Assembly: GCA_021521415.1 (NCBI GenBank)
Contig: JAIQDT010005783.1
Location: forward strand, 1 to 64,000
DNA from: Bidens hawaiensis
Lineage: Eukaryota > Streptophyta > Magnoliopsida > Asterales > Asteraceae
DNA: 64,000 nucleotides
Reading direction: 5' to 3'
This document shows, one piece after another, positions 1 to 64,000 of this stretch; the first letter of the stretch is position 1, and every line of letters begins with the position of its first letter. The notes beneath the pieces are model-generated. The model saw only the letters and a program-made list of their open reading frames with translations. It ran no database searches and was not told the DNA's origin. The translations under genes were made by a program, and so were the position numbers.

Positions 1-742
1 ATTCATTGGCGTATTAATTATATGCAATACAACTTAAAGAGGGAAGGAGTTATAAAGGTGAACAAAGCGGAACAAAAGATGGAGCCGATACATAAGCCAA
101 ATTGTATCTCTAGCGGGTTGGTGATGGCAGTGGTACCGAAGCCAAATAGGTCCCCGCCGGTTGGAAGACCGGGAAAAATGGTGCAGCATGGGCGGGAACA
201 CCGTCCTTCCGATCCTCCAACTAGCGGGACCATTTCTTCTTTCATGGAGTTGGCATCATCAACATAAATTTGTATTACACACTACAACATCATATATAAA
301 TAGCATATATATGAGACATGCAAAGTGATACAACATATCTAACGACTGATCTAACAATCTTGTCACCCGTTACATAATGAATGATTTTAGCATGAGAACC
401 CACAATAATGTCAACTCTTATTTCACAAGGAATAATACAACATAACCACAACTCCCATCAATGATGACAATAACCTACAAATACTTTTGCATGTTCTTAG
501 ATCATGAATTACCAGGACACAAAAACATCCGTAATTCAAGACGAACCGACATCAACAACTTTAGAGCTCTTCACCCGATACCTGCTCAGCTCTTGGATTC
601 CCAGCCATTTCCGTATATATTCAAATACAGTTTCATCTCTTAGTAATGGTCGGTGAGCACCCGGGATTCCTACTCGCTCTATTGCGTCAAATCCATCTGC
701 CTGTACATTCCAGTTCCAAGTAAATGGTGTTTGACCAGATTA
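1..742. other. No gene recognised
   Basis: I see only short overlapping reading frames on both strands, with no family motif, and an AT-rich stretch after about 270. A GC-richer block at 55-250 could be the edge of a repeat, but nothing identifies it. It may be internal sequence of the minus-strand retroelement whose gag begins to its right. Confidence 0.4.
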
Positions 743-1893
743 TTAAACACGCAATATTAATATTAAATGTAAGGATAATACCATTGCTGACTCAGCTGGG
801 ACCGTTCCATCTCCATCCACGTATGAGTATTCAGGTTGCACACAAACAGTAAACGCTCTCACGTTAGAATATAAGATGTTAACGGGTCGAGTCAAGTGGT
901 CTGTTTTGAGGAGTGACTTACCACAAGTCTTGCATAGCGTGGCGTTTGAATTGAATCGGTTTTGGTTTACGCCTTTACCTTTGAATCGATTGTTTCCTCC
1001 ACTCGTTCTTCCTTGAGTTGTTGTTGTAACCTTCTTATCTTCCTCTTTGTTACGGACCATGCCGCCCATCAAATAACCAGCCAACTCCATTGCAGAGTTA
1101 GCGGTTTGAGGTAAGTGTGACCTTACCATGTCGCGGATTTCCCGCGGCAGTCCCCAAAATATACCTTGTTACCTTGCTGGATTCCGGATTCACCAGCTGG
1201 GGAACTAGACGACTGTATTCGTGAAACTTTGTGTTGTATTCACGAAGGTTTGTCCCCACGACCTTAAGATTAAGAAATTTTGTTTGGATTTGGTCGGTTT
1301 CATGCATGGGACAAAATTTTTTCCATCAACAACGCCTTGAACTCATCCCAAGTCAGGCCATACATCACCTCTCTCCCTTTGCTCATCAACAAAGCATTCC
1401 ACCACTCAAGTGCTTCACCCTTGAACATAAGGGCAAAATATTGGATCTTTTCCTCGTCAGAACACTTGCTTATTATCACGATTGTCTCCATCTCCTCAAG
1501 CCACCTTACAGTCGTGATGGCTCCCTTATCACCATGGAACTCTTTTGGTCCATAGTATTTGAAGTCTTTAAACGAACACCCACTAATTTTGAGTCTCTTG
1601 AACTCTCGTCTAACTCCACCATCGGCGTTAGACTCATGAACGCTCTCCTCAACACGGGATGGGTTCGGAAGTGATTTTTGAGATTTGGAAGGATTAACAG
1701 ATCGAGGATTTCTAGGTTGTCTAGATTGGGACCTAGCTTCAGATTCTTCCCTAACCGCTTTCTTAATCATCTTTTGAATTTTATTCATATATTTTTCGGG
1801 AATTTCTTCTTCTTGATTTCCCACGTGGTCTTTCCCCTTTTCTTTCATTTCTCTCTCTTTTCGAGCATTCTCGTTATTACTTTGCTCAAACAT
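743..1893 (-). pseudogene. Ty3/gypsy gag, frameshifted remnant
   Basis: This is a decayed retrotransposon gag on the minus strand. The first frame (1893 to 1300, 197 residues) begins with a charged, low-complexity N-terminus. It then shows the typical capsid pattern: a FHGDKG stretch, a WLEEME motif, and a FKGEALEWWNALL block around residues 145-170. The chain continues in another frame (1307 to 1098: LREYNTKFHEYSRLVPQLV) and again in a third (from 1129), which ends near a partial zinc knuckle (CKTCGKS) at about 970-930. The frame changes show that it is dead. Capsid and knuckle order is normal for gypsy gag. No protease, RT or integrase is visible to the left, so the element is truncated or runs out of the window. 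Confidence 0.8.
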
Positions 1894-2832
1894 TTTCTTT
1901 TAATTATTTCTTTTTAACTGAAATTTAACAAATTTCTTATATTAAACATATGTCTTTATTTCACATTAATATATATATCACAATGATATATATATATATA
2001 TATATTATTTTACAACATATATATACATATATCGTTTTGACGGATATATATATATATATATGTATCGATCATCCTATCATTACATGAGAATGTTTCAGAC
2101 GTTCTTTATTATTCATACAACATATAACACATTGTATTATTTTATCACATAACACTTTCTCGTCACATCCATCGTCTTCAATCCTTCAAGAACTTCTTCA
2201 CTACCTTCGTTAACTTGTCACATTTGCGAAAGAGTGTTTCTCTCATTTTCTTCTTTTTCTTTCCTTCATCATTCACCTTCTTTCTCCAATCGTCCGTTTC
2301 ATGCAAAGCACGATCCAAATGTTCTTCATACGACTGCGGGACTACGTTGGGGTATCCATATTATCGAGGCGGATCGTTAATATGAACTTGGAATTCTAGT
2401 GAGATGTTAGAGAGAGGTTTTGTGTGTGTGTTTTGGTGTGAAATCAACTGCACTCGTAACCTACTATTTATAGGCAAAATTTGGATCCCATCGCGGTACG
2501 CGATGGGCTCCTGGGCACCCGTCGCGTACCGCGACTTAGCCCTGCCCAGTCACATAGTAGGTCTGCCACGTGGCGACACGTGGCAGACGTTCCACCACAT
2601 GGTGACACGTGGCAGTAGGTGGTGCCATCGTGTGCCACGTGGCACACGTGTCAAAACGTGTCAGACACCCAATCGCGTATCGCGATGGGTCTCTATGATG
2701 ATCCATCGCGTAGCGCGATGGGTCAGAAAAATCAGAATTTTCATTTTAAACCCTAAGGTTTGGAATTTGGTATAATTAGTCCTTTGACTTTGGAACTTGA
2801 CATTTTTGGCTCAAAATTTTCATGATGTCACA
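1894..2832 (-). repeat. 5' LTR and leader of the minus-strand gypsy element (partial)
   Basis: The probable LTR start on the minus strand is TGTGACA, at 2832 reading down. It precedes a promoter and lies upstream of the gag at 1893. The U3 part (about 2485-2730) is full of short palindromes of the form CCATCGCG..CGCGATGG and several CACGTG boxes. The 3' end of the LTR and the primer binding site could not be fixed, and I saw no initiator-Met primer site. An AT dinucleotide tract lies at about 1969-2062. The LTR assignment is inferred from promoter plus gag geometry. Confidence 0.55.
2464..2472 (-). promoter_or_regulatory. TATA box of the minus-strand gypsy LTR
   Basis: The minus strand reads CCTATAAATAG here, followed downstream by a CT/CA-rich leader. 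It sits between the palindrome-rich U3 and the gag on the same strand, as expected for the LTR promoter. Confidence 0.6.
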
Positions 2833-5688
2833 CTTTGTTAAAAGAAAAGAACAAAGACAAAGAAAACTACTTTCTTCTCGGCTTGCTTCACTTTTCACAC
2901 AAACCTTAATTAATTAATTGAGGTGTGTGGTACTTACTTCTTTGGAAACTAATTAATTCTCCATGTAGGTTGATTCTAATCTTAGACGTGCTTGCATAGT
3001 AGTTGCATGCTAGTTTCAATTTCACCAACTTGTCTGCGTGTGTGCTTCGATCTTTCGTGATGGTGACTCTAAATTAACCAAGGTTTGCTTCACCTGGTTG
3101 CTTGCTTCTACTTGTACTTTTTTTTCATCGATCACCTTTTGCTTTTTATTTTTTATTGTTCTTACTTGCTTGATTAATTTATTCAACCTTAAACTCTTTA
3201 TTCACGTGATGATCTTTCTTCTCGCCTACTATAACACCCGAACACATTTTTGCATGCTCTCTCTTTTCAGCCCCCACCGCAGCTAACGGGGCTGCACCCC
3301 TTTTTCATAAACGACTCTCAAAACTTCTTTCTTGTCAAACTGCTTCGATACCAATTGTTGGAAATCAGGCCCAAGAACACAATATTTGATCTCAACCAAG
3401 ATCGACTCTTTCTCTGTTTTATTACAAATTACATAAACCCTAACCATTTATTTATACTAAACTTACAACTTGCAAAACAAGACAACTCATTCTAGGAACT
3501 AAATAACTAGTTTATTCTTACCATACTATATAAGCATACCAAAATAAACTTACTAAAATTATTTCACTTAGCCCCCCCCCCCCCTCACCCCAACTTTCTT
3601 GATAAAATGTTTCAAGATTAACTTTCAATATACATTGTAGTCAAGTACCAACACGATTTGGTTAGGGATGTCATTTTTGACATATTCAGTCATGTTGAAA
3701 ATTATGTTAAGTAAGAATATATATATATATAAAGTGAATTAAATAATAATTACTTTAATTATGTATATGTTTTTCATGTTACAATGTGTTTTCATTTGAT
3801 TATTGTACATATACAAATTAACTATTTGCCTTATGGTTTCTAGTTAGGTGATGTTTGGAAGCCAACGCTAATATGGCGCCAACAGCTATTTTTATGGTGT
3901 GGTAATACTTTGATAATTACATTTGATTACTATGTTTGTGGTTTGCTATTACACGTTATGGTTATACCACCATGGTGACAACACATATATTTGTAGTGTA
4001 CTTGTGGATTATAAATGAAGCACTATGTTTGATTGTGACGTTTGTAATTATGAGCATAGATCTATACAAACGCTTGAATTAAATAAGCCACGAAGTTTTA
4101 GTAGGAGTGTTTATAAAAATCTGAATTCGAATCCGACTTATCCGAATATTCGGATATTCGAATTATCTAATTCGGATATTCGAATTATTTAATTCGGATT
4201 CGTATAGTGATTTTGAAAATTTTCAGATAGTTCGGATATCCGAACTATCCGAAATATTATTTTAAATATAAAATAAAAAATATTATCTATAAATTTCAAA
4301 TAATTTATTAGTTATTTATTAATTAAGAATAAATTAAGCAACACAGGTTATACTTGTTTGTTGGTAATTAGTCAAATTACGTACGTATTTAATCGGAAAT
4401 AAATATGTTATGAATGTTAATTATTTATTAATTAAGAATAAATTACACAACAAAGGTTATACTTATATTTTGGTCAAAATACATATTTGAAATCATTAAT
4501 GCTGGAATTCGGTAATAATGTTGGAACATATGTTAGGCATAAAAAATGTTTTAATTTTATACGTATTTAACTGTGATTGATTATGTCATGAATATTTTGC
4601 AAAAATTAATCAAAAAAGACTTGTATTTTAAGTAAGATTTTAAAGAAAAGTCAAATAACTATTCATTTGAAATTTACACATTAAATTGAAATCATTAATT
4701 TGTATTTTAGAAGGTATAATAAAGCTTGAAAAAAATTATGTAAAAAGAACATTAACAAAATACTAACAAACATGTTTAACACTGGTATAAATTCTCAATA
4801 ACATCCATAGCTAATTTACAATCTTAAACCGCTAGAAGGTGAAATGAATAAAATTAAATTAACGTTACATAATATTTTGTAACACACACACACTGAGGGG
4901 GGTGTTGGGATTTTTTATTTTGCCTCCTTATAATTTTTCATTAAGTTAATAAGTTACAAAAGTGTAACTTATGAAACTTTTCATCTCACAATATAAGCAA
5001 TTCCAAACACCTTATTACTTTTCAAAAGGTTATAATTTATAAGTTGGTGAAAATAAGCAATCCCAAGCACCCTCTAAATTAAAAAAGAAAATCATATATT
5101 TTGGTTTAGCAATAACTAACAATGGATTTAACCGGAATATGTAACACAATAATTCTAATGACCACCTAAATCAACCATATTTAAGAGAATAATTGTAATC
5201 AACACCTAAATCAACCATTCATTGTTGGGAAGATGGAACAATTACAAAAACTTCAACATACCCATTCAACATTGGATTTTGATTTAGAACCTAAATAGAG
5301 TAAACGATAATTAGATTAAACAATGGTCATTAAACCGGTAAAATGAAAGATTATCGAAATAATACTCAATAAAATGAAATTACAATACTAAATAATACAT
5401 GAGCATCAAACCTTAGAGTAGAAGAAATATTAAACCGGTGGAAATGAGAGCCCATCACCGGAGTTTGGATGTAAAACGCAAGAAAGAGAAAGTAAACTAA
5501 AAATGTTATTAAGGTTTTTAATGTTAAGATACATATAGTATGAAAGGGATGAGTTGGCATACTTAAGGTATGAGACATATGACATGACATCTAGTTCTAG
5601 TTGCCATGTAGATGGATACCTTAGAATGATACTATGTGAAAATATTGTATTGCTTTAATAGAGTAGTAAGGTTCCATGAATTCAATCG
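2833..5688. other. AT-rich intergenic DNA with MITE-like repeats
   Basis: No gene is recognisable. At about 4120-4250 there is a cluster of TCCGAATATTCGGAT-type palindromes, which looks like the subterminal part of a hAT-type MITE. A second inverted-repeat unit lies at 4895-5074 and is listed separately. A C-run occurs at about 3571-3583. Small open frames here have no family signature. Confidence 0.4.
4895..5074. mobile_element. Small MITE-like inverted-repeat unit
   Basis: The left end begins GAGGGGGGTGTTGGGATT. The right end, read on the other strand, begins GAGGGTGCTTGGGATT, giving imperfect terminal inverted repeats about 180 bp apart. A further inverted pair around ATAAGTTACA lies inside. 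No clear target duplication was found, so the superfamily is open. Confidence 0.45.
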
Positions 5689-6034
5689 ATAATTGTGACA
5701 ATCGTCAATTTCAGGTTAACTCCGTCAATTCAAACTTAAGATCACTGAATCTATAACACACACTTCATTACATTTAAACTAGGGTTTAAATGACGCTTAA
5801 CACTTACTACATGTGTAGTCTTTCGGGATTTGCACCGAAACGCAAACGAGTTGACGCAAACGATTGGTGAATAAACGAAAAACGTCAAAACAGTAATTAT
5901 GTGATAATTATGTGTTATACTTATGTGTTATGTGATAACATGGTTATAAACGTTAACTCAAGATGTAAACAAGTTAATTTGGGCTAGAAAAGTAATACTT
6001 AGAAGTGGAGGGGCCAAAGTGTAACATGTATTAT

Positions 6035-6042
6035 TATAAATA
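6035..6042 (+). promoter_or_regulatory. LTR TATA box (left copy)
   Basis: TATAAATA lies about 340 bp into the LTR and is followed by a pyrimidine-rich leader beginning near AACCCTAACC. The same box is at 15847-15854 in the right LTR. It probably marks the U3/R boundary region of the retrotransposon promoter. Confidence 0.6.
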
Positions 6043-7116
6043 CTAATAATAATAAACCCTAACCTATTCTTTTCTCCCTCACAAAAACCGATCAGCCTCT
6101 CCCCTTAGCTTCACTTGGCTGCCGTCACCTATACACACACATACAACCACCAATTTCAAGTTTTGATCGAAGATTAAGGTGCTAGGAAGGTATAATCGAC
6201 TATTCTATGCATCCTTATTACTTGATTTTGATGTTTGTTGGGTTAATTACAAACCCTAGCTGCCGTCACCTATATGATGTTGTGTTAATTTGATTGTTGT
6301 TGATTTGTTAATGATTTGATAACTAGATTGAATCTTGTTGTATGGTGATTGTTGTGTCTTTGATTTGAGTTCAAACACAAACCCTAATCTTGTATGTAAT
6401 GTGAAATTGATGTGCATGGATGGTATTTATGGGTCTAGAGGGTTATATGGATGCATGATAGTTCATAGATTGTTATTATGTTGAGTTTGGATGCAAACAG
6501 ATTCTGGACAGAATGTGTATACGATGTTTAAGTGACTGTAACAAAGTGTAAACGTGAAAGTTGGTTGAGAGTGTGGGTACTGCAGTAAACTAGGTTGAGT
6601 TTAGTTTCTATAAAGTATAAGTTTTTAATTTTTGGACAAGTAGAAGTTAACTTTTATGATTTTATAAAAACGTTGTGCAAAGCTGGGCTGTTAGACCTGC
6701 TGTAAGGTTATGTTGTAAATGTTATATCTCATGAACTACAAGACCAATTGGGTTGGTTCCACTTCTGGAAGTTGACTCATTGAGTTAGGAACCAAACCCA
6801 AGTGGTCTTGCATTTATTGGATTTTTCGTTTAACGGGAATTGAAAATAACATTTTGTTGTGCATGAATCTGATTGTTATGAGTTTGCTGTAATGATTTGA
6901 TGATTGTGAGAAAACTATAAGGAATAAAAATGTAATAAAATATGTTCTGGAACCTAAGACATATGTGCTTCTGTGATGATTTTTGGTAAATTAATTGAGA
7001 TGCTATGATCGGTGAAATAGTACAATCTTTCTAGTAGGATTTCTGTCTCGGTGAAACTAGCTGCTGAGTTGTGTAAAAATGCATGAAACATGATACTTGC
7101 TATATAATTGTTATGT

Positions 7117-7250
7117 TTTGACCAAAATACCCTTGCGGGGAATAATTGCTAATTGATTGCCATGATTTGACCAAATTGCCCTCATGGGGAATAATGGCTA
7201 GTTAATTGTTATTTGTTGACCAAAATGCCCTTACGGGGAATAATTGATAG
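7117..7250 (+). repeat. Tandem repeat within LTR, three ~43-bp units
   Basis: Three successive units carry GACCAAAATACCCTTGCGG-like cores followed by GGGAATAATTGCTA-type tails. The same array is present in the right LTR at about 16930-17060. Confidence 0.7.
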
Positions 7251-7907
7251 TGATGTACTTTATGAATACATGACACGTATATGATTGCTTACACATGTAA
7301 TGTGTCACAAAAACACTTGTTAAAGTCACACACGATTCACAAACGAAACACGAAACATGTTATGTGCATAGGTATTATGTGCCGGGTCTAGAGACTCGAT
7401 AATATTCCGACACTTAGAAAAATCTCTTTATTGTTTTAGAACGCTAGAGAGAGTTTTTCGGTGACGCGCATCTTGGTGATTTAATTTGGGAAATTCTTCG
7501 CAAACAGTGAGTTTCACTTTCCCCTCTTTAAACTGTTTTCAAACGCTTTTCACTTGGGGGAGATAACATACTCCACAACGCATTTAAGATTTTGTTATAA
7601 ATTATATATCACTTGTAATGGCTAATTGGCAAACGAAACATTTGAAGTCCTACACATCGAACCGGTTAATATTTAGAATAGCGAGTCACTGTTGAGTAGT
7701 ACTACTGGGTTTGACAAACCCCACCCAACGCTAAACTCGACTGGAGGTCGAGCGGGTGTAATTTTGGCTAACACGTACCATGGTCTGGAGGACCTGGTGA
7801 CAAGGCACTTACTAAACGAGTCAGCTTCGGTGTCGAACACTTAGTAATACTTGTTGTATAGATTAGATACCTATCGATATATAATTTGACATAACACTAT
7901 CTTGTAA

Positions 7908-8035
7908 CGCAAAACGCCGTAACGTGGTTACGCAAAACGCTTAACGCAAAACGCCGTAACGTGGTTACGCAAAACGCTTAACGCAAAACGCCGTAACGTG
8001 GTTACGCAAAACGCTTAACGTAAAACGCTGAACGC
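7908..8035 (+). repeat. Palindromic 36-bp tandem repeat within LTR
   Basis: Three units of a sequence built around GTAACGTGGTTAC (itself an inverted repeat) alternate with ACGCAAAACGCTTA. The same array recurs in the right LTR at about 17717-17848. Confidence 0.75.
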
Positions 8036-8478
8036 AAACGCTAAACGATTTATTTTTATATAACTTGTGAACTCACCAACCTTGTGTTGACACTTTTAGT
8101 ATGTTATTCTCAGGTAGCCGAGGCGGGCGCGCGGTTTAGGAACATGCATTGCTTGAAAAACTTTTAACTATGCAAACTTACTGTTAACTGTTATCATTGG
8201 TTTTAAATCGTCCTGCGTGACGTAACATTGTTTCTATGGTTTTACGCTTCCGCACTTATTTTCATTTAAACGTTTTTATGGTTTGATTATAACTGATGAT
8301 TCCGATCCTGTTAGTTCACACCCTCTGACGGTAAAACTCCGTTAGTGGATTTTGAGGGTGTGACAATAATCAGATTTGGTATTTAAATCAGTTGTGAATT
8401 TTTTAAATTTGAATCAGTTCAAATAACCAACAACCTAAACAACCTAAAAATGGACCAGCCGAATACCTTAGCTATAAC

Positions 8479-10240
8479 TAGAGATGCACATCCTAACCGG
8501 TTAACCGGTTCCTAACCGATTTCCTAACCGGTATTACTCTAACCGGTTTATAACCGGTCCAAACCGGTTAGTAAACGGTTTTTTGTTAACCGGTTAACCG
8601 GTTTACGTAAAAAAAAAAGTTGCAGCTGCGTTTGTTACCGTTTTTTTACCTTTAGAAACGGTAATATTACCGTTTTTTGTACTTTGGACCCATTTTAACC
8701 CTTTATAATTAGTATAAATAAGTATGGAGTGTGTTGGGTTGATTACACCACTTCCCGAGCTCTCAAAAACGCAAAAAACCGCAAAAAAAATACCGGAAAA
8801 ACCGCAAAATCAAACTCAAAACCGCGACAAAAACCGCACAAAAAAATTTCTACACTTGAACAACTTGGTGGTTTAACCGTCGTGCAAATTGTCGCAAAAA
8901 ACCGAGACAAAACCCTTTGGTGTAATTTCGACTTGTGCGAAATGTCGAACGGATCTCATAAGGCTCGGTGCAAAAAATGTGGAAAATTTAACGCACCGGA
9001 GTCGAACTCCTCTTTAAGGCTTCAACTTCAAAAACATTGTGATGTTGTGAAAAACAATCCGGCTAGGGATCAAGCGAATCTTTCAACCGGTGGAGGCGAC
9101 ATTTGGGTTTTCCACCTCGACTAAGTTCGTGAAAGGATGGCAAAATTTGTCATTCAAGAGGGCTTACCGTTTGATCACTTTGACAACCCGCGCTTGACAA
9201 AGTTGATCCAAGAAACACTCCAACCTCGTTACCAACATGTAAGTCGCACTACCTTAAGACGCGATTGTTTAAAAATGTGGAAAAAAGCTAAACAAGAACT
9301 AGTTTTGGGTTTTGAAAACTTAAAAATCGGTGTTAACTTAACTACCGACGTTTGGTCGGCTCCACACGGTATACCGTTTTCGTATCTTTGCGTTACCGCG
9401 CATTGGGTTAATCCCGATACGTGGCAAATGATGAAGCGTACGATCGCATTTGAGTTATTTAGTTATCCTCACACCGCCGAAAACTTGTTTTATATTTTAG
9501 ATCATGTTATACAAACATTTAAATTACAAGACAAGCTTTTTTCAATATCTTTCGATAACGCGTCAAATAATACCGCCGCGGTTCAAAAACTAAAAATAAA
9601 ATACAAACCGATTTGTGACGGTGTTTTCTTTCATACTCGATGTGTTGCACATATCATTAACTTGGTTGTGCAAGACGGTTTAAAAGTTAAGGAAATAAAA
9701 AAAGTAACCGAGCGTTTTAGAGAAATGTTAACCGATATTTTTAGAGCTAGTAAGCAAAGACATACAAGATATTTGCAATTGTGTATCGATACGAATTCCG
9801 TCACTTTAGGTCTGTATTTCGACGTACCTACTAGGTGGAATTAGACTTGGTTTATGCTTGATAACGGGTTAAGACAAAGACAGACTTTGGAATTATTTCA
9901 TGACAATCTTGCTAAGAAACGAAAAGTTAGGGCATTTTCGGTGAGGGGTTGTGAAATGATTTCAAAGTTAAGCGAGTTGCTCAAATCTTTTAAAACCGCA
10001 ACCACTTATTTGTCGGGAGTTTATTATCTGACGAGTCCGTTGGTTCTTCATCAAATTTGGTTAGTTTGTGTCAAAATAAACGAGTTTGAATATGTTGATC
10101 CAATGTATGATTATATGATAGTTCCAATGAAATCAAAATTGAAAAAATATTTTGAAGAATTGCCGGCGGTTTTTACTTGTGCCGCCGCATTGAATCCGAC
10201 TTTAACCATTAGTAGGGTTGAAACTTTAATCGAAAAAATT
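8479..10240 (+). mobile_element. 5'-truncation copy of a hAT transposon (3' part missing)
   Basis: It starts TAGAGATGCACAT after the octamer GCTATAAC (8471-8478), exactly like the full copy at 18292. It stops abruptly at 10240, inside the transposase coding region, where retrotransposon leader sequence begins. The subterminal AACCGGTT motifs, BED finger region and catalytic-core region are present. In-frame stops at about 9122 and 9842 are shared with the full copy. The presumed start ATG is ATT here (near 8850), whereas the full copy has ATG at 18651. This copy lacks the single extra G that shifts the frame of the full copy near 19753. It has no 3' terminal repeat and cannot move by itself. 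Confidence 0.9.
8729..10240 (+). pseudogene. hAT transposase, N-terminal two thirds, broken
   Basis: Three open pieces follow each other. 8729-9124 carries a lysine-rich leader and a BED-type zinc finger (CKKCGKF, then a C-terminal HC pair). 9137-9844 carries the RNase-H-like catalytic-core region (TTDVWSAP, SFDNASNN, CVAHIINLVV). From 9854 the frame runs into the junction at 10240 and continues spuriously to 10339. The C-terminal dimerisation region is absent. The TAA at 9122-9124 and TAG at 9842-9844 interrupt one reading frame, so both look like base substitutions in an originally open gene. Confidence 0.85.
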
Positions 10241-10341
10241 AGTTATAATGATACGCACTACATAGATTTGTGTAGTCTTGTAATCTTATCTCTTTACCTC
10301 TTTCACTCATACGCGCGCGCATACACGGCTTACCTGTAGGA

Positions 10342-11744
10342 ATGTCGACGCCACCCCATCATCATCCGATTCAATGACGCATGCTCACGGGAAGGAACCG
10401 CAGTTACCTACCGCCTCGCCACCCCGAGTAGTCCCGGAACTCGAAGCTCCCGTACCGAAGAGGTACCGCCTATCCGGAGGCATATACGAAAACGACGTTA
10501 GCTGGGATTGGTACCCTAACATGATCAGACATATGGTCTATCGCGAACAAGTTCCCCCGTTACCTTACCCGAACCACCCTGCTTATCCAAACACCCTACC
10601 ACCCATAACCGAACCTGTAGAGAGAGTTCTCGCAGCTGTTGTTTCATGCTTGGAGTGTGACGTGGGTTACATGCGCTAACGAGGGAGAACGTTTCCAGAA
10701 TGTTAAAAGACGGAACCGAGACTAAGGAGGAGATTGCCCGCATGGCAGCGGCAATGAAAGAAATGCAAGAGGCTAGTGATCAACAGATGAAGATTATGAT
10801 GAAGATGCAAGCCGAGATGATTGACTTGCAAGAGCAACTCCAGGTAGCAAGGACCCGAACCGAGATAGCTCTAGAGCGTTGCGATGTCTTACAAATGCAA
10901 CTTGCTCAGAACGCAGCCGAACCTGAGGCAGAGCCTGAGGCGGGGCATGAGGCCGAACCTGAAGAAGATCCCGAAGAGGAACCTGAAGAAGATCCCGAGG
11001 AGGAACCCGAAGAGGAACCGGAGGAAGAACCGGCTGAGCCAGAGGCACACTCAGAGGTGTCCTCAGACGATGTGCAAATGTGCAGATCCTTGGATTGGAA
11101 CTGGCTAACTCGATGAACTAGGAGGAGTTCAAAAGCATGATGTGAGAGGAGTACTGTCCGAGAGAAGAGATTTCAAAGTTAGAGTCAGAATTCTGGTCAC
11201 TGAAGATGGTGGGCTCGGAAATTGAAGCCTACACTACTCGTTCTCATGAGTTGGCTGTGATGTGTCCGCGGATGGTAGATCCGCCGAGTAAGAGGATTGA
11301 AATGTATATTGATGGGTTAGCACCGCAGATTCAGGGCATGGTGACGTCTTCCAGGCCAGCCACGATCCAACAAGCGATCCGTTTAGCTCACAAACTGACG
11401 GATCAGGCTGTGACCCAAGGTGCGTTACCACCTAGGGGTTCGACCGTTAAAGCCCGTGACAACCAGAGTAACGACAATAACAGCAATAGCAACCCGAATA
11501 GCGGGAAGAGGAAGTTTGACAACACCAGATCTTCATCCTCGAACCTCCCACCGCAACAACACTACCGTAAGCCCGAATTCACTCGGAGCTTTAACACTCA
11601 GAATCACAACAACAACAACAACAACAACAACAACGGTAGCGGGCAGGTTTCGAGCGGATATGCTGGGAAATATCCAAAGTGCAACAGGTGCAACTATCAT
11701 CATGTTGGCTAGTGTGACCGCGTCAAGTGTCAAAGATGCGGAAA
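10342..11744 (+). pseudogene. Tekay-type gag, multiply broken with an internal deletion
   Basis: Gag likely began at 10342 (ATGTCGACGCCACC). It shifts frame after 11 codons and continues in 10374-10679, which is rich in Pro, His and Tyr. A second piece (10700-11116) has a Met/Glu-rich coiled coil and then an acidic EEPEEDP-type repeat. A third (11206-11712) carries the C-terminal part of the capsid (YCPRE, SEFWSLKM, IEMYIDGLAPQIQGMV) and a Asn-rich linker with a (AAC)n run. The expected first half of the capsid, including the usual WW motif region, is missing between about 11095 and 11130. A TAG at 11710-11712 cuts the first zinc knuckle. It acts as the coat protein gene in intact relatives; this copy is dead. 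Confidence 0.85.
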
Positions 11745-11745
11745 G

Positions 11746-12660
11746 ATGGGTCACCAAGCGAAAGAATGTAGAGGAGACCTTGCGGCAAAGGGTGCTCCTA
11801 AGCCACCTATGACGACGAAAGGATGCTTTGAATGTGGGCAGGAAGGTCATTTCAGAAAAGATTGCCCCAAGCTGAAACAGAATGACAACAATGGGGGTAA
11901 TGGAAGTGGCAGTAATGGTGGAAGCAATGGCAAGGGAAGAGCGTTTGTGATTGGGTCGGGTCAAGCCCGCAATGATCCGCACGTGGTGACTGGTAAGTTC
12001 CCTGTAAACGATTGTTTTGCTTCTGTATTGTTTGACACTGGAGCTGATAGGAGTTTTGTGTCGAAAGCCTTTAGTCAACTCTTAGACGTAACTCCAATTC
12101 CGTTAGATGCTAAGTTTCCTGTTGAATTAGCTGACGGTAAGACCATAGTAACGACTCATGTACTTGCGGGATGTAAGTTAAAATTGTCAGGTCATATCTT
12201 TGATATCGACCTTATTCCTTTTACGCTTAGTAGTTTCGATGTCGTTGTCGGCATGGACTGGTTATCCGAGAACCGAGCGGAGATTATATGCCACGATAAG
12301 ATAGTCCATATTACCACCCCTTCCGGCGAGATCATTTCGGTCCGAGGCGAGAGAAGCGGCATGACCACCAGCGTCATTACCCCTATGAAGGCGCAGAAGT
12401 ATCTACGAAAGGGTCATCCGGAAATTTTGGCGCAGATCATTGAGAAACCTGCGGAGGAGAAACGAATTGAAGATATACCTGTTGTGCGAGACTTCCCGGA
12501 AGTTTTCCCGGAGGATTTGCCCGGACTCCCTCATATTCGTCAAGTCGAATTTCAAATCGAGTTGACACCCTGTGCAGCACCCATAGCTAGAGGCCCCGTA
12601 TCGGCTCGCACCGGCGGAACTTCAGGAGTTGTCCACTCAGTTGCAAGATTTGTTGGATAA
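11746..12660 (+). pseudogene. Gag zinc knuckle, aspartic protease and RT N-terminus (frameshifted end)
   Basis: The open frame of 304 residues starts inside the first zinc knuckle (CGKMGHQAKEC) and has a complete second one (CFECGQEGHFRKDC, residues 27-40). The retroviral-type protease follows with the catalytic LFDTGAD (Asp97). Towards the end comes the linker to reverse transcriptase (VVRDFPEVFPEDLPGLP, about residues 247-263). Near 12590-12600 a one-base frameshift moves the RT reading into the frame that continues at 12629. The order gag-PR-RT is normal for Ty3/gypsy elements. Confidence 0.85.
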
Positions 12661-13072
12661 AGGTTTTATCCGACCTAGCTCATCACCATGGGGAGCCCCT
12701 GTCTTGTTTGTCCGAAAGAAAGACGGGACTTTCCGAATGTGCATCGACTACCGGGAATTGAACAAGGTGACGGTCAAGAACCGTTATCCTTTACCCCGAA
12801 TTGATGATTTGTTTGACCAGCTTCAAGGATCGAGTTACTACTCGAAGATCGATCTACGATCCGGTTACCACCAGCTGAGAGTGTGCGAGGAAGATATCTC
12901 AAAGACGGCTTTCAGAACACGGTATGGTCATTACGAATTTTCGGTTATGCCTTTTGGCCTAACCAACGCACCAGCCGTATTTATGGATCTCATTAATCGA
13001 GTATGCAAGGCGTACCTCGACAAGTTTGTGATTGTTTTCATCGATGATATTCTCGTCTACTCCAAGAACTAA
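12629..13072 (+). pseudogene. Reverse transcriptase core, stopped before the thumb
   Basis: This is the palm and fingers of the element's reverse transcriptase. Visible are [15 protein letters not shown] (about residues 31-45), the first catalytic Asp in [12 protein letters not shown] (Asp75), MPFGLTNAP, and the catalytic FIDD box (Asp139-Asp140). The catalytic residues are intact. The frame ends at a TAA at 13070-13072, immediately before ADHEEHLR, so a single nonsense change separates it from the next pol segment in the same frame. Confidence 0.9.
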
Positions 13073-13111
13073 GCTGACCATGAAGAGCACCTAAGGGTAA
13101 ATCTGGAATTA

Positions 13112-15358
13112 TTGAAGAAGGAACAACTGTATGCTAAACTCTCGAAATGTGAATTTTGGCTTCGCGAGGTTCACTTTTTAGGACATGTGATCAACGAGAA
13201 TGGTATCCATGTCAATCCCGGTAAGGTAGAGGCCATCAAAAACTGGGAAGCACCTAAGACTCCGACTGAGGTGCGACAATTCCTAGGACTGGCCGGCTAC
13301 TGCCGGCGTTTCATCGAGGGATTTTCAAAGATTGCTCAACCCCTCACCGCTTTGACTCACAAGGGCACTAAGTACAATTGGGGTGACGCGCAAGAATCCG
13401 CTTTTCAACTGTTGAAAACCAAGCTTTGTAGCGCCCCTATTCTAGCCCTCCCCGAGGGAACGGAAAATTTTGAGGTACACTGTGACGCATCTATACAAGG
13501 TCTCGGTTGTGTGCTGATGCAACTCGAGAAGGTTATAGCCTACGCCTCTCGACAACTACGGGTTCACGAGAAGAACTACACGACCCACGATTTGGAACTC
13601 GGAGCTATGGTGTTTGCTCTTAAGATATGGAGGCATTACTTGTACGGTACCAAGTTTACCATTTACACCGACCACAAGAGTCTCCAGCATATCTACGATC
13701 AGAAGGAGCTGAACATGCGACAGCGTCGTTGGGTCGAGCTGCTCAAAGATTATGATTGTGCCATCAAGTACCACCCTGGCAAGGCCAATGTGGTGGCCGA
13801 CGCCCTCAGCAGAAAAGAAACAGATAAACCCAGACGGGTGAGAGCATTGCAACTCACGATTCATGCCAGCTTACCCGATCAGATCCGTGATGCGCAACTT
13901 GAAGCCTTGAAAGATGACAATCTTCCATCGGAACTCATGCGGGGCATGAACAAGCAACTTGAAACCAGATCGGACGGGGTTCGATATTTTGAGAACCGGA
14001 TTTGGGTTCCACGATACGGAGAGTTGAGAACTCTAGTGATGGACGAAGCACACAAGTCCCGATATTCTATCCACCCTGGCTCATATAAAATGTATCATGA
14101 TTTAAAGGCACTTTACTGGTGGCCGAACATGAAAGCCAACATTGCCAACTACGTGAGCAAATGCTTGACTTGTGCCAGAGTCAAGATAGAATACCAGAAA
14201 CCATCTGGTCTACTACAACAACCGGAACTCCCAATGTGGAAATGGGAACACATCTCAATGGATTTTATCACGGGTTTACCTAAGACACCGACGGGATGCG
14301 ATACCATCTGGGTGATCGTTGATCGGTTGACTAAGTCGGCACACTTCCTAGCAATTAAAGAAACGGACAAAATGGAAAGACTGACTCGTGTTTACATGAA
14401 GGAAGTAGTGTCTAGACACGGAGTGCCTGTCTCAATCATTTCTGATCGAAATTCTCGTTTCACTTCGCACTTTTGGAAGTCGCTGCAAAGCACACTAGGC
14501 ACCCGTCTTGATATGAGCACAGCATACCATCCTCAGACGGATGGGCAAGGTGAACGAACTATTCAGACCCTGGAGGATATGTTGCGTGCCTGCGTATTGG
14601 ATTTCGGAAAAAGTTGGGAACCTCACTTACCTTTGGTAGAATTTTCGTATAATAACAGCTACCACGCAAGTATTAAGGCAGCGCCGTTTGAAGCGCTGTA
14701 CGGACGGAAGTGTCGATCACCACTCTGCTGGGCAGAGGTGGGTGACAGCCAAATCACTGGTCCAGAACTGGTACTCGAAACTTCGGAAAAGATTGTTCAA
14801 ATCCGAAATCGCATGGCAGCAGCACGAGACCGCCAAAGGAGTTACGCCGACAAGCGCCGAAAACCTCTCGAATTTCAAGTGAACGATCGGGTGTTACTCA
14901 AAGTCTCACCTTGGAAAGGTGTGGTTCGCTTTGGGAAGCGAAACAAACTCAACCCACGGTATGTTGGTCCGTACCGGATAACTGAGCGCATTGGTCCGGT
15001 GGCGTACCGACTGGACCTACCAACAGAACTCAGTGGCGTACACGATGTATTCCACGTATCAAATTTGAAAAAATGCCTATCTGATGAAACCCAAGTAGTT
15101 CCTTTGAAGGAACTACAAGTTGATGAACAGTTACGTTTCATTGAGGAACCAGTCGAGGTTTTGGATTGGGAAACCAAAACGCTCATGCACAGCAAAATTC
15201 CAATCGTTAAGGTTGGTTGGAACTCGAGACGTGGACCGGAGTTCACGTGGGAACGCGAGGATCAAATGATGAAAAAGTATCCTCACCTTTTTGAAGGGCT
15301 AACCAAACACAGAAAACCGCGAAACTCGGCAAACCGTCAGACATCACCGGAGGTATGA
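13112..15358 (+). pseudogene. RT thumb, RNase H, integrase and chromodomain-like end of Tekay pol
   Basis: This 748-residue open stretch is the well-preserved 3' part of pol. The RT connection runs to about residue 115. RNase H follows with a plausible DEDD set (Asp125, Glu162, Asp187, Asp230). Integrase has its HHCC zinc site (His314, His321, Cys351, Cys354) and the DDE triad (Asp384, Asp445, Glu481), then a GPYRI/VYHVSNL-type C-terminal domain. The last 60 residues ([24 protein letters not shown]) look like the degenerate chromodomain of chromoviruses. No stop or shift interrupts it, but it lacks its own start because pol was made as a polyprotein. Confidence 0.9.
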
Positions 15359-15491
15359 ATTAAATTTCGGGACGAAATTTCTTTCTACTAGGGGATGATA
15401 TGACAAACTGAAATTTTTTTTTTACTCTTTCAGACACTCATCACGACTTGACTCAAATTTTCGGGACGAAAATTCTTTAACATGGGAATGA
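15359..15491 (+). other. Tekay 3' untranslated end before the right LTR
   Basis: Two copies of a TTTCGGGACGAAA-type motif occur, at about 15365 and 15459, each followed by an A/G-rich stretch. The second ends ACATGGGAATGA directly before the LTR, where the polypurine primer for plus-strand synthesis is expected. Confidence 0.6.
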
Positions 15492-18178
15492 TGTGACAAT
15501 CGTCAATTTCAGGTTAACTCCGTTAACTCAACTCCGTCAATTCAAACTTAAGATCACTGAATCTATAACACACACTTCATTACATTTAAACTAGGGTTTA
15601 AATGACGCTTAACACTTACTACATGCGTAGTCTTTCGGGATTTGCACCGAAACGCAAACGAGTTGACGCAAACGATTGGTGAATAAATGAAAAACGTCAA
15701 AACAGTAATTATGTGATAATTATGTGTTAGACTTATGTGTTATGTGATAACATGGTTATAAACGTTAACTCAAGATGTAAACAAGTTAATTTGGGCTAGA
15801 AAAGTAATACTTAGAAGTGGAGGGGCCAAAGTGTAACATGTATTATTATAAATACTAATAATAATAAACCCTAACCTATTCTTTTCTCCCTCACAAAAAC
15901 CGATCAGCCTCTCCCCTTAGCTTCACTTGGCTGCCGTCACCTATACACACACATACAACCACCAGTTTCAAGTTTTGATCGAAGATTAAGGTGCTAGGAA
16001 GGTATAATCGACTATTCTATGCATCCTTATTACTTGATTTTGATGTTTGTTGGGTTAATTACAAACCCTAGCTGCCGTCACCTATATGATGTTGTGTTAA
16101 TTTGATTGTTGTTGATTTGTTAATGATTTGATAACTAGATTGAATCTTGTTGTATGGTGATTGTTGTGTCTTTGATTTGAGTTCAAACACAAACCCTAAT
16201 CTTGTATGTAATGTGAAATTGATGTGCATGGATGGTGTTTATGGGTCTAGAGGGTTATATGGATGCATGATAGTTCATAGATTGTTATTATGTTGAGTTT
16301 GGATGCAAACAGATTCTGGACAGAATGTGTATACGATGTTTAAGTGACTGTAACGAAGTGTAAACGTGAAAGTTGGTTGAGATTGTGGGTACTGCAGTAA
16401 ACTAAGTTGAGTCTAGTTTCTAAAAAGTATAAGTTTTTAATTTTTGGACAAGTAGAAGTTAACTTTTATGATTTTATAAAAACGTTGTGCAAAGCTGGGC
16501 TGTTAGACCTGCTGTTAGGTTATGTTGTAAATATTATATCTCATGAACTACGAGACCAATTGGGTTGGTTCCACTTCTGGAAGTTGACTCATTGAGTTAG
16601 GAACCAAACCCAAGTGGTCTTGCATTTATTGGATTTTTCGTTTAACGGGAATTGAAAATAACATTTTGTTGTGCATGAATCTGATTGTTATTAGTTTGCT
16701 GTAATGATTTGATGATTGTGAGAAAACTATAAGGAATAAAAATGTAATAAAATATGTTCTGGAAACCTAAGACATATGTGCTTCTGTGATGATTTTTGGT
16801 AAATTAATTGAGATGCTATGATCGGTGAAATAGTACAATCTTTCTAGTAGGATTTCTGTCTCGGTGAAACTAGCTGCTGAGTTGTGTAAAAATGCATGAA
16901 ACATGATACTTGCTATATAATTGTTATGTTTTGACCAAAATACCCTTGCGGGGAATAATTGCTAATTGATTGCCATGATTTGACCAAATTGCCCTCATGG
17001 GGAATAATGGCTAGTTAATTGTTATTTGTTGACCAAAATGCCCTTACGGGGAATAATTGATAGTGATGTACTTTATGAATACATGACACGTATATGATTG
17101 CTTACACATGTAATGTGTCACAAAAACACTTGTTAAAGTCACACACGATTCACAAACGAAACACGAAACATGTTATGTGCATAGGTATTATGTGCCGGGT
17201 CTAGAGACTCGATAATATTCCGACACTTAGAAAAATCTCTTTATTGTTTTAGAACGCTAGAGAGAGTTTTTCGGTGACGCGCATCTTGGTGATTTAATTT
17301 GGGAAATTCTTCGCAAACAGTGAGTTTCACTTTCCCCTCTTTAAACTGTTTTCAAACGCTTTTCACTTGGGGGAGATAACATACTCCACAACGCATTTAA
17401 CATTTTGTTATAAATTATATATCACTTGTAATGGCTAAGTGGCAAACGAAACATTTGAAGTCCTACACATCGAACCGGTTAATATTTAGAATAGCGAGTC
17501 ACTGTTGAGTAGTACTACTGGGTTTGACAAACCCCACCCAACGCTAAACTCGACTGGAGGTCGAGCGGGTGTAATTTTGGCTAACACGTACCATGGTCTG
17601 GAGGACCTGGTGACAAGGCACTTACTAAACGAGTCAGCTTCGGTGTCGAACACTTAGTAATACTTGTTGTATAGATTAGCTACCTATCGATATATAATTT
17701 GACATAACACTATCTTGTAACGCAAAACGCCGTAACGTGGTTACGCAAAACGCTTAACGCAAAACGCCGTAACGTGGTTACGCAAAACGCTTAACGCAAA
17801 ACGCCGTAACGTGGTTACGCAAAACGCTTAACGTAAAACGCTGAACGCAAACGCTAAACGATTTATTTTTATATAACTTGTGAACTCACCAACCTTGTGT
17901 TGACACTTTTAGTATGTTATTCTCAGGTAGCCGAGGCGGGCGCGCGGTTTAGGAACATGCATTGCTTGAAAAACTTTTAACTATGCAAACTTACTGTTAA
18001 CTGTTATCATTGGTTTTAAATCGTCCTGCGTGACGTAACATTGTTTCTATGGTTTTACGCTTCCGCACTTATTTTCATTTAAACGTTTTTATGGTTTGAT
18101 TATAACTGATGATTCCGATCCTGTTAGTTCACACCCTCTGACGGTAAAACTCCGTTAGTGGATTTTGAGGGTGTGACA
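15492..18178 (+). repeat. Right LTR of the Tekay element, 2687 bp
   Basis: It starts TGTGACAATCG and ends GTGTGACA, followed by the target duplication ATAAT (18179-18183). It has a TATA box at 15847-15854 and the same two internal tandem arrays as the left LTR. It is nearly identical to the left copy along its whole length. Confidence 0.92.
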
Positions 18179-18291
18179 ATAATCAGATTTGGTATTTAAA
18201 TCAGTTGTGAATTTTTTAAATTTGAATCAGTTCAAATAACCAACAACCTAAACAACCTAAAAATGGACCAGCCGAATACCTTAGCTATAAC

Positions 18292-21123
18292 TAGAGATGC
18301 ACATCCTAACCGGTTAACCGGTTCCTAACCGATTTCCTAACCGGTATTACTCTAACCGGTTTATAACCGGTCCAAACCGGTTAGTAAACGGTTTTTTGTT
18401 AACCGGTTTACGTAAAAAAAAAAAGTTGCAGCTGCGTTTGTTACCGTTTTTTTACCTTTAGAAACGGTAATATTACCGTTTTTTGTACTTTGGACCCATT
18501 TTAACCCTTTATAATTAGTATAAATAAGTATGGAGTGTGTTGGGTTGATTACACCACTTCCCGAGCTCTCAAAAACGCAAAAAACCGCAAAAAAATACCG
18601 GAAAAACCGCAAAATCAAACTCAAAACCGCGACAAAAACCGCACAAAAAAATGTCTACACTTGAACAACTTGGTGGTTTAACCGTCGTGCAAATTTTCGC
18701 AACAAACCGAGACAAAACCCTTTGGTGTAATTTCGACTTGTGCGAAATGTCGAACGGATCTCATAAGGCTCGGTGCAAAAAATGTGGAAAATTTTACGCA
18801 CCGGAGTCGAACTCCTCTTTAAGGCTTCACCTACAAAAACATTGTGATGTTGTGAAAAACAATCCGGCTAGGGATCAAGCGAATCTTTCAACCGGTGGAG
18901 GCGACATTTGGGTTTTCCACCTCGACTAAGTTCGTGAAAGGATGACAAAATTTGTCATTCAAGAGGGCTTACCGTTTGATCACTTTGACAACCCGCGCTT
19001 GACAAAGTTGATCCAAGAAACACTCCAACCTCGTTACCAACATGTAAGTCGCACTACCTTAAGACGCGATTGTTTAAAAATGTGGAAAAAAGCTAAACAA
19101 GAACTAGTTTTGGGTTTCGAAAACTTAAAAATCGGTGTTAACTTAACTACCGACGTTTGGTCGGCTCCACACGGTATACCGTTTTCGTATCTTTGCGTTA
19201 CCGCGCATTGGGTTAATCCCGACACGTGGCAAATGATGAAGTGTACGATCGCGTTTGAGTTATTTAGTTATCCTCACACCGCCGAAAACTTGTTTTATAT
19301 TTTAGATCATGTTATACAAACATTTAAATTACAAGACAAGCTTTTTTCAATATCTTTCGATAACGCGTCAAATAATACCGCCGCGGTTCAAAAACTAAAA
19401 ATAAAATACAAACCGATTTGTGACGGTGTTTTCTTTCATACTCGATGTGTTGCACATATCATTAACTTGGTTGTGCAAGACGGTTTAAAAGTTAAGGAAA
19501 TAAAAAAAGTAACCGAGCGTTTTAGAGAAATGTTAACCGATATTTTTAGAACTAGTAAGCAAAGACATACAAGATATTTGCAATTGTGTATCGATACGAA
19601 TTCCGTCACTTTAGGTCTGTATTTCGACGTACCTACTAGGTGGAATTAGACTTGGTTTATGCTTGATAACGGGTTAAGACAAAGACCGACTTTGGAATTA
19701 TTTCATGACAATCTTGCTAAGAAACGAAAAGTTAGGGCATTTTCGGTGAGGGGGTTGTGAAATGATTTCAAAGTTAAGCGAGTTGCTTAAATCTTTTAAA
19801 ACCGCAACCACTTATTTGTCGGGAGTTTATTATCTGACGAGTCCGTTGGTTCTTCATCAAATTTGGTTAGTTTGTGTCAAAATAAACGAGTTTGAATATG
19901 TTGATCCAATGTATGATTATATGATAGTTCCAATGAAATCAAAATTGAAAAAATATTTTGAAGAATTGCCGGCGGTTTTTACTTGTGCCGCCGCATTGAA
20001 CCCGACTTTAACCATTAGCAGGGTTGAAACTTTAATCGAAAAAATTGTTTGGGGTTTGGATTTGTATTTAGATTACCCGAATTGTGCATCAAAACAAGTG
20101 AGAAAATTTAATACTTATTTAGAAAACATGTTTGAACATTATTCTTTTAAATATGGTTCGAGTAACCCAAACATAATTTTGTTTAATGATATAAGAAACG
20201 ATAAACTTAAAAGAGCTCGTGGTAGCGCACCAAATAGCGAGCTAAACCGGTATGGTGCAACCGATTTTATGTTCACGGCAAATGATTTTGAAAACTTTGA
20301 TATTTTGGGTTGGTGGAAGCAAATGGAACCACAATTCCCCATGCTTGCCGCCATGGCCCGTGATTTACTAATCATCCAAGCTTCTACGGTAGCTTCGGAA
20401 AGTGTTTTTTCTTTGCGTGGTAGGATTCTAAAGATACGAAGGACGAGGCTAAAACCGGAATCGATGGAAATGTGCATTTGCTTAAAAGACCACTTGGATG
20501 CGGCGGACCGTATCCAACATACATCTAATCTTGAAGGAGAGCTCGTTGTTGAAGGAAAGCTACACGAAGAAGAAGTAGCAATTGGTGCCACACAACCACT
20601 AACCGAGGAAGAACAAATGTATGATGATTCGGTGCAATCGAGTTAGTCCCGAACCGGACCTAGAAGACCCCGTGTTTAATGTAGACGACGATGACAAAGA
20701 TGAATAAATAAACGAGTGAAGCCGAAGCCCGGATAGAATAATAAACGAATGAATTCAATGTCATGTAGATTAAACGTTTATTTTCAAGTTATAAGTATTG
20801 TTTAAAGCTATGAACGTTTATTTTCAAGTTATGATTATGAAAATAGGTAAAAAAAAATCAATCAATAACAAGTGTTTTTAGCTTTTTATGATTTTTTCAG
20901 GTTTTTTTTTTATTTTTCCAGCTTTTTTTTAATTCGAAAACCGGTTTTTTTAACCGGTTACCGGTTAACCGGTCCGGGTATTAACTGGTTCCGGTTAGAC
21001 CGGTTAGGGTATTTCTGTGGACGAACCAGTTAGTAACCGAACCGATTAACCGGTCTAACCGGTTAGAATATTAAAAAAAAAACGGTTACTAAAATAACCG
21101 GTTACCCGAAATATGCACCTCTA
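18292..21123 (+). mobile_element. Complete but inactive hAT transposon, 2832 bp
   Basis: The ends are TAGAGATGCACAT on the left and, on the opposite strand, TAGAGGTGCATAT on the right. They are flanked by the perfect 8-bp target duplication GCTATAAC (18284-18291 and 21124-21131), the hAT hallmark. Both subterminal regions carry many AACCGGTT motifs, probable transposase binding sites. The transposase inside is broken by two stops and one frameshift, so it could move only if transposase came from elsewhere. Confidence 0.95.
18651..20646 (+). pseudogene. hAT transposase with BED finger, broken by two stops and a frameshift
   Basis: The first piece (18651-18929) has the BED zinc finger (CKKCGKFYAPESNSSLRLHL, then HC). 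The second (18942-19649) carries the RNase-H-like core region (TTDVWSAP, SFDNASNNTAAV, CVAHIINL). The third (19762-20646, 294 residues) holds the C-terminal region, with the hAT dimerisation block at about residues 178-245 (ILGWWKQ, FPMLAAMARDLL, ASTVASESVFS). Breaks are TAA at 18927-18929, TAG at 19647-19649, and an extra G in the G-run at about 19748-19753. The two stops are shared with the truncated copy, so they predate the duplication. The frameshift is private to this copy. Confidence 0.92.
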
Positions 21124-21131
21124 GCTATAAC

Positions 21132-24100
21132 TCTATAAGCCTATAGATATAAGATTCTTAATTTGGGCTAGGCCCATTTTTTAATTTTGATTAAGCTTTC
21201 GGGTCATAACTACATGCTTATGGTGGGCATCAATCATTATCGTTAATTGAGATGGTGAACATTTGGCAGAAACCGGAGACTTTTGTTATTGGGCCTAAAC
21301 CTTTCTGCTATTTAACATCAGATTTTTTTTCTATTTTAAAACTCTCACTTCCATGGAAAAGTTAACGTACAAAAGAAGTTAACGTATTAAACATGATAAA
21401 CAAGTAAAATAATTATATACACAAGTAACTTAATTATGTAATTACGTCATATAATAATTTTGTAATTACTCTATGGCGTAATTACATAATTAAGCTACTT
21501 ATAATTACTTTATTTAATTCTCACGTTTTCCACATTAATTTCATTTGTATTTGATTCAAACCACTCACTCCTAATATAAGTATACCAAAATGTTATTGAC
21601 ACGCTTTTTTAAGCATATAAAAACCTACATAATTCTTCTTTTAGTCTTGATTAATTAACCTTACCATCCCTCACATTTATAATTGGTCACGAGTTTCGTC
21701 TTTCTGTTATCCTAAAATGTCTTTTTAAGTTTATTTATTTAGATGTATATTTTTTTATTATTTTGATTTAATGAAATTCATTATTTTTGTGTTTTAAATA
21801 TATAACTTAGTTTCATTTAAAAAATGGAAAATACAAATTTGGATACTTCTCAAAGGATGATCACCAATTTTGTTACTTTTCCATGAATTTGGTTAAAATG
21901 ACGTGGCACTTGGCATACACTTATTGGTTGGTACCATTCGAGTAATTCTCAATGTGCCCCCGGAAAAAAAAATGTTCGGGTACTTCTCAACGACTTTCGT
22001 AGAGTCACTCAATGTCTTTTCTTTTGGTGTTGATCTCGGATGTTAACTGTTAAGTAAACTAACACAATAGATAAAACTATAAAAGAAAGAACCCATGTAA
22101 CATTACTTTTAATACATGAACAGTTATTAGTAAAAACAATTTATCATAATAGTAGCCACGAATAATCTTATCTTTGAATGTAGATTGTCTTTTTTGGTCC
22201 AAAAGCAAGTGAAATAAAAGTAAAATAAAAAACAAGAAAATTTATTTACATCATATGGGTTAGGATGGGAATGATTAGAAACTTACATTCAGAAGGATAA
22301 GAAGTAATAACAATGGAGCCCATTAGTTGAATGCCTGTTATGGTACTGATGAGTTCCTTTCATCTATCTGTCTCTCTGTCTTTTTCAACAGACATTTGGA
22401 GGACGATCGATTCAATGGACAGTTCCCGTCATCTTTAGTAAATACTGATAGATTGCATGAATCGTAAGTTGTTGTACTAGTGTATGCAAATGAGCTGAAT
22501 ATTACATAAAATGCTTTTAACTTTTAAGTCGGTCAATACTTATTGTCATCGTGTAAGGGGTGAATTCTCGCCTCGTTTGGACACCTTGTGTGAATTCTTG
22601 GCCATATATTTCTTTGTCCCGAGGCATCATGTAAATCAGACCCCCAGTGCTTGACTTCGACGCTTAAACAAGGAGTTTACAATTAAGGATTTTGGGCTTC
22701 TCAACTGTTGGAAATAATCCTGATCTCGTTAGTTTATTAAAACTTGGTTAAACTTTGTTATAACGTCCAATTAGTACAGTTAGGGTGTAAATTGTAAATA
22801 GTTAATAGTTTGTGTAAATGTTGTAATCGGTTAGAAAAATAACAGATGCGTTGCATTCATATGTGAAACGTCACGTCTATTAGGAACAAGAATACTGCGA
22901 CGTAAAAATAGTGGCGTTGATCATCAATGTAAAATATTAGTTCTTCAAGAAATTCATAATACAAATTTATTTTGTTTAATTTTTGTTTTTGTATTGTTTA
23001 GTTTCAATTCATTTGTTTAATCGATCCTATCAAGAAGAGGCCATCATCAACTACTTCTTGAGTCTTGAGATCGCCCTCACTAATAATGCACTACTCCTAG
23101 TCAAACCAGGTATGCTCATGACAGGACCGGTCGGGGGGGGGGGGGGGGCTCCCGGCTTGGCACTCGCTAGGCTTGAAAAATTTTTTAATAAAAAAAAGTA
23201 TATGTATTTTTATGAAAAACTATATGTATATTTAATCTTTAAACTTAATTACATAGCAACTCACTTGATCTAGTGGCAAATGAGTATAAGACTCCCCAAC
23301 CAAAAGGTTCTAGGTTCTTGTCTCATCCGAGACATGTTTAAACTTTTGTTTTTATACAATTGTTTTTTACACAACCCAAATCATAAACAAGTATGTCATT
23401 TAAAACTTAAATTGTTTAAGCCAACAAAATACTTCTTTTATTTAAGACTCAAATATTTTTCGCATTCAACCCAAAATATTTTAAAAATTCTCGGAGACGG
23501 CCCTGGCTCATGATTCTCTCTCAAGCAAGGTTTCTTGAATCCAAACCGGTGCATGGAGAACCCTCTTGCAACAAATGAGACATTCTCATCTATTGGCGCG
23601 ATTTTCCCAACCCCACCTTATACCACTCCATTCCAGTGTCTGCGTTATTATACCAGAACTTATCACATTTATTCCGCTCAATTGAGTGGATTCTTCAAGA
23701 TGTTAATGTCACCCTTTCGGATGGGCTTATTTTCATTGATTACTCTATATACTAATGAAGCGAATATCACATTAATTGCGTTTAAGTCAGGTCGATACGT
23801 ATTGCGTGTCTTGTTAACTTAAACAACTAGTGTCGTATACAATCTATGTTTTGTTGTGATAGCGATCTATCTGCTTATGAGTATTCCTTTATCTATAGCG
23901 CCTAAGATAATAATAAATAAATAAAAAGAAAATTAACCTAAAGAGAAATGGGCCAAGAGTTCAACATTGTATATTTGTTGTATGGAACATGGTAAATAAT
24001 TTTGTTTAAAACACAGGAGTTCTTTAAACATATTAAGCATACCTATTATTTCGTTAATAAGAATGCCACAAAATAAAACGAAAATGGATTTGTGAGTAGT

Positions 24101-25479
24101 GTTGGATTCAGAAGAAAAGTTTTTGTTCAGATGTAGCTGATACATAAAACGAAGAAAATAATTTACACTTAAAATGTATTTCGTCAAGAAAGTTGAAAAG
24201 TAACAGGAGCTACCCTTCAACCTATGCTAGATTCGCCCTTAGGTGAATTTGACACGTATTCGTTTATGCCCACAGCTTACCTGGCTTATGGTACAGTAGA
24301 GAAAAGTAACACTTGGACTAGACTTGTAGTCGTATTTGCGGGACACAAGAAGATGGAATATAAATTGAATAGACTTGTACCCTTTCCCATGTTCCATATA
24401 TCAGTTGCCACCACAACCACTATCTATTTGAGATCATCGTTATAGTGTGGTCCGTGATCAATAATGCTATTTTAAATTCATGCATAAACAATAATAGTTT
24501 GACCAGTCAACTTCCAAGCTAGCAGCATCACAGTCACACATCAAGCTTTAACTTAATCTTTCATCAATATTGATTGATGTTATTTTGTCTTTTGGCTAGT
24601 TGGTTTATCTCAATGGATCTTTTATATGGAAGTTTATCGTAGAGCCATCGGGCGTAGATAAACTAGACTTGATAAGTCGGCTTGAAAATGATCCAACCTA
24701 AAAAGAGCATACTAAAATGATATATGAAGTTACATGATCCATCAGTATATTAGTTAACGAAACGTCTCAACAGGTGGTTGGATCATGTGACATACATTAT
24801 AGGCGGGTTTGCATCAACCATCGGGTCCCTATTTTATCATATGGAGCTCCGAGTTTAAACTTAATGATTTTCTCCGTCTTTTATAAGTTTAATTTATTTC
24901 AGATAATTAACATGATTACTCTAACTTGTTTTCATTCCTAGTCTATGAATATTGAACTTTTATGATTTAACGATATCAATTTGTGCTTTCGCTTTATGTC
25001 GTCTTCAATCTACGACCATCGGCGATCCAAAGTCCGAACCACTGACGGAGGTGTGAGTCAACATACTCCTCACTCACTCCAAGATTCAATAATAATATTT
25101 CGAATCTGATTTGTCATAATGTTCTTATTAAATATATATATAAAACTTGGATTAAAATATATGAATAAGTATGAAGACAAACGATACGTAAAGATTTATT
25201 AATAATATTTAATATCTGATTTGACATTCCCAAGTTTTATTTCATATTGTTGGGTATCATTCAAGCTTCTTTCAAATTTTGTTGACTGTACAAAAATGGA
25301 TCTACTCATAAAAAAAAATAAATGCATTCAACAACTATGTAACCTCGCATTTACATCACAAATATTATACACTAAAATCAACCATTAACCAAAAAAAAAA
25401 AGATAATTGCACAAAATTACAATCAAACAGTAATAAATAATTAAACTGAAAAAAATTGAAACACCACACTACCTAAATC
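21132..25479. other. AT-rich intergenic DNA, no gene recognised
   Basis: Several short open frames occur (for example 22983-23273, 23535-23822, 24224-24445), but none shows a family motif. A 16-G run lies at 23133-23148. Around 23249-23330 a tRNA-like stretch with a TGATCTAGTGG A-box and a GGTTCTAGGTTC B-box-like string may be a worn SINE head. Confidence 0.4.
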
Positions 25480-26193
25480 TTACCTTGTGTCTAACTTTAC
25501 TTTCCTAATGGAAAAAAGAGGAGGCAAAGAGTTGCTCCGTACATTTTGCGTGCACACTACTGGCACGTTAACCATCGGCCGGATCTTAATTCCGGCCGAT
25601 CTGGTTCTTTCCAGAACCTTTTTAGTTCTCTTCACATGTTTCTCTTTCTTCGTCGAGTCTTCTTCTAAAGAAGACGCTGACGACGAAGAAGAGGTTGAAG
25701 AAGAGGGCGACAGCGAGGAAGCTCGTTGTTTCTTCAACCTCAGTAACTCCTTCCACAAGACCGTGCATTTTGGCGGTCTTGGTGACGGATCTTCATCAAT
25801 AAACCAACTCATTCTATTCGTCTCTTCGGTTTTAGTCACATCTTTACCTTTTATTATCTCGTTCACATTATCATTTTTCAAGGTGATTTTAGCCAGCATT
25901 TCGGTGCATTGGCTCGGCTTATATGGTAGCAGCTTTCCTTCGAAAAATAGCTCGTCAGCGGATAACATAGTCGCTGGAGCGGTTAAGTTGCTAGACAAAA
26001 ACTCAAACTCACTGGTTTTTGTTCTGTCTTTATCTTTTTCTTTATCTTTATCATTATCTTTTTTTTTATCGTGCGGATTAATGCAAATGAAGTTTGCATC
26101 GTCGAGGAACTCGGCGGAGAACGAGATCCGGGGGCTCGAGGCGGGTGGTTCGAGTGATTTGGTGGTGGCTGATTGAGGTTCTGGTGAGACCAT
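25480..26193 (-). CDS. DUF1645 / MAKR-like plant protein of unknown function
   Basis: This is an intact single-exon gene for 237 residues, from ATG at 26193 to TAA at 25480. It is hydrophilic, with no signal peptide or membrane segment. Features in order: RISFSAEFLDDANFI near residues 23-37; a Lys/Asp-rich DKDKEKDK tract; EFEFLSS; the family-type SADELFFEGKLLPYKP at about 78-93; a conserved PPKCTVLWKELLRLKKQR block at about 138-155; a long Ser run; and a basic C-terminus. This pattern fits the DUF1645 / membrane-associated kinase regulator-like group, whose roles are mostly undefined. The start is the first Met after a TATA box 65 bp upstream. Family placement is from memory of motifs and is less certain than the gene itself. 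Confidence 0.85.
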   Translation of the reverse strand: MVSPEPQSATTKSLEPPASSPRISFSAEFLDDANFICINPHDKKKDNDKDKEKDKDRTKTSEFEFLSSNLTAPATMLSADELFFEGKLLPYKPSQCTEMLAKITLKNDNVNEIIKGKDVTKTEETNRMSWFIDEDPSPRPPKCTVLWKELLRLKKQRASSLSPSSSTSSSSSASSLEEDSTKKEKHVKRTKKVLERTRSAGIKIRPMVNVPVVCTQNVRSNSLPPLFSIRKVKLDTR

Positions 26194-26255
26194 TTTTGGT
26201 GATTTTTTTTAGGGTTTGTGTGTGTGTGTGTACTGTTGGGTTGAGTTTGTAAGGG

Positions 26256-26265
26256 TATATATAAT
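26256..26265 (-). promoter_or_regulatory. TATA box of the DUF1645-like gene
   Basis: The minus strand reads ATTATATATA about 65 bp upstream of the ATG at 26193. A CA-rich leader (ACACACACACACAAACCC) follows it, which suggests a short 5' UTR. Confidence 0.6.
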
Positions 26266-26758
26266 AAAAAGAGAGTGAGGACAATGAGTTTACTGTGGCT
26301 GGGTGGCTAGCTGTTAATATGTAAATAGTTTGGGTCTGAGAATAATAAAAGCTGGAGGTGTCTGGTGAAGCTGAAACAGGTGAGCCATGATACTATGAGA
26401 AGAGCACATGCAAACCAAAACCTAACAGGAAAAGGATCAATGCCATTCAAAATAAATTAAATAAAAATAAGGAAAAGGATCACTGACTTGGCAATTTTTA
26501 TTTTTTTTATATATTCATATTGATACACATAATAATTATACGTGATACATTTAAAACATTGTGAATAGTGCATTAGAGAATTTTAAATAATTAGTCTGAG
26601 TTGTAAATATCTATATATAATTGTGAACACATAACAGTTTATATAATTACGTATAATTAATATATATTTTATAGAGAAAAGATAGAATCGTACATTAGGT
26701 ACAAGAATATTTATATTCATGAAATTGATCCATGAAATCACATCACAAGATCTTGAAA

Positions 26759-27084
26759 GTTGGTTGTGGCTCAATGGTAGAGCACTCACTTTATAAGTGA
26801 GAGGTAGGGGGATCAAAACTCACTATCACCAACTTATATGGGAGATATGAGGGATGACCCTGGCTTGCCAGGGTTCGAGTCTTGATCTCACCCGGTTTTA
26901 CCGGCTTCTCGCTGTCGTGCCGTTTGGCGGGCGTGGGGGTCGGGTTTTATCCGGTGAATCCCTCAACAGGTGGACCGCTAGGGGCTCCATCCGTCCGGAC
27001 TAGTGGCCGGCTCGGGCTACCTTTAGCCAATGGGGGCCGCGTACGGGGTATCCGGCGTTACTTAGTTGGCCGTTCAAAAAAAAA
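26759..27084 (+). mobile_element. tRNA-derived SINE, ~326 bp, family 1
   Basis: The element is flanked by an 18-bp target duplication with one mismatch: catcacaagatcttgaaa at 26741-26758 and catcacaagatctcgaaa at 27085-27102. Its head is tRNA-like. Acceptor arms AGTTGGT/ACCAACT lie at 26758-26764 and 26828-26834, an A-box TGGCTCAATGG at 26767-26777, and an anticodon-type hairpin at 26785-26801. A strong B-box-like GGTTCGAGTCT follows at about 26873. The GC-rich body ends in an A-tail. It would be transcribed by RNA polymerase III and moved by a LINE's machinery. Confidence 0.85.
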
Positions 27085-27102
27085 CATCACAAGATCTCGA
27101 AA

Positions 27103-28404
27103 TCGTCAATACATATCCAATTAATCATTGGTTCACCAAAATAAACATTTTTGGATCGTTAATCTTCACGAAAACCGTTATAGAGTGTTTTAGTAATTGG
27201 CTGAGCATTTTAGTATATTGGCTGAACGTTTTAGTTTTTGGCTAAACGTTTTAGTATTTTTGACTTAGAACATGATTCGCGTACCTATATTACGTTAAGC
27301 AATTATTGTACAGTAACCTCACCCATATTTTATATGTACGTATCATATATACTAGTATATATAGTCATGTACAATAATGTGTAGATATAAAACATTCACA
27401 TAAATTAGAATTGCTAGTCGTGTAATATATGTTGTCATTTGCCAATGCTAGGGTCAGAGCCATTTAGTGTGTTTAGATTGGGATTTGGGGTCAAGCGAAC
27501 TTATATATATATAACGCTTTTTATACGTAAAATAGGTTATTAATTGAAAGTTGAATGAATGCGTAAGTTTGTTCTCATCTTAAAATCTTAAATGAATTAG
27601 ATAATTGAGTTTAAACATTAGATAAAGGGTCAAGCGAACTTATAGGTACGTGTTTTTTTATGTGTTTAAACCGAATAAAAAAACATTTATTTAAGGATCA
27701 AATTTGTTCTCGCCTTTGCGCTCAAAAAATTTTAATGATTTTCGAGGACGACCATGTTAGTATGTGTAATATATATCTTGTATATTATAACGGTTGTCAA
27801 GTTATCTGATTGGGGTGGCACATCCTGGCCTCGCAACCCTGCGTTCTCATGATCAAAACCTATAGCTCTAGCAAGTTTCTGATTTTTTTGTTGCCCATTT
27901 AACAAAGGTTCGTTTTGTTTAAAATGATATAAAACTATAAAACTTATAGTTACATTACGTAATATTTGTTAAAATTATTGAGATTTCACCTCATTCTTCT
28001 AGTTATTTGTAAAAATAAAAAATAAGTTTTAAATATGGGAAATATAAAGTAATATGTAGATTAATTTGTGTCCATTAAAAAGATGGATCATGGAAAAACA
28101 TCACATTGTCTTAAAAGTGTTTATGACCTTTTGTCATGTGTGGAGTGAAACATATTAAGCGAATAAATTCAGGCGAGTCCTCTTTTCCAGTAACAGATGC
28201 TCAAGCATATATACATATATTAATATTATTATTTATTACAACTAGAATCGACTATTTTATTGAAAATAACTAATAAACACTGCGAGAAATAGATAAATCA
28301 ATTTTGTTTTTGAAACCCAGATACGGATATATTAAAACCAAAACGGAAAACTGCTAACCAATAGCCACGAGCACAAAACGTACAAAGAAAAAACAGAATC
28401 ATAG
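27103..28404. other. Intergenic DNA, no gene recognised
   Basis: AT-rich sequence. Near 27490 and 27630 a phrase GGGTCAAGCGAACTTATA occurs twice, suggesting an old duplicated repeat. No reading frame carries a recognisable motif. Confidence 0.4.
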
Positions 28405-28767
28405 CTAAGAGCCTAAGACCAAACCATATAGAACGACATACACTAAAAATTGACAAAATTGGACATCCACCAAACTTCCTAATTCAAAGTAAATCTCTTC
28501 CTCCAATTCATTATCTACAAAAAGGAAATCTCTAACATCCGCAATTACCTTTAAGATCGTATGTGGTTTGCATGTAAAACTCAAAATGCTACCACAAAAA
28601 TTGCTTGAATCGCCTCTTTCTTCTCCTTCCTTAACCGTTGCTTTGTAGGGAATTCTAAGCCCGTGTGTAGTGCATGAAGCCCCTATGGAGGTGTTTGCGA
28701 CATGTGGTGCCCCGTCACCATAAATGCTCTTTAATTGGTTAAAAGGAGGTGTAATGGATGAAGTCAT
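28405..28767 (-). CDS. Unknown 120-residue open frame, perhaps transposon-derived
   Basis: I do not recognise this protein. It opens MTSSITPPFNQLKSIYGDG and ends with a hydrophobic stretch. The N-terminus resembles the start of accessory ORFs seen next to some PIF/Harbinger transposases, and a GC-rich inverted-repeat segment (about 28840-28960) lies just upstream. It may therefore be a transposon remnant. There is no clear promoter, and it could be chance. Confidence 0.25.
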   Translation of the reverse strand: MTSSITPPFNQLKSIYGDGAPHVANTSIGASCTTHGLRIPYKATVKEGEERGDSSNFCGSILSFTCKPHTILKVIADVRDFLFVDNELEEEIYFELGSLVDVQFCQFLVYVVLYGLVLGS

Positions 28768-28839
28768 TTTTTATCATTACCTAGTTATTATTATTATTTT
28801 TATTATTATGAAATAACAAATAAATCAACCACCGCCAAA

Positions 28840-28970
28840 CTTCCCCCCCACCCGGCGCTTTGACCCACCATCAAAGAGCCCAAAGCGTCCCGGGGGCGGT
28901 GTTCCCCAGCGCTTTGGGGCTTTTTGGTTGGACAAAACACCCAACTACACCTGGTCTAAGAGCTCTTGAA
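28840..28970. repeat. GC-rich inverted-repeat segment
   Basis: GGCGCTTTGACCC, CCAAAGCGTCCC and CAGCGCTTTGGGG face each other in a small cluster, ending at ACTACACCTGGTCTAAG. It resembles the terminal part of a Harbinger-type element that has cut into the LINE fragment on its right. The opposite end was not found. Confidence 0.35.
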
Positions 28971-28989
28971 CCCAATCCATATTCCCGGA

Positions 28990-29999
28990 ATGCCAACAAT
29001 TGAACCCACATGAAAATCACCGACCAAACTGTCCTTGCAAAGCTTCAACTAATTAGTTGGTGTGTTGAGGTTTCCGGGTAAAGCTCGCGCAAAGTATGTA
29101 TCCGCCACATTTATACACTTTAAGACAAGTGCCATTCTAGTTGCGATTTTATTCAAAATCGCCCATCAAATGAATAAATTAATCTTAATAGGAATCCCCT
29201 TGTGTCAAAAAAACAAAAAACAAATTCGTTCTTTTGATAACCTCTATTGTCAAGTTCCCACCTTAACCTTGTCCATCATAAATGAACTGATTTCTTGATT
29301 ACCATCCTTCCAGAGTCAAACATTCGACTAGGAAGAGATTGTTTAGTAGAATAATAATGTTAGAAAGCTTTGTAATTCCATCACTTCCGTTCCTATGCTA
29401 GGTTGTCTTCTCCAGTTTCATTAGCAAAGTAACTCTCCTTCTTGCTAAGTGTACCTCTCGCAAATCATAACATATATTATTGATTCCGAAGAGAATTAAT
29501 AAGAAATTTTAATTTTCAAGAAAACTCCCGTGCTCGTTGGTCTAGCCAAATCATCGTCTTTTTTTTCCAGCGAAGTCGACAATTTTTCAATAGCTATCAA
29601 GTTAAAACTTGGTTTCAACGAGTCTAGGTTGTTGATGCTCCTTCAAGTACCTCCCAAAGACGCTATAACCAAAATGACTTCCCACATAAGAGTACCCTTA
29701 TGTAAAGTTGAAATCGTTTTGACCCATAACGCTGATATGCTATTTTTATATTTTACCCACCACTTTGCCAAAAGTGCCGAAATTTGTGCGTGTAGACTAC
29801 CAACTCCACAAATTTTGGTCGGAGCTAGGAATAGAAGAAAAAAATATGTACTCAAGCTGCAAAATATAAAGTTTATCTATGTTAACCTTCCACCAAAAGA
29901 TATTGTTTTTGTTTTCCATCTAGATAGTTTTGTGCACAACTTATCCAAAATCGGTTACCAATTTTCAGTTAACCTCATATGTGAGGAAATTTACCCGAC
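28990..29999 (-). pseudogene. LINE reverse-transcriptase C-terminus with zf-RVT region
   Basis: Minus-strand pieces in changing frames match the tail of plant LINE ORF2. From 29960 to 29640 they read as KLSRWKTKTISFGGRLT, then CGVGSLHAQISALLAKWW, then ALWVKTISTLHKG. Between about 29200 and 29080 comes KINLFIWWAILNKIATR, typical of the zf-RVT domain. Stops and shifts interrupt every piece. The right edge abuts a SINE that inserted at 30010. Confidence 0.75.
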
Positions 30000-30009
30000 T
30001 TACAATTAG

Positions 30010-30285
30010 TTTTTTTTTTGAACGGCAAAGAATCTCATGTGTAAATCTATCATTTCGGGGCTATGTCCAAGGTCGACTATCGACCACCAAGAGACCGTAC
30101 CCCCTGATGCGCCGGAACTGGATGGAATCCGTAAACCCTCACCCACTTGTCGGGTTTTAACATGAGATTAAAGCCCTGATTCGTCCCTTCAGCCAGATAT
30201 CATTCGAACTGGCACAAGTGAGAATCAAACATGCGTCTCCACTAAAGGAGGACAGACCTCTTACTACTAGACCAATTTCTCAGGA
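30010..30285 (-). mobile_element. tRNA-derived SINE, 276 bp, family 2, minus strand
   Basis: The target duplication ttacaattag lies at 30000-30009 and 30286-30295, possibly with four further Ts. The poly-A tail appears as T-run 30010-30019. On the minus strand the head reads TTGGTCTAGTAGTAAGAGG, then GTGGAGACGCATGTTTGATTCTC (A- and B-box region). The body is shared with the SINE at 56196. Confidence 0.88.
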
Positions 30286-30384
30286 TTACAATTAGTTTTG
30301 TCTCAAGTTTCTTTTCATTTTCTTTTTATTTTTTCTAGCATATTAACTACATTGTTCTAACATAAGGTTATGCGGTATGAGCAC

Positions 30385-30487
30385 CTCCTTGCCGCCCATG
30401 TTGATACCATGGATTTTGAATAGTGAGGGCTGGGAGATCTCTCCTTGCCGCCCATGTTGATACCATGGATTTTGAATAGTGAGGGCG
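30385..30487 (+). repeat. 56-bp tandem duplication
   Basis: A unit beginning CTCCTTGCCGCCCATGTTGA is repeated at 30385 and 30441 with almost no change. It is non-coding as far as can be seen. Confidence 0.8.
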
Positions 30488-32342
30488 GGGATATCTCCAC
30501 CTTGAGGTGATGGTCGAAAGAGGAATAAGAGGAGAGATGTAAGGGTAAGAGGTGAGGGAGTGGTGACCAAACCGTGTTAGGGTGATTGTGAAGTGGCGAT
30601 GGTGGGTAACTTGTGATCAATAAGTATGTCGAGTTCTGGTTCACTAATGAACTAACAGAATTTGCGCCACATCAACAACGAACGAACATGTTTTGATACC
30701 CTTTTGGACATATTACAACTATATTTTTAAGTTTTCTCTTTCATTTGTTATAGCAAGTAGATAACCTTTAGGCCATATGATTGATGCCCCGTTGTGTGGT
30801 GACGTCCTTATATTTATTAACTTTCAATTATATATTTTTTTATAAACGTACTTTGCATGATGTATACTCTTCAAAGTACACAAGCAAACCTTCATCAAGC
30901 TTTCTTTCTTTCTTTTGCGTTTTTTTTTATAATGCCAACTGCATTTCGATAGAAGATATAAGTGTCCTTTTTTATTCATCACACTTTGAATTAGTTGACC
31001 CAAACATGCAAATGACTCAAAAGTTGTATATTAATTAAAGTTAATATATAAAGCTGTCAAGTGTCAAATTGCAACATTAATACAGCTTGAAAATACTATT
31101 GATGAAGGTAATAAACCTCAAAATATATATCTAGGTTGTTTAAACCTTTTAGATTAATACATTAACGAGTTGATTAGTATCAATAATAATTGACCGACAA
31201 AAAGTAGCTCTATAATTAATCAAGGGTTATTAGGTTTGACCTCATCCTGCTCCTACTGCAATTAGTAATCATAATAACATGGGAAGACTCCCTAATTGCA
31301 TGTGGACTTGAGGCTCACATGACTGCCATGTGCCTAAGCATCACTCCCAACAAGAACAATATCAAAATATCCAAATTACCCTTCTTAATCTTTTGTCTTC
31401 ATGCAGGTTTAACAGTAATTAGTTGTACATTAGGAGTGCCTTAGAAGTTTTGCTTCGCATAATCGCATAAGGATTTGGGACAAGATGTTGTTAATGTTTT
31501 AGACACCTATGGTAACAAACCTTTCTTAGGTTGTCAAGATATGTTTTGGACTTTTGGATTAAAATTTTAAAATCAACTTGTAGGCTGTAGCTGCCTATGT
31601 ATTCAATTATTCATTGTTTGACACTCATGTTTTCGTATATAAATAGTTAGGCTATGTGTTGTCTCTTAACACCGCTGGCGGTTAGCCGGATGGCATTGGG
31701 TTAACTATGGAAGAGGGTGAGGGGGTCGGCATTAAGGGGGGTGGTTGACGTGGAGGGGTTAGCGTTGGCAACGTTAGCCGACAATGACTTGCCTTTACTG
31801 AAAAGTTTTTAGTAAATAAACCCCTCAATGACATAACTATGGCGAATCACAACAAAACATCCAACATCTATTTATACTAACTTAAGAGGGTTAAAATGGT
31901 TAATAACCAGTTTATAACGGCAAACAGTCACTATGTTTAAAATCTAAAGTTAACGTCAGTAACCGGTTACTAACCTATTAAAATCAACCGGTTTGTAATT
32001 GCTTCTAGTTCAAATACATATAACCGATTCCTGACCATTAGTTTCAATAGGTTACTAAACATAATTCTAGTATGCCAGTAAATAACCGATTACGGTTCGG
32101 CTCAGTTTTCAGTTTCGGTTTAGGCAACCAGTTATAATTTGCACATCTACGGGCTTGTAATTATTATATTTGGGCCTTCTTTGAAGGATTGGGCTTCCTT
32201 AAATATGAAGTTGATGGTTAGCACTTAGCAACCCACCAACAGTTTCACAATCCTCGTTAACATTATCTGCCCAAAATTTTTACTAAGCCCATAAGTTTCA
32301 CAAGTTTCACGGTTTTCCTTCTCACATTGTTTTTGCTAAATG
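30488..32342. other. Intergenic DNA with a hAT remnant at its right end
   Basis: No host gene is seen. From about 31905 to 32150 repeated AACCGGTT-like and AACCGATT strings end in TTTGCACATCTA. This is like the right end of the hAT family at 18292, so it is probably the 3' stump of a related element. A CCAAGC-poor AT-rich stretch fills the rest. Confidence 0.4.
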
Positions 32343-32350
32343 GTTTCAAT

Positions 32351-33155
32351 TAGGGGGGTTCACGGTCCAGTTTTGACAGTTTTTAGTCAAACCATAACCA
32401 AACTGTGAGTAGTGGTTTTTAGTAACTGAAAACCAAAACCGAACCGTTGAAAAATAAAGCCAAACCAAACTGAACCATTACTAACGGTTTGGTTCCGGTT
32501 TGGTTTCACGGTTTAGGGTTATTGGGCGTCCGTATTTACAACCTGAACAGTCTTCTTTATATTTGCATGTCTACTTGAATTCGCAGATACTCGTAATTAA
32601 ATTATATTGAAACAAAATTGTTTTACTTCTATGAAATTGGCATTTAATAGATTGAAAATACAAAACACAAGCATGAAGTATACAGAAACTTGAAGCAGAA
32701 TCTAGTGCTCCCTAAGTATTTGATCATAGTCAAATTTAACATACACAATAGAATAAAAATAAACATTTGTTATTACCATTTATTGATGCATAGATATGAA
32801 TTTTATAAAATACAGTAGAATATAATTACCAAATTAAAAATCAAACTATCTAACTTACAGACTCATTACACTGCAATAAACAAGCAAATTACAGGTAACC
32901 TGAGTCAAAATATAAAAGTCCAATATGTTATATGAAATATTTTTAATAAATTAAAATATATTTAAATCTTACGGTCCGGTCCGGTCCGGTTTATACGGTT
33001 TGAAAATTTTCAAACCGTAAACCAAACCGTTCATTACGATTTAAAAATATTGAAACCGACCGACCGAAAGTTAAAAAGAAAAACCGACCATGAAAACAAA
33101 CCGATGATCGGTTTGAACGGTTTCACGGTTTTAAACCGAACCGCGAACACCCCTA
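32351..33155. mobile_element. Non-autonomous hAT MITE, 805 bp
   Basis: It is flanked by a perfect 8-bp target duplication GTTTCAAT (32343-32350 and 33156-33163). The left end reads TAGGGGGGTTCACGGTCCAG and the right end, on the other strand, TAGGGGTGTTCGCGGTTCGG. Both ends carry dense CGGTTTGGTT/AACCAAACCG motifs. There is no coding capacity inside. Confidence 0.9.
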
Positions 33156-33163
33156 GTTTCAAT

Positions 33164-33740
33164 GGTGGAGAATATTCTATGTTTGACTAAGGGTTAGTTT
33201 TCATGGTAAAATAGTCATCGAATATCCAAAATAATTATAAAAATTTCACTTTCAAAACTAGGCATCGCCAAAATAGCCAATCACATATGAACACATAAGC
33301 TTGTTAGGCTCTATTATTAAGCATCGTTTGGGCCGGCACACAAACACATGAAAGACCAACGAGGCAAGAACATTTTGTGACACGTGTCCTAAATAGGATA
33401 TTGAGTGGCCTAAAGAGGAATGATTCGCGCTTAGACTAAAGTGAAGCCATTCCTTCCTCGTTTAGGCTACAATGATGCATGACTGTTCTTTCAAGGAATC
33501 GTGCTTCTCCTAAAGTGGAGTTGTTCCCTCAACATTTAGGCTTCATTGGTGCCCAATATATATGGGAAATCGGCCAACTATTTTGACAAAAAAATAGTTT
33601 TAAAAGGATTCAATGCCTCTTTCAAAGATATTTTTAACTTTTCTCAAAATAAAGACCAATGCACCTTTGGTTAGAAACCAAATTGTACGCTAAGAATATG
33701 TGTTGTGTTAATTAGCAATAGTTGTAAAACCAAAGCAAAA
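33164..33740. other. Intergenic DNA, no gene recognised
   Basis: Unremarkable AT-rich sequence. A loosely repeated phrase about 'toward CCTCGTTTAGGCT / CAACATTTAGGCTTCATTGG' lies near 33460 and 33530. Confidence 0.35.
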
Positions 33741-33744
33741 CGTC

Positions 33745-34010
33745 GAACCGAAGTCGAACTGACTCGGGGCGTCGAACCGAACACGAACTGACCCGGAACA
33801 TCAAAACAAACTGACCTGGAGTGTCGAACCAGACGCGAACTGACCCGGAATGTCGAATCGAACGCGAACTGACCCAGAGTGTCGAACCGAACATGAACAC
33901 GAACCGACCCGAAGTGTTGAACCGAAGCGAAAGCGCCGAACCGAAGGGGAACTGACATGGGGCGTCGAACCGAACGTGAACTGACGCAAGGGTCAAACCA
34001 CCTGGAGCAC
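33745..34010. repeat. Minisatellite with ~29-bp units
   Basis: About eight degenerate units alternate GTCGAACCGAACGCGAACTG with ACCCGGAGT-like spacers, and two central units measure exactly 29 bp. Because 29 is not a multiple of three, the array opens short spurious frames on the minus strand. Confidence 0.8.
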
Positions 34011-34596
34011 CGACCTGAAAGCGCTACGAATCAGGGTGCCAACCCAAATGCGAACACACCCGAACACAACTATATTGATCGAACAAAGATTCCAACAAAT
34101 TTACTTGAATTCCACCACATTTTAGAAGGATTTTGAATTCCTTTATTTAAAGGAATTTTAAGGATTTTAATTCCAATTCCAATTTCAATTTTTTGTCTAC
34201 CGAACACTGAAATGGAATTAAGATTCCAATTCCAACAAAACGAACACGCCATATCGTGGGATTAACAATTTCTTTAAATTCCTACAAATTCTGTAAAACG
34301 AACATGCAATGACTTCCTAATAATTAAGTGGTCGTTGAAAAAGCCCTTGGTGTTGGCAAGGTTTCTAGCTATGTATGTGCATACGTAGAACTTTGTTATT
34401 ATTGAATGACGTGTCTAATCAATTACAAATGACAAAAATAAAACAAAAATCTCCATTACATAAAATCAACAACAAGCCTATATCTTATAAAACATCCACA
34501 CAAAATGTGACTAGTGCCCCTTCAAAGACATTCATCCTGACACATAGATCACCCCGTCACGCAATATCAACAAACACAGCTATAGCCAACACCACT
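34011..34596. other. 3' flank of the phytocyanin gene
   Basis: This holds a TTCCAATTCCAA-rich MITE-like stretch at about 34085-34250, then AT-rich sequence that should include the 3' UTR of the minus-strand phytocyanin gene. No clear polyadenylation signal can be singled out. Confidence 0.4.
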
Positions 34597-34877
34597 TTAA
34601 CACGTGATATAGTTGACGGAGTTGCTTTCCGGATCTGATATTGCTGATGGAGATGGAGCCAATGTGGAAGAGTCACGCTCAACGTTAATGTCAACCTTTT
34701 GTCCGGCTTGGCAATGGCCTGGGACCCCACACACGTAAAAGTGGTGGCCGTGTGTCTTGATGACGATTGTGTCGTTGCCGGTAGAGTGTGCAGCAATGGG
34801 TGCCGAGACATTGCAAGTTCTATAGTCCGCATGTGTGACTTGCATCACATTGTGAAACTGCTTGTTGTATGTGAAAA
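34597..34877 (-). CDS. Phytocyanin exon 2 (copper-binding half)
   Basis: The exon starts after TTGCTCTAG on the minus strand and encodes residues 58-150. It carries all four copper ligands (QFHNVM, YVCGVPGHC, AGQK) and both disulfide cysteines. The exon boundary at this V codon is where phytocyanin genes usually have their single intron. The same frame runs open upstream to 34929, but that part is intron. Confidence 0.9.
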
Positions 34878-37800
34878 CTAGAGCAACAAAATGATTAGAA
34901 TGGCATGTTGTTATTAACAGAATTAACATGATATTGTGTCTAATAGAAATACATTTTGTATCTAAGTTTCTTGTATTTGATATAAAACGAGTATATTAAA
35001 ATAACCAAATATTGGATAAATCAGTAAGCACTTCAGCAGTCTTTTAACTTGTAACAAAATTTTATTAAGAACGGTATTACTTTTTAAGATTAAATAAATA
35101 TTTTGTTCAATGTAAAAATATTTACTGCATAATTCAAAAATTCTCATTTCTTAAGATTGAACTTTTTTTTCCTTGGGGGGTTATGCACTTATGCTTCATC
35201 AAAAGCTAAATCAAGTCATGTCTTAACAGAAAATGAAACATATTTGAAGTCAGGTGTCAAACACATGAGAATTGGTATGAAAAATTTTGTTGCTATAATT
35301 TAGGAAGTAGACCGAGTGGGATGAGCCTCTTTCATACCGCGTCAATCTGGATATAAGGTGAAGAGGTAGGTCCCAGCAGAGCCCAGTTGGACTCGCAAGA
35401 CTCACCTTGAAGAGGGACGTCTGCGCAACGACCAACTGCTTCCGCAGGACCCACCATGCTCAGAGAAGACCTTACGCGCAGTACGCCAGCTGTACCCGCA
35501 GGGAAAGCCTCCCAATGGTGAAGTACCCCGCTTGTTCCCGCAATTGCGGATACAAGCCATCAGGGAAGGCTACCCGCACTGATAGCAAGGCTACACGCAC
35601 AAGGCACTAACTCTTGCTACTTCAGTAGTCACCTGAAGGAATGAGCAAGGCGGGAATACTCCCGCCCAAATGAGCTAGTCCGTATGCTTCTGGAAGATCT
35701 TTTGTACTATACCTGCCAAGGTATGGGCAAAACAGACGATCTGACCAAAACAGCCCATGAACCAATCACAGGGTGACAGCTCACCGACAACAGTACGAGG
35801 AGGAGCACCCTCTAGTACTGTTTGTCACTATTAGCCGCTGCCTACTCACCAACCCTTACTATGGGACGTGCGTAGCCTACAGTTGGTGGAACAGTGCATA
35901 GCCGGCAGTAAAGGAACAGTATACAGCCGACCTTGTCACTACCCGCCGCAGCCTATCCACCAACCAGCATGGCTTGTGCGTAGCCCACTGTTGGTAGAAC
36001 AGGAATACTATTCAGCCGGCTGTACCTTCTTGGAAACCTACTTTCGGCTATAAATACTCCAACACCTTAGAATGGTAAGGACATCATCAGATATCTCATT
36101 ATCTTCTCTAGCAATCTCTTAATATACACTTATATTCAGAGCAATCTAGTCTGATTCTCACGCCGGAGGGTGGTCACAAGGAGGAACCCCCCCTTCTCAG
36201 TGACGAGCTTACGGTGTCTGTTTTGCAGGTCACCTGAAGAACAACTTTCTTTGCTGGACCTCATCCTCGTGGGAAACATCTATTTAACCCCCAGATTATC
36301 CGTAATCTGCCCGGGGTCGATTAGTGTTTCTTCATTGGCGCCATCCGTGCATAAAAGCTAGAACTAATTCTTAGTTTTTTCAAAATTTCTGAAGAAATGG
36401 TTAACGTTACCCCGGTCCCAAAGCCAGTAAGTGATCAAGAAACCCCGGTAACCACAACCCCAGCAACTGGGGGGAACACCGGCGGTTATACAAATTTTAC
36501 GAACACTACCCTGGTTACCCAAGCCGGGACAAGTGCAGTAAACAATATTTCACTGGGGTTCACTGATGCCCAGTTGGAGAAACGGACGAGGGTCCCTCGC
36601 CAAACACTCGATCAAGTTAAGGCGTGGGCCGAAGCACGTCAGAAAGAGTTCCAAGCTGAGTTGGATGAACGCTTGCGTTCACTTCAACAGGCTGACGAAT
36701 TCGGCAGTACTCGCCGACATCTCAACATGAACAGTGAGTGCGAGTACTCGGACGATGAGCGGGAAGAATCCGATACCGACGCAAACCCTCGCCATAAGGC
36801 AAAAGGGAAGCGTAAGGAAACGGACTTCCAACCGACAAGGAATTTTGGAGAAACCTTTAAACCAACGAACGCGGGGAGAAACCCACGTGACTTCTCCAAA
36901 ACCTTTAGACCAACTGCTGCAAATGCAGGAAAGTCCAAGTTTGCAAGGGACATTGCGGAAGCAATCGCCCCGAGAAGTGCCAAACAAACGTAGAAACCCG
37001 GTACTCTACCCTCGAAAAATTAGTCTTAGCACTTATACACGCTTCACGCAGGTTAAGACGATATTTCCAGGGTCACCCAATCACCATTCTCTCCAACTTC
37101 AAACTTGCAAACGTTCTACGCAAACCCGAGTTATCGGGACGCCTAGCCAAATGGGCAATTGAGTTGGGGGAATACGCGATAAAGTATAAGCCAAGACCAG
37201 CCATAAAAGGCCAGGTTTTGGCCGACTTTATTGCGGAAGTGCCTGCATCGCGGGAAAAAGAGTGCCAGGAAGAGGCTCAACCCTCTCCAGCATAGGACAT
37301 CAATGATGTCTGGCGACTCTACACTGATGGAGCAGCTAGTAACGAGGGTTCAGGCGCAGGGCTGAAACTAACCAACCCAGCAGGCCAAGAATACAGTTAC
37401 GCTATTCGACTGGATTTTTCCAAGTAGGAATAACTAAGCCGAGTATAAAGCATTCTTGGGCGGGCTGAGAATTGCGCGTAAGATGGGAGTGAAACACTTG
37501 GAAGCCCACGTGGATTCCATGTTAGTAGCCAATCAAATCAACGGGACGTACACGGCCGTGAACGACACAATGGCCCTGTACCTAGCACAAGCAAAAACCC
37601 TTATGCGCGATTTTAACGATTGCAAAGTCATACACGTCAAGCGTAGTGAAAACAAATCTGCGGATGCGTTAAGCAAGCTTGCATCATTAGCCTTCACCCA
37701 CTTGGGAAAGGACATCCGCATTGAACTCCTCGAGGCACCTTCGGTCCCGCACAAGGAAATTTGTGTCATCCAAACCGGCACAGAAACGTGGATGACACCA

Positions 37801-40800
37801 ATAATAAAATACCTTGCGGCGGGTACACTACCAGAGTCAAAAACACAGGCAAGAAAACTACGCTGTAAAGCACTGAATTATCAACTCATCGATGACATCC
37901 TTTACAGACGTAACTTTCTTGGCCCACTCTTAAGATGTGTAGACAACCAAGATGCTGACTACCTCCTAAGGGAAGTACACGAAGGCATCTGTGGAGTACA
38001 CGCAGGTCCACGCGCTGTTGTAGCTAAGCTAAACAACGCGGGATACTTTTGGCCGGGGATGCATACGGATGCGCTGGCATACATAAGAAAATGCAGGTCT
38101 TGTCAGCTCTACGCACCCAACACGCATCGCCCGAAGAATGAACTTGTTCCAGTCACCTCTTCATGGCCATTTCAGAAGTGGGCCATCGATGTGACAGGCC
38201 CATTTCCTACAGCAGCAGGAAATGTTCAGTTCCTAGTGGTAGCCATCGACTACTTCACCAAGTGGATAGAAGCAAAACCCTTAGCCCAAACAACCGCGAA
38301 ACATATCAAAAAATTTATTTGGGAATTTATTATTTGTCGTTTTGGACTTCCACAGAATTTGGTGAGCGATAACGGCACCAACTTTGCTGACAAGAAGCTA
38401 CAAAAGTGGCTGGAAGAACTTCAAATCACCCACACTTTTACCTCAGTGGCGCACCCGCAGGGTAATGGTGAGGTAGAAAGAGCAAATAAGAGCATCGTCG
38501 AAGGCATAAAGAAAAGACTCTTGGAACACAGATCCGGCTGGGTGGACGAGCTTCCGCACGTCCATTGGGCAAACAGAACGCTGAAAAAGGCCAGTACGGG
38601 AGAAACCCCGTTCAGTCTCACTTATGGCACTGAAGCCATGGTCCCGGTCGAAATTGGTTTACCCTCACCAAGGGTCTTGATTCAGCCAGAAGACAATGAT
38701 GCAGAAAGACGGTTAGACCTTATGCTAACCGAGGAACGCAGAGACTTAGCCGCAGTGCGTGAAGAGAACTACAAGCGACAAATGCAAAAGTACTACAACA
38801 CGCGGGTAAAACTCTGCAACTTCAATGTAGGAGACTACATACTGCGTAACAACGAGGCTTCGAACCAACAACGCCCAGGAAAACTGGCCCCGGTCTGGGA
38901 AGGGCCATACATTATCAAAGAAGTTCTGGGAAAGGGCGCATACCGGCTCGAAAGGCTCGATGGCACTCCCATCCCAAGAACATGGAATGGAGCTCAATTA
39001 CGCAAATGTTACATGTAGATCAATTCCAAACTTGTAAAGAAAAGGCCTAGAGCCACTTCTAATGGAAATGATTCTCCTTTCACAATGTGTTGATAGCCTT
39101 ACCTTTATACTTATGAACTTCCCACACTGATGTGCCGGTATTCACCGCATAAATATGGGAAGAAGTCGTTACGTGTGGAAGGCGGCAAAACCCGCATAAA
39201 CACAAAACGGTAAAAATTTCAAAAGTTTAAGGAAAACCTTCACGCAGGTCAGATGTAGGCAAAGTTAAGCCATCCTACTAAGTGCAAGTGACGGTCTTAC
39301 CCGCACAATCACGAATAAGGAGGCAAAACTTCAACCTATTATCTACCACGTTCAAAGGTTAACTTATTCTGCACTTAGAAAATTTCAAAGGAAAAGATGA
39401 GGAAAACTTCCACGCAGGTCAAATATAAGTAAAGTTAAGCCATCCTACTAAGTGTGACGGTCATACCCGCACAATCAAGAAAGAGGAAGCGAAACAAACT
39501 TATAATTTGCCACGTTAAAAAGTTAACTTATCTAAGAAATTGCTAAGTTAAATCAAAACATGCGTAAAATAAACAAGGCAAGGAATTAACACAATCTTTA
39601 TTCCATCAAAATTCAAATATTACAAAAATTGCTGGGTGCATACCCGCATACAAAAGAAGCTATACAAAAATAAAAATCTACTCTAATGGTGGAAAGGGAT
39701 CTTCAGGATCAAGCTTCAGGACCACTTCCACTTGGACCCGCACCATCAGTAGAGCGTGGCGGTTCAAGGAAAGCTTTATGGATAGCTAGCCCATCATCAG
39801 CAGCAGCGACTTCGTTCACCTTCTCCACCACCGGATGCGGGAAGGCGGTATACTGGTTCACTGCTTGGTCATAAACAGCTTCAGTATCCACATCATACAA
39901 AGAAAAGTTGGAAGGCGGGATGCCTTTCTCAACAAACCCTAGACCAAGCAGGAAGCCGGCCTTTTCCTCATCCTCATGAGAAGCGTTGAGGGCTGCGCTC
40001 ATGGCATCGTCGTATGATGTGTCCGTAAAGACTCGATGCACAACCTACAAGAAAAAATACAAGTATCAAAACCTTTTCTATTTACAAAGAAAAGCGTAAA
40101 GACATTATGAGGTTAAGCTTACCTGAGACAACGCTTCTCGAAGAAGCCATTCCTTGGCAACCGGAGCCTCTTGGAGGGCGGCTTGAGCTTGGTTACGGGC
40201 GCGTTCGGCTTCACTTTTATTGAGGTTGGCAAGCAACACTTCCTTTGCAGCAGCCTCTTCAACGCCCTTTTAGCTTCCGCTCAATGTGGTCAAGCACGCC
40301 CCTCTGGTCCAAGATCTCTTGGAGCTTCTTGGCGTCTTCCATCGCCAAGGCATCATGAGCCTGTTGGAGCGCCTCTAGTTTGGCTTTAAGTTCCTCATTC
40401 TCTAGGTGTAGAGGCTCAGCAACAGCTTCAGCCTTGGTGGCCCTCTCGGTTGCGTTCCGTGCAGTTTCCTTAGCCAGCCGAAGCTGTTCGTTAACAGCTT
40501 GGGCAGCCTTGGAACGGGCCTCGAGCCGGGCCTGAACTTCAACCTCGAGGGCCTTGAAGGCCTTCTCCTTTTCCGCAGCCACTGCGGTAAGCCTCCTATT
40601 CTCCTCCCGGACAGCCCGCGCCTGAGCTACTTCTTGGATGCGAGCTGCTTTTAACTTGTCGTTTTCACGACAAAGCAGCTCGACGCGCGGCTGCATCCGG
40701 GCCAGGAGAACTTAAAGCTCGTTGGTTAGCCTACCCTCCTGGTAGCTAGCCATGGCTTCCCCCAACGCACCACTGGGAGCTGCGTGACGAGCCCACTCCA

Positions 40801-43800
40801 CGCACTCCACAGGCGTGCGAAAGGTTGTTCCTCGGCGGATGTTCCATCGTGGAACATACACTTCATTGGAATCCGACACTACAAAAAACAAAATGCAGTT
40901 AGGAAAAGATGATATATATAAAAAAAAAAAAAAGGCCAAAAGAACCCTACGCACCTGTAGGGTCGACAACAGGCCGATAGCCGCCAAACTCATCACCTGA
41001 ACCCAAGGGAAATCCGTCCAAGAGGTCAGGCAGATGGGAAGGAGGCAGAGGTTGGCGAGAAGCCCCAAGCATACCTGAAGGATCGGCCGTCGTTGCCGAT
41101 GACGGAGGAGGCATGGTGAAGGCCGCCGCGGTAGTAGAAACCAACGGAGGCGAACTCACCGTAGGTGAACTCGCAACCCTGGTCGCCGCTGCGGAGTCCG
41201 CAGAAAAAGTAACCGCCAGCTCAGTGAAAGATTCAGTATATATGGCACTGACAGCCGGCGGTGATGTCATCACAGTTGGAACAGTTGGCTCAACGGGGTG
41301 AGCAACTGAACCAACTGAAGCAGGCGCAGCCGCCTGGGTCGTCGCCTCAGGTAGGCTGACCAAGCCTACCGTCATGGGTCCGGAGGTACTCCTCCCCGCT
41401 CCACCCTGGAATGCGGTAGCATCCACGCTTACACAAAGAAGATAAGTATTAATGATGGAAAGCTATGAAGTTAAAAATAAAGGAAGTTTGTACTTACGGG
41501 TTTTCTTGAGCCTAAAAGTGCGGACAGGCGGGGACGAACCCGATGGAGCCGGCCTCTTTACGCCGCTCACCGTCGTCATCCTGGGCTCTCCGGAGGTGAC
41601 AGTCGTCGCAGCCTCCGGAGTAGTGGTCCTATCACCACCAGGGTTCCCCGCCACCTCCTCGCTCTCGGTCTCTGAATCAGACCGAGGCACCGGATCGGCA
41701 GTGGAAGCCACCTTCGCCTTTCCCTTCCCGCCGGCAGCCTTCTTCTTCCGCACCAACGGAGGACCATCTGCGGATTCCTCATCAGAACACAAGATTAGAG
41801 GAATTCCAGCAGAGGTTTCAGCATTGAGGGGTCGAGGGTTGAATAACGCCTTACCTGGCCGCCTGGCGCTCAGGATCTCGTGGCCTGGCGGGTAGACCTC
41901 CACGAACCGATCCGCCGTCTGTTCAAGGATGGGCAACTCGTTCTCATCTAGAGCACGAGTACCCATCCGAGCGGGACTATCAGCCTCCCGCGGATGCAGG
42001 AGCGACTGCAAGTCGTTCCCCTCTAAAATAAAAGAAAAACAGTTAGAAGACAAACCTATATAAACAAAGAAGACAGAGCATACCGTAAGGGACAGAGTTC
42101 AAACCGTATTCAAGGACGATCGGGATCTTTTGCGCCTCCGCATCCTTCCACACCCGACTCATCCCGAGCATCACCATCCCGGACTCCGCAAAGCGGTAAA
42201 CCGGAGATTGGACTCGGGAAATCTTTGAGAACCATTCCGCCTCCTGGTAGTTGGAGGCGTGAAGGCTGGGGAGTGCTTGCCCATTCTTGAACTTCATGGC
42301 AAGGGGGATGGCGCGAGCGGAGATATAAAAGAACTCCCGCTTCCATGAACGAAGACTGCGCTCGGTTGCGCAAATCTTCAAACCCTTGATCCGGGTTATC
42401 AGAGTATACCACCCCTGGATGCACCTCCAAGAGTAGAAGGTCATCAGGCGGTCGACGAAGGGCTCAACGCCCAGAATCCGGCACACCCACTCGAAGTGGC
42501 GAATCTTCGCGATCGCTATCGGGTGTACCTCGGTCAGGTGTACACCGTGCCACTCCAGAACACGGTACACAAACTTCGTCAAGGGGAACCTAAGATTCCC
42601 ATAGACAGAGAATGCGGCATATACCCCGATCTTGCCTCTGGGGGCATCATACACCGTCTGATGAGGTTCAGGAAACTCGGGCTCGAAAGACTCGAGCATG
42701 AACTTCCTGACGATGTACTGATATAGATCGACAGGCAGAGCACACTGGCACTCGCCAGCAGTACTCTTGTCATCCTTGTCGGACGTGGATGACGGGTTCT
42801 CGGCGTACCCCCCAGCCTCCTGGGCTGTAGCCTCAAGATCGTGAGCAGAAGACATCTTGCAGGTATGAAAGAAGAGAACGATTTCAAGAGAATGCTCGAC
42901 TGAAAAGGTGAGTATTCGCCGGAAATCGTTTTGAAGATGAAGAGAAAAGTGAAAGTGTGGATTACAAAGGACCCTCTCCCCCTTTATATACTAATCGCAA
43001 TCAATGCGATGAATTTAATGCGGAAGAGAGAGAAATCGCAGGTGCAATGAAACTATGACACGTGGCAAAGAGCAAGCTGGCAACAGCTGTTGAAAGGACG
43101 CGTGCCATTAATTTCGCGGCCACGCGCCCGAAAATTCGCGCCCACGCGCCTGAAAAAGCGCCTGGAATGACCATATACTGTCACGTCGCCATAACTTCCT
43201 GCACGTCCTGACACTGTCAGAAGAAACCGTCGGACGACGTTTCAATAGTTTGGACTGTTCTTATCCTTTCACCAACTCTTCGAATTTCAAAATTTCAAAA
43301 AGATTCAAAAGCGGGAAAATACCCCTTACCTTGGCAACCAAGTAACTATAAGACAGGTGCGAGTACAGTGTTAAGGCAAAACCCTTCACATACTTAGCAC
43401 CCGCAGGGAATTGACGCCAGGAATACCTTGGAAGTAAAGTAACCGTAAGACGAGTGCGGGTACAGTGTCAAGGCAAAACCCTTCACATACTTAGCGCTCC
43501 GCGGGGAATTCAAACCAAGAAGGATCTTCTGGGCCATGCTTGCGGAAACGGGAATAACATCCCCGCATAGCGGGAACGTTGAGAACTATATTGTTTGAAA
43601 CTCCAAGATGGAATTGGTGGTTTTAACATAATTGATCACTATGTTCAAAACTACCAAAACCCCATGGAGAATCCACACAAGTGGGACTCAACGCTCCTGA
43701 CTTGCGAGGAGGTTACAGACCTACCCGCTTCATACCCAAAGATCAAGCAGAAAAGTCGGGAATTTCTGCGTGACTTTAGGAAAACTGCGGGAAGAATCCC

Positions 43801-46800
43801 CACGGAAAACCTTAAAACTAAAAACCCTTTTCAAAACCCCTTGCTAAAGTCCAAAAGTTCACCTCACTTATTAATAATTCATGAAAAGAACATTGGACTG
43901 GGGGGACTTGAAGAGGTAGGTCCCAGGAGAGCCCAGTTGGACCCGCAAGACTCACCTTGAAGAGGGACGTCTGCGCAACGACCAACTGCTTCCGCAGGAC
44001 CCACCATGCTCAGAGAAGACCTTACGCGCAGTACGCCAGCTGTACCCGCAGGGAAAGCCTCCCAATGGTGAAGTACCCCGCTTGTTCCCGCAATTGCGGA
44101 TACAAGCCATCAGGGAAGGCTACCCGCACTGATAGCAAGGCTACACGCACAAGGCACTAACTCTTGCTACTTCAGTAGTCACCTGAAGGAATGAGCAAGG
44201 CGGGAATACTCCCGCCCAAATGAGCCAGTCCGTATGCTTCTGGAAGATCTTTTAACTCAATGTCTGGCATGTCAAGAAACAAAGCACCACATTTTTCGCT
44301 CATGTAAAATCGTTTTCTCTGTTTGAGTTCAATCACAAGATGGTGGACCATAGAAATCTCTAATATCAATAATTCAAAGTGTCATTTTTCGGTCTAGCAG
44401 ATTTTACTCAAGAAAATTTGAGAATTATAATCATTTTTAACGTCAAATGGTAAATAACCTTAAGAGGTGAGACTGTTACCCCTTTTATTTATTTGGATTT
44501 CAAATGGAAATAAATATACAATCATCCACCTTCAATGAATGTAGAAAAAAGAATGAAAAACTTTCTATTAACGGGCGATAATTAAAGGAGCACTATGAGA
44601 AATGCAATTATTCAAGTGTGCTGATAAAGAATTTTCTACTTTGAGCTACAATTATTAATACTAACAAATAAAAAAAATTAAGAATTAAATTTATAGTAAG
44701 TTAGGCTAATGGATTTAATGTGTATTATAAACTTTTTTAAAACCATAAGAACTTGTACATAATATGTGTTAGTTTTAAGAGGACGGGTACATAGATATAT
44801 TCGATCAATATACTATGTTTCTTATGCATGTATTTACAACTAAATATGAACTTCTTTTTTGCGTTTAATTTTGTTTACTGAAGAAACACTAACCGAACCC
44901 CGGACAGATTACTGGTAACCTGGGGGTTGGAGAGATGTTTCCCACGAGGGGTTAGACCCTTGGAAGATGGTTCTTCTGATAACCTGCAAAACAGACACCG
45001 TGAGCTCGTCACTGAGAAGGGGGGGGGTTCCTCCTTGTGACCACCCTCCGGCGTGAGAATCAGACTAGATTGCTCTTTAAATATAAAAGTATATTAAGAG
45101 ATTGCTAGAGCAGATATCAGGTATAATATGATAATAATGTAGTAAGATGATAAGATGAGATGGTCATACCATTTGTGGTATTTATAGCCGAAGGTAGGTT
45201 TCCAAAGAGGTATGGCCGGCTGCAACAGTGTTCCTGTTCCACCAACAGTAGCCTACGCACGTGCCCTGCTGGTAGTTGGTGGGTAGGTAGCGGCTGATAG
45301 GGACCAGGCCTGCTGTATACTATTCCTGTTCCACCAACTGACGGCTACGCACGTGGTATGGCAGTAGTTGGTGAGTAGGCAGCGGCTAATAGTGATACAG
45401 TACAGGAGCATGCTGCTCGCCATACTGTATCAGTGAGCTGTCGTATCTCTGATCAGATCTTTCGCCCATACCTCGTCAGGTACAGTAAAAGATCCTTCAG
45501 TATACGGACTGGCTTATTTGGGCGGGAGTATTCCCCCTCCCGCCTCTGTGCGGGATTGCTCCCGGCTTGGCTCATTCCTTCAGGTGACACTGAATGATGG
45601 AGAGCTAAGTGCCTTGTGCGTGTAGCCATGCTGCGCGGGTGGCCTTCCCTAATGGCTTGTATCCGAGGCTGCGGGGACAGGCGGAGTCCTTCACCATTGG
45701 GAGGCATTTCCTGCGGGACCAGCTTGCGTACTGCGCGTAAGGACGTCACGTCTCTGAGCATGGTTGGTCCTGCGGATCCAGTTGGTCTCTGCGCAGACGT
45801 CCCTGTTTAAGGTGAGTCTTGCGGGTCCAACTGGGCTCTGCTGGGACCTACCTCTTCAAGTCCCCCCAGTCCAATGTTCTTCTCATGAGTGTTTAATAAA
45901 GTGAGGTGAACTTTTGGACTTGAGCAAAGGGTTTTGAAAAGGGTTTTGTAAGGTTTTCCATGGGGATTCTTTCCGCGGAAGTCCTTGTCACTTGCAGAAA
46001 TGCCCGAGTTTCCTGCTTGGTCTTTGGGTATGATGCGGGTAGGTCTGTAACCTCCTCGCAAGTCAGGAGCATTGAGTCCCAGTTGTATGTATTTTCCATG
46101 AGGTTTTGGTAGTTTTGAACATAGTGATCAATTATGTTAAGACCACCAATTCCGTCTTGGAGCTTCAAACAACGTAGTTCTCGACGTTCCCGCTATGCGG
46201 GGATGTTATTTCCGTTTCCGCAAGCATTGCCCAGAAGATCCTTGGTTTCAATTCCCAGCGGAGCGCTAGGTATGTGAAGGGTTTTGCCTTAACACTGTAC
46301 CTGCGCTCGTCTTACGGTTACTTTACTTCCAAGGTATTCCTGGCGTCAATTCCCTGCGGGTGCTAGGTATATGAAGGGTTTTGCCTTTACACTGTACCCG
46401 CACCCGTCTTATAGTTACTTGGTTGCCGAGGTACTTGGCTTCAATTCCCTGCGGGTGCTAGGTATGTGAAGGGTTTTGCCTTAACACTGTACCCGCATCC
46501 GTCTTACGGTTACTTGTTCACCAAGGTTTTCTTGGCTTCAATTCCCTGCGGGTGCTAGGTATGTGAAGGGTTTTGCCTTAACACTGTACCCGCAGCCGTC
46601 TTACGGTTACTTGTTTGCCAAGGTTTATTTGGCTTCAATTCCCTGCGGGTGCTAGGTATGTGAAGGGTTTTGCCTTTACACTGTACCCGCATCCGTCTTA
46701 CGGTTACTTGCTTGCCAAGGGGTAAGAGGTATTTTCCCGCTTACTTTTTAATATTTTCGAATTTTGAATTTTGAAATTCGAAGAGTTGGTGAAAAGATAA

Positions 46801-49800
46801 GAACAGTCCAAACCTCTGAAACGTCGTGCGACGGTTTCTTCTGACTGTGTCAGGACGTGCAGGAAGTTATGTTGACGTGACAGAACATGGTCATTCCAGA
46901 CGCTTTTTCAGGCGCGTGGGCGTGATTTTTCGGGCGCGTGGCCGCGAAATTACTGGCACACGTCCTTTCTACAGCTGTTGCCAGCTTGCTTTTTGCCACG
47001 TGTCATAGTTTCATTGCACCGTCGATTTCTCTCTCCTCCGCATTAAATTCACCGCATTAATTGCGATTAGTATATAAAGGGGGAGAGGCCTCTTTGTAAT
47101 CCACACTTTCACCTCTCTTCTTCTTCTTCTTAGTGATTTCCGGCAAATACTCCCCTTTTTCAGGCAAGCATTTTCCCGAAATCACTCCTTTCTGCAAAAA
47201 TGTCTTCTCATGATGCTGAAGCTGTAGCCGACGATAGGAGTACTGCTGGCGAGTGCCAGTGTGCTCTACCTGTCGATCAGTACCAGTACATCGTCAGGAA
47301 GTTCATGCTCGAGTCTCTCGAGCCTGAGTTTCCTGAATCCCACCAGACTGTGTACGATGCCCCCAGTGGCAAGATCGGGGTATATGCTGCATTCTTTGTT
47401 TATGGGAACCTTAGGTTCCCATTGACAAAGTTTGTGTACCGTGTCCTGGAGAGGCACGGGGTGCACCTGACCGAGGTGCATCCGATGGCGATTGCCAAGG
47501 TCCGGCACTTCGAGTGGGTGTGTCGGATTCTGGGTATTGAGCCCTACGTGGACCGCCTGATGACCTTCTATACTTGGAGGTGCGTCCAGGGGTGGTACAC
47601 CCTGACAACCCGTATCAAGGGTTTGAAGATCTGCGTGACCGAGCGCAGTCTCCGATCGTGGAAGCGGGAGTTCTTCTACATCTCTGCCCGCGCCATCCCC
47701 ATTGCTATGAAGTTCAAGAAGGGTCAAGCGCTTCCGAGCCTTCACGCTTCCAGCTACCAGGAGGCGGAATGGTTCGCGAAGATATCCCGGGTCCAATCTC
47801 CGGTTTACCGGTTTGCAGAGTCCGGGATGGTGCTGCTGGGGATGAGCCGGGTATGGAAGGATGCTTCCCGGTTTCCCATCCTTCTTGAATACGGTTTGAA
47901 CTCTATTCCTTATGGTATGTCTTGTCTTTCTTGCTGATATTAGTTAATTTTCTAACTGTTTCTTTTTCTTTCAGAGGGGAATAATTTGGAGTCGCTCCTG
48001 TTCCCGCGGGAAGCTGACAGTCCCGTGCGGGTGGGCACTCGTGCTCTGGACGACAATGAGTTGCCCATCCTGGAGCAAACGGCGGATAGGTTTGTGGAGG
48101 TCTATCCGCCGGGCCAAGAGATCCTGAGCCACCGGCGGCCAGGTAAGGAGATATTCTATCCTGAACCCCTCAATGCTGTACCCGTTGCTGGAAATCCTTA
48201 CATCCTATCTTCTTCTGAGGAATCCGCAGATGGTTCTCCCCTTGTGCGGAAGAAGAAGGCTGCTGCCGGCGTGAAGGGGAAGGAGAAGGCCTCCACAGCT
48301 GATCCAGTTGTTCTATCTGACTCGGAGTCAGATAGTGAAGAGGTGGCGGGGGAGCCCGGTGGTGAGAAGACCACTGCTCCGGAGGCTACGACCGTTACCT
48401 CCGGAGAACCAACGAAGACGACGGTGACCGGTACCAAGAGGCCGGCTCCATCGGGTTCCTCCCCGCCCGTCCGTACGTTCAGGGTCAAGAAAACCCGTAA
48501 GTACAATCATAGTTTGTCTTTGTAGATTTATTACTTCATAAATTTATCTTAACACTTTCTTCTTTGTGCAGGCGTGGATGTTGACGCATTCCGGGGTGAA
48601 CCGCATGGGAGTATCTCCCCGCCAATGACGGTAGGCTCGGTCAGCCTTCCTGAGGCGTCGACCCAGGCGCCTGCGCCTGCATCCGCTGGTCCAGTTGCTC
48701 GTTCCTTTGAGCCAACTGTTCCGGCAGTGATGACGTCACTGCCGGCTGTGAGTGCGATTTTTACAGCATCCTTCACAGAGCCGGCGGTTACTGCTGCTGC
48801 TTACAAGGCGGCGACCACGGCGGCGACCACAACGGCGACCACGGCGGCTGCCACCATGCCCGCGCCACCGGCACCGATGGCCGGACCATCAGGTACGCGC
48901 AGGGCTTCCCGCCGATCTTTGCCACCTTCCCGTCTGCCTGACCTGTTGGATGGATTTCCTTTAGGTTCAGGTGATGGGTTTGGCGGCTATCGGCCTGTCA
49001 TTGACCCTACAGGTGCGTAGGGTTCCTTTCTTTTTCCCTTGTTTTGTATCATCTTTTCCTTACTGCCTTAGTTTCTTTTGCAGTGTCGGATTCCAATGAA
49101 GTGTATGTTCCGCGATGGAACATACGCCGAGGAACAACCCTTCGTACCCCTGTGGAGTGCGTGGACTGGGCTCGCCACGCTGCTCCTCATGGTGCGTTGG
49201 GGGAAGCCATGGCTAGCTACCAGGAGGGTAGGCTAACCAATGAGCTTCGGGTTCTCCAAGCCCGGATGCAGCCGCGCATCGAGCTGCTTTGTCGTGAAAA
49301 CGACAAGTTGAAAGCAGCTCGTGCCAAGGACGTATCTGAGGCGCGTGCTCTTCGGGAGGAGAACCAACAGCTGGCGGCAGCTGCCGCCGACAAGGAGAAG
49401 GCCTTCAAGGCCCTCGAGGTTGAAGTTCAGGCGCGACTCGAGGCCCGCTCCAAGGCTGCCCAAGCTGTGAATGAACAGCTTCGGCTGGCCAGGGAGATTG
49501 CGCGAAACGCAACCGAGAGGGCTGCCAAGGCTGAAGCCGTTGCTGAGCCTTTGCGTGTGGAGAATGAGAAGCTCAAGGCCAAATTAGAGGCTCTCCAACG
49601 CGCTCATGATGCCTTGGCAATGGAAGATGCCAAGAAACTCCAGGAAATCCTGGACCAGAGGGGGGTGCTTGACCACACCGAGCGGAAACTTAAGGGCGTC
49701 GAAGAGGCTGCCGCAAAGGAAGTTTTACTTGCCAACCTTAACAAGAGCGAAGCCGAACGCGCCCATAACGAAGCTCAAGCTGCCCTCCAATGGCTTCTTC

Positions 49801-52800
49801 GAGAAGCGTTGCCTCAGGTATGTTTAGCTTTATCTTCTCGCTTTTCTTTTGTAAGAAAAGGTTCTAATACTTGTATTTTTTCTTTGTAGGTTGTGCGTCG
49901 GGTCTTTTCAGAGACCTCTTACGATGATGCTATGACCGTAGCCCTCAACGCTTCTCATGAGGATGGGGAAAAGGCCGGCTTCCTGCTTGGTCTAGGGTTT
50001 GTTGAGAAAGGCGTCCCGCCTTCCAACTTCCCTTTGTTCGATGTGGATACCGAAGCCATTTATGACCAAGCATTGAACCAATACGCCGCCTTCCCGCATC
50101 CAGTGGTAGAGAAGGTGGACGAAGTAGCTGCTGCTGATGATGGGTTAGCTGTCCTCAAAGCGTTCCTCGAACCACCCCGTTCTTCTGACGGAGCGGGTCC
50201 AAGTGGAAGCGGCCCTGAAGCTTGATCCTGAAGATCCCTTCCCATTGCTAAGATAGACTTGTATAGTTTTATTCTTTTAGGCGGGTAGTTACCCGGCCAT
50301 TCTTGTAATATATTCTTGAAATATTAATCTTTTTGCGTATAAGATTGTTATTTCCTTCTTTGGGTTCCTTGCTTTATAAACTTATGACTTGCATACTTAG
50401 TTTAAATTAGCAATTTTCCAAAGTGTTTAGAATAAGAACCTTTGAACGTGGTTGATGATGGGTTAAAGTTTCGCTTCCTCCTTCGTGATTGTGCGGGTAG
50501 AACCGTCACTTGCACTTGGTAGGATGGCTAAACTTTTAACCTTCATCTGACCTGCGTGTAGGTTTTCCTTTTCGAAATTTCTAAGGCATTAAGTTAAACC
50601 TTTGAACGTGGTTGATAATGGACTAAAGTTTTCGCTTCCTCTTTCGTGATTGTGCGGGTAGAACCGTCACTTGCACTTAGTAGGATGGCTTTAACTTTAA
50701 ACCTATATCTGACCTGCGTGTAGGTTTTCCTCACCTTTTGAGGATAAGTTAACCTTTGAACGTGGTTGATAACAGGAAGTTTTGCTTCCTCTTTCGTGAT
50801 TGTGCGGGTAGAACCGTCACTTGCACTTAGTAGGATGGCAAAACTTTACCCTTATCTGACCTGCGTGTAGGTTTTCCTTATCCTTTTTAAGAATTTTGTT
50901 TTGAACCGTTCGACGCGCGGTTGTCGATAGGTTAGTGTTCGGTTTCCTTTCATGATTCATGCGGATAGACCGGCACTTTCATTTAATGGGATAATTAAAC
51001 TCTTCCCCTTCAACTGACCTGCGTGAAGGTTTGTCAAGTTATTGGGTTCGTGCGGGCAGGACCGCCTTCCCACGCAACGACTTCACGTAATGTGAACGCC
51101 GTCACCAGTGTTGCATAGTTTAACCGTTCGACGCGCGGTTGTTGATAGGTTATTATTCAGTTTCCTTTAATGATTCATGCGGATAGACCGGCACTTTCAT
51201 TTTTGGGTGCTGAACTTTTTCCCAAACTGTCCTGCGTGAAGGTTTGTCACGTTATTGGGTTCGTGCGGGTAGGACCGCCTTCCCATGCAATGACTTCACG
51301 TAATTATGCGGTGAAAACCGGCATATTAGTGTTCAGAAAAGTATAAATGTAAAATCATCAGCTTCGATGTTCTTAAAGAGGATCATTTCCATTAGAAGTG
51401 GCTCTTGGCCTTTTCTTTACAAATTGGAATTGATTTACATGCAAACTGTGTAAATGAGCTCCCTTCCATGTTGGGATGGGAGTGCCATCGAGCCGATACG
51501 CACCTGGTTCGGGATCTCGTTCTTTACGCAGCATGTAGTCTCGATATTGAAGCTGGAATTGATTCGTGTTTTCCCCAGCTGGGGTTCTACACGCACCTGC
51601 CTGCTCAACCTTTATTGCGCCACGAGGTGCGCGAGCGTCCCATCTCTGACAAATGCTTCGACCATGTCTTTCACGTCTGTGCATTCTTCAGTGTTGTGGC
51701 CCTTTGTCTTGTGAAAGTCACAGTATTTGCTCCGATCAGCGTCGTGACGATGTCGGATTATCGGAGGTTTTGGCCACGGGAGCTCTTCAGTGGCGAATAT
51801 CTCAGTGACGCTTTTGGTGAGGGGCGTCCATCTGGAGTTTCGGTGCGGCTGTACATTATCCCTTCCGCCCAACCGATGTTGCAAGCCGGATGAGGTGTCA
51901 AAGTTTACCCTTGACTGCCAAATGCCTAGCTTTCGTTTTTTATTTAGTCGGGCTGTGAGGACGTTGTCCTCTCTCGTCCTCTGGGTGTAGAGGTTTGTGC
52001 TCTGTGGGAGATCTTTACCCAGTTGCTTCTCTGTTTCCGCATAGCGTTTTGCTGCTGTCATGATGCCATCCCATGTGGATGGCATGCCATCTTTACCCGT
52101 TAGGGTGCGGATGAGCTCTGGGTCATGTGCGCCCTGGATGAAGGCAGCGCGAACAAGATCTTCGCTGATATTGCCCAAACTTAGCTTCTTTGAGTTGAAG
52201 CGAGTGATGAAATTTGGCAGAGATTCATCTTCCTCTCGTATGCATTTGAGGATTGTCCATTGCTCCTCGGTATACTTCCGTTGCTGGCTGAAGTGTTGGC
52301 TAAACTTCTGTTGGAAGTCTGCCCAGTCATAGATGTGGTTGACCGGTAGACGATCAAACCAAGCTCTAGCAGCCCCAACAAGCGTCATTTGGAACATGTA
52401 GCACCACGTGGGTTCCGTCCAATTGCTGACGGTTGCCCCCGCTATGAACCTGTTCAAATGATCGTCTGGATCAGATAAACCGTCATATGTGCCTATGTTA
52501 GGCATTTGTTTGGCACTCTTTGGGGCGATTGCCTCCGCAATGTCCCTTGCAAACTTGGACATTCCTGCATTTGCAACGTTTGGTCTGAACGTTTTGGAGA
52601 AGTCCCGTGGACTTCCACCTGTGCTTTTTGGTTTGAAGGCTTGTCCAAAATGCCTTTTCGGTTGGGATTCCGTTTCCTTACGCTTCCCTTTTGCCCTATG
52701 GCGAGGGTTCGCGTCGGAGTCGGATTCCTCCGAGTCATCCTCCCAGTACTCGAATTCGTCGGCCTGTTGCACGGAACGCAAGCGTTCGTCCAACTCAGCC

Positions 52801-54678
52801 TGGAATTCCTTTTGTCGTGCCTCCGCCCATGCCTTAACTTCATCGAGAGTCTGGCGGGGGAGTCTTCGTTTCTCAAACTGGGTATCGGTGGATCCCAGTA
52901 GGCGATCATTTACTGCACTTGCCCCAGCTTTGGTAAGTGGGGTAGTGTTCGTAAAATTTACTTCACTTGCCCCGGCTTTGGTAACCGGGGTAGTGTTTGT
53001 AAAAACTGTGTTACCGGTATTCACCCCAGTAGCTGGGGTTGTGGTTACCGGAATTTCTCTAACCATCTTTGTAGAAGTTTGAAAAAACTGGAGAAAATTG
53101 TAGTTCTAGCTTTATGCACGGATGGCGCCAATGAAGAAACACTAACCGAACCCCGGACAGATTACTGGTAACCTGGGGGTTGGAGAGATGTTTCCCACGA
53201 GGGGTTAGACCCTTGGAAGATGGTTCTTCTGATAACCTGCAAAACAGACACCGTGAGCTCGTCACTGAGAAGGGGGGGGTTCCTCCTTGTGACCACCCTC
53301 CGGCGTGAGAATCAGACTAGATTGCTCTTTAAATATAAAAGTATATTAAGAGATTGCTAGAGCAGATATCATGTATAATATGATAATAATGTAGTAAGAT
53401 GATAAGATGAGATGGTCATACCATTTGTGGTATTTATAGCCGAAGGTAGGTTTCCAAAGAGGTATGGCCGGCTGCAACAGTGTTCCTGTTCCACCAACAG
53501 TAGCCTACGCACGTGCCCTGCTGGTAGTTGGTGGGTAGGTAGCGGCTGATAGGGACCAGGCCTGCTGTATACTATTCCTGTTCCACCAACTGACGGCTAC
53601 GCACGTGGTATGGCAGTAGTTGGTGAGTAGGCAGCGGCTAATAGTGATACAGTACAGGAGCATGCTGCTCGCCATACTGTATCAGTGAGCTGTCGTATCT
53701 CTGATCAGATCTTTCGCCCATACCTTGTCAGGTACAGTAAAAGATCCTTCAGTATACGGACTGGCTTATTTGGGCGGGAGTATTCCCCCTCCCGCCTCTG
53801 TGCGGGATTGCTCCCGGCTTGGCTCATTCCTTCAGGTGACACTGAATGATGGAGAGCTAAGTGCCTTGTGCGTGTAGCCATGCTGCGCGGGTGGCCTTCC
53901 CTAATGGCTTGTATCCGAGGCTGCGGGGACAGGCGGAGTCCTTCACCATTGGGAGGCATTTCCTGCGGGACCAGCTTGCGTACTGCGCGTAAGGACGTCA
54001 CGTCTCTGAGCATGGTTGGTCCTGCGGATCCAGTTGGTCTCTGCGCAGACGTCCCTGTTTAAGGTGAGTCTTGCGGGTCCAACTGGGCTCTGCTGGGACC
54101 TACCTCTTCAGACCCTACCAGAAACCGACATTGACTGTTTACCCAACTCAAATCGGTTTAGGTCCAGAACCTGATTTAGTTTAATTGGTATTGCTTACCC
54201 ATTCACCAGAGCAAAAAGAGCTTCTGGCATTCAGATGAATCAACACCCTTGGCTGCAACACATCTGCATTTGATCATAACTTACCAAATTGCTAAAAGGT
54301 GAATAAGTATATCTTTAAATACATTAAAAAAAATAAGCATAGCTTCTTTAAAAAAATGTACGTTTAAACATTTAGTTACACAATTTATTTACACAATTAA
54401 ACTAAATCAGGTTCTGGACCTAAACCGTTTAATTTTGTTTACACAATTTATTTTTCATTTTGAGATATCAAGTGTTTAAATAACTAATACTAAGTACGTT
54501 TAAACATTTAGTTATTTGAATAATGATTACATGGATGATCATGAGAAAGCCAAAATAAAAACTTCAAGGTATTGCCGACAAGAGATGAAATTACAGGATT
54601 TCGATCTCATCTCTTGATGGCACAACATAAACATACTTAATCGATCAGTTTTCTTGCCGTTCATCAAGTAGTCGTCAG

Positions 54679-54770
<92 letters not shown>

Positions 54771-55062
54771 TTAAGCTCAGCAATAGTTATACACCCTACT
54801 TGTTAATTAACTCCTCTCAAACATGATTTAAATCGACATGCATTACAAAGTGTGAAGTGTACAGAAAGAGTGGGAGTTGAATATACATACCAATAGTATC
54901 CCCAACTTTGAAGGTTTTAGTAGCAGCCCACTGATTATAATCAACATTACCAATGGTAGTCCATCCAGACGAGTCGGCATACAGCGCTCCAACTGCGGTC
55001 TCCATTAGTGATCCACAAACCACCATGGACATCAACATTGCAACCAATGCCACCTTCTCCAT
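34597..55062 (-). CDS. Phytocyanin (stellacyanin-like blue copper protein), two exons across a 20-kb intron
   Basis: Exon 1 is 54891-55062 and exon 2 is 34597-34877, both on the minus strand. They join in phase through a G|TT valine codon, giving 150 residues. Phytocyanins are secreted, extracellular type-1 copper proteins thought to carry electrons or act in cell-wall and reproductive processes. Residues 1-25 form a signal peptide. Cu ligands are His66, Cys107, His112 and Gln117; a Gln axial ligand is stellacyanin-like. Cys79 and Cys113 should form the usual disulfide. A short Pro/Ser tail (LAPSPS) lacks a hydrophobic GPI signal. The donor is GTATGT at 54890 and the acceptor CTCTAG at 34878. 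The intron of 20,013 bp contains elements A and B. The coding sequence is intact; whether the giant intron is spliced is not known. Confidence 0.88.
34878..35358 (-). other. Remaining phytocyanin intron, 3' part
   Basis: This is 481 bp of AT-rich DNA between the acceptor site and element A. The stretch next to the acceptor is T-rich on the minus strand, as expected for a plant 3' splice site. No other feature is seen. Confidence 0.6.
35359..36334 (+). repeat. Element A 5' LTR
   Basis: It begins TGAAGAGGTAGGTCCC and ends GTGTTTCTTCA. A TATA box (TATAAATA) lies at 36049-36056 within CGGCTATAAATAC, a context shared with elements B and C. Confidence 0.92.
36049..36056 (+). promoter_or_regulatory. 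LTR TATA box, element A
   Basis: TTTCGGCTATAAATACTCC. The core CGGCTATAAATAC is also found on the minus strand of the element B LTRs (45179-45186, 53431-53438) and the element C LTR (62032-62039). Confidence 0.7.
36335..36350 (+). other. Primer binding site, element A
   Basis: TTGGCGCCATCCGTGC directly follows the LTR. A TGGCGCC-type primer site is common in Tat elements. Confidence 0.75.
36397..36993 (+). pseudogene. Element A gag, N-terminal part only
   Basis: The open frame of 198 residues matches the first ~190 residues of the element B gag: TPVTTTPATGG near the start, the RQTLDQVKAWAEARQKEFQ helix, a charged middle (ECEYSDDEREESD), and KFARDIAEAIAPRSAKQ at the end. Just after this last motif the sequence jumps to the end of the RT region, so the capsid core, the zinc finger, the protease and nearly all of RT are gone. 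The product would lack the assembly domain. Confidence 0.85.
36996..37441 (+). pseudogene. Element A RNase H region, stopped
   Basis: Without a start codon, the frame gives the first RNase H end (SRRLRRYFQGHPITILSN, LADFIAEVP), a TAG at about 37294, then the start of a second, archaeal-type RNase H (WRLYTDGAAS). More stops at about 37425-37440 and a small shift separate it from the next open frame. Two RNase H domains in series are a known mark of the Tat lineage. Confidence 0.75.
37456..39018 (+). CDS. Element A second RNase H end plus integrase, open frame
   Basis: This 520-residue open stretch is the 3' end of pol. Residues 1-75 finish the archaeal-type RNase H (HVDSML with Asp20; SADALSKL with Asp70). 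The integrase zinc site is His175, His182, Cys213, Cys216, and the DDE triad is Asp245 (AIDVTGPF), Asp305 (VSDNGTNF) and Glu341 (GEVERANKS). The C-terminal domain ends GPYIIKEVLGKGAYRLERL. Catalytic residues are intact, but upstream stops mean that it is no longer made as part of a polyprotein. It could only supply integrase if translated independently, for which there is no evidence. Confidence 0.88.
   Translation: MGGLRIARKMGVKHLEAHVDSMLVANQINGTYTAVNDTMALYLAQAKTLMRDFNDCKVIHVKRSENKSADALSKLASLAFTHLGKDIRIELLEAPSVPHKEICVIQTGTETWMTPIIKYLAAGTLPESKTQARKLRCKALNYQLIDDILYRRNFLGPLLRCVDNQDADYLLREVHEGICGVHAGPRAVVAKLNNAGYFWPGMHTDALAYIRKCRSCQLYAPNTHRPKNELVPVTSSWPFQKWAIDVTGPFPTAAGNVQFLVVAIDYFTKWIEAKPLAQTTAKHIKKFIWEFIICRFGLPQNLVSDNGTNFADKKLQKWLEELQITHTFTSVAHPQGNGEVERANKSIVEGIKKRLLEHRSGWVDELPHVHWANRTLKKASTGETPFSLTYGTEAMVPVEIGLPSPRVLIQPEDNDAERRLDLMLTEERRDLAAVREENYKRQMQKYYNTRVKLCNFNVGDYILRNNEASNQQRPGKLAPVWEGPYIIKEVLGKGAYRLERLDGTPIPRTWNGAQLRKCYM
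39225..39545 (+). repeat. Element A tandem repeat between pol and the antisense gene, two units
   Basis: Two ~160-bp units contain CACGCAGGTCA, AAGTTAAGCCATCCTACTAA and ACCCGCACAATCA in the same order. They correspond to the longer array in element B at 50425-51300. Confidence 0.8.
39709..42855 (-). pseudogene. Element A antisense gene (aORF), broken copy
   Basis: This is the homologue of the intact five-exon gene at 47200-50225. Exon 1 runs 42855-42084 and has the ECQCALPVD, RFPLTKFVYRVLE and RSLRSWKREFFYISARAIP blocks. Exon 2 starts at 42022 with the same AG|AGGGG junction. The acidic middle and the coiled coil (about 40700-40260) and exon 5 (to 39709) are all recognisable. Two lesions kill it. 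A TAA (about 40710) lies in the coiled-coil exon, where B has CGG. An extra A at about 40270 shifts the frame just after ERKLKG. The direction is opposite to gag-pol. Confidence 0.85.
42983..43064 (-). promoter_or_regulatory. Element A aORF promoter: TATA plus G-box
   Basis: The minus strand has TATATAAA at 42983-42990, 128 bp upstream of the ATG, and a G-box CACGTG at 43059-43064. Both match the element B aORF promoter. Confidence 0.65.
43330..43530 (+). repeat. Element A tandem repeat behind the aORF promoter, two units
   Basis: Two ~95-bp units include CAAGGCAAAACCCTTCACAT and GAATTGACGCC-like edges. Element B has about five units of the same family at 46245-46735. Confidence 0.8.
43909..44253 (+). 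repeat. Element A 3' LTR, truncated
   Basis: It begins TGAAGAGGTAGG after the polypurine tract CTGGGGGGACT, matches the first 345 bp of the 5' LTR with three substitutions, then breaks at GATCTTTT. Confidence 0.9.
44254..44878 (-). other. Phytocyanin intron segment between elements A and B
   Basis: 625 bp of AT-rich, gene-free DNA. The last 16 bases before element B (GTTTAATTTTGTTTAC) recur at about 54427-54442, beyond the other end of element B. Confidence 0.5.
44879..45858 (-). repeat. Element B 3' LTR, 980 bp
   Basis: Read on the plus strand it runs from TGAAGAAACACTAACC to CCTACCTCTTCA. It contains a minus-strand TATA box at 45179-45186. Confidence 0.93.
45859..45872 (-). other. Polypurine tract, element B
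   Basis: The minus strand reads GGACTGGGGGGACT immediately before the 3' LTR, identical to the same position in element A (about 43895-43908) and nearly so in element C. Confidence 0.75.
46245..46735 (+). repeat. Tandem array upstream of the aORF, about five 95-bp units
   Basis: Each unit has CCCTGCGGGTGCTAGGTATG, then GTGAAGGGTTTTGCCTT and TCTTACGGTTACTTG. It lies between the 3' LTR and the aORF promoter. Element A has two units. Confidence 0.9.
46997..47078 (+). promoter_or_regulatory. Element B aORF promoter: G-box plus TATA
   Basis: G-box CACGTG at 46997-47002 (in GCCACGTGTC) and TATATAAA at 47071-47078, 122 bp before the ATG. A CTTCTT-rich 5' UTR follows. The layout is that of an ordinary plant RNA polymerase II promoter, separate from the LTR. 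Confidence 0.7.
47200..50225 (+). CDS. Antisense Tat gene (aORF), intact, five exons, 915 residues
   Basis: Exons are 47200-47914, 47975-48496, 48572-49012, 49084-49817 and 49890-50225. All four introns (60-75 bp) are GT-AG, and their phases join without a stop over 2748 bases. Exon 1 resembles the putative gypsy-type transposase domain PF04195 (FPLTKFVYRVLERHGVHLTEVHP, then FEWVCRILGIEPYVDRL). Exon 2 is basic then acidic/Ser-rich (VLSDSESDSEE). Exon 3 is Ala/Thr/Pro-rich. Exon 4 gives a long Ala/Glu/Lys/Arg coiled coil (about residues 590-800). Exon 5 is a short conserved tail (SETSYDDAM, GFLLGLGFVEKG). The gene runs head-on into gag-pol of its own element. Function is unknown; a DNA- or protein-binding accessory role is only a guess. 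The broken copy in element A confirms the exon layout. Confidence 0.88.
50226..51372 (+). repeat. Tandem array between aORF and pol remnant (element B)
   Basis: From about 50430 to 50880 three ~150-bp units share AACCTTTGAACGTGGTTGAT, CGTGATTGTGCGGGTAGAAC and CTGACCTGCGTGTAGG. From about 50905 to 51300 two diverged units share GAACCGTTCGACGCGCGG-like openings. Both gag-pol and aORF transcripts would end in or before this block. Confidence 0.85.
51373..51611 (-). pseudogene. Element B pol remnant (integrase C-terminal scrap)
   Basis: Minus-strand residues DYMLRKE and GAYRL..DGTPIPTWKGAHL match the last ~60 residues of the element A integrase with small internal losses. Everything between the gag stop and this scrap is missing, so pol was lost by deletion, not by point mutation. 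Confidence 0.8.
51612..53066 (-). CDS. Element B gag, intact 484-residue ORF
   Basis: It starts with ATG at 53066, about 65 bases after the primer site, and ends with TAA at 51612. Near the N-terminus a TNTTPVTKAGAS unit occurs twice. A helix (RQTLDEVKAWAEARQKEFQ) and an acidic-basic middle follow. The retrotransposon gag capsid domain spans about residues 195-310 (DHLNRFIAGA, WCYMFQMTLVGAARAWFDRLP, FITRFNSKKLSL). Near the C-terminus is a zinc-finger-like CDFHKTKGHNTEEC. Gag forms the virus-like particle that packages element RNA. No lesion is visible, so this copy could still make particles, with enzymes from another Tat element. Confidence 0.9.
   Translation of the reverse strand: MVREIPVTTTPATGVNTGNTVFTNTTPVTKAGASEVNFTNTTPLTKAGASAVNDRLLGSTDTQFEKRRLPRQTLDEVKAWAEARQKEFQAELDERLRSVQQADEFEYWEDDSEESDSDANPRHRAKGKRKETESQPKRHFGQAFKPKSTGGSPRDFSKTFRPNVANAGMSKFARDIAEAIAPKSAKQMPNIGTYDGLSDPDDHLNRFIAGATVSNWTEPTWCYMFQMTLVGAARAWFDRLPVNHIYDWADFQQKFSQHFSQQRKYTEEQWTILKCIREEDESLPNFITRFNSKKLSLGNISEDLVRAAFIQGAHDPELIRTLTGKDGMPSTWDGIMTAAKRYAETEKQLGKDLPQSTNLYTQRTREDNVLTARLNKKRKLGIWQSRVNFDTSSGLQHRLGGRDNVQPHRNSRWTPLTKSVTEIFATEELPWPKPPIIRHRHDADRSKYCDFHKTKGHNTEECTDVKDMVEAFVRDGTLAHLVAQ
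53115..53131 (-). other. Primer binding site, element B
   Basis: The minus strand reads TTGGCGCCATCCGTGCA directly after the 5' LTR, identical to element A at this point. Confidence 0.75.
53132..54110 (-). repeat. Element B 5' LTR, 979 bp
   Basis: It pairs with 44879-45858. Differences seen are G versus T in ATATCA(G/T)GTAT, C versus T in ATACC(T/C)CGTC-type context near 53724, and one G fewer in the run near 53270. The TATA box is at 53431-53438 on the minus strand. Confidence 0.93.
54151..54430. mobile_element. Foldback/MITE-like unit with ~37-bp inverted repeats
   Basis: The left arm (54151-54188) starts AATCGGTTTAGGTCCAGAAC. The right arm (54394-54430) is its reverse complement with one or two differences. 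The ~205-bp interior is AT-rich and non-coding. It lies in the phytocyanin intron beside element B. Confidence 0.65.
54680..54767. repeat. (AT)n microsatellite in the phytocyanin intron
   Basis: An uninterrupted AT run of about 44 units, about 125 bp downstream of exon 1. Confidence 0.95.
54891..55062 (-). CDS. Phytocyanin exon 1 (signal peptide and N-terminal strands)
   Basis: It encodes residues 1-57 plus one base. A hydrophobic signal peptide (MEKVALVAMLMSMVVCGSLM) and the cleavage region ETAVGALYADS precede the typical phytocyanin GWTTIGNVDYNQWAATKTFKVGDTI. The GTATGTATAT donor follows directly. Confidence 0.9.
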
Positions 55063-55130
55063 TTCTGCTATATTTATTATGTATAACTTGTCTTAAAGTG
55101 GAGGCTTAGAGGTAGCACAAGTTATTAAAT

Positions 55131-55140
55131 CTATTTATAA
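55131..55140 (-). promoter_or_regulatory. Phytocyanin TATA box
   Basis: The minus strand reads TTATAAATAG about 70 bp upstream of the ATG at 55062. Confidence 0.65.
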
Positions 55141-56177
55141 GTATATTGTATGTATGTATGTATGAGAGAGAGGAAGTCTTTATGGTGGTGGTTGGCTCAT
55201 TTAACTTGGGACTTCTGTTGATGTATATGATTATAAAGAGTGTCTTTTACTTCTCTAATGAGACTTTATTATCTTAACCACTATTATTAATTTGTAAATA
55301 TTTTGATCAAGGTTTTTTAATTAACCATGGGCATTCTGGTTGGTGGTAACCCTGTTGCTTCTCTTTCTGGTTCAGTAGTAGCAAGTGGCGAAGTTTTGAC
55401 GAGCTCGTCGGAAAGGCCGGACTCAAAATGTATTTTAAAAAAAACATAGGCAAGGGGGGGCGAGCTCAATTTTTGGGCAGAATACGGGTAAATTTACACT
55501 ATGTATACAAAGATTCGGGCGAAAAAATGTCAATTTATACTACCGCGCAAAAAAACAGGGGGGGCCGGGGCCATCCCCGCCCTAATGAAGCTTCGCCCTT
55601 GGTAGTAGCCGGTTGCATAAATTTTTTTTATTTATATAAATTCAGGAATTTATATATACATAAAGTATATATATTTTGTAATATTTTGGATTAGTTGTAT
55701 ATATAGTGGTGGATATATTTGTTGATGACAACCCCTAATGCAACAACAGGATGGATTTGGTAGATGATACAGAGTGTAGCATGTAGTTGAGACTTGAAAG
55801 CAAAGCATGTTTTGTTGCCTCCATTGAGCATGCACACTATCTTGTGATGTCATGATTGCATTCTACTATCGACACCAAATAATGCGTCATATTTTTGTTA
55901 ATGCTTTTGTGTAATGTGTATCATTGATATAGATCATAACGACATGCACGCCAAAGCTATTCTACGTAGATTTCTTATATTTGGTCACAATCAAATTTTC
56001 AAAATCTCCCAAGAATGTTGTGATACTTTTATTTGTTGGAATTACCGTAACGGTGAGTTGGGCGAACCGAGTTCGAGTTGTGATCAAACTCGTTCTAATA
56101 TTAAAGAATAAATAAACAAATTGATTGATATTAAGGGATTTCATGTATATGATTTAGATATACTGATAAGATGCTTT
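55141..56177. other. Phytocyanin upstream region, partly repeat-derived
   Basis: No second gene is seen. At about 55385-55615 a GC-richer patch with G-runs (CAAGGGGGGGCGAGCTC, GGGGGGGCCGGGG) ends near GCCCTAATGAAGCTTCGCCC. It looks like a fragment of an unidentified repeat. Confidence 0.4.
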
Positions 56178-56195
56178 AGTTAAGAATAGAAGAAG

Positions 56196-56469
56196 TTATG
56201 AGAATTTGGTTAAGTGGTAAGATGTATGTTCTTTCTAGTGGAGACGTATGTTTGATTCTCACTCGGATTAGTTCGACATGCATCTGGGTGAAGAGACAAA
56301 TCAGGGCTTTAATCCTGGCTTTGAACCCGACAGGAGGCAAGGATTTACAGATTCTATCCGGTTTGGCACGCATCATGGAGGTACGGTCACACGACGGTCA
56401 AGGAGTTGACCTTGGACATAGCCCGAACAAGATAGGTTTATACATGAGATCATTTTCCGTTAAAAAACA
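56196..56469 (+). mobile_element. tRNA-derived SINE, 274 bp, family 2, plus strand
   Basis: A perfect 18-bp target duplication, agttaagaatagaagaag, lies at 56178-56195 and 56470-56487. The head (TTTGGTTAAGTGGTAAGATG, then TTTGATTCTC) and body match the minus-strand SINE at 30010-30285. The A-tail is short (TTAAAAAAC). Confidence 0.92.
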
Positions 56470-56810
56470 AGTTAAGAATAGAAGAAGACTCAAAGAAAGT
56501 TTACAAGACAAAAGCATCAAATTTTGTTTTGTGAAAAATGATGAAAACCCATCAAGGTTGATTTTTTTTTCTCTTGACTTAAATTACCTTAAAACGATAT
56601 GTGAATTTTGGGAGGAGGATGACGGCTTAGGCTTAGGATATCCTAAACTTTTGTGAATTTTGGAATGATTCATTACACGGGAATGAAGAAAGTGGTGTTT
56701 GGTTACTCAATAGAATGGAATCATCCATTACAAATGGAATCTTAGGTAGCGTTTGTTATGCAGTAATGACAGGCGGAATAGAATGATTCATTACGTGGGA
56801 ATAACATAAG

Positions 56811-57556
56811 AGGTGTTTGGTTGCATAATGGAATGGAATCATCCATTACACATGGAATCTCATTCCATCAAAACCATTCCTTCCCACCCCCCCTTCTTTT
56901 TTTTCATTCAATTCCTCTTTCAACCTACTTTCTCAACAACACCATCATCTAACAAAAACCACCGCCACCACCACCACCACTACCATAGCCACCACCATCA
57001 TCTGACCACCACCGCCACCGTCAACACCACCGCCTCCGCCGCCGCCACCACCTGACCGCCACCGTCGCCATCACCACCTCCTCCACAACCACCACCCTAC
57101 CACCAAAGCTACCACCGCCACCATCTTCGCCATAACCACGGAAACCATTGTCACCGTCGCCACCCGACCATAACCGCCACTACCACTATCACTGCCTAGC
57201 CACCACCACCCTACCACCGCCATCACTACTAATGCTACCATCGCTTGACCACCACCACTGTCGCCACCGCCACCACCATTTTCATCTCTAGAGCTACTAC
57301 CACCGTCGCCATTTCAGTTTTTTTTTTTTTGTAAAAAAGTATATATATTGGGATAGGAATATTTTTGTTATTTCTATTTCATTCCTAAAAATTTTTCGGA
57401 TACCAAACAACATAAAGTAATTATTCATTTCATTCCCATATGTTAACCAAACAAGACAAAGGAATGGTAATGATCCATTTCATTCATTTGTCCATTCCAT
57501 TCCTTCTCTCATTTTATTCCCCCTTTATTTCATTCTTTTCAACCAAACATACCCCA
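56811..57556. mobile_element. Possible non-autonomous DNA transposon with CCACCR-rich core
   Basis: The left end reads AGGTGTTTGGTTGCATAATG. The right end, on the other strand, reads GGGGTATGTTTGGTTGAAAA. Both are followed by GGAATGGAAT/ATTCCATTCC motifs. A (CCACCA/CCGCCA)n tract fills 56955-57310 and creates spurious His- and Thr-rich frames. A partial second copy of the left end lies at about 56660-56750. No target duplication was fixed. Confidence 0.45.
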
Positions 57557-59427
57557 ACTATTAGTAATACCCGAGCCAAAGACATAATAAAGCATTAAAA
57601 AAGAAGAGGAAGAGGAAGAGGTACCACATACAAAAAATGTTAACATGGGGTCTACCTAACAAAGCAAATGCATATGTTATACTATCTAAAATGAACTTAA
57701 AGGTCCCTTGCTTCAAATTGGATTCGAGTGTGCACATCTAACCCATCAGAGTTTTAACAAATAGAATATCCACCGTCAGACCAGCACACCGCATTGGTTA
57801 ACCTTTCAAATAATTTATCTAAACGTCAACACAGCAAGCAAAAGTTTGTGACACTAACCACCACATTTACTCTATATAGATAATAGGTTAGAAACATGTG
57901 TCATATACGAGCTGAATAAATGTAATATTAAATTGTTAGTAATTATTATGTTGGAGTTAAGTCGTATAGCTTCGCATTTGTTATGACTTAGCCCTTTTAT
58001 AATAAATATTAGGGCATATACTCTTTTCTTCTATATTTTTTTAGATAGAGAATTGATATATGGCATATTCTAAGCTGCCACCAGGATCTTCCAATTTTTT
58101 TTCTAAGGGTTGGATAAATAAATGTTTGGATTTTGCAATTATTTTTCAACATGAATTACTGAATATCAAAAACTTATTACACGGAATCCCATATTTTGGA
58201 ACGAGTCGACGGAGTAGACATTATTGGTTAAATAATTGTAAAATAATATTTTACTGTACCATATGATTGAACTTAGTTCAAGTTAATAACTTTTCTGGAA
58301 CGGTAACTTTCTTGTGTTTAGGTCACTTCATTCCCCAAAATGAAGAGCCATGTTTTCCCACTTTTGTAACATTATGTTATCTTAACCATGTCTATGTTGT
58401 CTTCAGAGGGCATTTCCCCATATACCATATTGTCGGGTGCCGCTTGACGGGCATTGTGTCGTCACAAGTGCATAACTCTATGACGTAACACACAGTGAGA
58501 CGAAAATCCAGATGGGCTCGGGATTCGAATAGACAACCTTGCATAAGGCTTAGTTCAAATCCTCCAATACCATAATTCACCAAAAATAGCACAAACGAAG
58601 TTCAAATTTAGATCTTCACTAAAGAACCCAAGACAAACCAATATGCCACAAATGATGAATGTCAATATAATAACTAAATATATTTGAAGTCAAATATGTC
58701 AAAAGTTACTATATTTAACGTAATATATTTAATAATTAATATCTAATAAGTCAAATATGTCCTCAAAGTTTTCTCGATAGGTCCTGTATCTCCATCTGAC
58801 CATCTCTGTAATTGTACTAGAATAACAACATTGTCTCTCTACTCTTTAATTAGATAATATTTTTTATACATTTATTATTATATTTTATCTTTTCTTCACT
58901 CGCAACCATTTTCAACAAATATTAAAAAGTCATAGAGTATAAATAGTGTTTCTTCAAATTTACTCATAAACAGTAATATTTTATTTCTCATTCACTCGCA
59001 ACCACTTCATACAATATAGAGAACATACTCACAGATTTATAAAAGACATGTTGTGATGCTCTTAAGACGTCTCCAATGCTCCTATGTAGCGTGTGTTTGG
59101 ATTTACAAACTAATCTCACAAACTAATGTCTATCATTGGAAATGCCCACATGGATGGAGGAGAGTGAGCAAAGTGTTTGTAATTTCAAACACTTACAAAC
59201 CTTTTGTGAGTGGGAAAAATGAGAGATGTGATAGAAAGGAATGGAGAAGATGTGAGAGGATAAAATGATGATAATGTGAGGTTGTTTCTCAATAAAATCA
59301 TCTTTTATCATTTCGGATGCTCTTATTATTGATATTGGTATAAATCGTTGGCAAGTGGAAAATGGTACTTACCGGAGCTATTGGATATACTCAATGTTTA
59401 GGTGAGTTTTCATAACCAGTGGTTAAT
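57557..59427. other. Intergenic DNA, no gene recognised
   Basis: AT-rich sequence with short frames that lack motifs. Around 58480-58560 the minus strand has a B-box-like CTATTCGAATCCC, perhaps part of an old tRNA-derived repeat. Confidence 0.35.
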
Positions 59428-59435
59428 ATAAAATG

Positions 59436-59883
59436 CAATGTTGTAAAAGTATGTTTACAAGGCCGAGTAATCGCTACGAGGTAAGTCGTTGAGGCGAGTT
59501 TCTTTAACTCTGCCTATTTACTAAAAATCGATCAAATGTAGTTAACATCAGTCAAAAGCGCATCTAGTCGGTAAACTTGGGTTGATTTTGAATTAAAAAA
59601 ACAAAATATAATTCGTATTTCTATAATATGAAAGAACAAATATCATTTTTCTAATAAATGGTTAGAAATTTATAAAATAATTTATTATTTAAAAATGTAT
59701 TTCTCTTATTTATATTGATGTTCACTTGTTTTATTATAACTATTAGTAACCTAATTATGATAGTTGACATATATATGATATCCAAAAAAATACTTTTTTA
59801 TATTCACCATATCCAAATACTCTCCGGCTACATCTAACTCTTCAGTCGGCCGCCTAAAATTCACTAGCGATTTTGTAACCTTG
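59436..59883. mobile_element. hAT MITE, 448 bp
   Basis: A perfect 8-bp target duplication ATAAAATG lies at 59428-59435 and 59884-59891. Ends are CAATGTTGTAAAAGT and, on the other strand, CAAGGTTACAAAATCGCTAG. It is non-coding. Confidence 0.85.
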
Positions 59884-60287
59884 ATAAAATGATAAACAAA
59901 TTTATGAAACTGTGATTTTTGTGTAAATTATATGGTTGACGATGAAGAATAAGATTTGAGTACCCTAAATCTCCATTTTGTAAAGTTTCTGACTAAAATA
60001 TACCTGCTTTATAAAATTTCTCCCACTTAAATATATGCAAATTGACTTTTAAGAGTATTCACATTTCTTTTTTTATCTCAAAATCTAAAGTTTGCATTAA
60101 AAAACCACTACATTTTCTCTTTCACTTTTAATTAAATAATATTTTTTTATACTTTTATCATTATTTTTACACGCTCCTCCGCTCACAATTCCTTTCAAAA
60201 AATATTAAACAAATTATATGAAATGAATAATAGTTTTTCAAATATACACAAAAAATCACTGTATTTTCTCTCATCTCTACTCACAAC

Positions 60288-60649
60288 AGTGTTGCAAAAA
60301 TCCTGACTAGGCGTGGCCTCAATTAATCGCTAGATCCACTTTAGTGATTAATTCTGGGCTAATCGGTCAATGGTCAAATCCGGCTGGGATCAGGATTAAT
60401 CAGACTTAATCGGATTTTCTGATGAGGTTCTTGATAAAATCGGCGATTTACGGTGAGATTCCAGCAAAAATTATCAGTTTCCGACAAGATTCCTGGGGTT
60501 TCCAACGAAATTTCAGCCAATTTCTAGCCAAATTGTGTTTGTGTATATATAAAACTGAAAATTATATATTTACTTATCTGATTAATCTCGATTAATCGCT
60601 AGTCCCCGCTCCCTTACCCGACTAGCGACTAACGATTTTTACAGCATTG
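60288..60649. mobile_element. hAT MITE, 362 bp, related to 59436-59883
   Basis: The left end reads AGTGTTGCAAAAATCCTGAC and the right end, on the other strand, CAATGCTGTAAAAATCGTTA. CTCACAAC occurs on both sides (60280-60287 and 60650-60657), though the exact first base of the element is ambiguous by one. The subterminal parts carry repeated TTAATCG motifs. Confidence 0.8.
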
Positions 60650-60657
60650 CTCACAAC

Positions 60658-61734
60658 ATCCTAAACCACTTCATACATTATAAAAAACTCTCTCACATAA
60701 AATAAGGGATATGAAATGAATGCTCTAATTCATTAATTTTAAGAGCTAGTTATTTATTAGTTTTAACCACTTTTCTTTAAGTAATAAAAATGAAGCAACA
60801 AACAAAACTAAAAAAATCTGGAAGAAATTTATCTTTTTTGTTCGTGACAAATAAATTTGTTTGTGGTTTGGCTAGAGACTGTAAATGAATCAAACGGAAT
60901 TAAATTTCCACCAACCTTTCTAATCCAAACTAGCTCTTCGACTTTTATGCTTCACCAATAATAGGATATAGTGTTTTTCTTATATGATAGTTGATTATAC
61001 ATTTTTCTTAGTATTCATTATTCGGTTCTAATTAATGTGTCTATGTTTTAACAAATATTGCTAATTAATAAATGTATAAAAATCAGTTATTAATACAATG
61101 AAAATAAGCTGGTTACTAAAACGATCATTATTACTTGTTATAATAAGGAACAGGCTAAACGTACCCTATGCTTTACTTGTCATAACCTCTCCTGTAAATT
61201 TTCATTCCCTTTAAGAATTTTATTTGACATATAACTCCCCTCCAACATTTTATTGTATTTTATGGTCTTTCTTAAAAATAATAATTTAAAACTATAATCT
61301 TTTTATTTATTTTATTTCCCGAACTTCCAATTTCTTTAAGAATTTTTTTTTACATATTCTCATGTAACACTTTTTTTTTTTGTATATTATGGCATCTCAT
61401 CAAAATATTAAATTAAAAACTAAATTTTTTTTTCTAATTTCTTGGTGTTTATTAGAGTAAATGTGAATGTTGGCGTCACAGTTTAGACTTTATTTGTGGG
61501 CTTTATTTGTTATGGCCCGCTGGTCAATGTGGTGTTGTCATATTGCTTTATTGGTGGGCTTTATTTGTTGCTTTCCCAAGCTCGACTCCTCCTTCCGACA
61601 ACGGGTTTTTTTCTTTTTGATTTTTTTAATCTGCTTGATGGTGATTGGCCCTATCTATTGTAAAGCGGCTTCCTCCTCTGACACGTGTATTGCTTTATTC
61701 TCTAATTTCATGTACCTTTGCTCTGAAACACATC
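60658..61734. other. Intergenic DNA, no gene recognised
   Basis: AT-rich with T-runs. A 112-residue frame at 61467-61805 is hydrophobic but has no recognisable motif and runs into the element C LTR, so I treat it as chance. Confidence 0.4.
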
Positions 61735-62548
61735 TGAAGAAACACGAATCCACTCCCCGGGTATGGGTCCTGGATCCAGTGAGTCCACAGGGTACAATAC
61801 AATAATTACTACCACGGTATGAGTAAGGCTTCCTAAAGTCCAATGACCGGAACCTGCAAAACAGACACCGTGAGTCTCGTTACAGGAAGGACAAGAGGGG
61901 GGGTCTTCCTGTAACCACCCTCCGACGTGAGAATCAGTAACGTTCGTAAATGGAGAAAGTACTGAAATGTAAAGACTAAGTATAGTCCGAATGTAGGTGA
62001 GTGAATGAATACCTCATACCATTTGACAAGGTATTTATAGCCGAAGGATGATGGAAGATGATTGGGGCAGATGTCCTCTTCTAGAAGATCTTTGATAACC
62101 GCCTGGACACGTGTCTTCTTGTGATAGGTTGGGCTATACGTCCCATGTGCATGGGTATAACAACCTGGACACGTGTCACCAGCTGATAGCATGGATCGCG
62201 CCCTGACCATGTGCACGGTTATAACAACCTGGCCAGGTGTCCTTTGTTCATTGGTTAGTATGTCACGTATTCCCCAAGTAAGAATCATGAGCCTTCTTCT
62301 AGATAGTACTTGAATGGTGACAGCTGTCCCGCAGGCACTGTCCTCCAGTTGTTATGCGGACAGATGTCTTGTCCTGCAGATGACTTCTGAGGATGCCCGG
62401 ATGCTTCCGCGTGTGTTATGAGGATGTTCCTCCTCTATCGTGATATGCGGGTGGCCCATGTGCCCGCGGGTGGCTTATAAGAGGATTCTCTGTGACCCGC
62501 GGGTGGTACTTAAGGGTATTTGGGTCTTTTTGGTACCTTACCTCTACA
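61735..62548 (-). repeat. Element C 3' LTR (Tat-type, diverged), 814 bp
   Basis: On the plus strand it opens TGAAGAAACACGAATCC and closes CCTTACCTCTACA. It shares with the A/B LTRs the end motif, an AAACAGACACCGTGAG block, the GTGAGAATCAG block and the TATA context CGGCTATAAATAC (minus strand, 62032-62039). A polypurine tract (minus GGACTGGGGGGACA) adjoins at 62549-62562. The other LTR lies beyond the window. Confidence 0.8.
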
Positions 62549-62866
62549 TGTCCCCCCAGTCCAGCGTTTCTTCCGTGTGAAGTCTTTATGCGGGTGAAAT
62601 TCTTGACTTAATGTGTGCTGGGGATTTTTGTTGTTCGGAAGTTGGGTAAAAAATATCTTCTGTTGGTATAGATAATCATGAAAAAGGACAAGTTGACCAC
62701 TCGCAAGCGCTGTGAACAGGTGATGGAACGTTTTTGCCGGCTGTCACTGTACCCGACTGTACAACTTTTTCTCTTTTTCGAATTTCCCGCATGACGTGGC
62801 AATCACTCATTGGGTGATGAACTTCTCTCTCCACTGTTCATATCCCATCTCATTAATTACGATGGG

Positions 62867-62874
62867 TATAAATA
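62867..62874 (+). promoter_or_regulatory. TATA box of the element C aORF
   Basis: GGTATAAATAGGG lies 120 bp upstream of the aORF start at 62987. A TGACGTGGC motif lies 70 bp further up, where A and B have the G-box. The spacing matches elements A and B. Confidence 0.6.
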
Positions 62875-62986
62875 GGGAGAAACTCCTTCTTTTTGAAGTT
62901 TTATCGCTCTTTTCTTCTTATTATCTTCTTAATTTCCTCTGAACTTTTCATATATCTTTTTTCTACCTTACCCAATTCTCTTTGCA

Positions 62987-64000
62987 ATGTCGAACGTTCA
63001 AACTGAAGTTGACGACATAGAAGTGGCATGGGACTACTCAGAGTATGAAAAATTACTGGAAATGTATGGTATTCCACCCGAGTGGGAACCAGAGTTTCCT
63101 TCTATCGGTTCTATAGCCAGTTTCCCACCGCCTGGAAAAATGGCTTGTATGCCAATTATTTCGTTCATGGGAATTTTCGTCTTCCCATAACAAAATTTCT
63201 CGAGAGAATTTTGACTGCTTATGGTATACATTTATCACAACTGCATCCACGTGCTATGATGCGAATACGACACTACGAATTTGTATGTATAGCACGCGAC
63301 ATAATACCCCGTATTGACCGATTTCCGGTTTTTTATCGCCTTGGGCAATGGTTGGTATACTTGTCAAGGGTTTTCTGACCGGAGCCTCGGGTATGAAGTT
63401 GAGAAGTTATCTGCAGATTGGCACAACAAGTTTTTTTGGATATCTGAATATGTGGTGCCTCTGGCCATGGTTCGCCGTCCGGTGAATTCTGCCCTTCCGG
63501 ACGTTGTCACGGCTACCCATGAGGGGCAAGAATGGTATCGTGTTCTTACCATGGAGCCCTCACCCATGCGTGCCTTACCAGAAGAAGCTTTAGTGTGGGC
63601 AGGCATAAGTCGTTTGTGGCCGACGGAGTTCATGGAACCTATTTTTGCGGATCTGAATGAGCGTAAGTTTTTTCTTTATGGCCTCTTCTCTTCCTTGAAT
63701 ATTTTTATGACTAAGGTTTCATCTCTTTCAGGTCGAAGTTCCATGTTCAATGCGCTTTTTGAAAACAGGGGTTGTGTCCGTAAGAGTATTCGCGAGGCGG
63801 GGGACCAACCTATTCTTGAGAAAACCAAATCTCGATTTTTGTTTCCGAAGAAGGTCCGAGCTGAACCTGTAACTTCGAATGCCACCTTTGAAACAGGTGC
63901 GTATGTTCTAAACCCTTCTCCCCTTACTGCCATTACTTCCGACGGAACGATTGCCATCTTATCATCAAGTGATGATGACGGAGATGCCTCTCTGTTTTCT
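62987..64000 (+). pseudogene. Element C antisense gene, diverged, frameshifted, cut by window end
   Basis: It starts MSNVQTEVDD and shares the PF04195-like region with A and B: NFRLPITKFLERILTAYGIH, QLHPRAMMRIRHYEFVC, then WISEYVVPLAMV. Two single-base shifts break it, near 63143 (after GKMA) and near 63342 (after YRLG). An intron with GTAAGT at 63663 and TTTCAG ending at 63731 is in the same relative place as intron 1 of the intact copy. Exon 2 carries an ILSSSDDDGD stretch like ILSSSEESADG in B. Sequence identity to A/B is low, so C is a different Tat family. Confidence 0.8.

Follow-up and report, generated by a model that had tools for sequence, protein, structure and literature searches.

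Host Element and Gene Model

Within the window, a 64,000-nucleotide stretch of a Bidens hawaiensis contig, an LTR retrotransposon spans positions 44879-54110 and reads on the minus strand (Table 1). Gag is present, and pol is absent except for an integrase-end remnant. On the opposite strand, a gene with five predicted exons begins with an ATG at 47200 and ends at 50225; joined, the exons comprise 2748 nt, or 915 codons and a stop codon. The first-pass annotation had proposed these five exons, four GT-AG introns and a 915-residue frame, preceded by a G-box and a TATA box, and all are borne out in the sequence, with both promoter motifs conserved among copies. The same annotation placed the gene opposite gag-pol. 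That description stands for gag and not for pol, since the host element retains only gag and the integrase-end remnant.

Table 1. Features of the host element, its antisense gene and a neighbouring copy
Feature	Position	Strand	Evidence or remark
Copy A, same gene in neighbouring element, decayed	39712..42855	-	in-frame stop, frameshift, lost intron 2 acceptor
3' LTR of host element	44879..45858	-	977/980 positions identical to other LTR; TG..CA ends
Tandem repeat array, ~97-bp units, between 3' LTR and antisense gene	46241..46720	.	
G-box CACGTG	46997..47002	+	kept in 33/33 close copies, also in copy A
TATA box TATATAAAG	47071..47079	+	kept in 31/33 close copies and 9/9 A-type copies
Exon 1, ATG, PF04195 Transposase_28 at residues 66-125	47200..47914	+	dN/dS 0.125 and 0.137 vs A-type copies
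Predicted intron 1, phase 1, GTATGT..TTTCAG	47915..47974	+	GT..AG in 33/33 copies
Exon 2, RKKK at residue 330	47975..48496	+	
Predicted intron 2, GTAAGT..GTGCAG	48497..48571	+	GT..AG in 33/33; length 65-76
Exon 3, Ala/Pro/Thr-rich, least constrained	48572..49012	+	dN/dS 0.46 and 0.57; composition
Predicted intron 3, GTGCGT..TTGCAG	49013..49083	+	GT..AG in 33/33
Exon 4, predicted single long helix, coiled-coil-like	49084..49817	+	AlphaFold2; dN/dS 0.124 and 0.125
Predicted intron 4, phase 0, GTATGT..TTGTAG	49818..49889	+	GT..AG in 33/33
Exon 5 and stop codon	49890..50225	+	dN/dS 0.17 and 0.124
Second tandem repeat set, downstream of antisense gene	50426..51304	.	
Integrase-end remnant of pol, short; lower bound estimated	51436..51555	-	positions 51300-51800 aligned with L071; frame 51373-51687
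Gag, 484 codons, PF03732	51612..53066	-	open frame and Pfam match
5' LTR of host element	53132..54110	-	

Compared with a pol-bearing relative, ~3.66 kb is gone between gag and the integrase remnant. Pol in such a relative has matches to RVT_1, RNase H, RVT_3 and rve. An RNase H-integrase match is absent in all 20 sister copies examined (20 of the 33 close copies described below), and all 20 pass from gag through the same deletion. An autonomous LTR retrotransposon has complete gag and pol; in the host element gag is open and pol is a remnant only.

The host element is likely of the Retand type (Tat clade, Ty3/gypsy). For this assignment, the archaeal-type RNase H of Retand elements is taken to be Pfam RVT_3. 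The pol-bearing relative L071 displays RT_RNaseH, RVT_3 and rve in that order, and copy A has RVT_3 followed by rve; the host element itself, its pol being missing, has neither these domains nor a reverse transcriptase. Position of the archaeal-type domain between RNase H and integrase is the Retand criterion given in PMC6317226. A further Retand feature is a PF04195 antisense ORF between pol and the 3' LTR, and the gene occupies that place, with the integrase remnant on one side and the 3' LTR on the other. The corresponding distance is ~5.6 kb (remnant at ~51436 to LTR edge at 45858), inside the 2,933-6,566 bp reported for the Retand POL-3'LTR region (PMC11963269).

Copies in the Genome

Close copies were chosen by exon 1 similarity, and 6 of the 39 other places were left out. 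L013 was excluded from the copy counts because its match stops in exon 2, and L001-L008, partial sequences at places of the same list, served for a first look only. The frame is intact in 23 of the 33 copies and broken in 10, a proportion biased upward by the choice on exon 1, which also leaves exon 1 quieter than in a fair sample. All 33 retain GT..AG at all four introns, so the exon boundaries are conserved among copies, as the first-pass annotation would have them. A-type copies belong to a diverged subfamily of this 3.47-Gb genome; 8 of 39 other A-type places were retrieved, and the frame is open in 3 of 9 A-type copies, one of these three being shortened. In C1382 the gene is A-type and the pol deletion resembles the one seen in the B type. 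Exchange between the subfamilies is therefore likely, and it could mimic conservation.

Two distant gene families, C and D, also carry introns 1 and 4, with the phase of each unchanged; in their best stretches, residue identity is only 46% and 31%. Intron 4 is in the same place in both families, and the place of intron 1 is the same within one codon. Family C has no intron where intron 3 sits, and its frame runs through.

Selection on the Frame

Comparison of the window copy with intact A-type copies gives dN/dS values of 0.210 (L066, dS 0.475) and 0.220 (L069, dS 0.439). A ratio near 1 was to have refuted the first-pass gene, and these values are far from it. Gag, as a yardstick, gives 0.251 over 173 codons when compared with copy A, whose gag is truncated. 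Four of five other frames in the same comparison have values of 1.2-1.96. The fifth, on the opposite strand, gives 0.32, which is attributed to a shadow effect of the third codon positions, given that extra stops interrupt this frame in six A-type sequences. The frame opposite exon 1 (47266-47943) was rejected as a gene, as it has 3 stops in six A-type sequences versus 1, its own end, in B.

Insertions and deletions follow the same division between exons and introns. In two A-type comparisons, exon indels are multiples of three in 9/9 and 7/7 cases, versus 2/9 and 1/9 for intron indels. Differences between copy A and B display a third-codon-position excess in exons 1, 2, 4 and 5, with an even spread in introns. 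Variable columns among 13 close copies lean toward third positions in exons 1, 2 and 4, with no such lean in exon 3 (15, 22, 20) or exon 5 (4, 4, 2). Judged by these alignments, the antisense gene is a selected protein gene and not a chance frame.

A reading of the frames as independent short ORFs, or as remnants of a dead gene, with ordinary spacers rather than introns between them, is very improbable. A scan of GT/AG combinations in set ranges around the four gaps found 12 open joins, the first-pass model (donors GTATGT, GTAAGT, GTGCGT and GTATGT) being one of the 12, and this latitude, like the lack of a genomic trace of spliced mRNA in the junction 1 search (see below), speaks for such a reading. 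However, it does not account for a frame held over five exons with in-phase indels, for GT..AG in every close copy at each intron, for two introns that recur in families as distant as C and D, or for exons 2-5, which lack an initial ATG.

Another concern is whether selection acted in the present, pol-less elements. The gene may have been useful in a pol-bearing ancestor and now be intact only because a few intact sources multiplied recently. Over 980 positions, 2 substitutions and 1 indel separate the two LTRs of the host copy, and the retrieved gene copies are 97-100% alike, as expected of recent spread. Among the 33 close copies, however, shared changes are poor in amino-acid changes (49 nonsynonymous, 50 synonymous, 0 stop), unlike private changes (125 nonsynonymous, 59 synonymous, 8 stop; Fisher p = 0.0013, stops counted as nonsynonymous). 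This pattern suggests selection during the amplification itself, in a set of copies of which 20 of 33 were checked for absence of pol. Shared changes could derive in part from pol-bearing kin via recombination; even so, an ancestral benefit alone is unlikely. A caution is that in exon 1, the basis of copy choice, private changes also lean synonymous (7 nonsynonymous, 3 stop, 8 synonymous).

A role for the antisense transcript rather than the protein, in which it would base-pair with the genomic RNA and adjust silencing, has been proposed generally for antisense ORFs (PMC7264820). Selection at the amino-acid level, with dN/dS of ~0.12-0.14 in exons 1 and 4, is not needed for an RNA role, and the transcript is improbable as the sole reason for the gene. 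An RNA role could act alongside a protein role.

Introns and Reverse Transcription

A search of the genome with the unspliced exon 1-intron 1 junction gave 7,588 matches. The spliced exon 1-exon 2 junction (junction 1) gave 0 matches with up to 3 mismatches allowed, a setting at which older, more changed copies would be missed. Copying of spliced mRNA back into the genome was considered and set aside, as junction 1, the one searched, has no match at up to 3 mismatches. Genomic RNA of the element would be the wrong strand for splicing, so that the introns would ride through reverse transcription. The first-pass annotation had offered this route for intron survival, and the junction 1 counts fit it.

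Predicted Product

The Pfam scan detects PF04195 in the exon 1 product (28.0 bits versus a cut-off of 26.2, E 2.7e-06). The first-pass annotation had expected this domain in residues ~50-200; the domain is there, and its extent is narrower, at residues 66-125. Its score barely exceeds the curated cut-off. An AlphaFold2 model of exon 1, built from an alignment of 7 sequences, is unusable (mean pLDDT 39.5), and exon 1 has no match among solved structures up to E 1. The exon 4 product, modelled from a single sequence, has a mean pLDDT of 79.9 and a helix over residues 36-241 of 244. The five exon products, taken singly, have no match to the bZIP family in the Pfam scan. A protein search with the full product returned five Asteraceae proteins, from Helianthus and Tanacetum, and PF04195 is present in four of the five; when the search was scored on residues 20-300, none of 738 candidates passed.

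Proposed Mechanism

The best explanation, held at a probability of roughly 0.7, is a pol-less, likely Retand element that carries on its opposite strand a PF04195 gene of five predicted exons, under purifying selection and with a predicted promoter of its own, the predicted spliced transcript of which would encode a nuclear regulatory protein. The predicted internal promoter (G-box and TATA box) would drive an opposite-strand transcript that is spliced and then translated, and only that transcript would become mRNA. The product, with its PF04195 domain, basic patch, flexible linker and long helix, may target DNA or transcripts of its own element; it is likely nuclear and would regulate the element's own expression. 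From the sequence, the gene is likely expressed separately, as an accessory protein that would help the element spread. Since selection is seen among pol-less copies, its benefit likely reaches the carrier element or close kin. Pol would be borrowed from pol-bearing relatives.

One way in which such a protein might act involves the tandem arrays on both sides of the gene. Over positions 45859-47058, which hold the upstream array and the promoter, divergence from copy A is 4-18% per 100 aligned bp, versus 17-29% for introns; copy A lacks an equivalent for 2 of the twelve 100-bp windows, both within the array. In the array itself (46241..46720), 12 of 189 aligned positions differ and the remainder lacks a counterpart there. 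This low upstream divergence may stem from recombination. VANDALs, which are DNA transposons, offer a precedent. Their VANC is a transposon-borne accessory protein in an element with tandem repeats, comparable by description with the window gene, and the sequences targeted by VANC are often arranged as tandem repeats (PMC5735166). For PF04195, DNA binding has been predicted (PMC11963269). That the product counters silencing by attaching, as VANC does, to tandem repeats of its own element is nevertheless doubtful, if less so than the alternatives weighed above.

A broader and quite speculative extension of the regulatory-protein reading, itself unlikely in full, is a two-strand Retand genome, in which an unspliceable replication RNA on one strand is paired with an intron-locked regulatory gene on the other, the protein being made solely via a dedicated nuclear transcript. 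The family-specific nuclear factor would recognise its own tandem arrays and sustain transcription. Gag and this factor, not pol, would be the minimal set that the parasite must own, hence the retention of both in pol-less families.

Relation to Known Systems

Antisense PF04195 (TRP28) genes are characteristic of Retand elements (Vicient 2025, PMC11963269), and the gene is thus a known Retand hallmark and less new than the first-pass annotation suggested. Retand TRP28 elements share with the host an antisense PF04195 ORF between the pol region and the 3' LTR, tandem repeats and non-autonomous members. They differ in how the gene is described: the survey scored genes as ORFs of >600 bp and then shorter ones too, and the word "intron" is absent from its main text. 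Clusters without gag, without gag and protease, or without RNase H and integrase are described there, and none of these is a gag-only, pol-less type that retains an antisense gene (PMC11963269). A multi-intron antisense structure and its retention without pol were not found in the literature searched.

Other elements resemble the window gene in single respects. Maize Grande gene23 is, by description, an antisense accessory gene in a long 3' internal region, with its own promoter and a nuclear product (Gomez-Orte 2013, as told in PMC7264820). For the window gene, an own promoter is predicted from conserved motifs. In the retroelement HTLV-1, a spliced antisense transcript encodes HBZ, a nuclear protein with a C-terminal zipper; unlike the window gene, HBZ is transcribed from a start within the 3' LTR and is a bZIP factor (Barbeau and Mesnard 2011, PMC3185765). 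The window gene, known from genomic sequence, has an internal predicted promoter, four predicted introns and no bZIP match, and the resemblance is one of analogy, not homology. A 2025 review describes plant LTR retrotransposons as generally without introns, Ogre and EVADE excepted (PMC12786077). The introns of Ogre and EVADE lie in their own gag-pol transcript (PMC6317226, PMC12786077), whereas the four predicted for the window gene lie on the opposite strand.

The role of antisense ORFs has been called unknown (PMC7264820, PMC11963269). Where pol has been lost, a multi-exon antisense gene that is retained and selected at the amino-acid level points to a protein that matters to the element. 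Surveys of single frames would undercount such multi-exon antisense genes.

Structure of the antisense gene and its host element

The gene model put forward by the first-pass annotation is borne out: five plus-strand exons join into 2748 nt, comprising 915 codons and a stop. PF04195 was correctly expected in the product, but spans residues 66-125 rather than ~50-200. This match lies in the exon 1 product (28.0 bits, cut-off 26.2, in a Pfam scan run exon by exon), and the same scan of the exon 2-5 products, each taken separately, returned zero families above cut-off. Exon 2 encodes an RKKK patch at residue 330 that is a candidate nuclear signal, exon 3 is rich in Ala/Pro/Thr, and the exon 4 product is predicted by a single-sequence model to form one long helix (mean pLDDT 79.9).

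The gene had also been described as lying opposite gag-pol, which needs correction, because alignment with a pol-bearing relative reveals a host element without pol. Homology ends near the gag end and resumes in the integrase end, leaving ~3.66 kb absent from the host. The same deletion is crossed in all 20 sister copies for which the gag side was fetched, and their sequence parallels the window element across it. None of these 20 has an RNase H-integrase match; gag is matched, partially in five copies, four of which were fetched only up to that point. The 980-bp host LTRs are identical at 977 positions and end in TG..CA. A 5-bp target duplication is not present, and the non-matching flanks hint at recombination or post-insertion rearrangement.

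Coordinates of the antisense gene, its host element and related features (window positions unless another sequence is named)
Feature	Position	Strand	Remark
Antisense PF04195 gene (window gene, copy B)	47200-50225	plus	B type
Host LTR element	44879-54110	minus	
gag of host element	51612-53066	minus	PF03732; next after 5' LTR
Left flank of host element	44874-44878		TTTAC
Right flank of host element	54111-54115		GACCC
Upstream region compared with copy A	45859-47058		
Array of ~97-bp tandem repeats	46241-46720		
Copy A element	35359-44253		orientation opposite to host element
Copy A (decayed antisense gene)	39712-42855	minus	
Direct repeat pair	5694-10240; 15492-20046		4.5 kb
Families C and D (distant relatives)	C5783:62500-71400	plus	tandem; L009 485-3580 and 3833-6001, L073 1-590

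The G-box and TATA box upstream of the gene are conserved. Relative to copy A, the decayed relative in the neighbouring element, the upstream region differs by 4-18% per aligned 100 bp (2 of 12 windows, inside the tandem array, have no counterpart in A); the corresponding figures are 17-29% for introns 1-4 and 32% immediately past the gene. This low divergence fits a constrained regulatory region, and recombination could give the same pattern.

Selection on the antisense protein

Sequence comparisons indicate that the window gene is a selected protein gene; for gene, selection and introns, we put the probability above 0.9. Copy A belongs to a second subfamily in the same genome, the A type, which is sufficiently diverged for a dN/dS test. 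Comparison of the window copy with two A-type copies that retain full-length open frames, L066 and L069, gave dN/dS of 0.210 (dS 0.475) and 0.220 (dS 0.439), respectively, upholding the proposed coding gene. As a yardstick, window gag against the truncated gag of the copy A element gave 0.251 over 173 codons. Among control frames in the same comparison, the two shifted plus frames gave 1.2-1.96 and two minus frames 1.5-1.8. The remaining minus frame, whose third positions pair with third positions, gave 0.32 and is interrupted in the six A-type sequences tested.

dN/dS by exon, window copy against two A-type copies
Exon	L066	L069
1	0.125	0.137
2	0.31	0.32
3	0.46	0.57
4	0.124	0.125
5	0.17	0.124

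Indel length is a multiple of three for 9/9 exon indels against L066 and 7/7 against L069; the intron figures are 2/9 and 1/9. The decayed copy A differs from the window copy by exon indels of which 8 of 9 are multiples of three. Differences separating copies A and B concentrate at third codon positions in four exons (1, 2, 4 and 5) and show a weak tendency of this kind in exon 3; in the introns they are spread evenly over positions. Across 13 close copies, exons 1, 2 and 4 show a third-position bias in their variable columns; exons 3 and 5 do not.

A wider set of 33 close copies comprises the window copy and 32 fetched sequences (L013 was excluded, as its match ends in exon 2); absence of pol was checked directly in 20 of the 33. 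Changes shared by at least two copies number 49 nonsynonymous, 50 synonymous and 0 nonsense, against 125, 59 and 8 for changes private to one copy (Fisher p = 0.0013 with stops counted as nonsynonymous; 0.00095 minus exon 3). Across all exons, private changes are nearer neutral, as expected after insertion, and changes that passed through further transposition appear filtered. In exon 1, which served as the search query, all 8 shared changes are synonymous, and private changes also lean that way (7 nonsynonymous, 8 synonymous, 3 stops). Frames are intact in 23 of the 33, a sample that favours good copies because it was picked by exon 1 similarity.

Conservation of the introns

Exon boundaries are kept, as the gene model implied: all four introns begin with GT and end with AG in 33/33 close copies, with lengths of 57-60, 65-76, 69-73 and 68-74 for introns 1-4. 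In nine A-type copies, 35 of 36 introns are readable, with GT in 35/35 and AG in 33/35; the unreadable one is lost with its flanks in L065. That copy (contig C6103) lacks the exon 2 end, intron 2 and the exon 3 start in one stretch, and the joined remainder is still open over 771 codons.

Two distant families, C and D, located at and beyond the window end, match the window gene at 46% and 31% of residues in their best stretches, and both are decayed by a frameshift or stops. Intron 1 is in phase 1 in both, at the same place as in the window gene within one codon. Intron 4 is in phase 0 in C, D and the window gene, and in each it sits nine codons past the point where a conserved tryptophan codon begins. 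At the position of intron 3, family C has no intron and its coding sequence continues. A single element may carry both C and D as antisense genes.

Junction 1, the exon 1/exon 2 boundary, was searched genome-wide with 34-base patterns designed to cover A- and B-type sequence, allowing up to three mismatches. The exon1-intron1 pattern has 3,745 + 3,843 matches and the spliced exon1-exon2 pattern 0. This outcome is consistent with replication by way of an RNA from which these introns cannot be removed. It also means that no genomic fossil of a spliced mRNA turned up at this junction, and splicing itself remains a prediction.

Proposed mechanism and relation to known elements

A separate antisense mRNA would be transcribed and then spliced, and would encode a nuclear accessory protein that acts on the expression of its own element. 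The last part, the function, is tentative, and we rate it at slightly under even odds. The most testable sharper form of this proposal is anti-silencing, by analogy with VANC, the accessory protein of VANDAL transposons (PMC5735166).

According to Vicient 2025 (PMC11963269), all recently active clusters of Retand, a Tat-clade Ty3/gypsy lineage, hold antisense coding regions, with PF04195 in 97%, and a regulatory role is proposed for them; "intron" has 0 occurrences in that main text. The antisense gene23 of maize Grande has its own promoter and a nuclear product, as reported by Vicient and Casacuberta 2020 (PMC7264820), again with 0 occurrences of "intron". Neumann 2019 (PMC6317226) defines Retand's RNase H order, finds that 23% of Retand elements carry Transposase_28, and describes an intron in Ogre. 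Introns are generally absent from plant LTR elements, with few exceptions, according to a 2025 review (PMC12786077). No description of introns in antisense genes of these elements was found in partially accessible literature poor in subscription papers, and their novelty in print is not certain.

Related elements and exchange between families

The pol-bearing relative, on contig C3306 (L069 with L071), carries an open A-type antisense gene. Its pol matches RVT_1, RNase H, RVT_3 and rve, with no match to a protease family, and its gag is broken by a stop. An element on contig C1382 (L066 with L072) combines gag and an integrase remnant with an open A-type gene, 950 codons long, and no further RNase H-integrase match occurs in 6 kb. 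Its gag and pol deletion resemble the B type and its antisense gene is A-type. Such mixed combinations of gene and pol suggest recombination or exchange between families.

In the copy A element, gag is truncated and the antisense gene decayed. One open 526-codon frame has RVT_3, integrase zinc-binding and rve matches, and no reverse transcriptase frame is among the frames listed. Its right LTR matches the left over 345 bp only (99.1%). Elsewhere in the window, the two 4.5-kb direct repeats share 98.7% identity and may represent very long LTRs that bound another element, whose interior would be at positions 10.2-15.5 kb.
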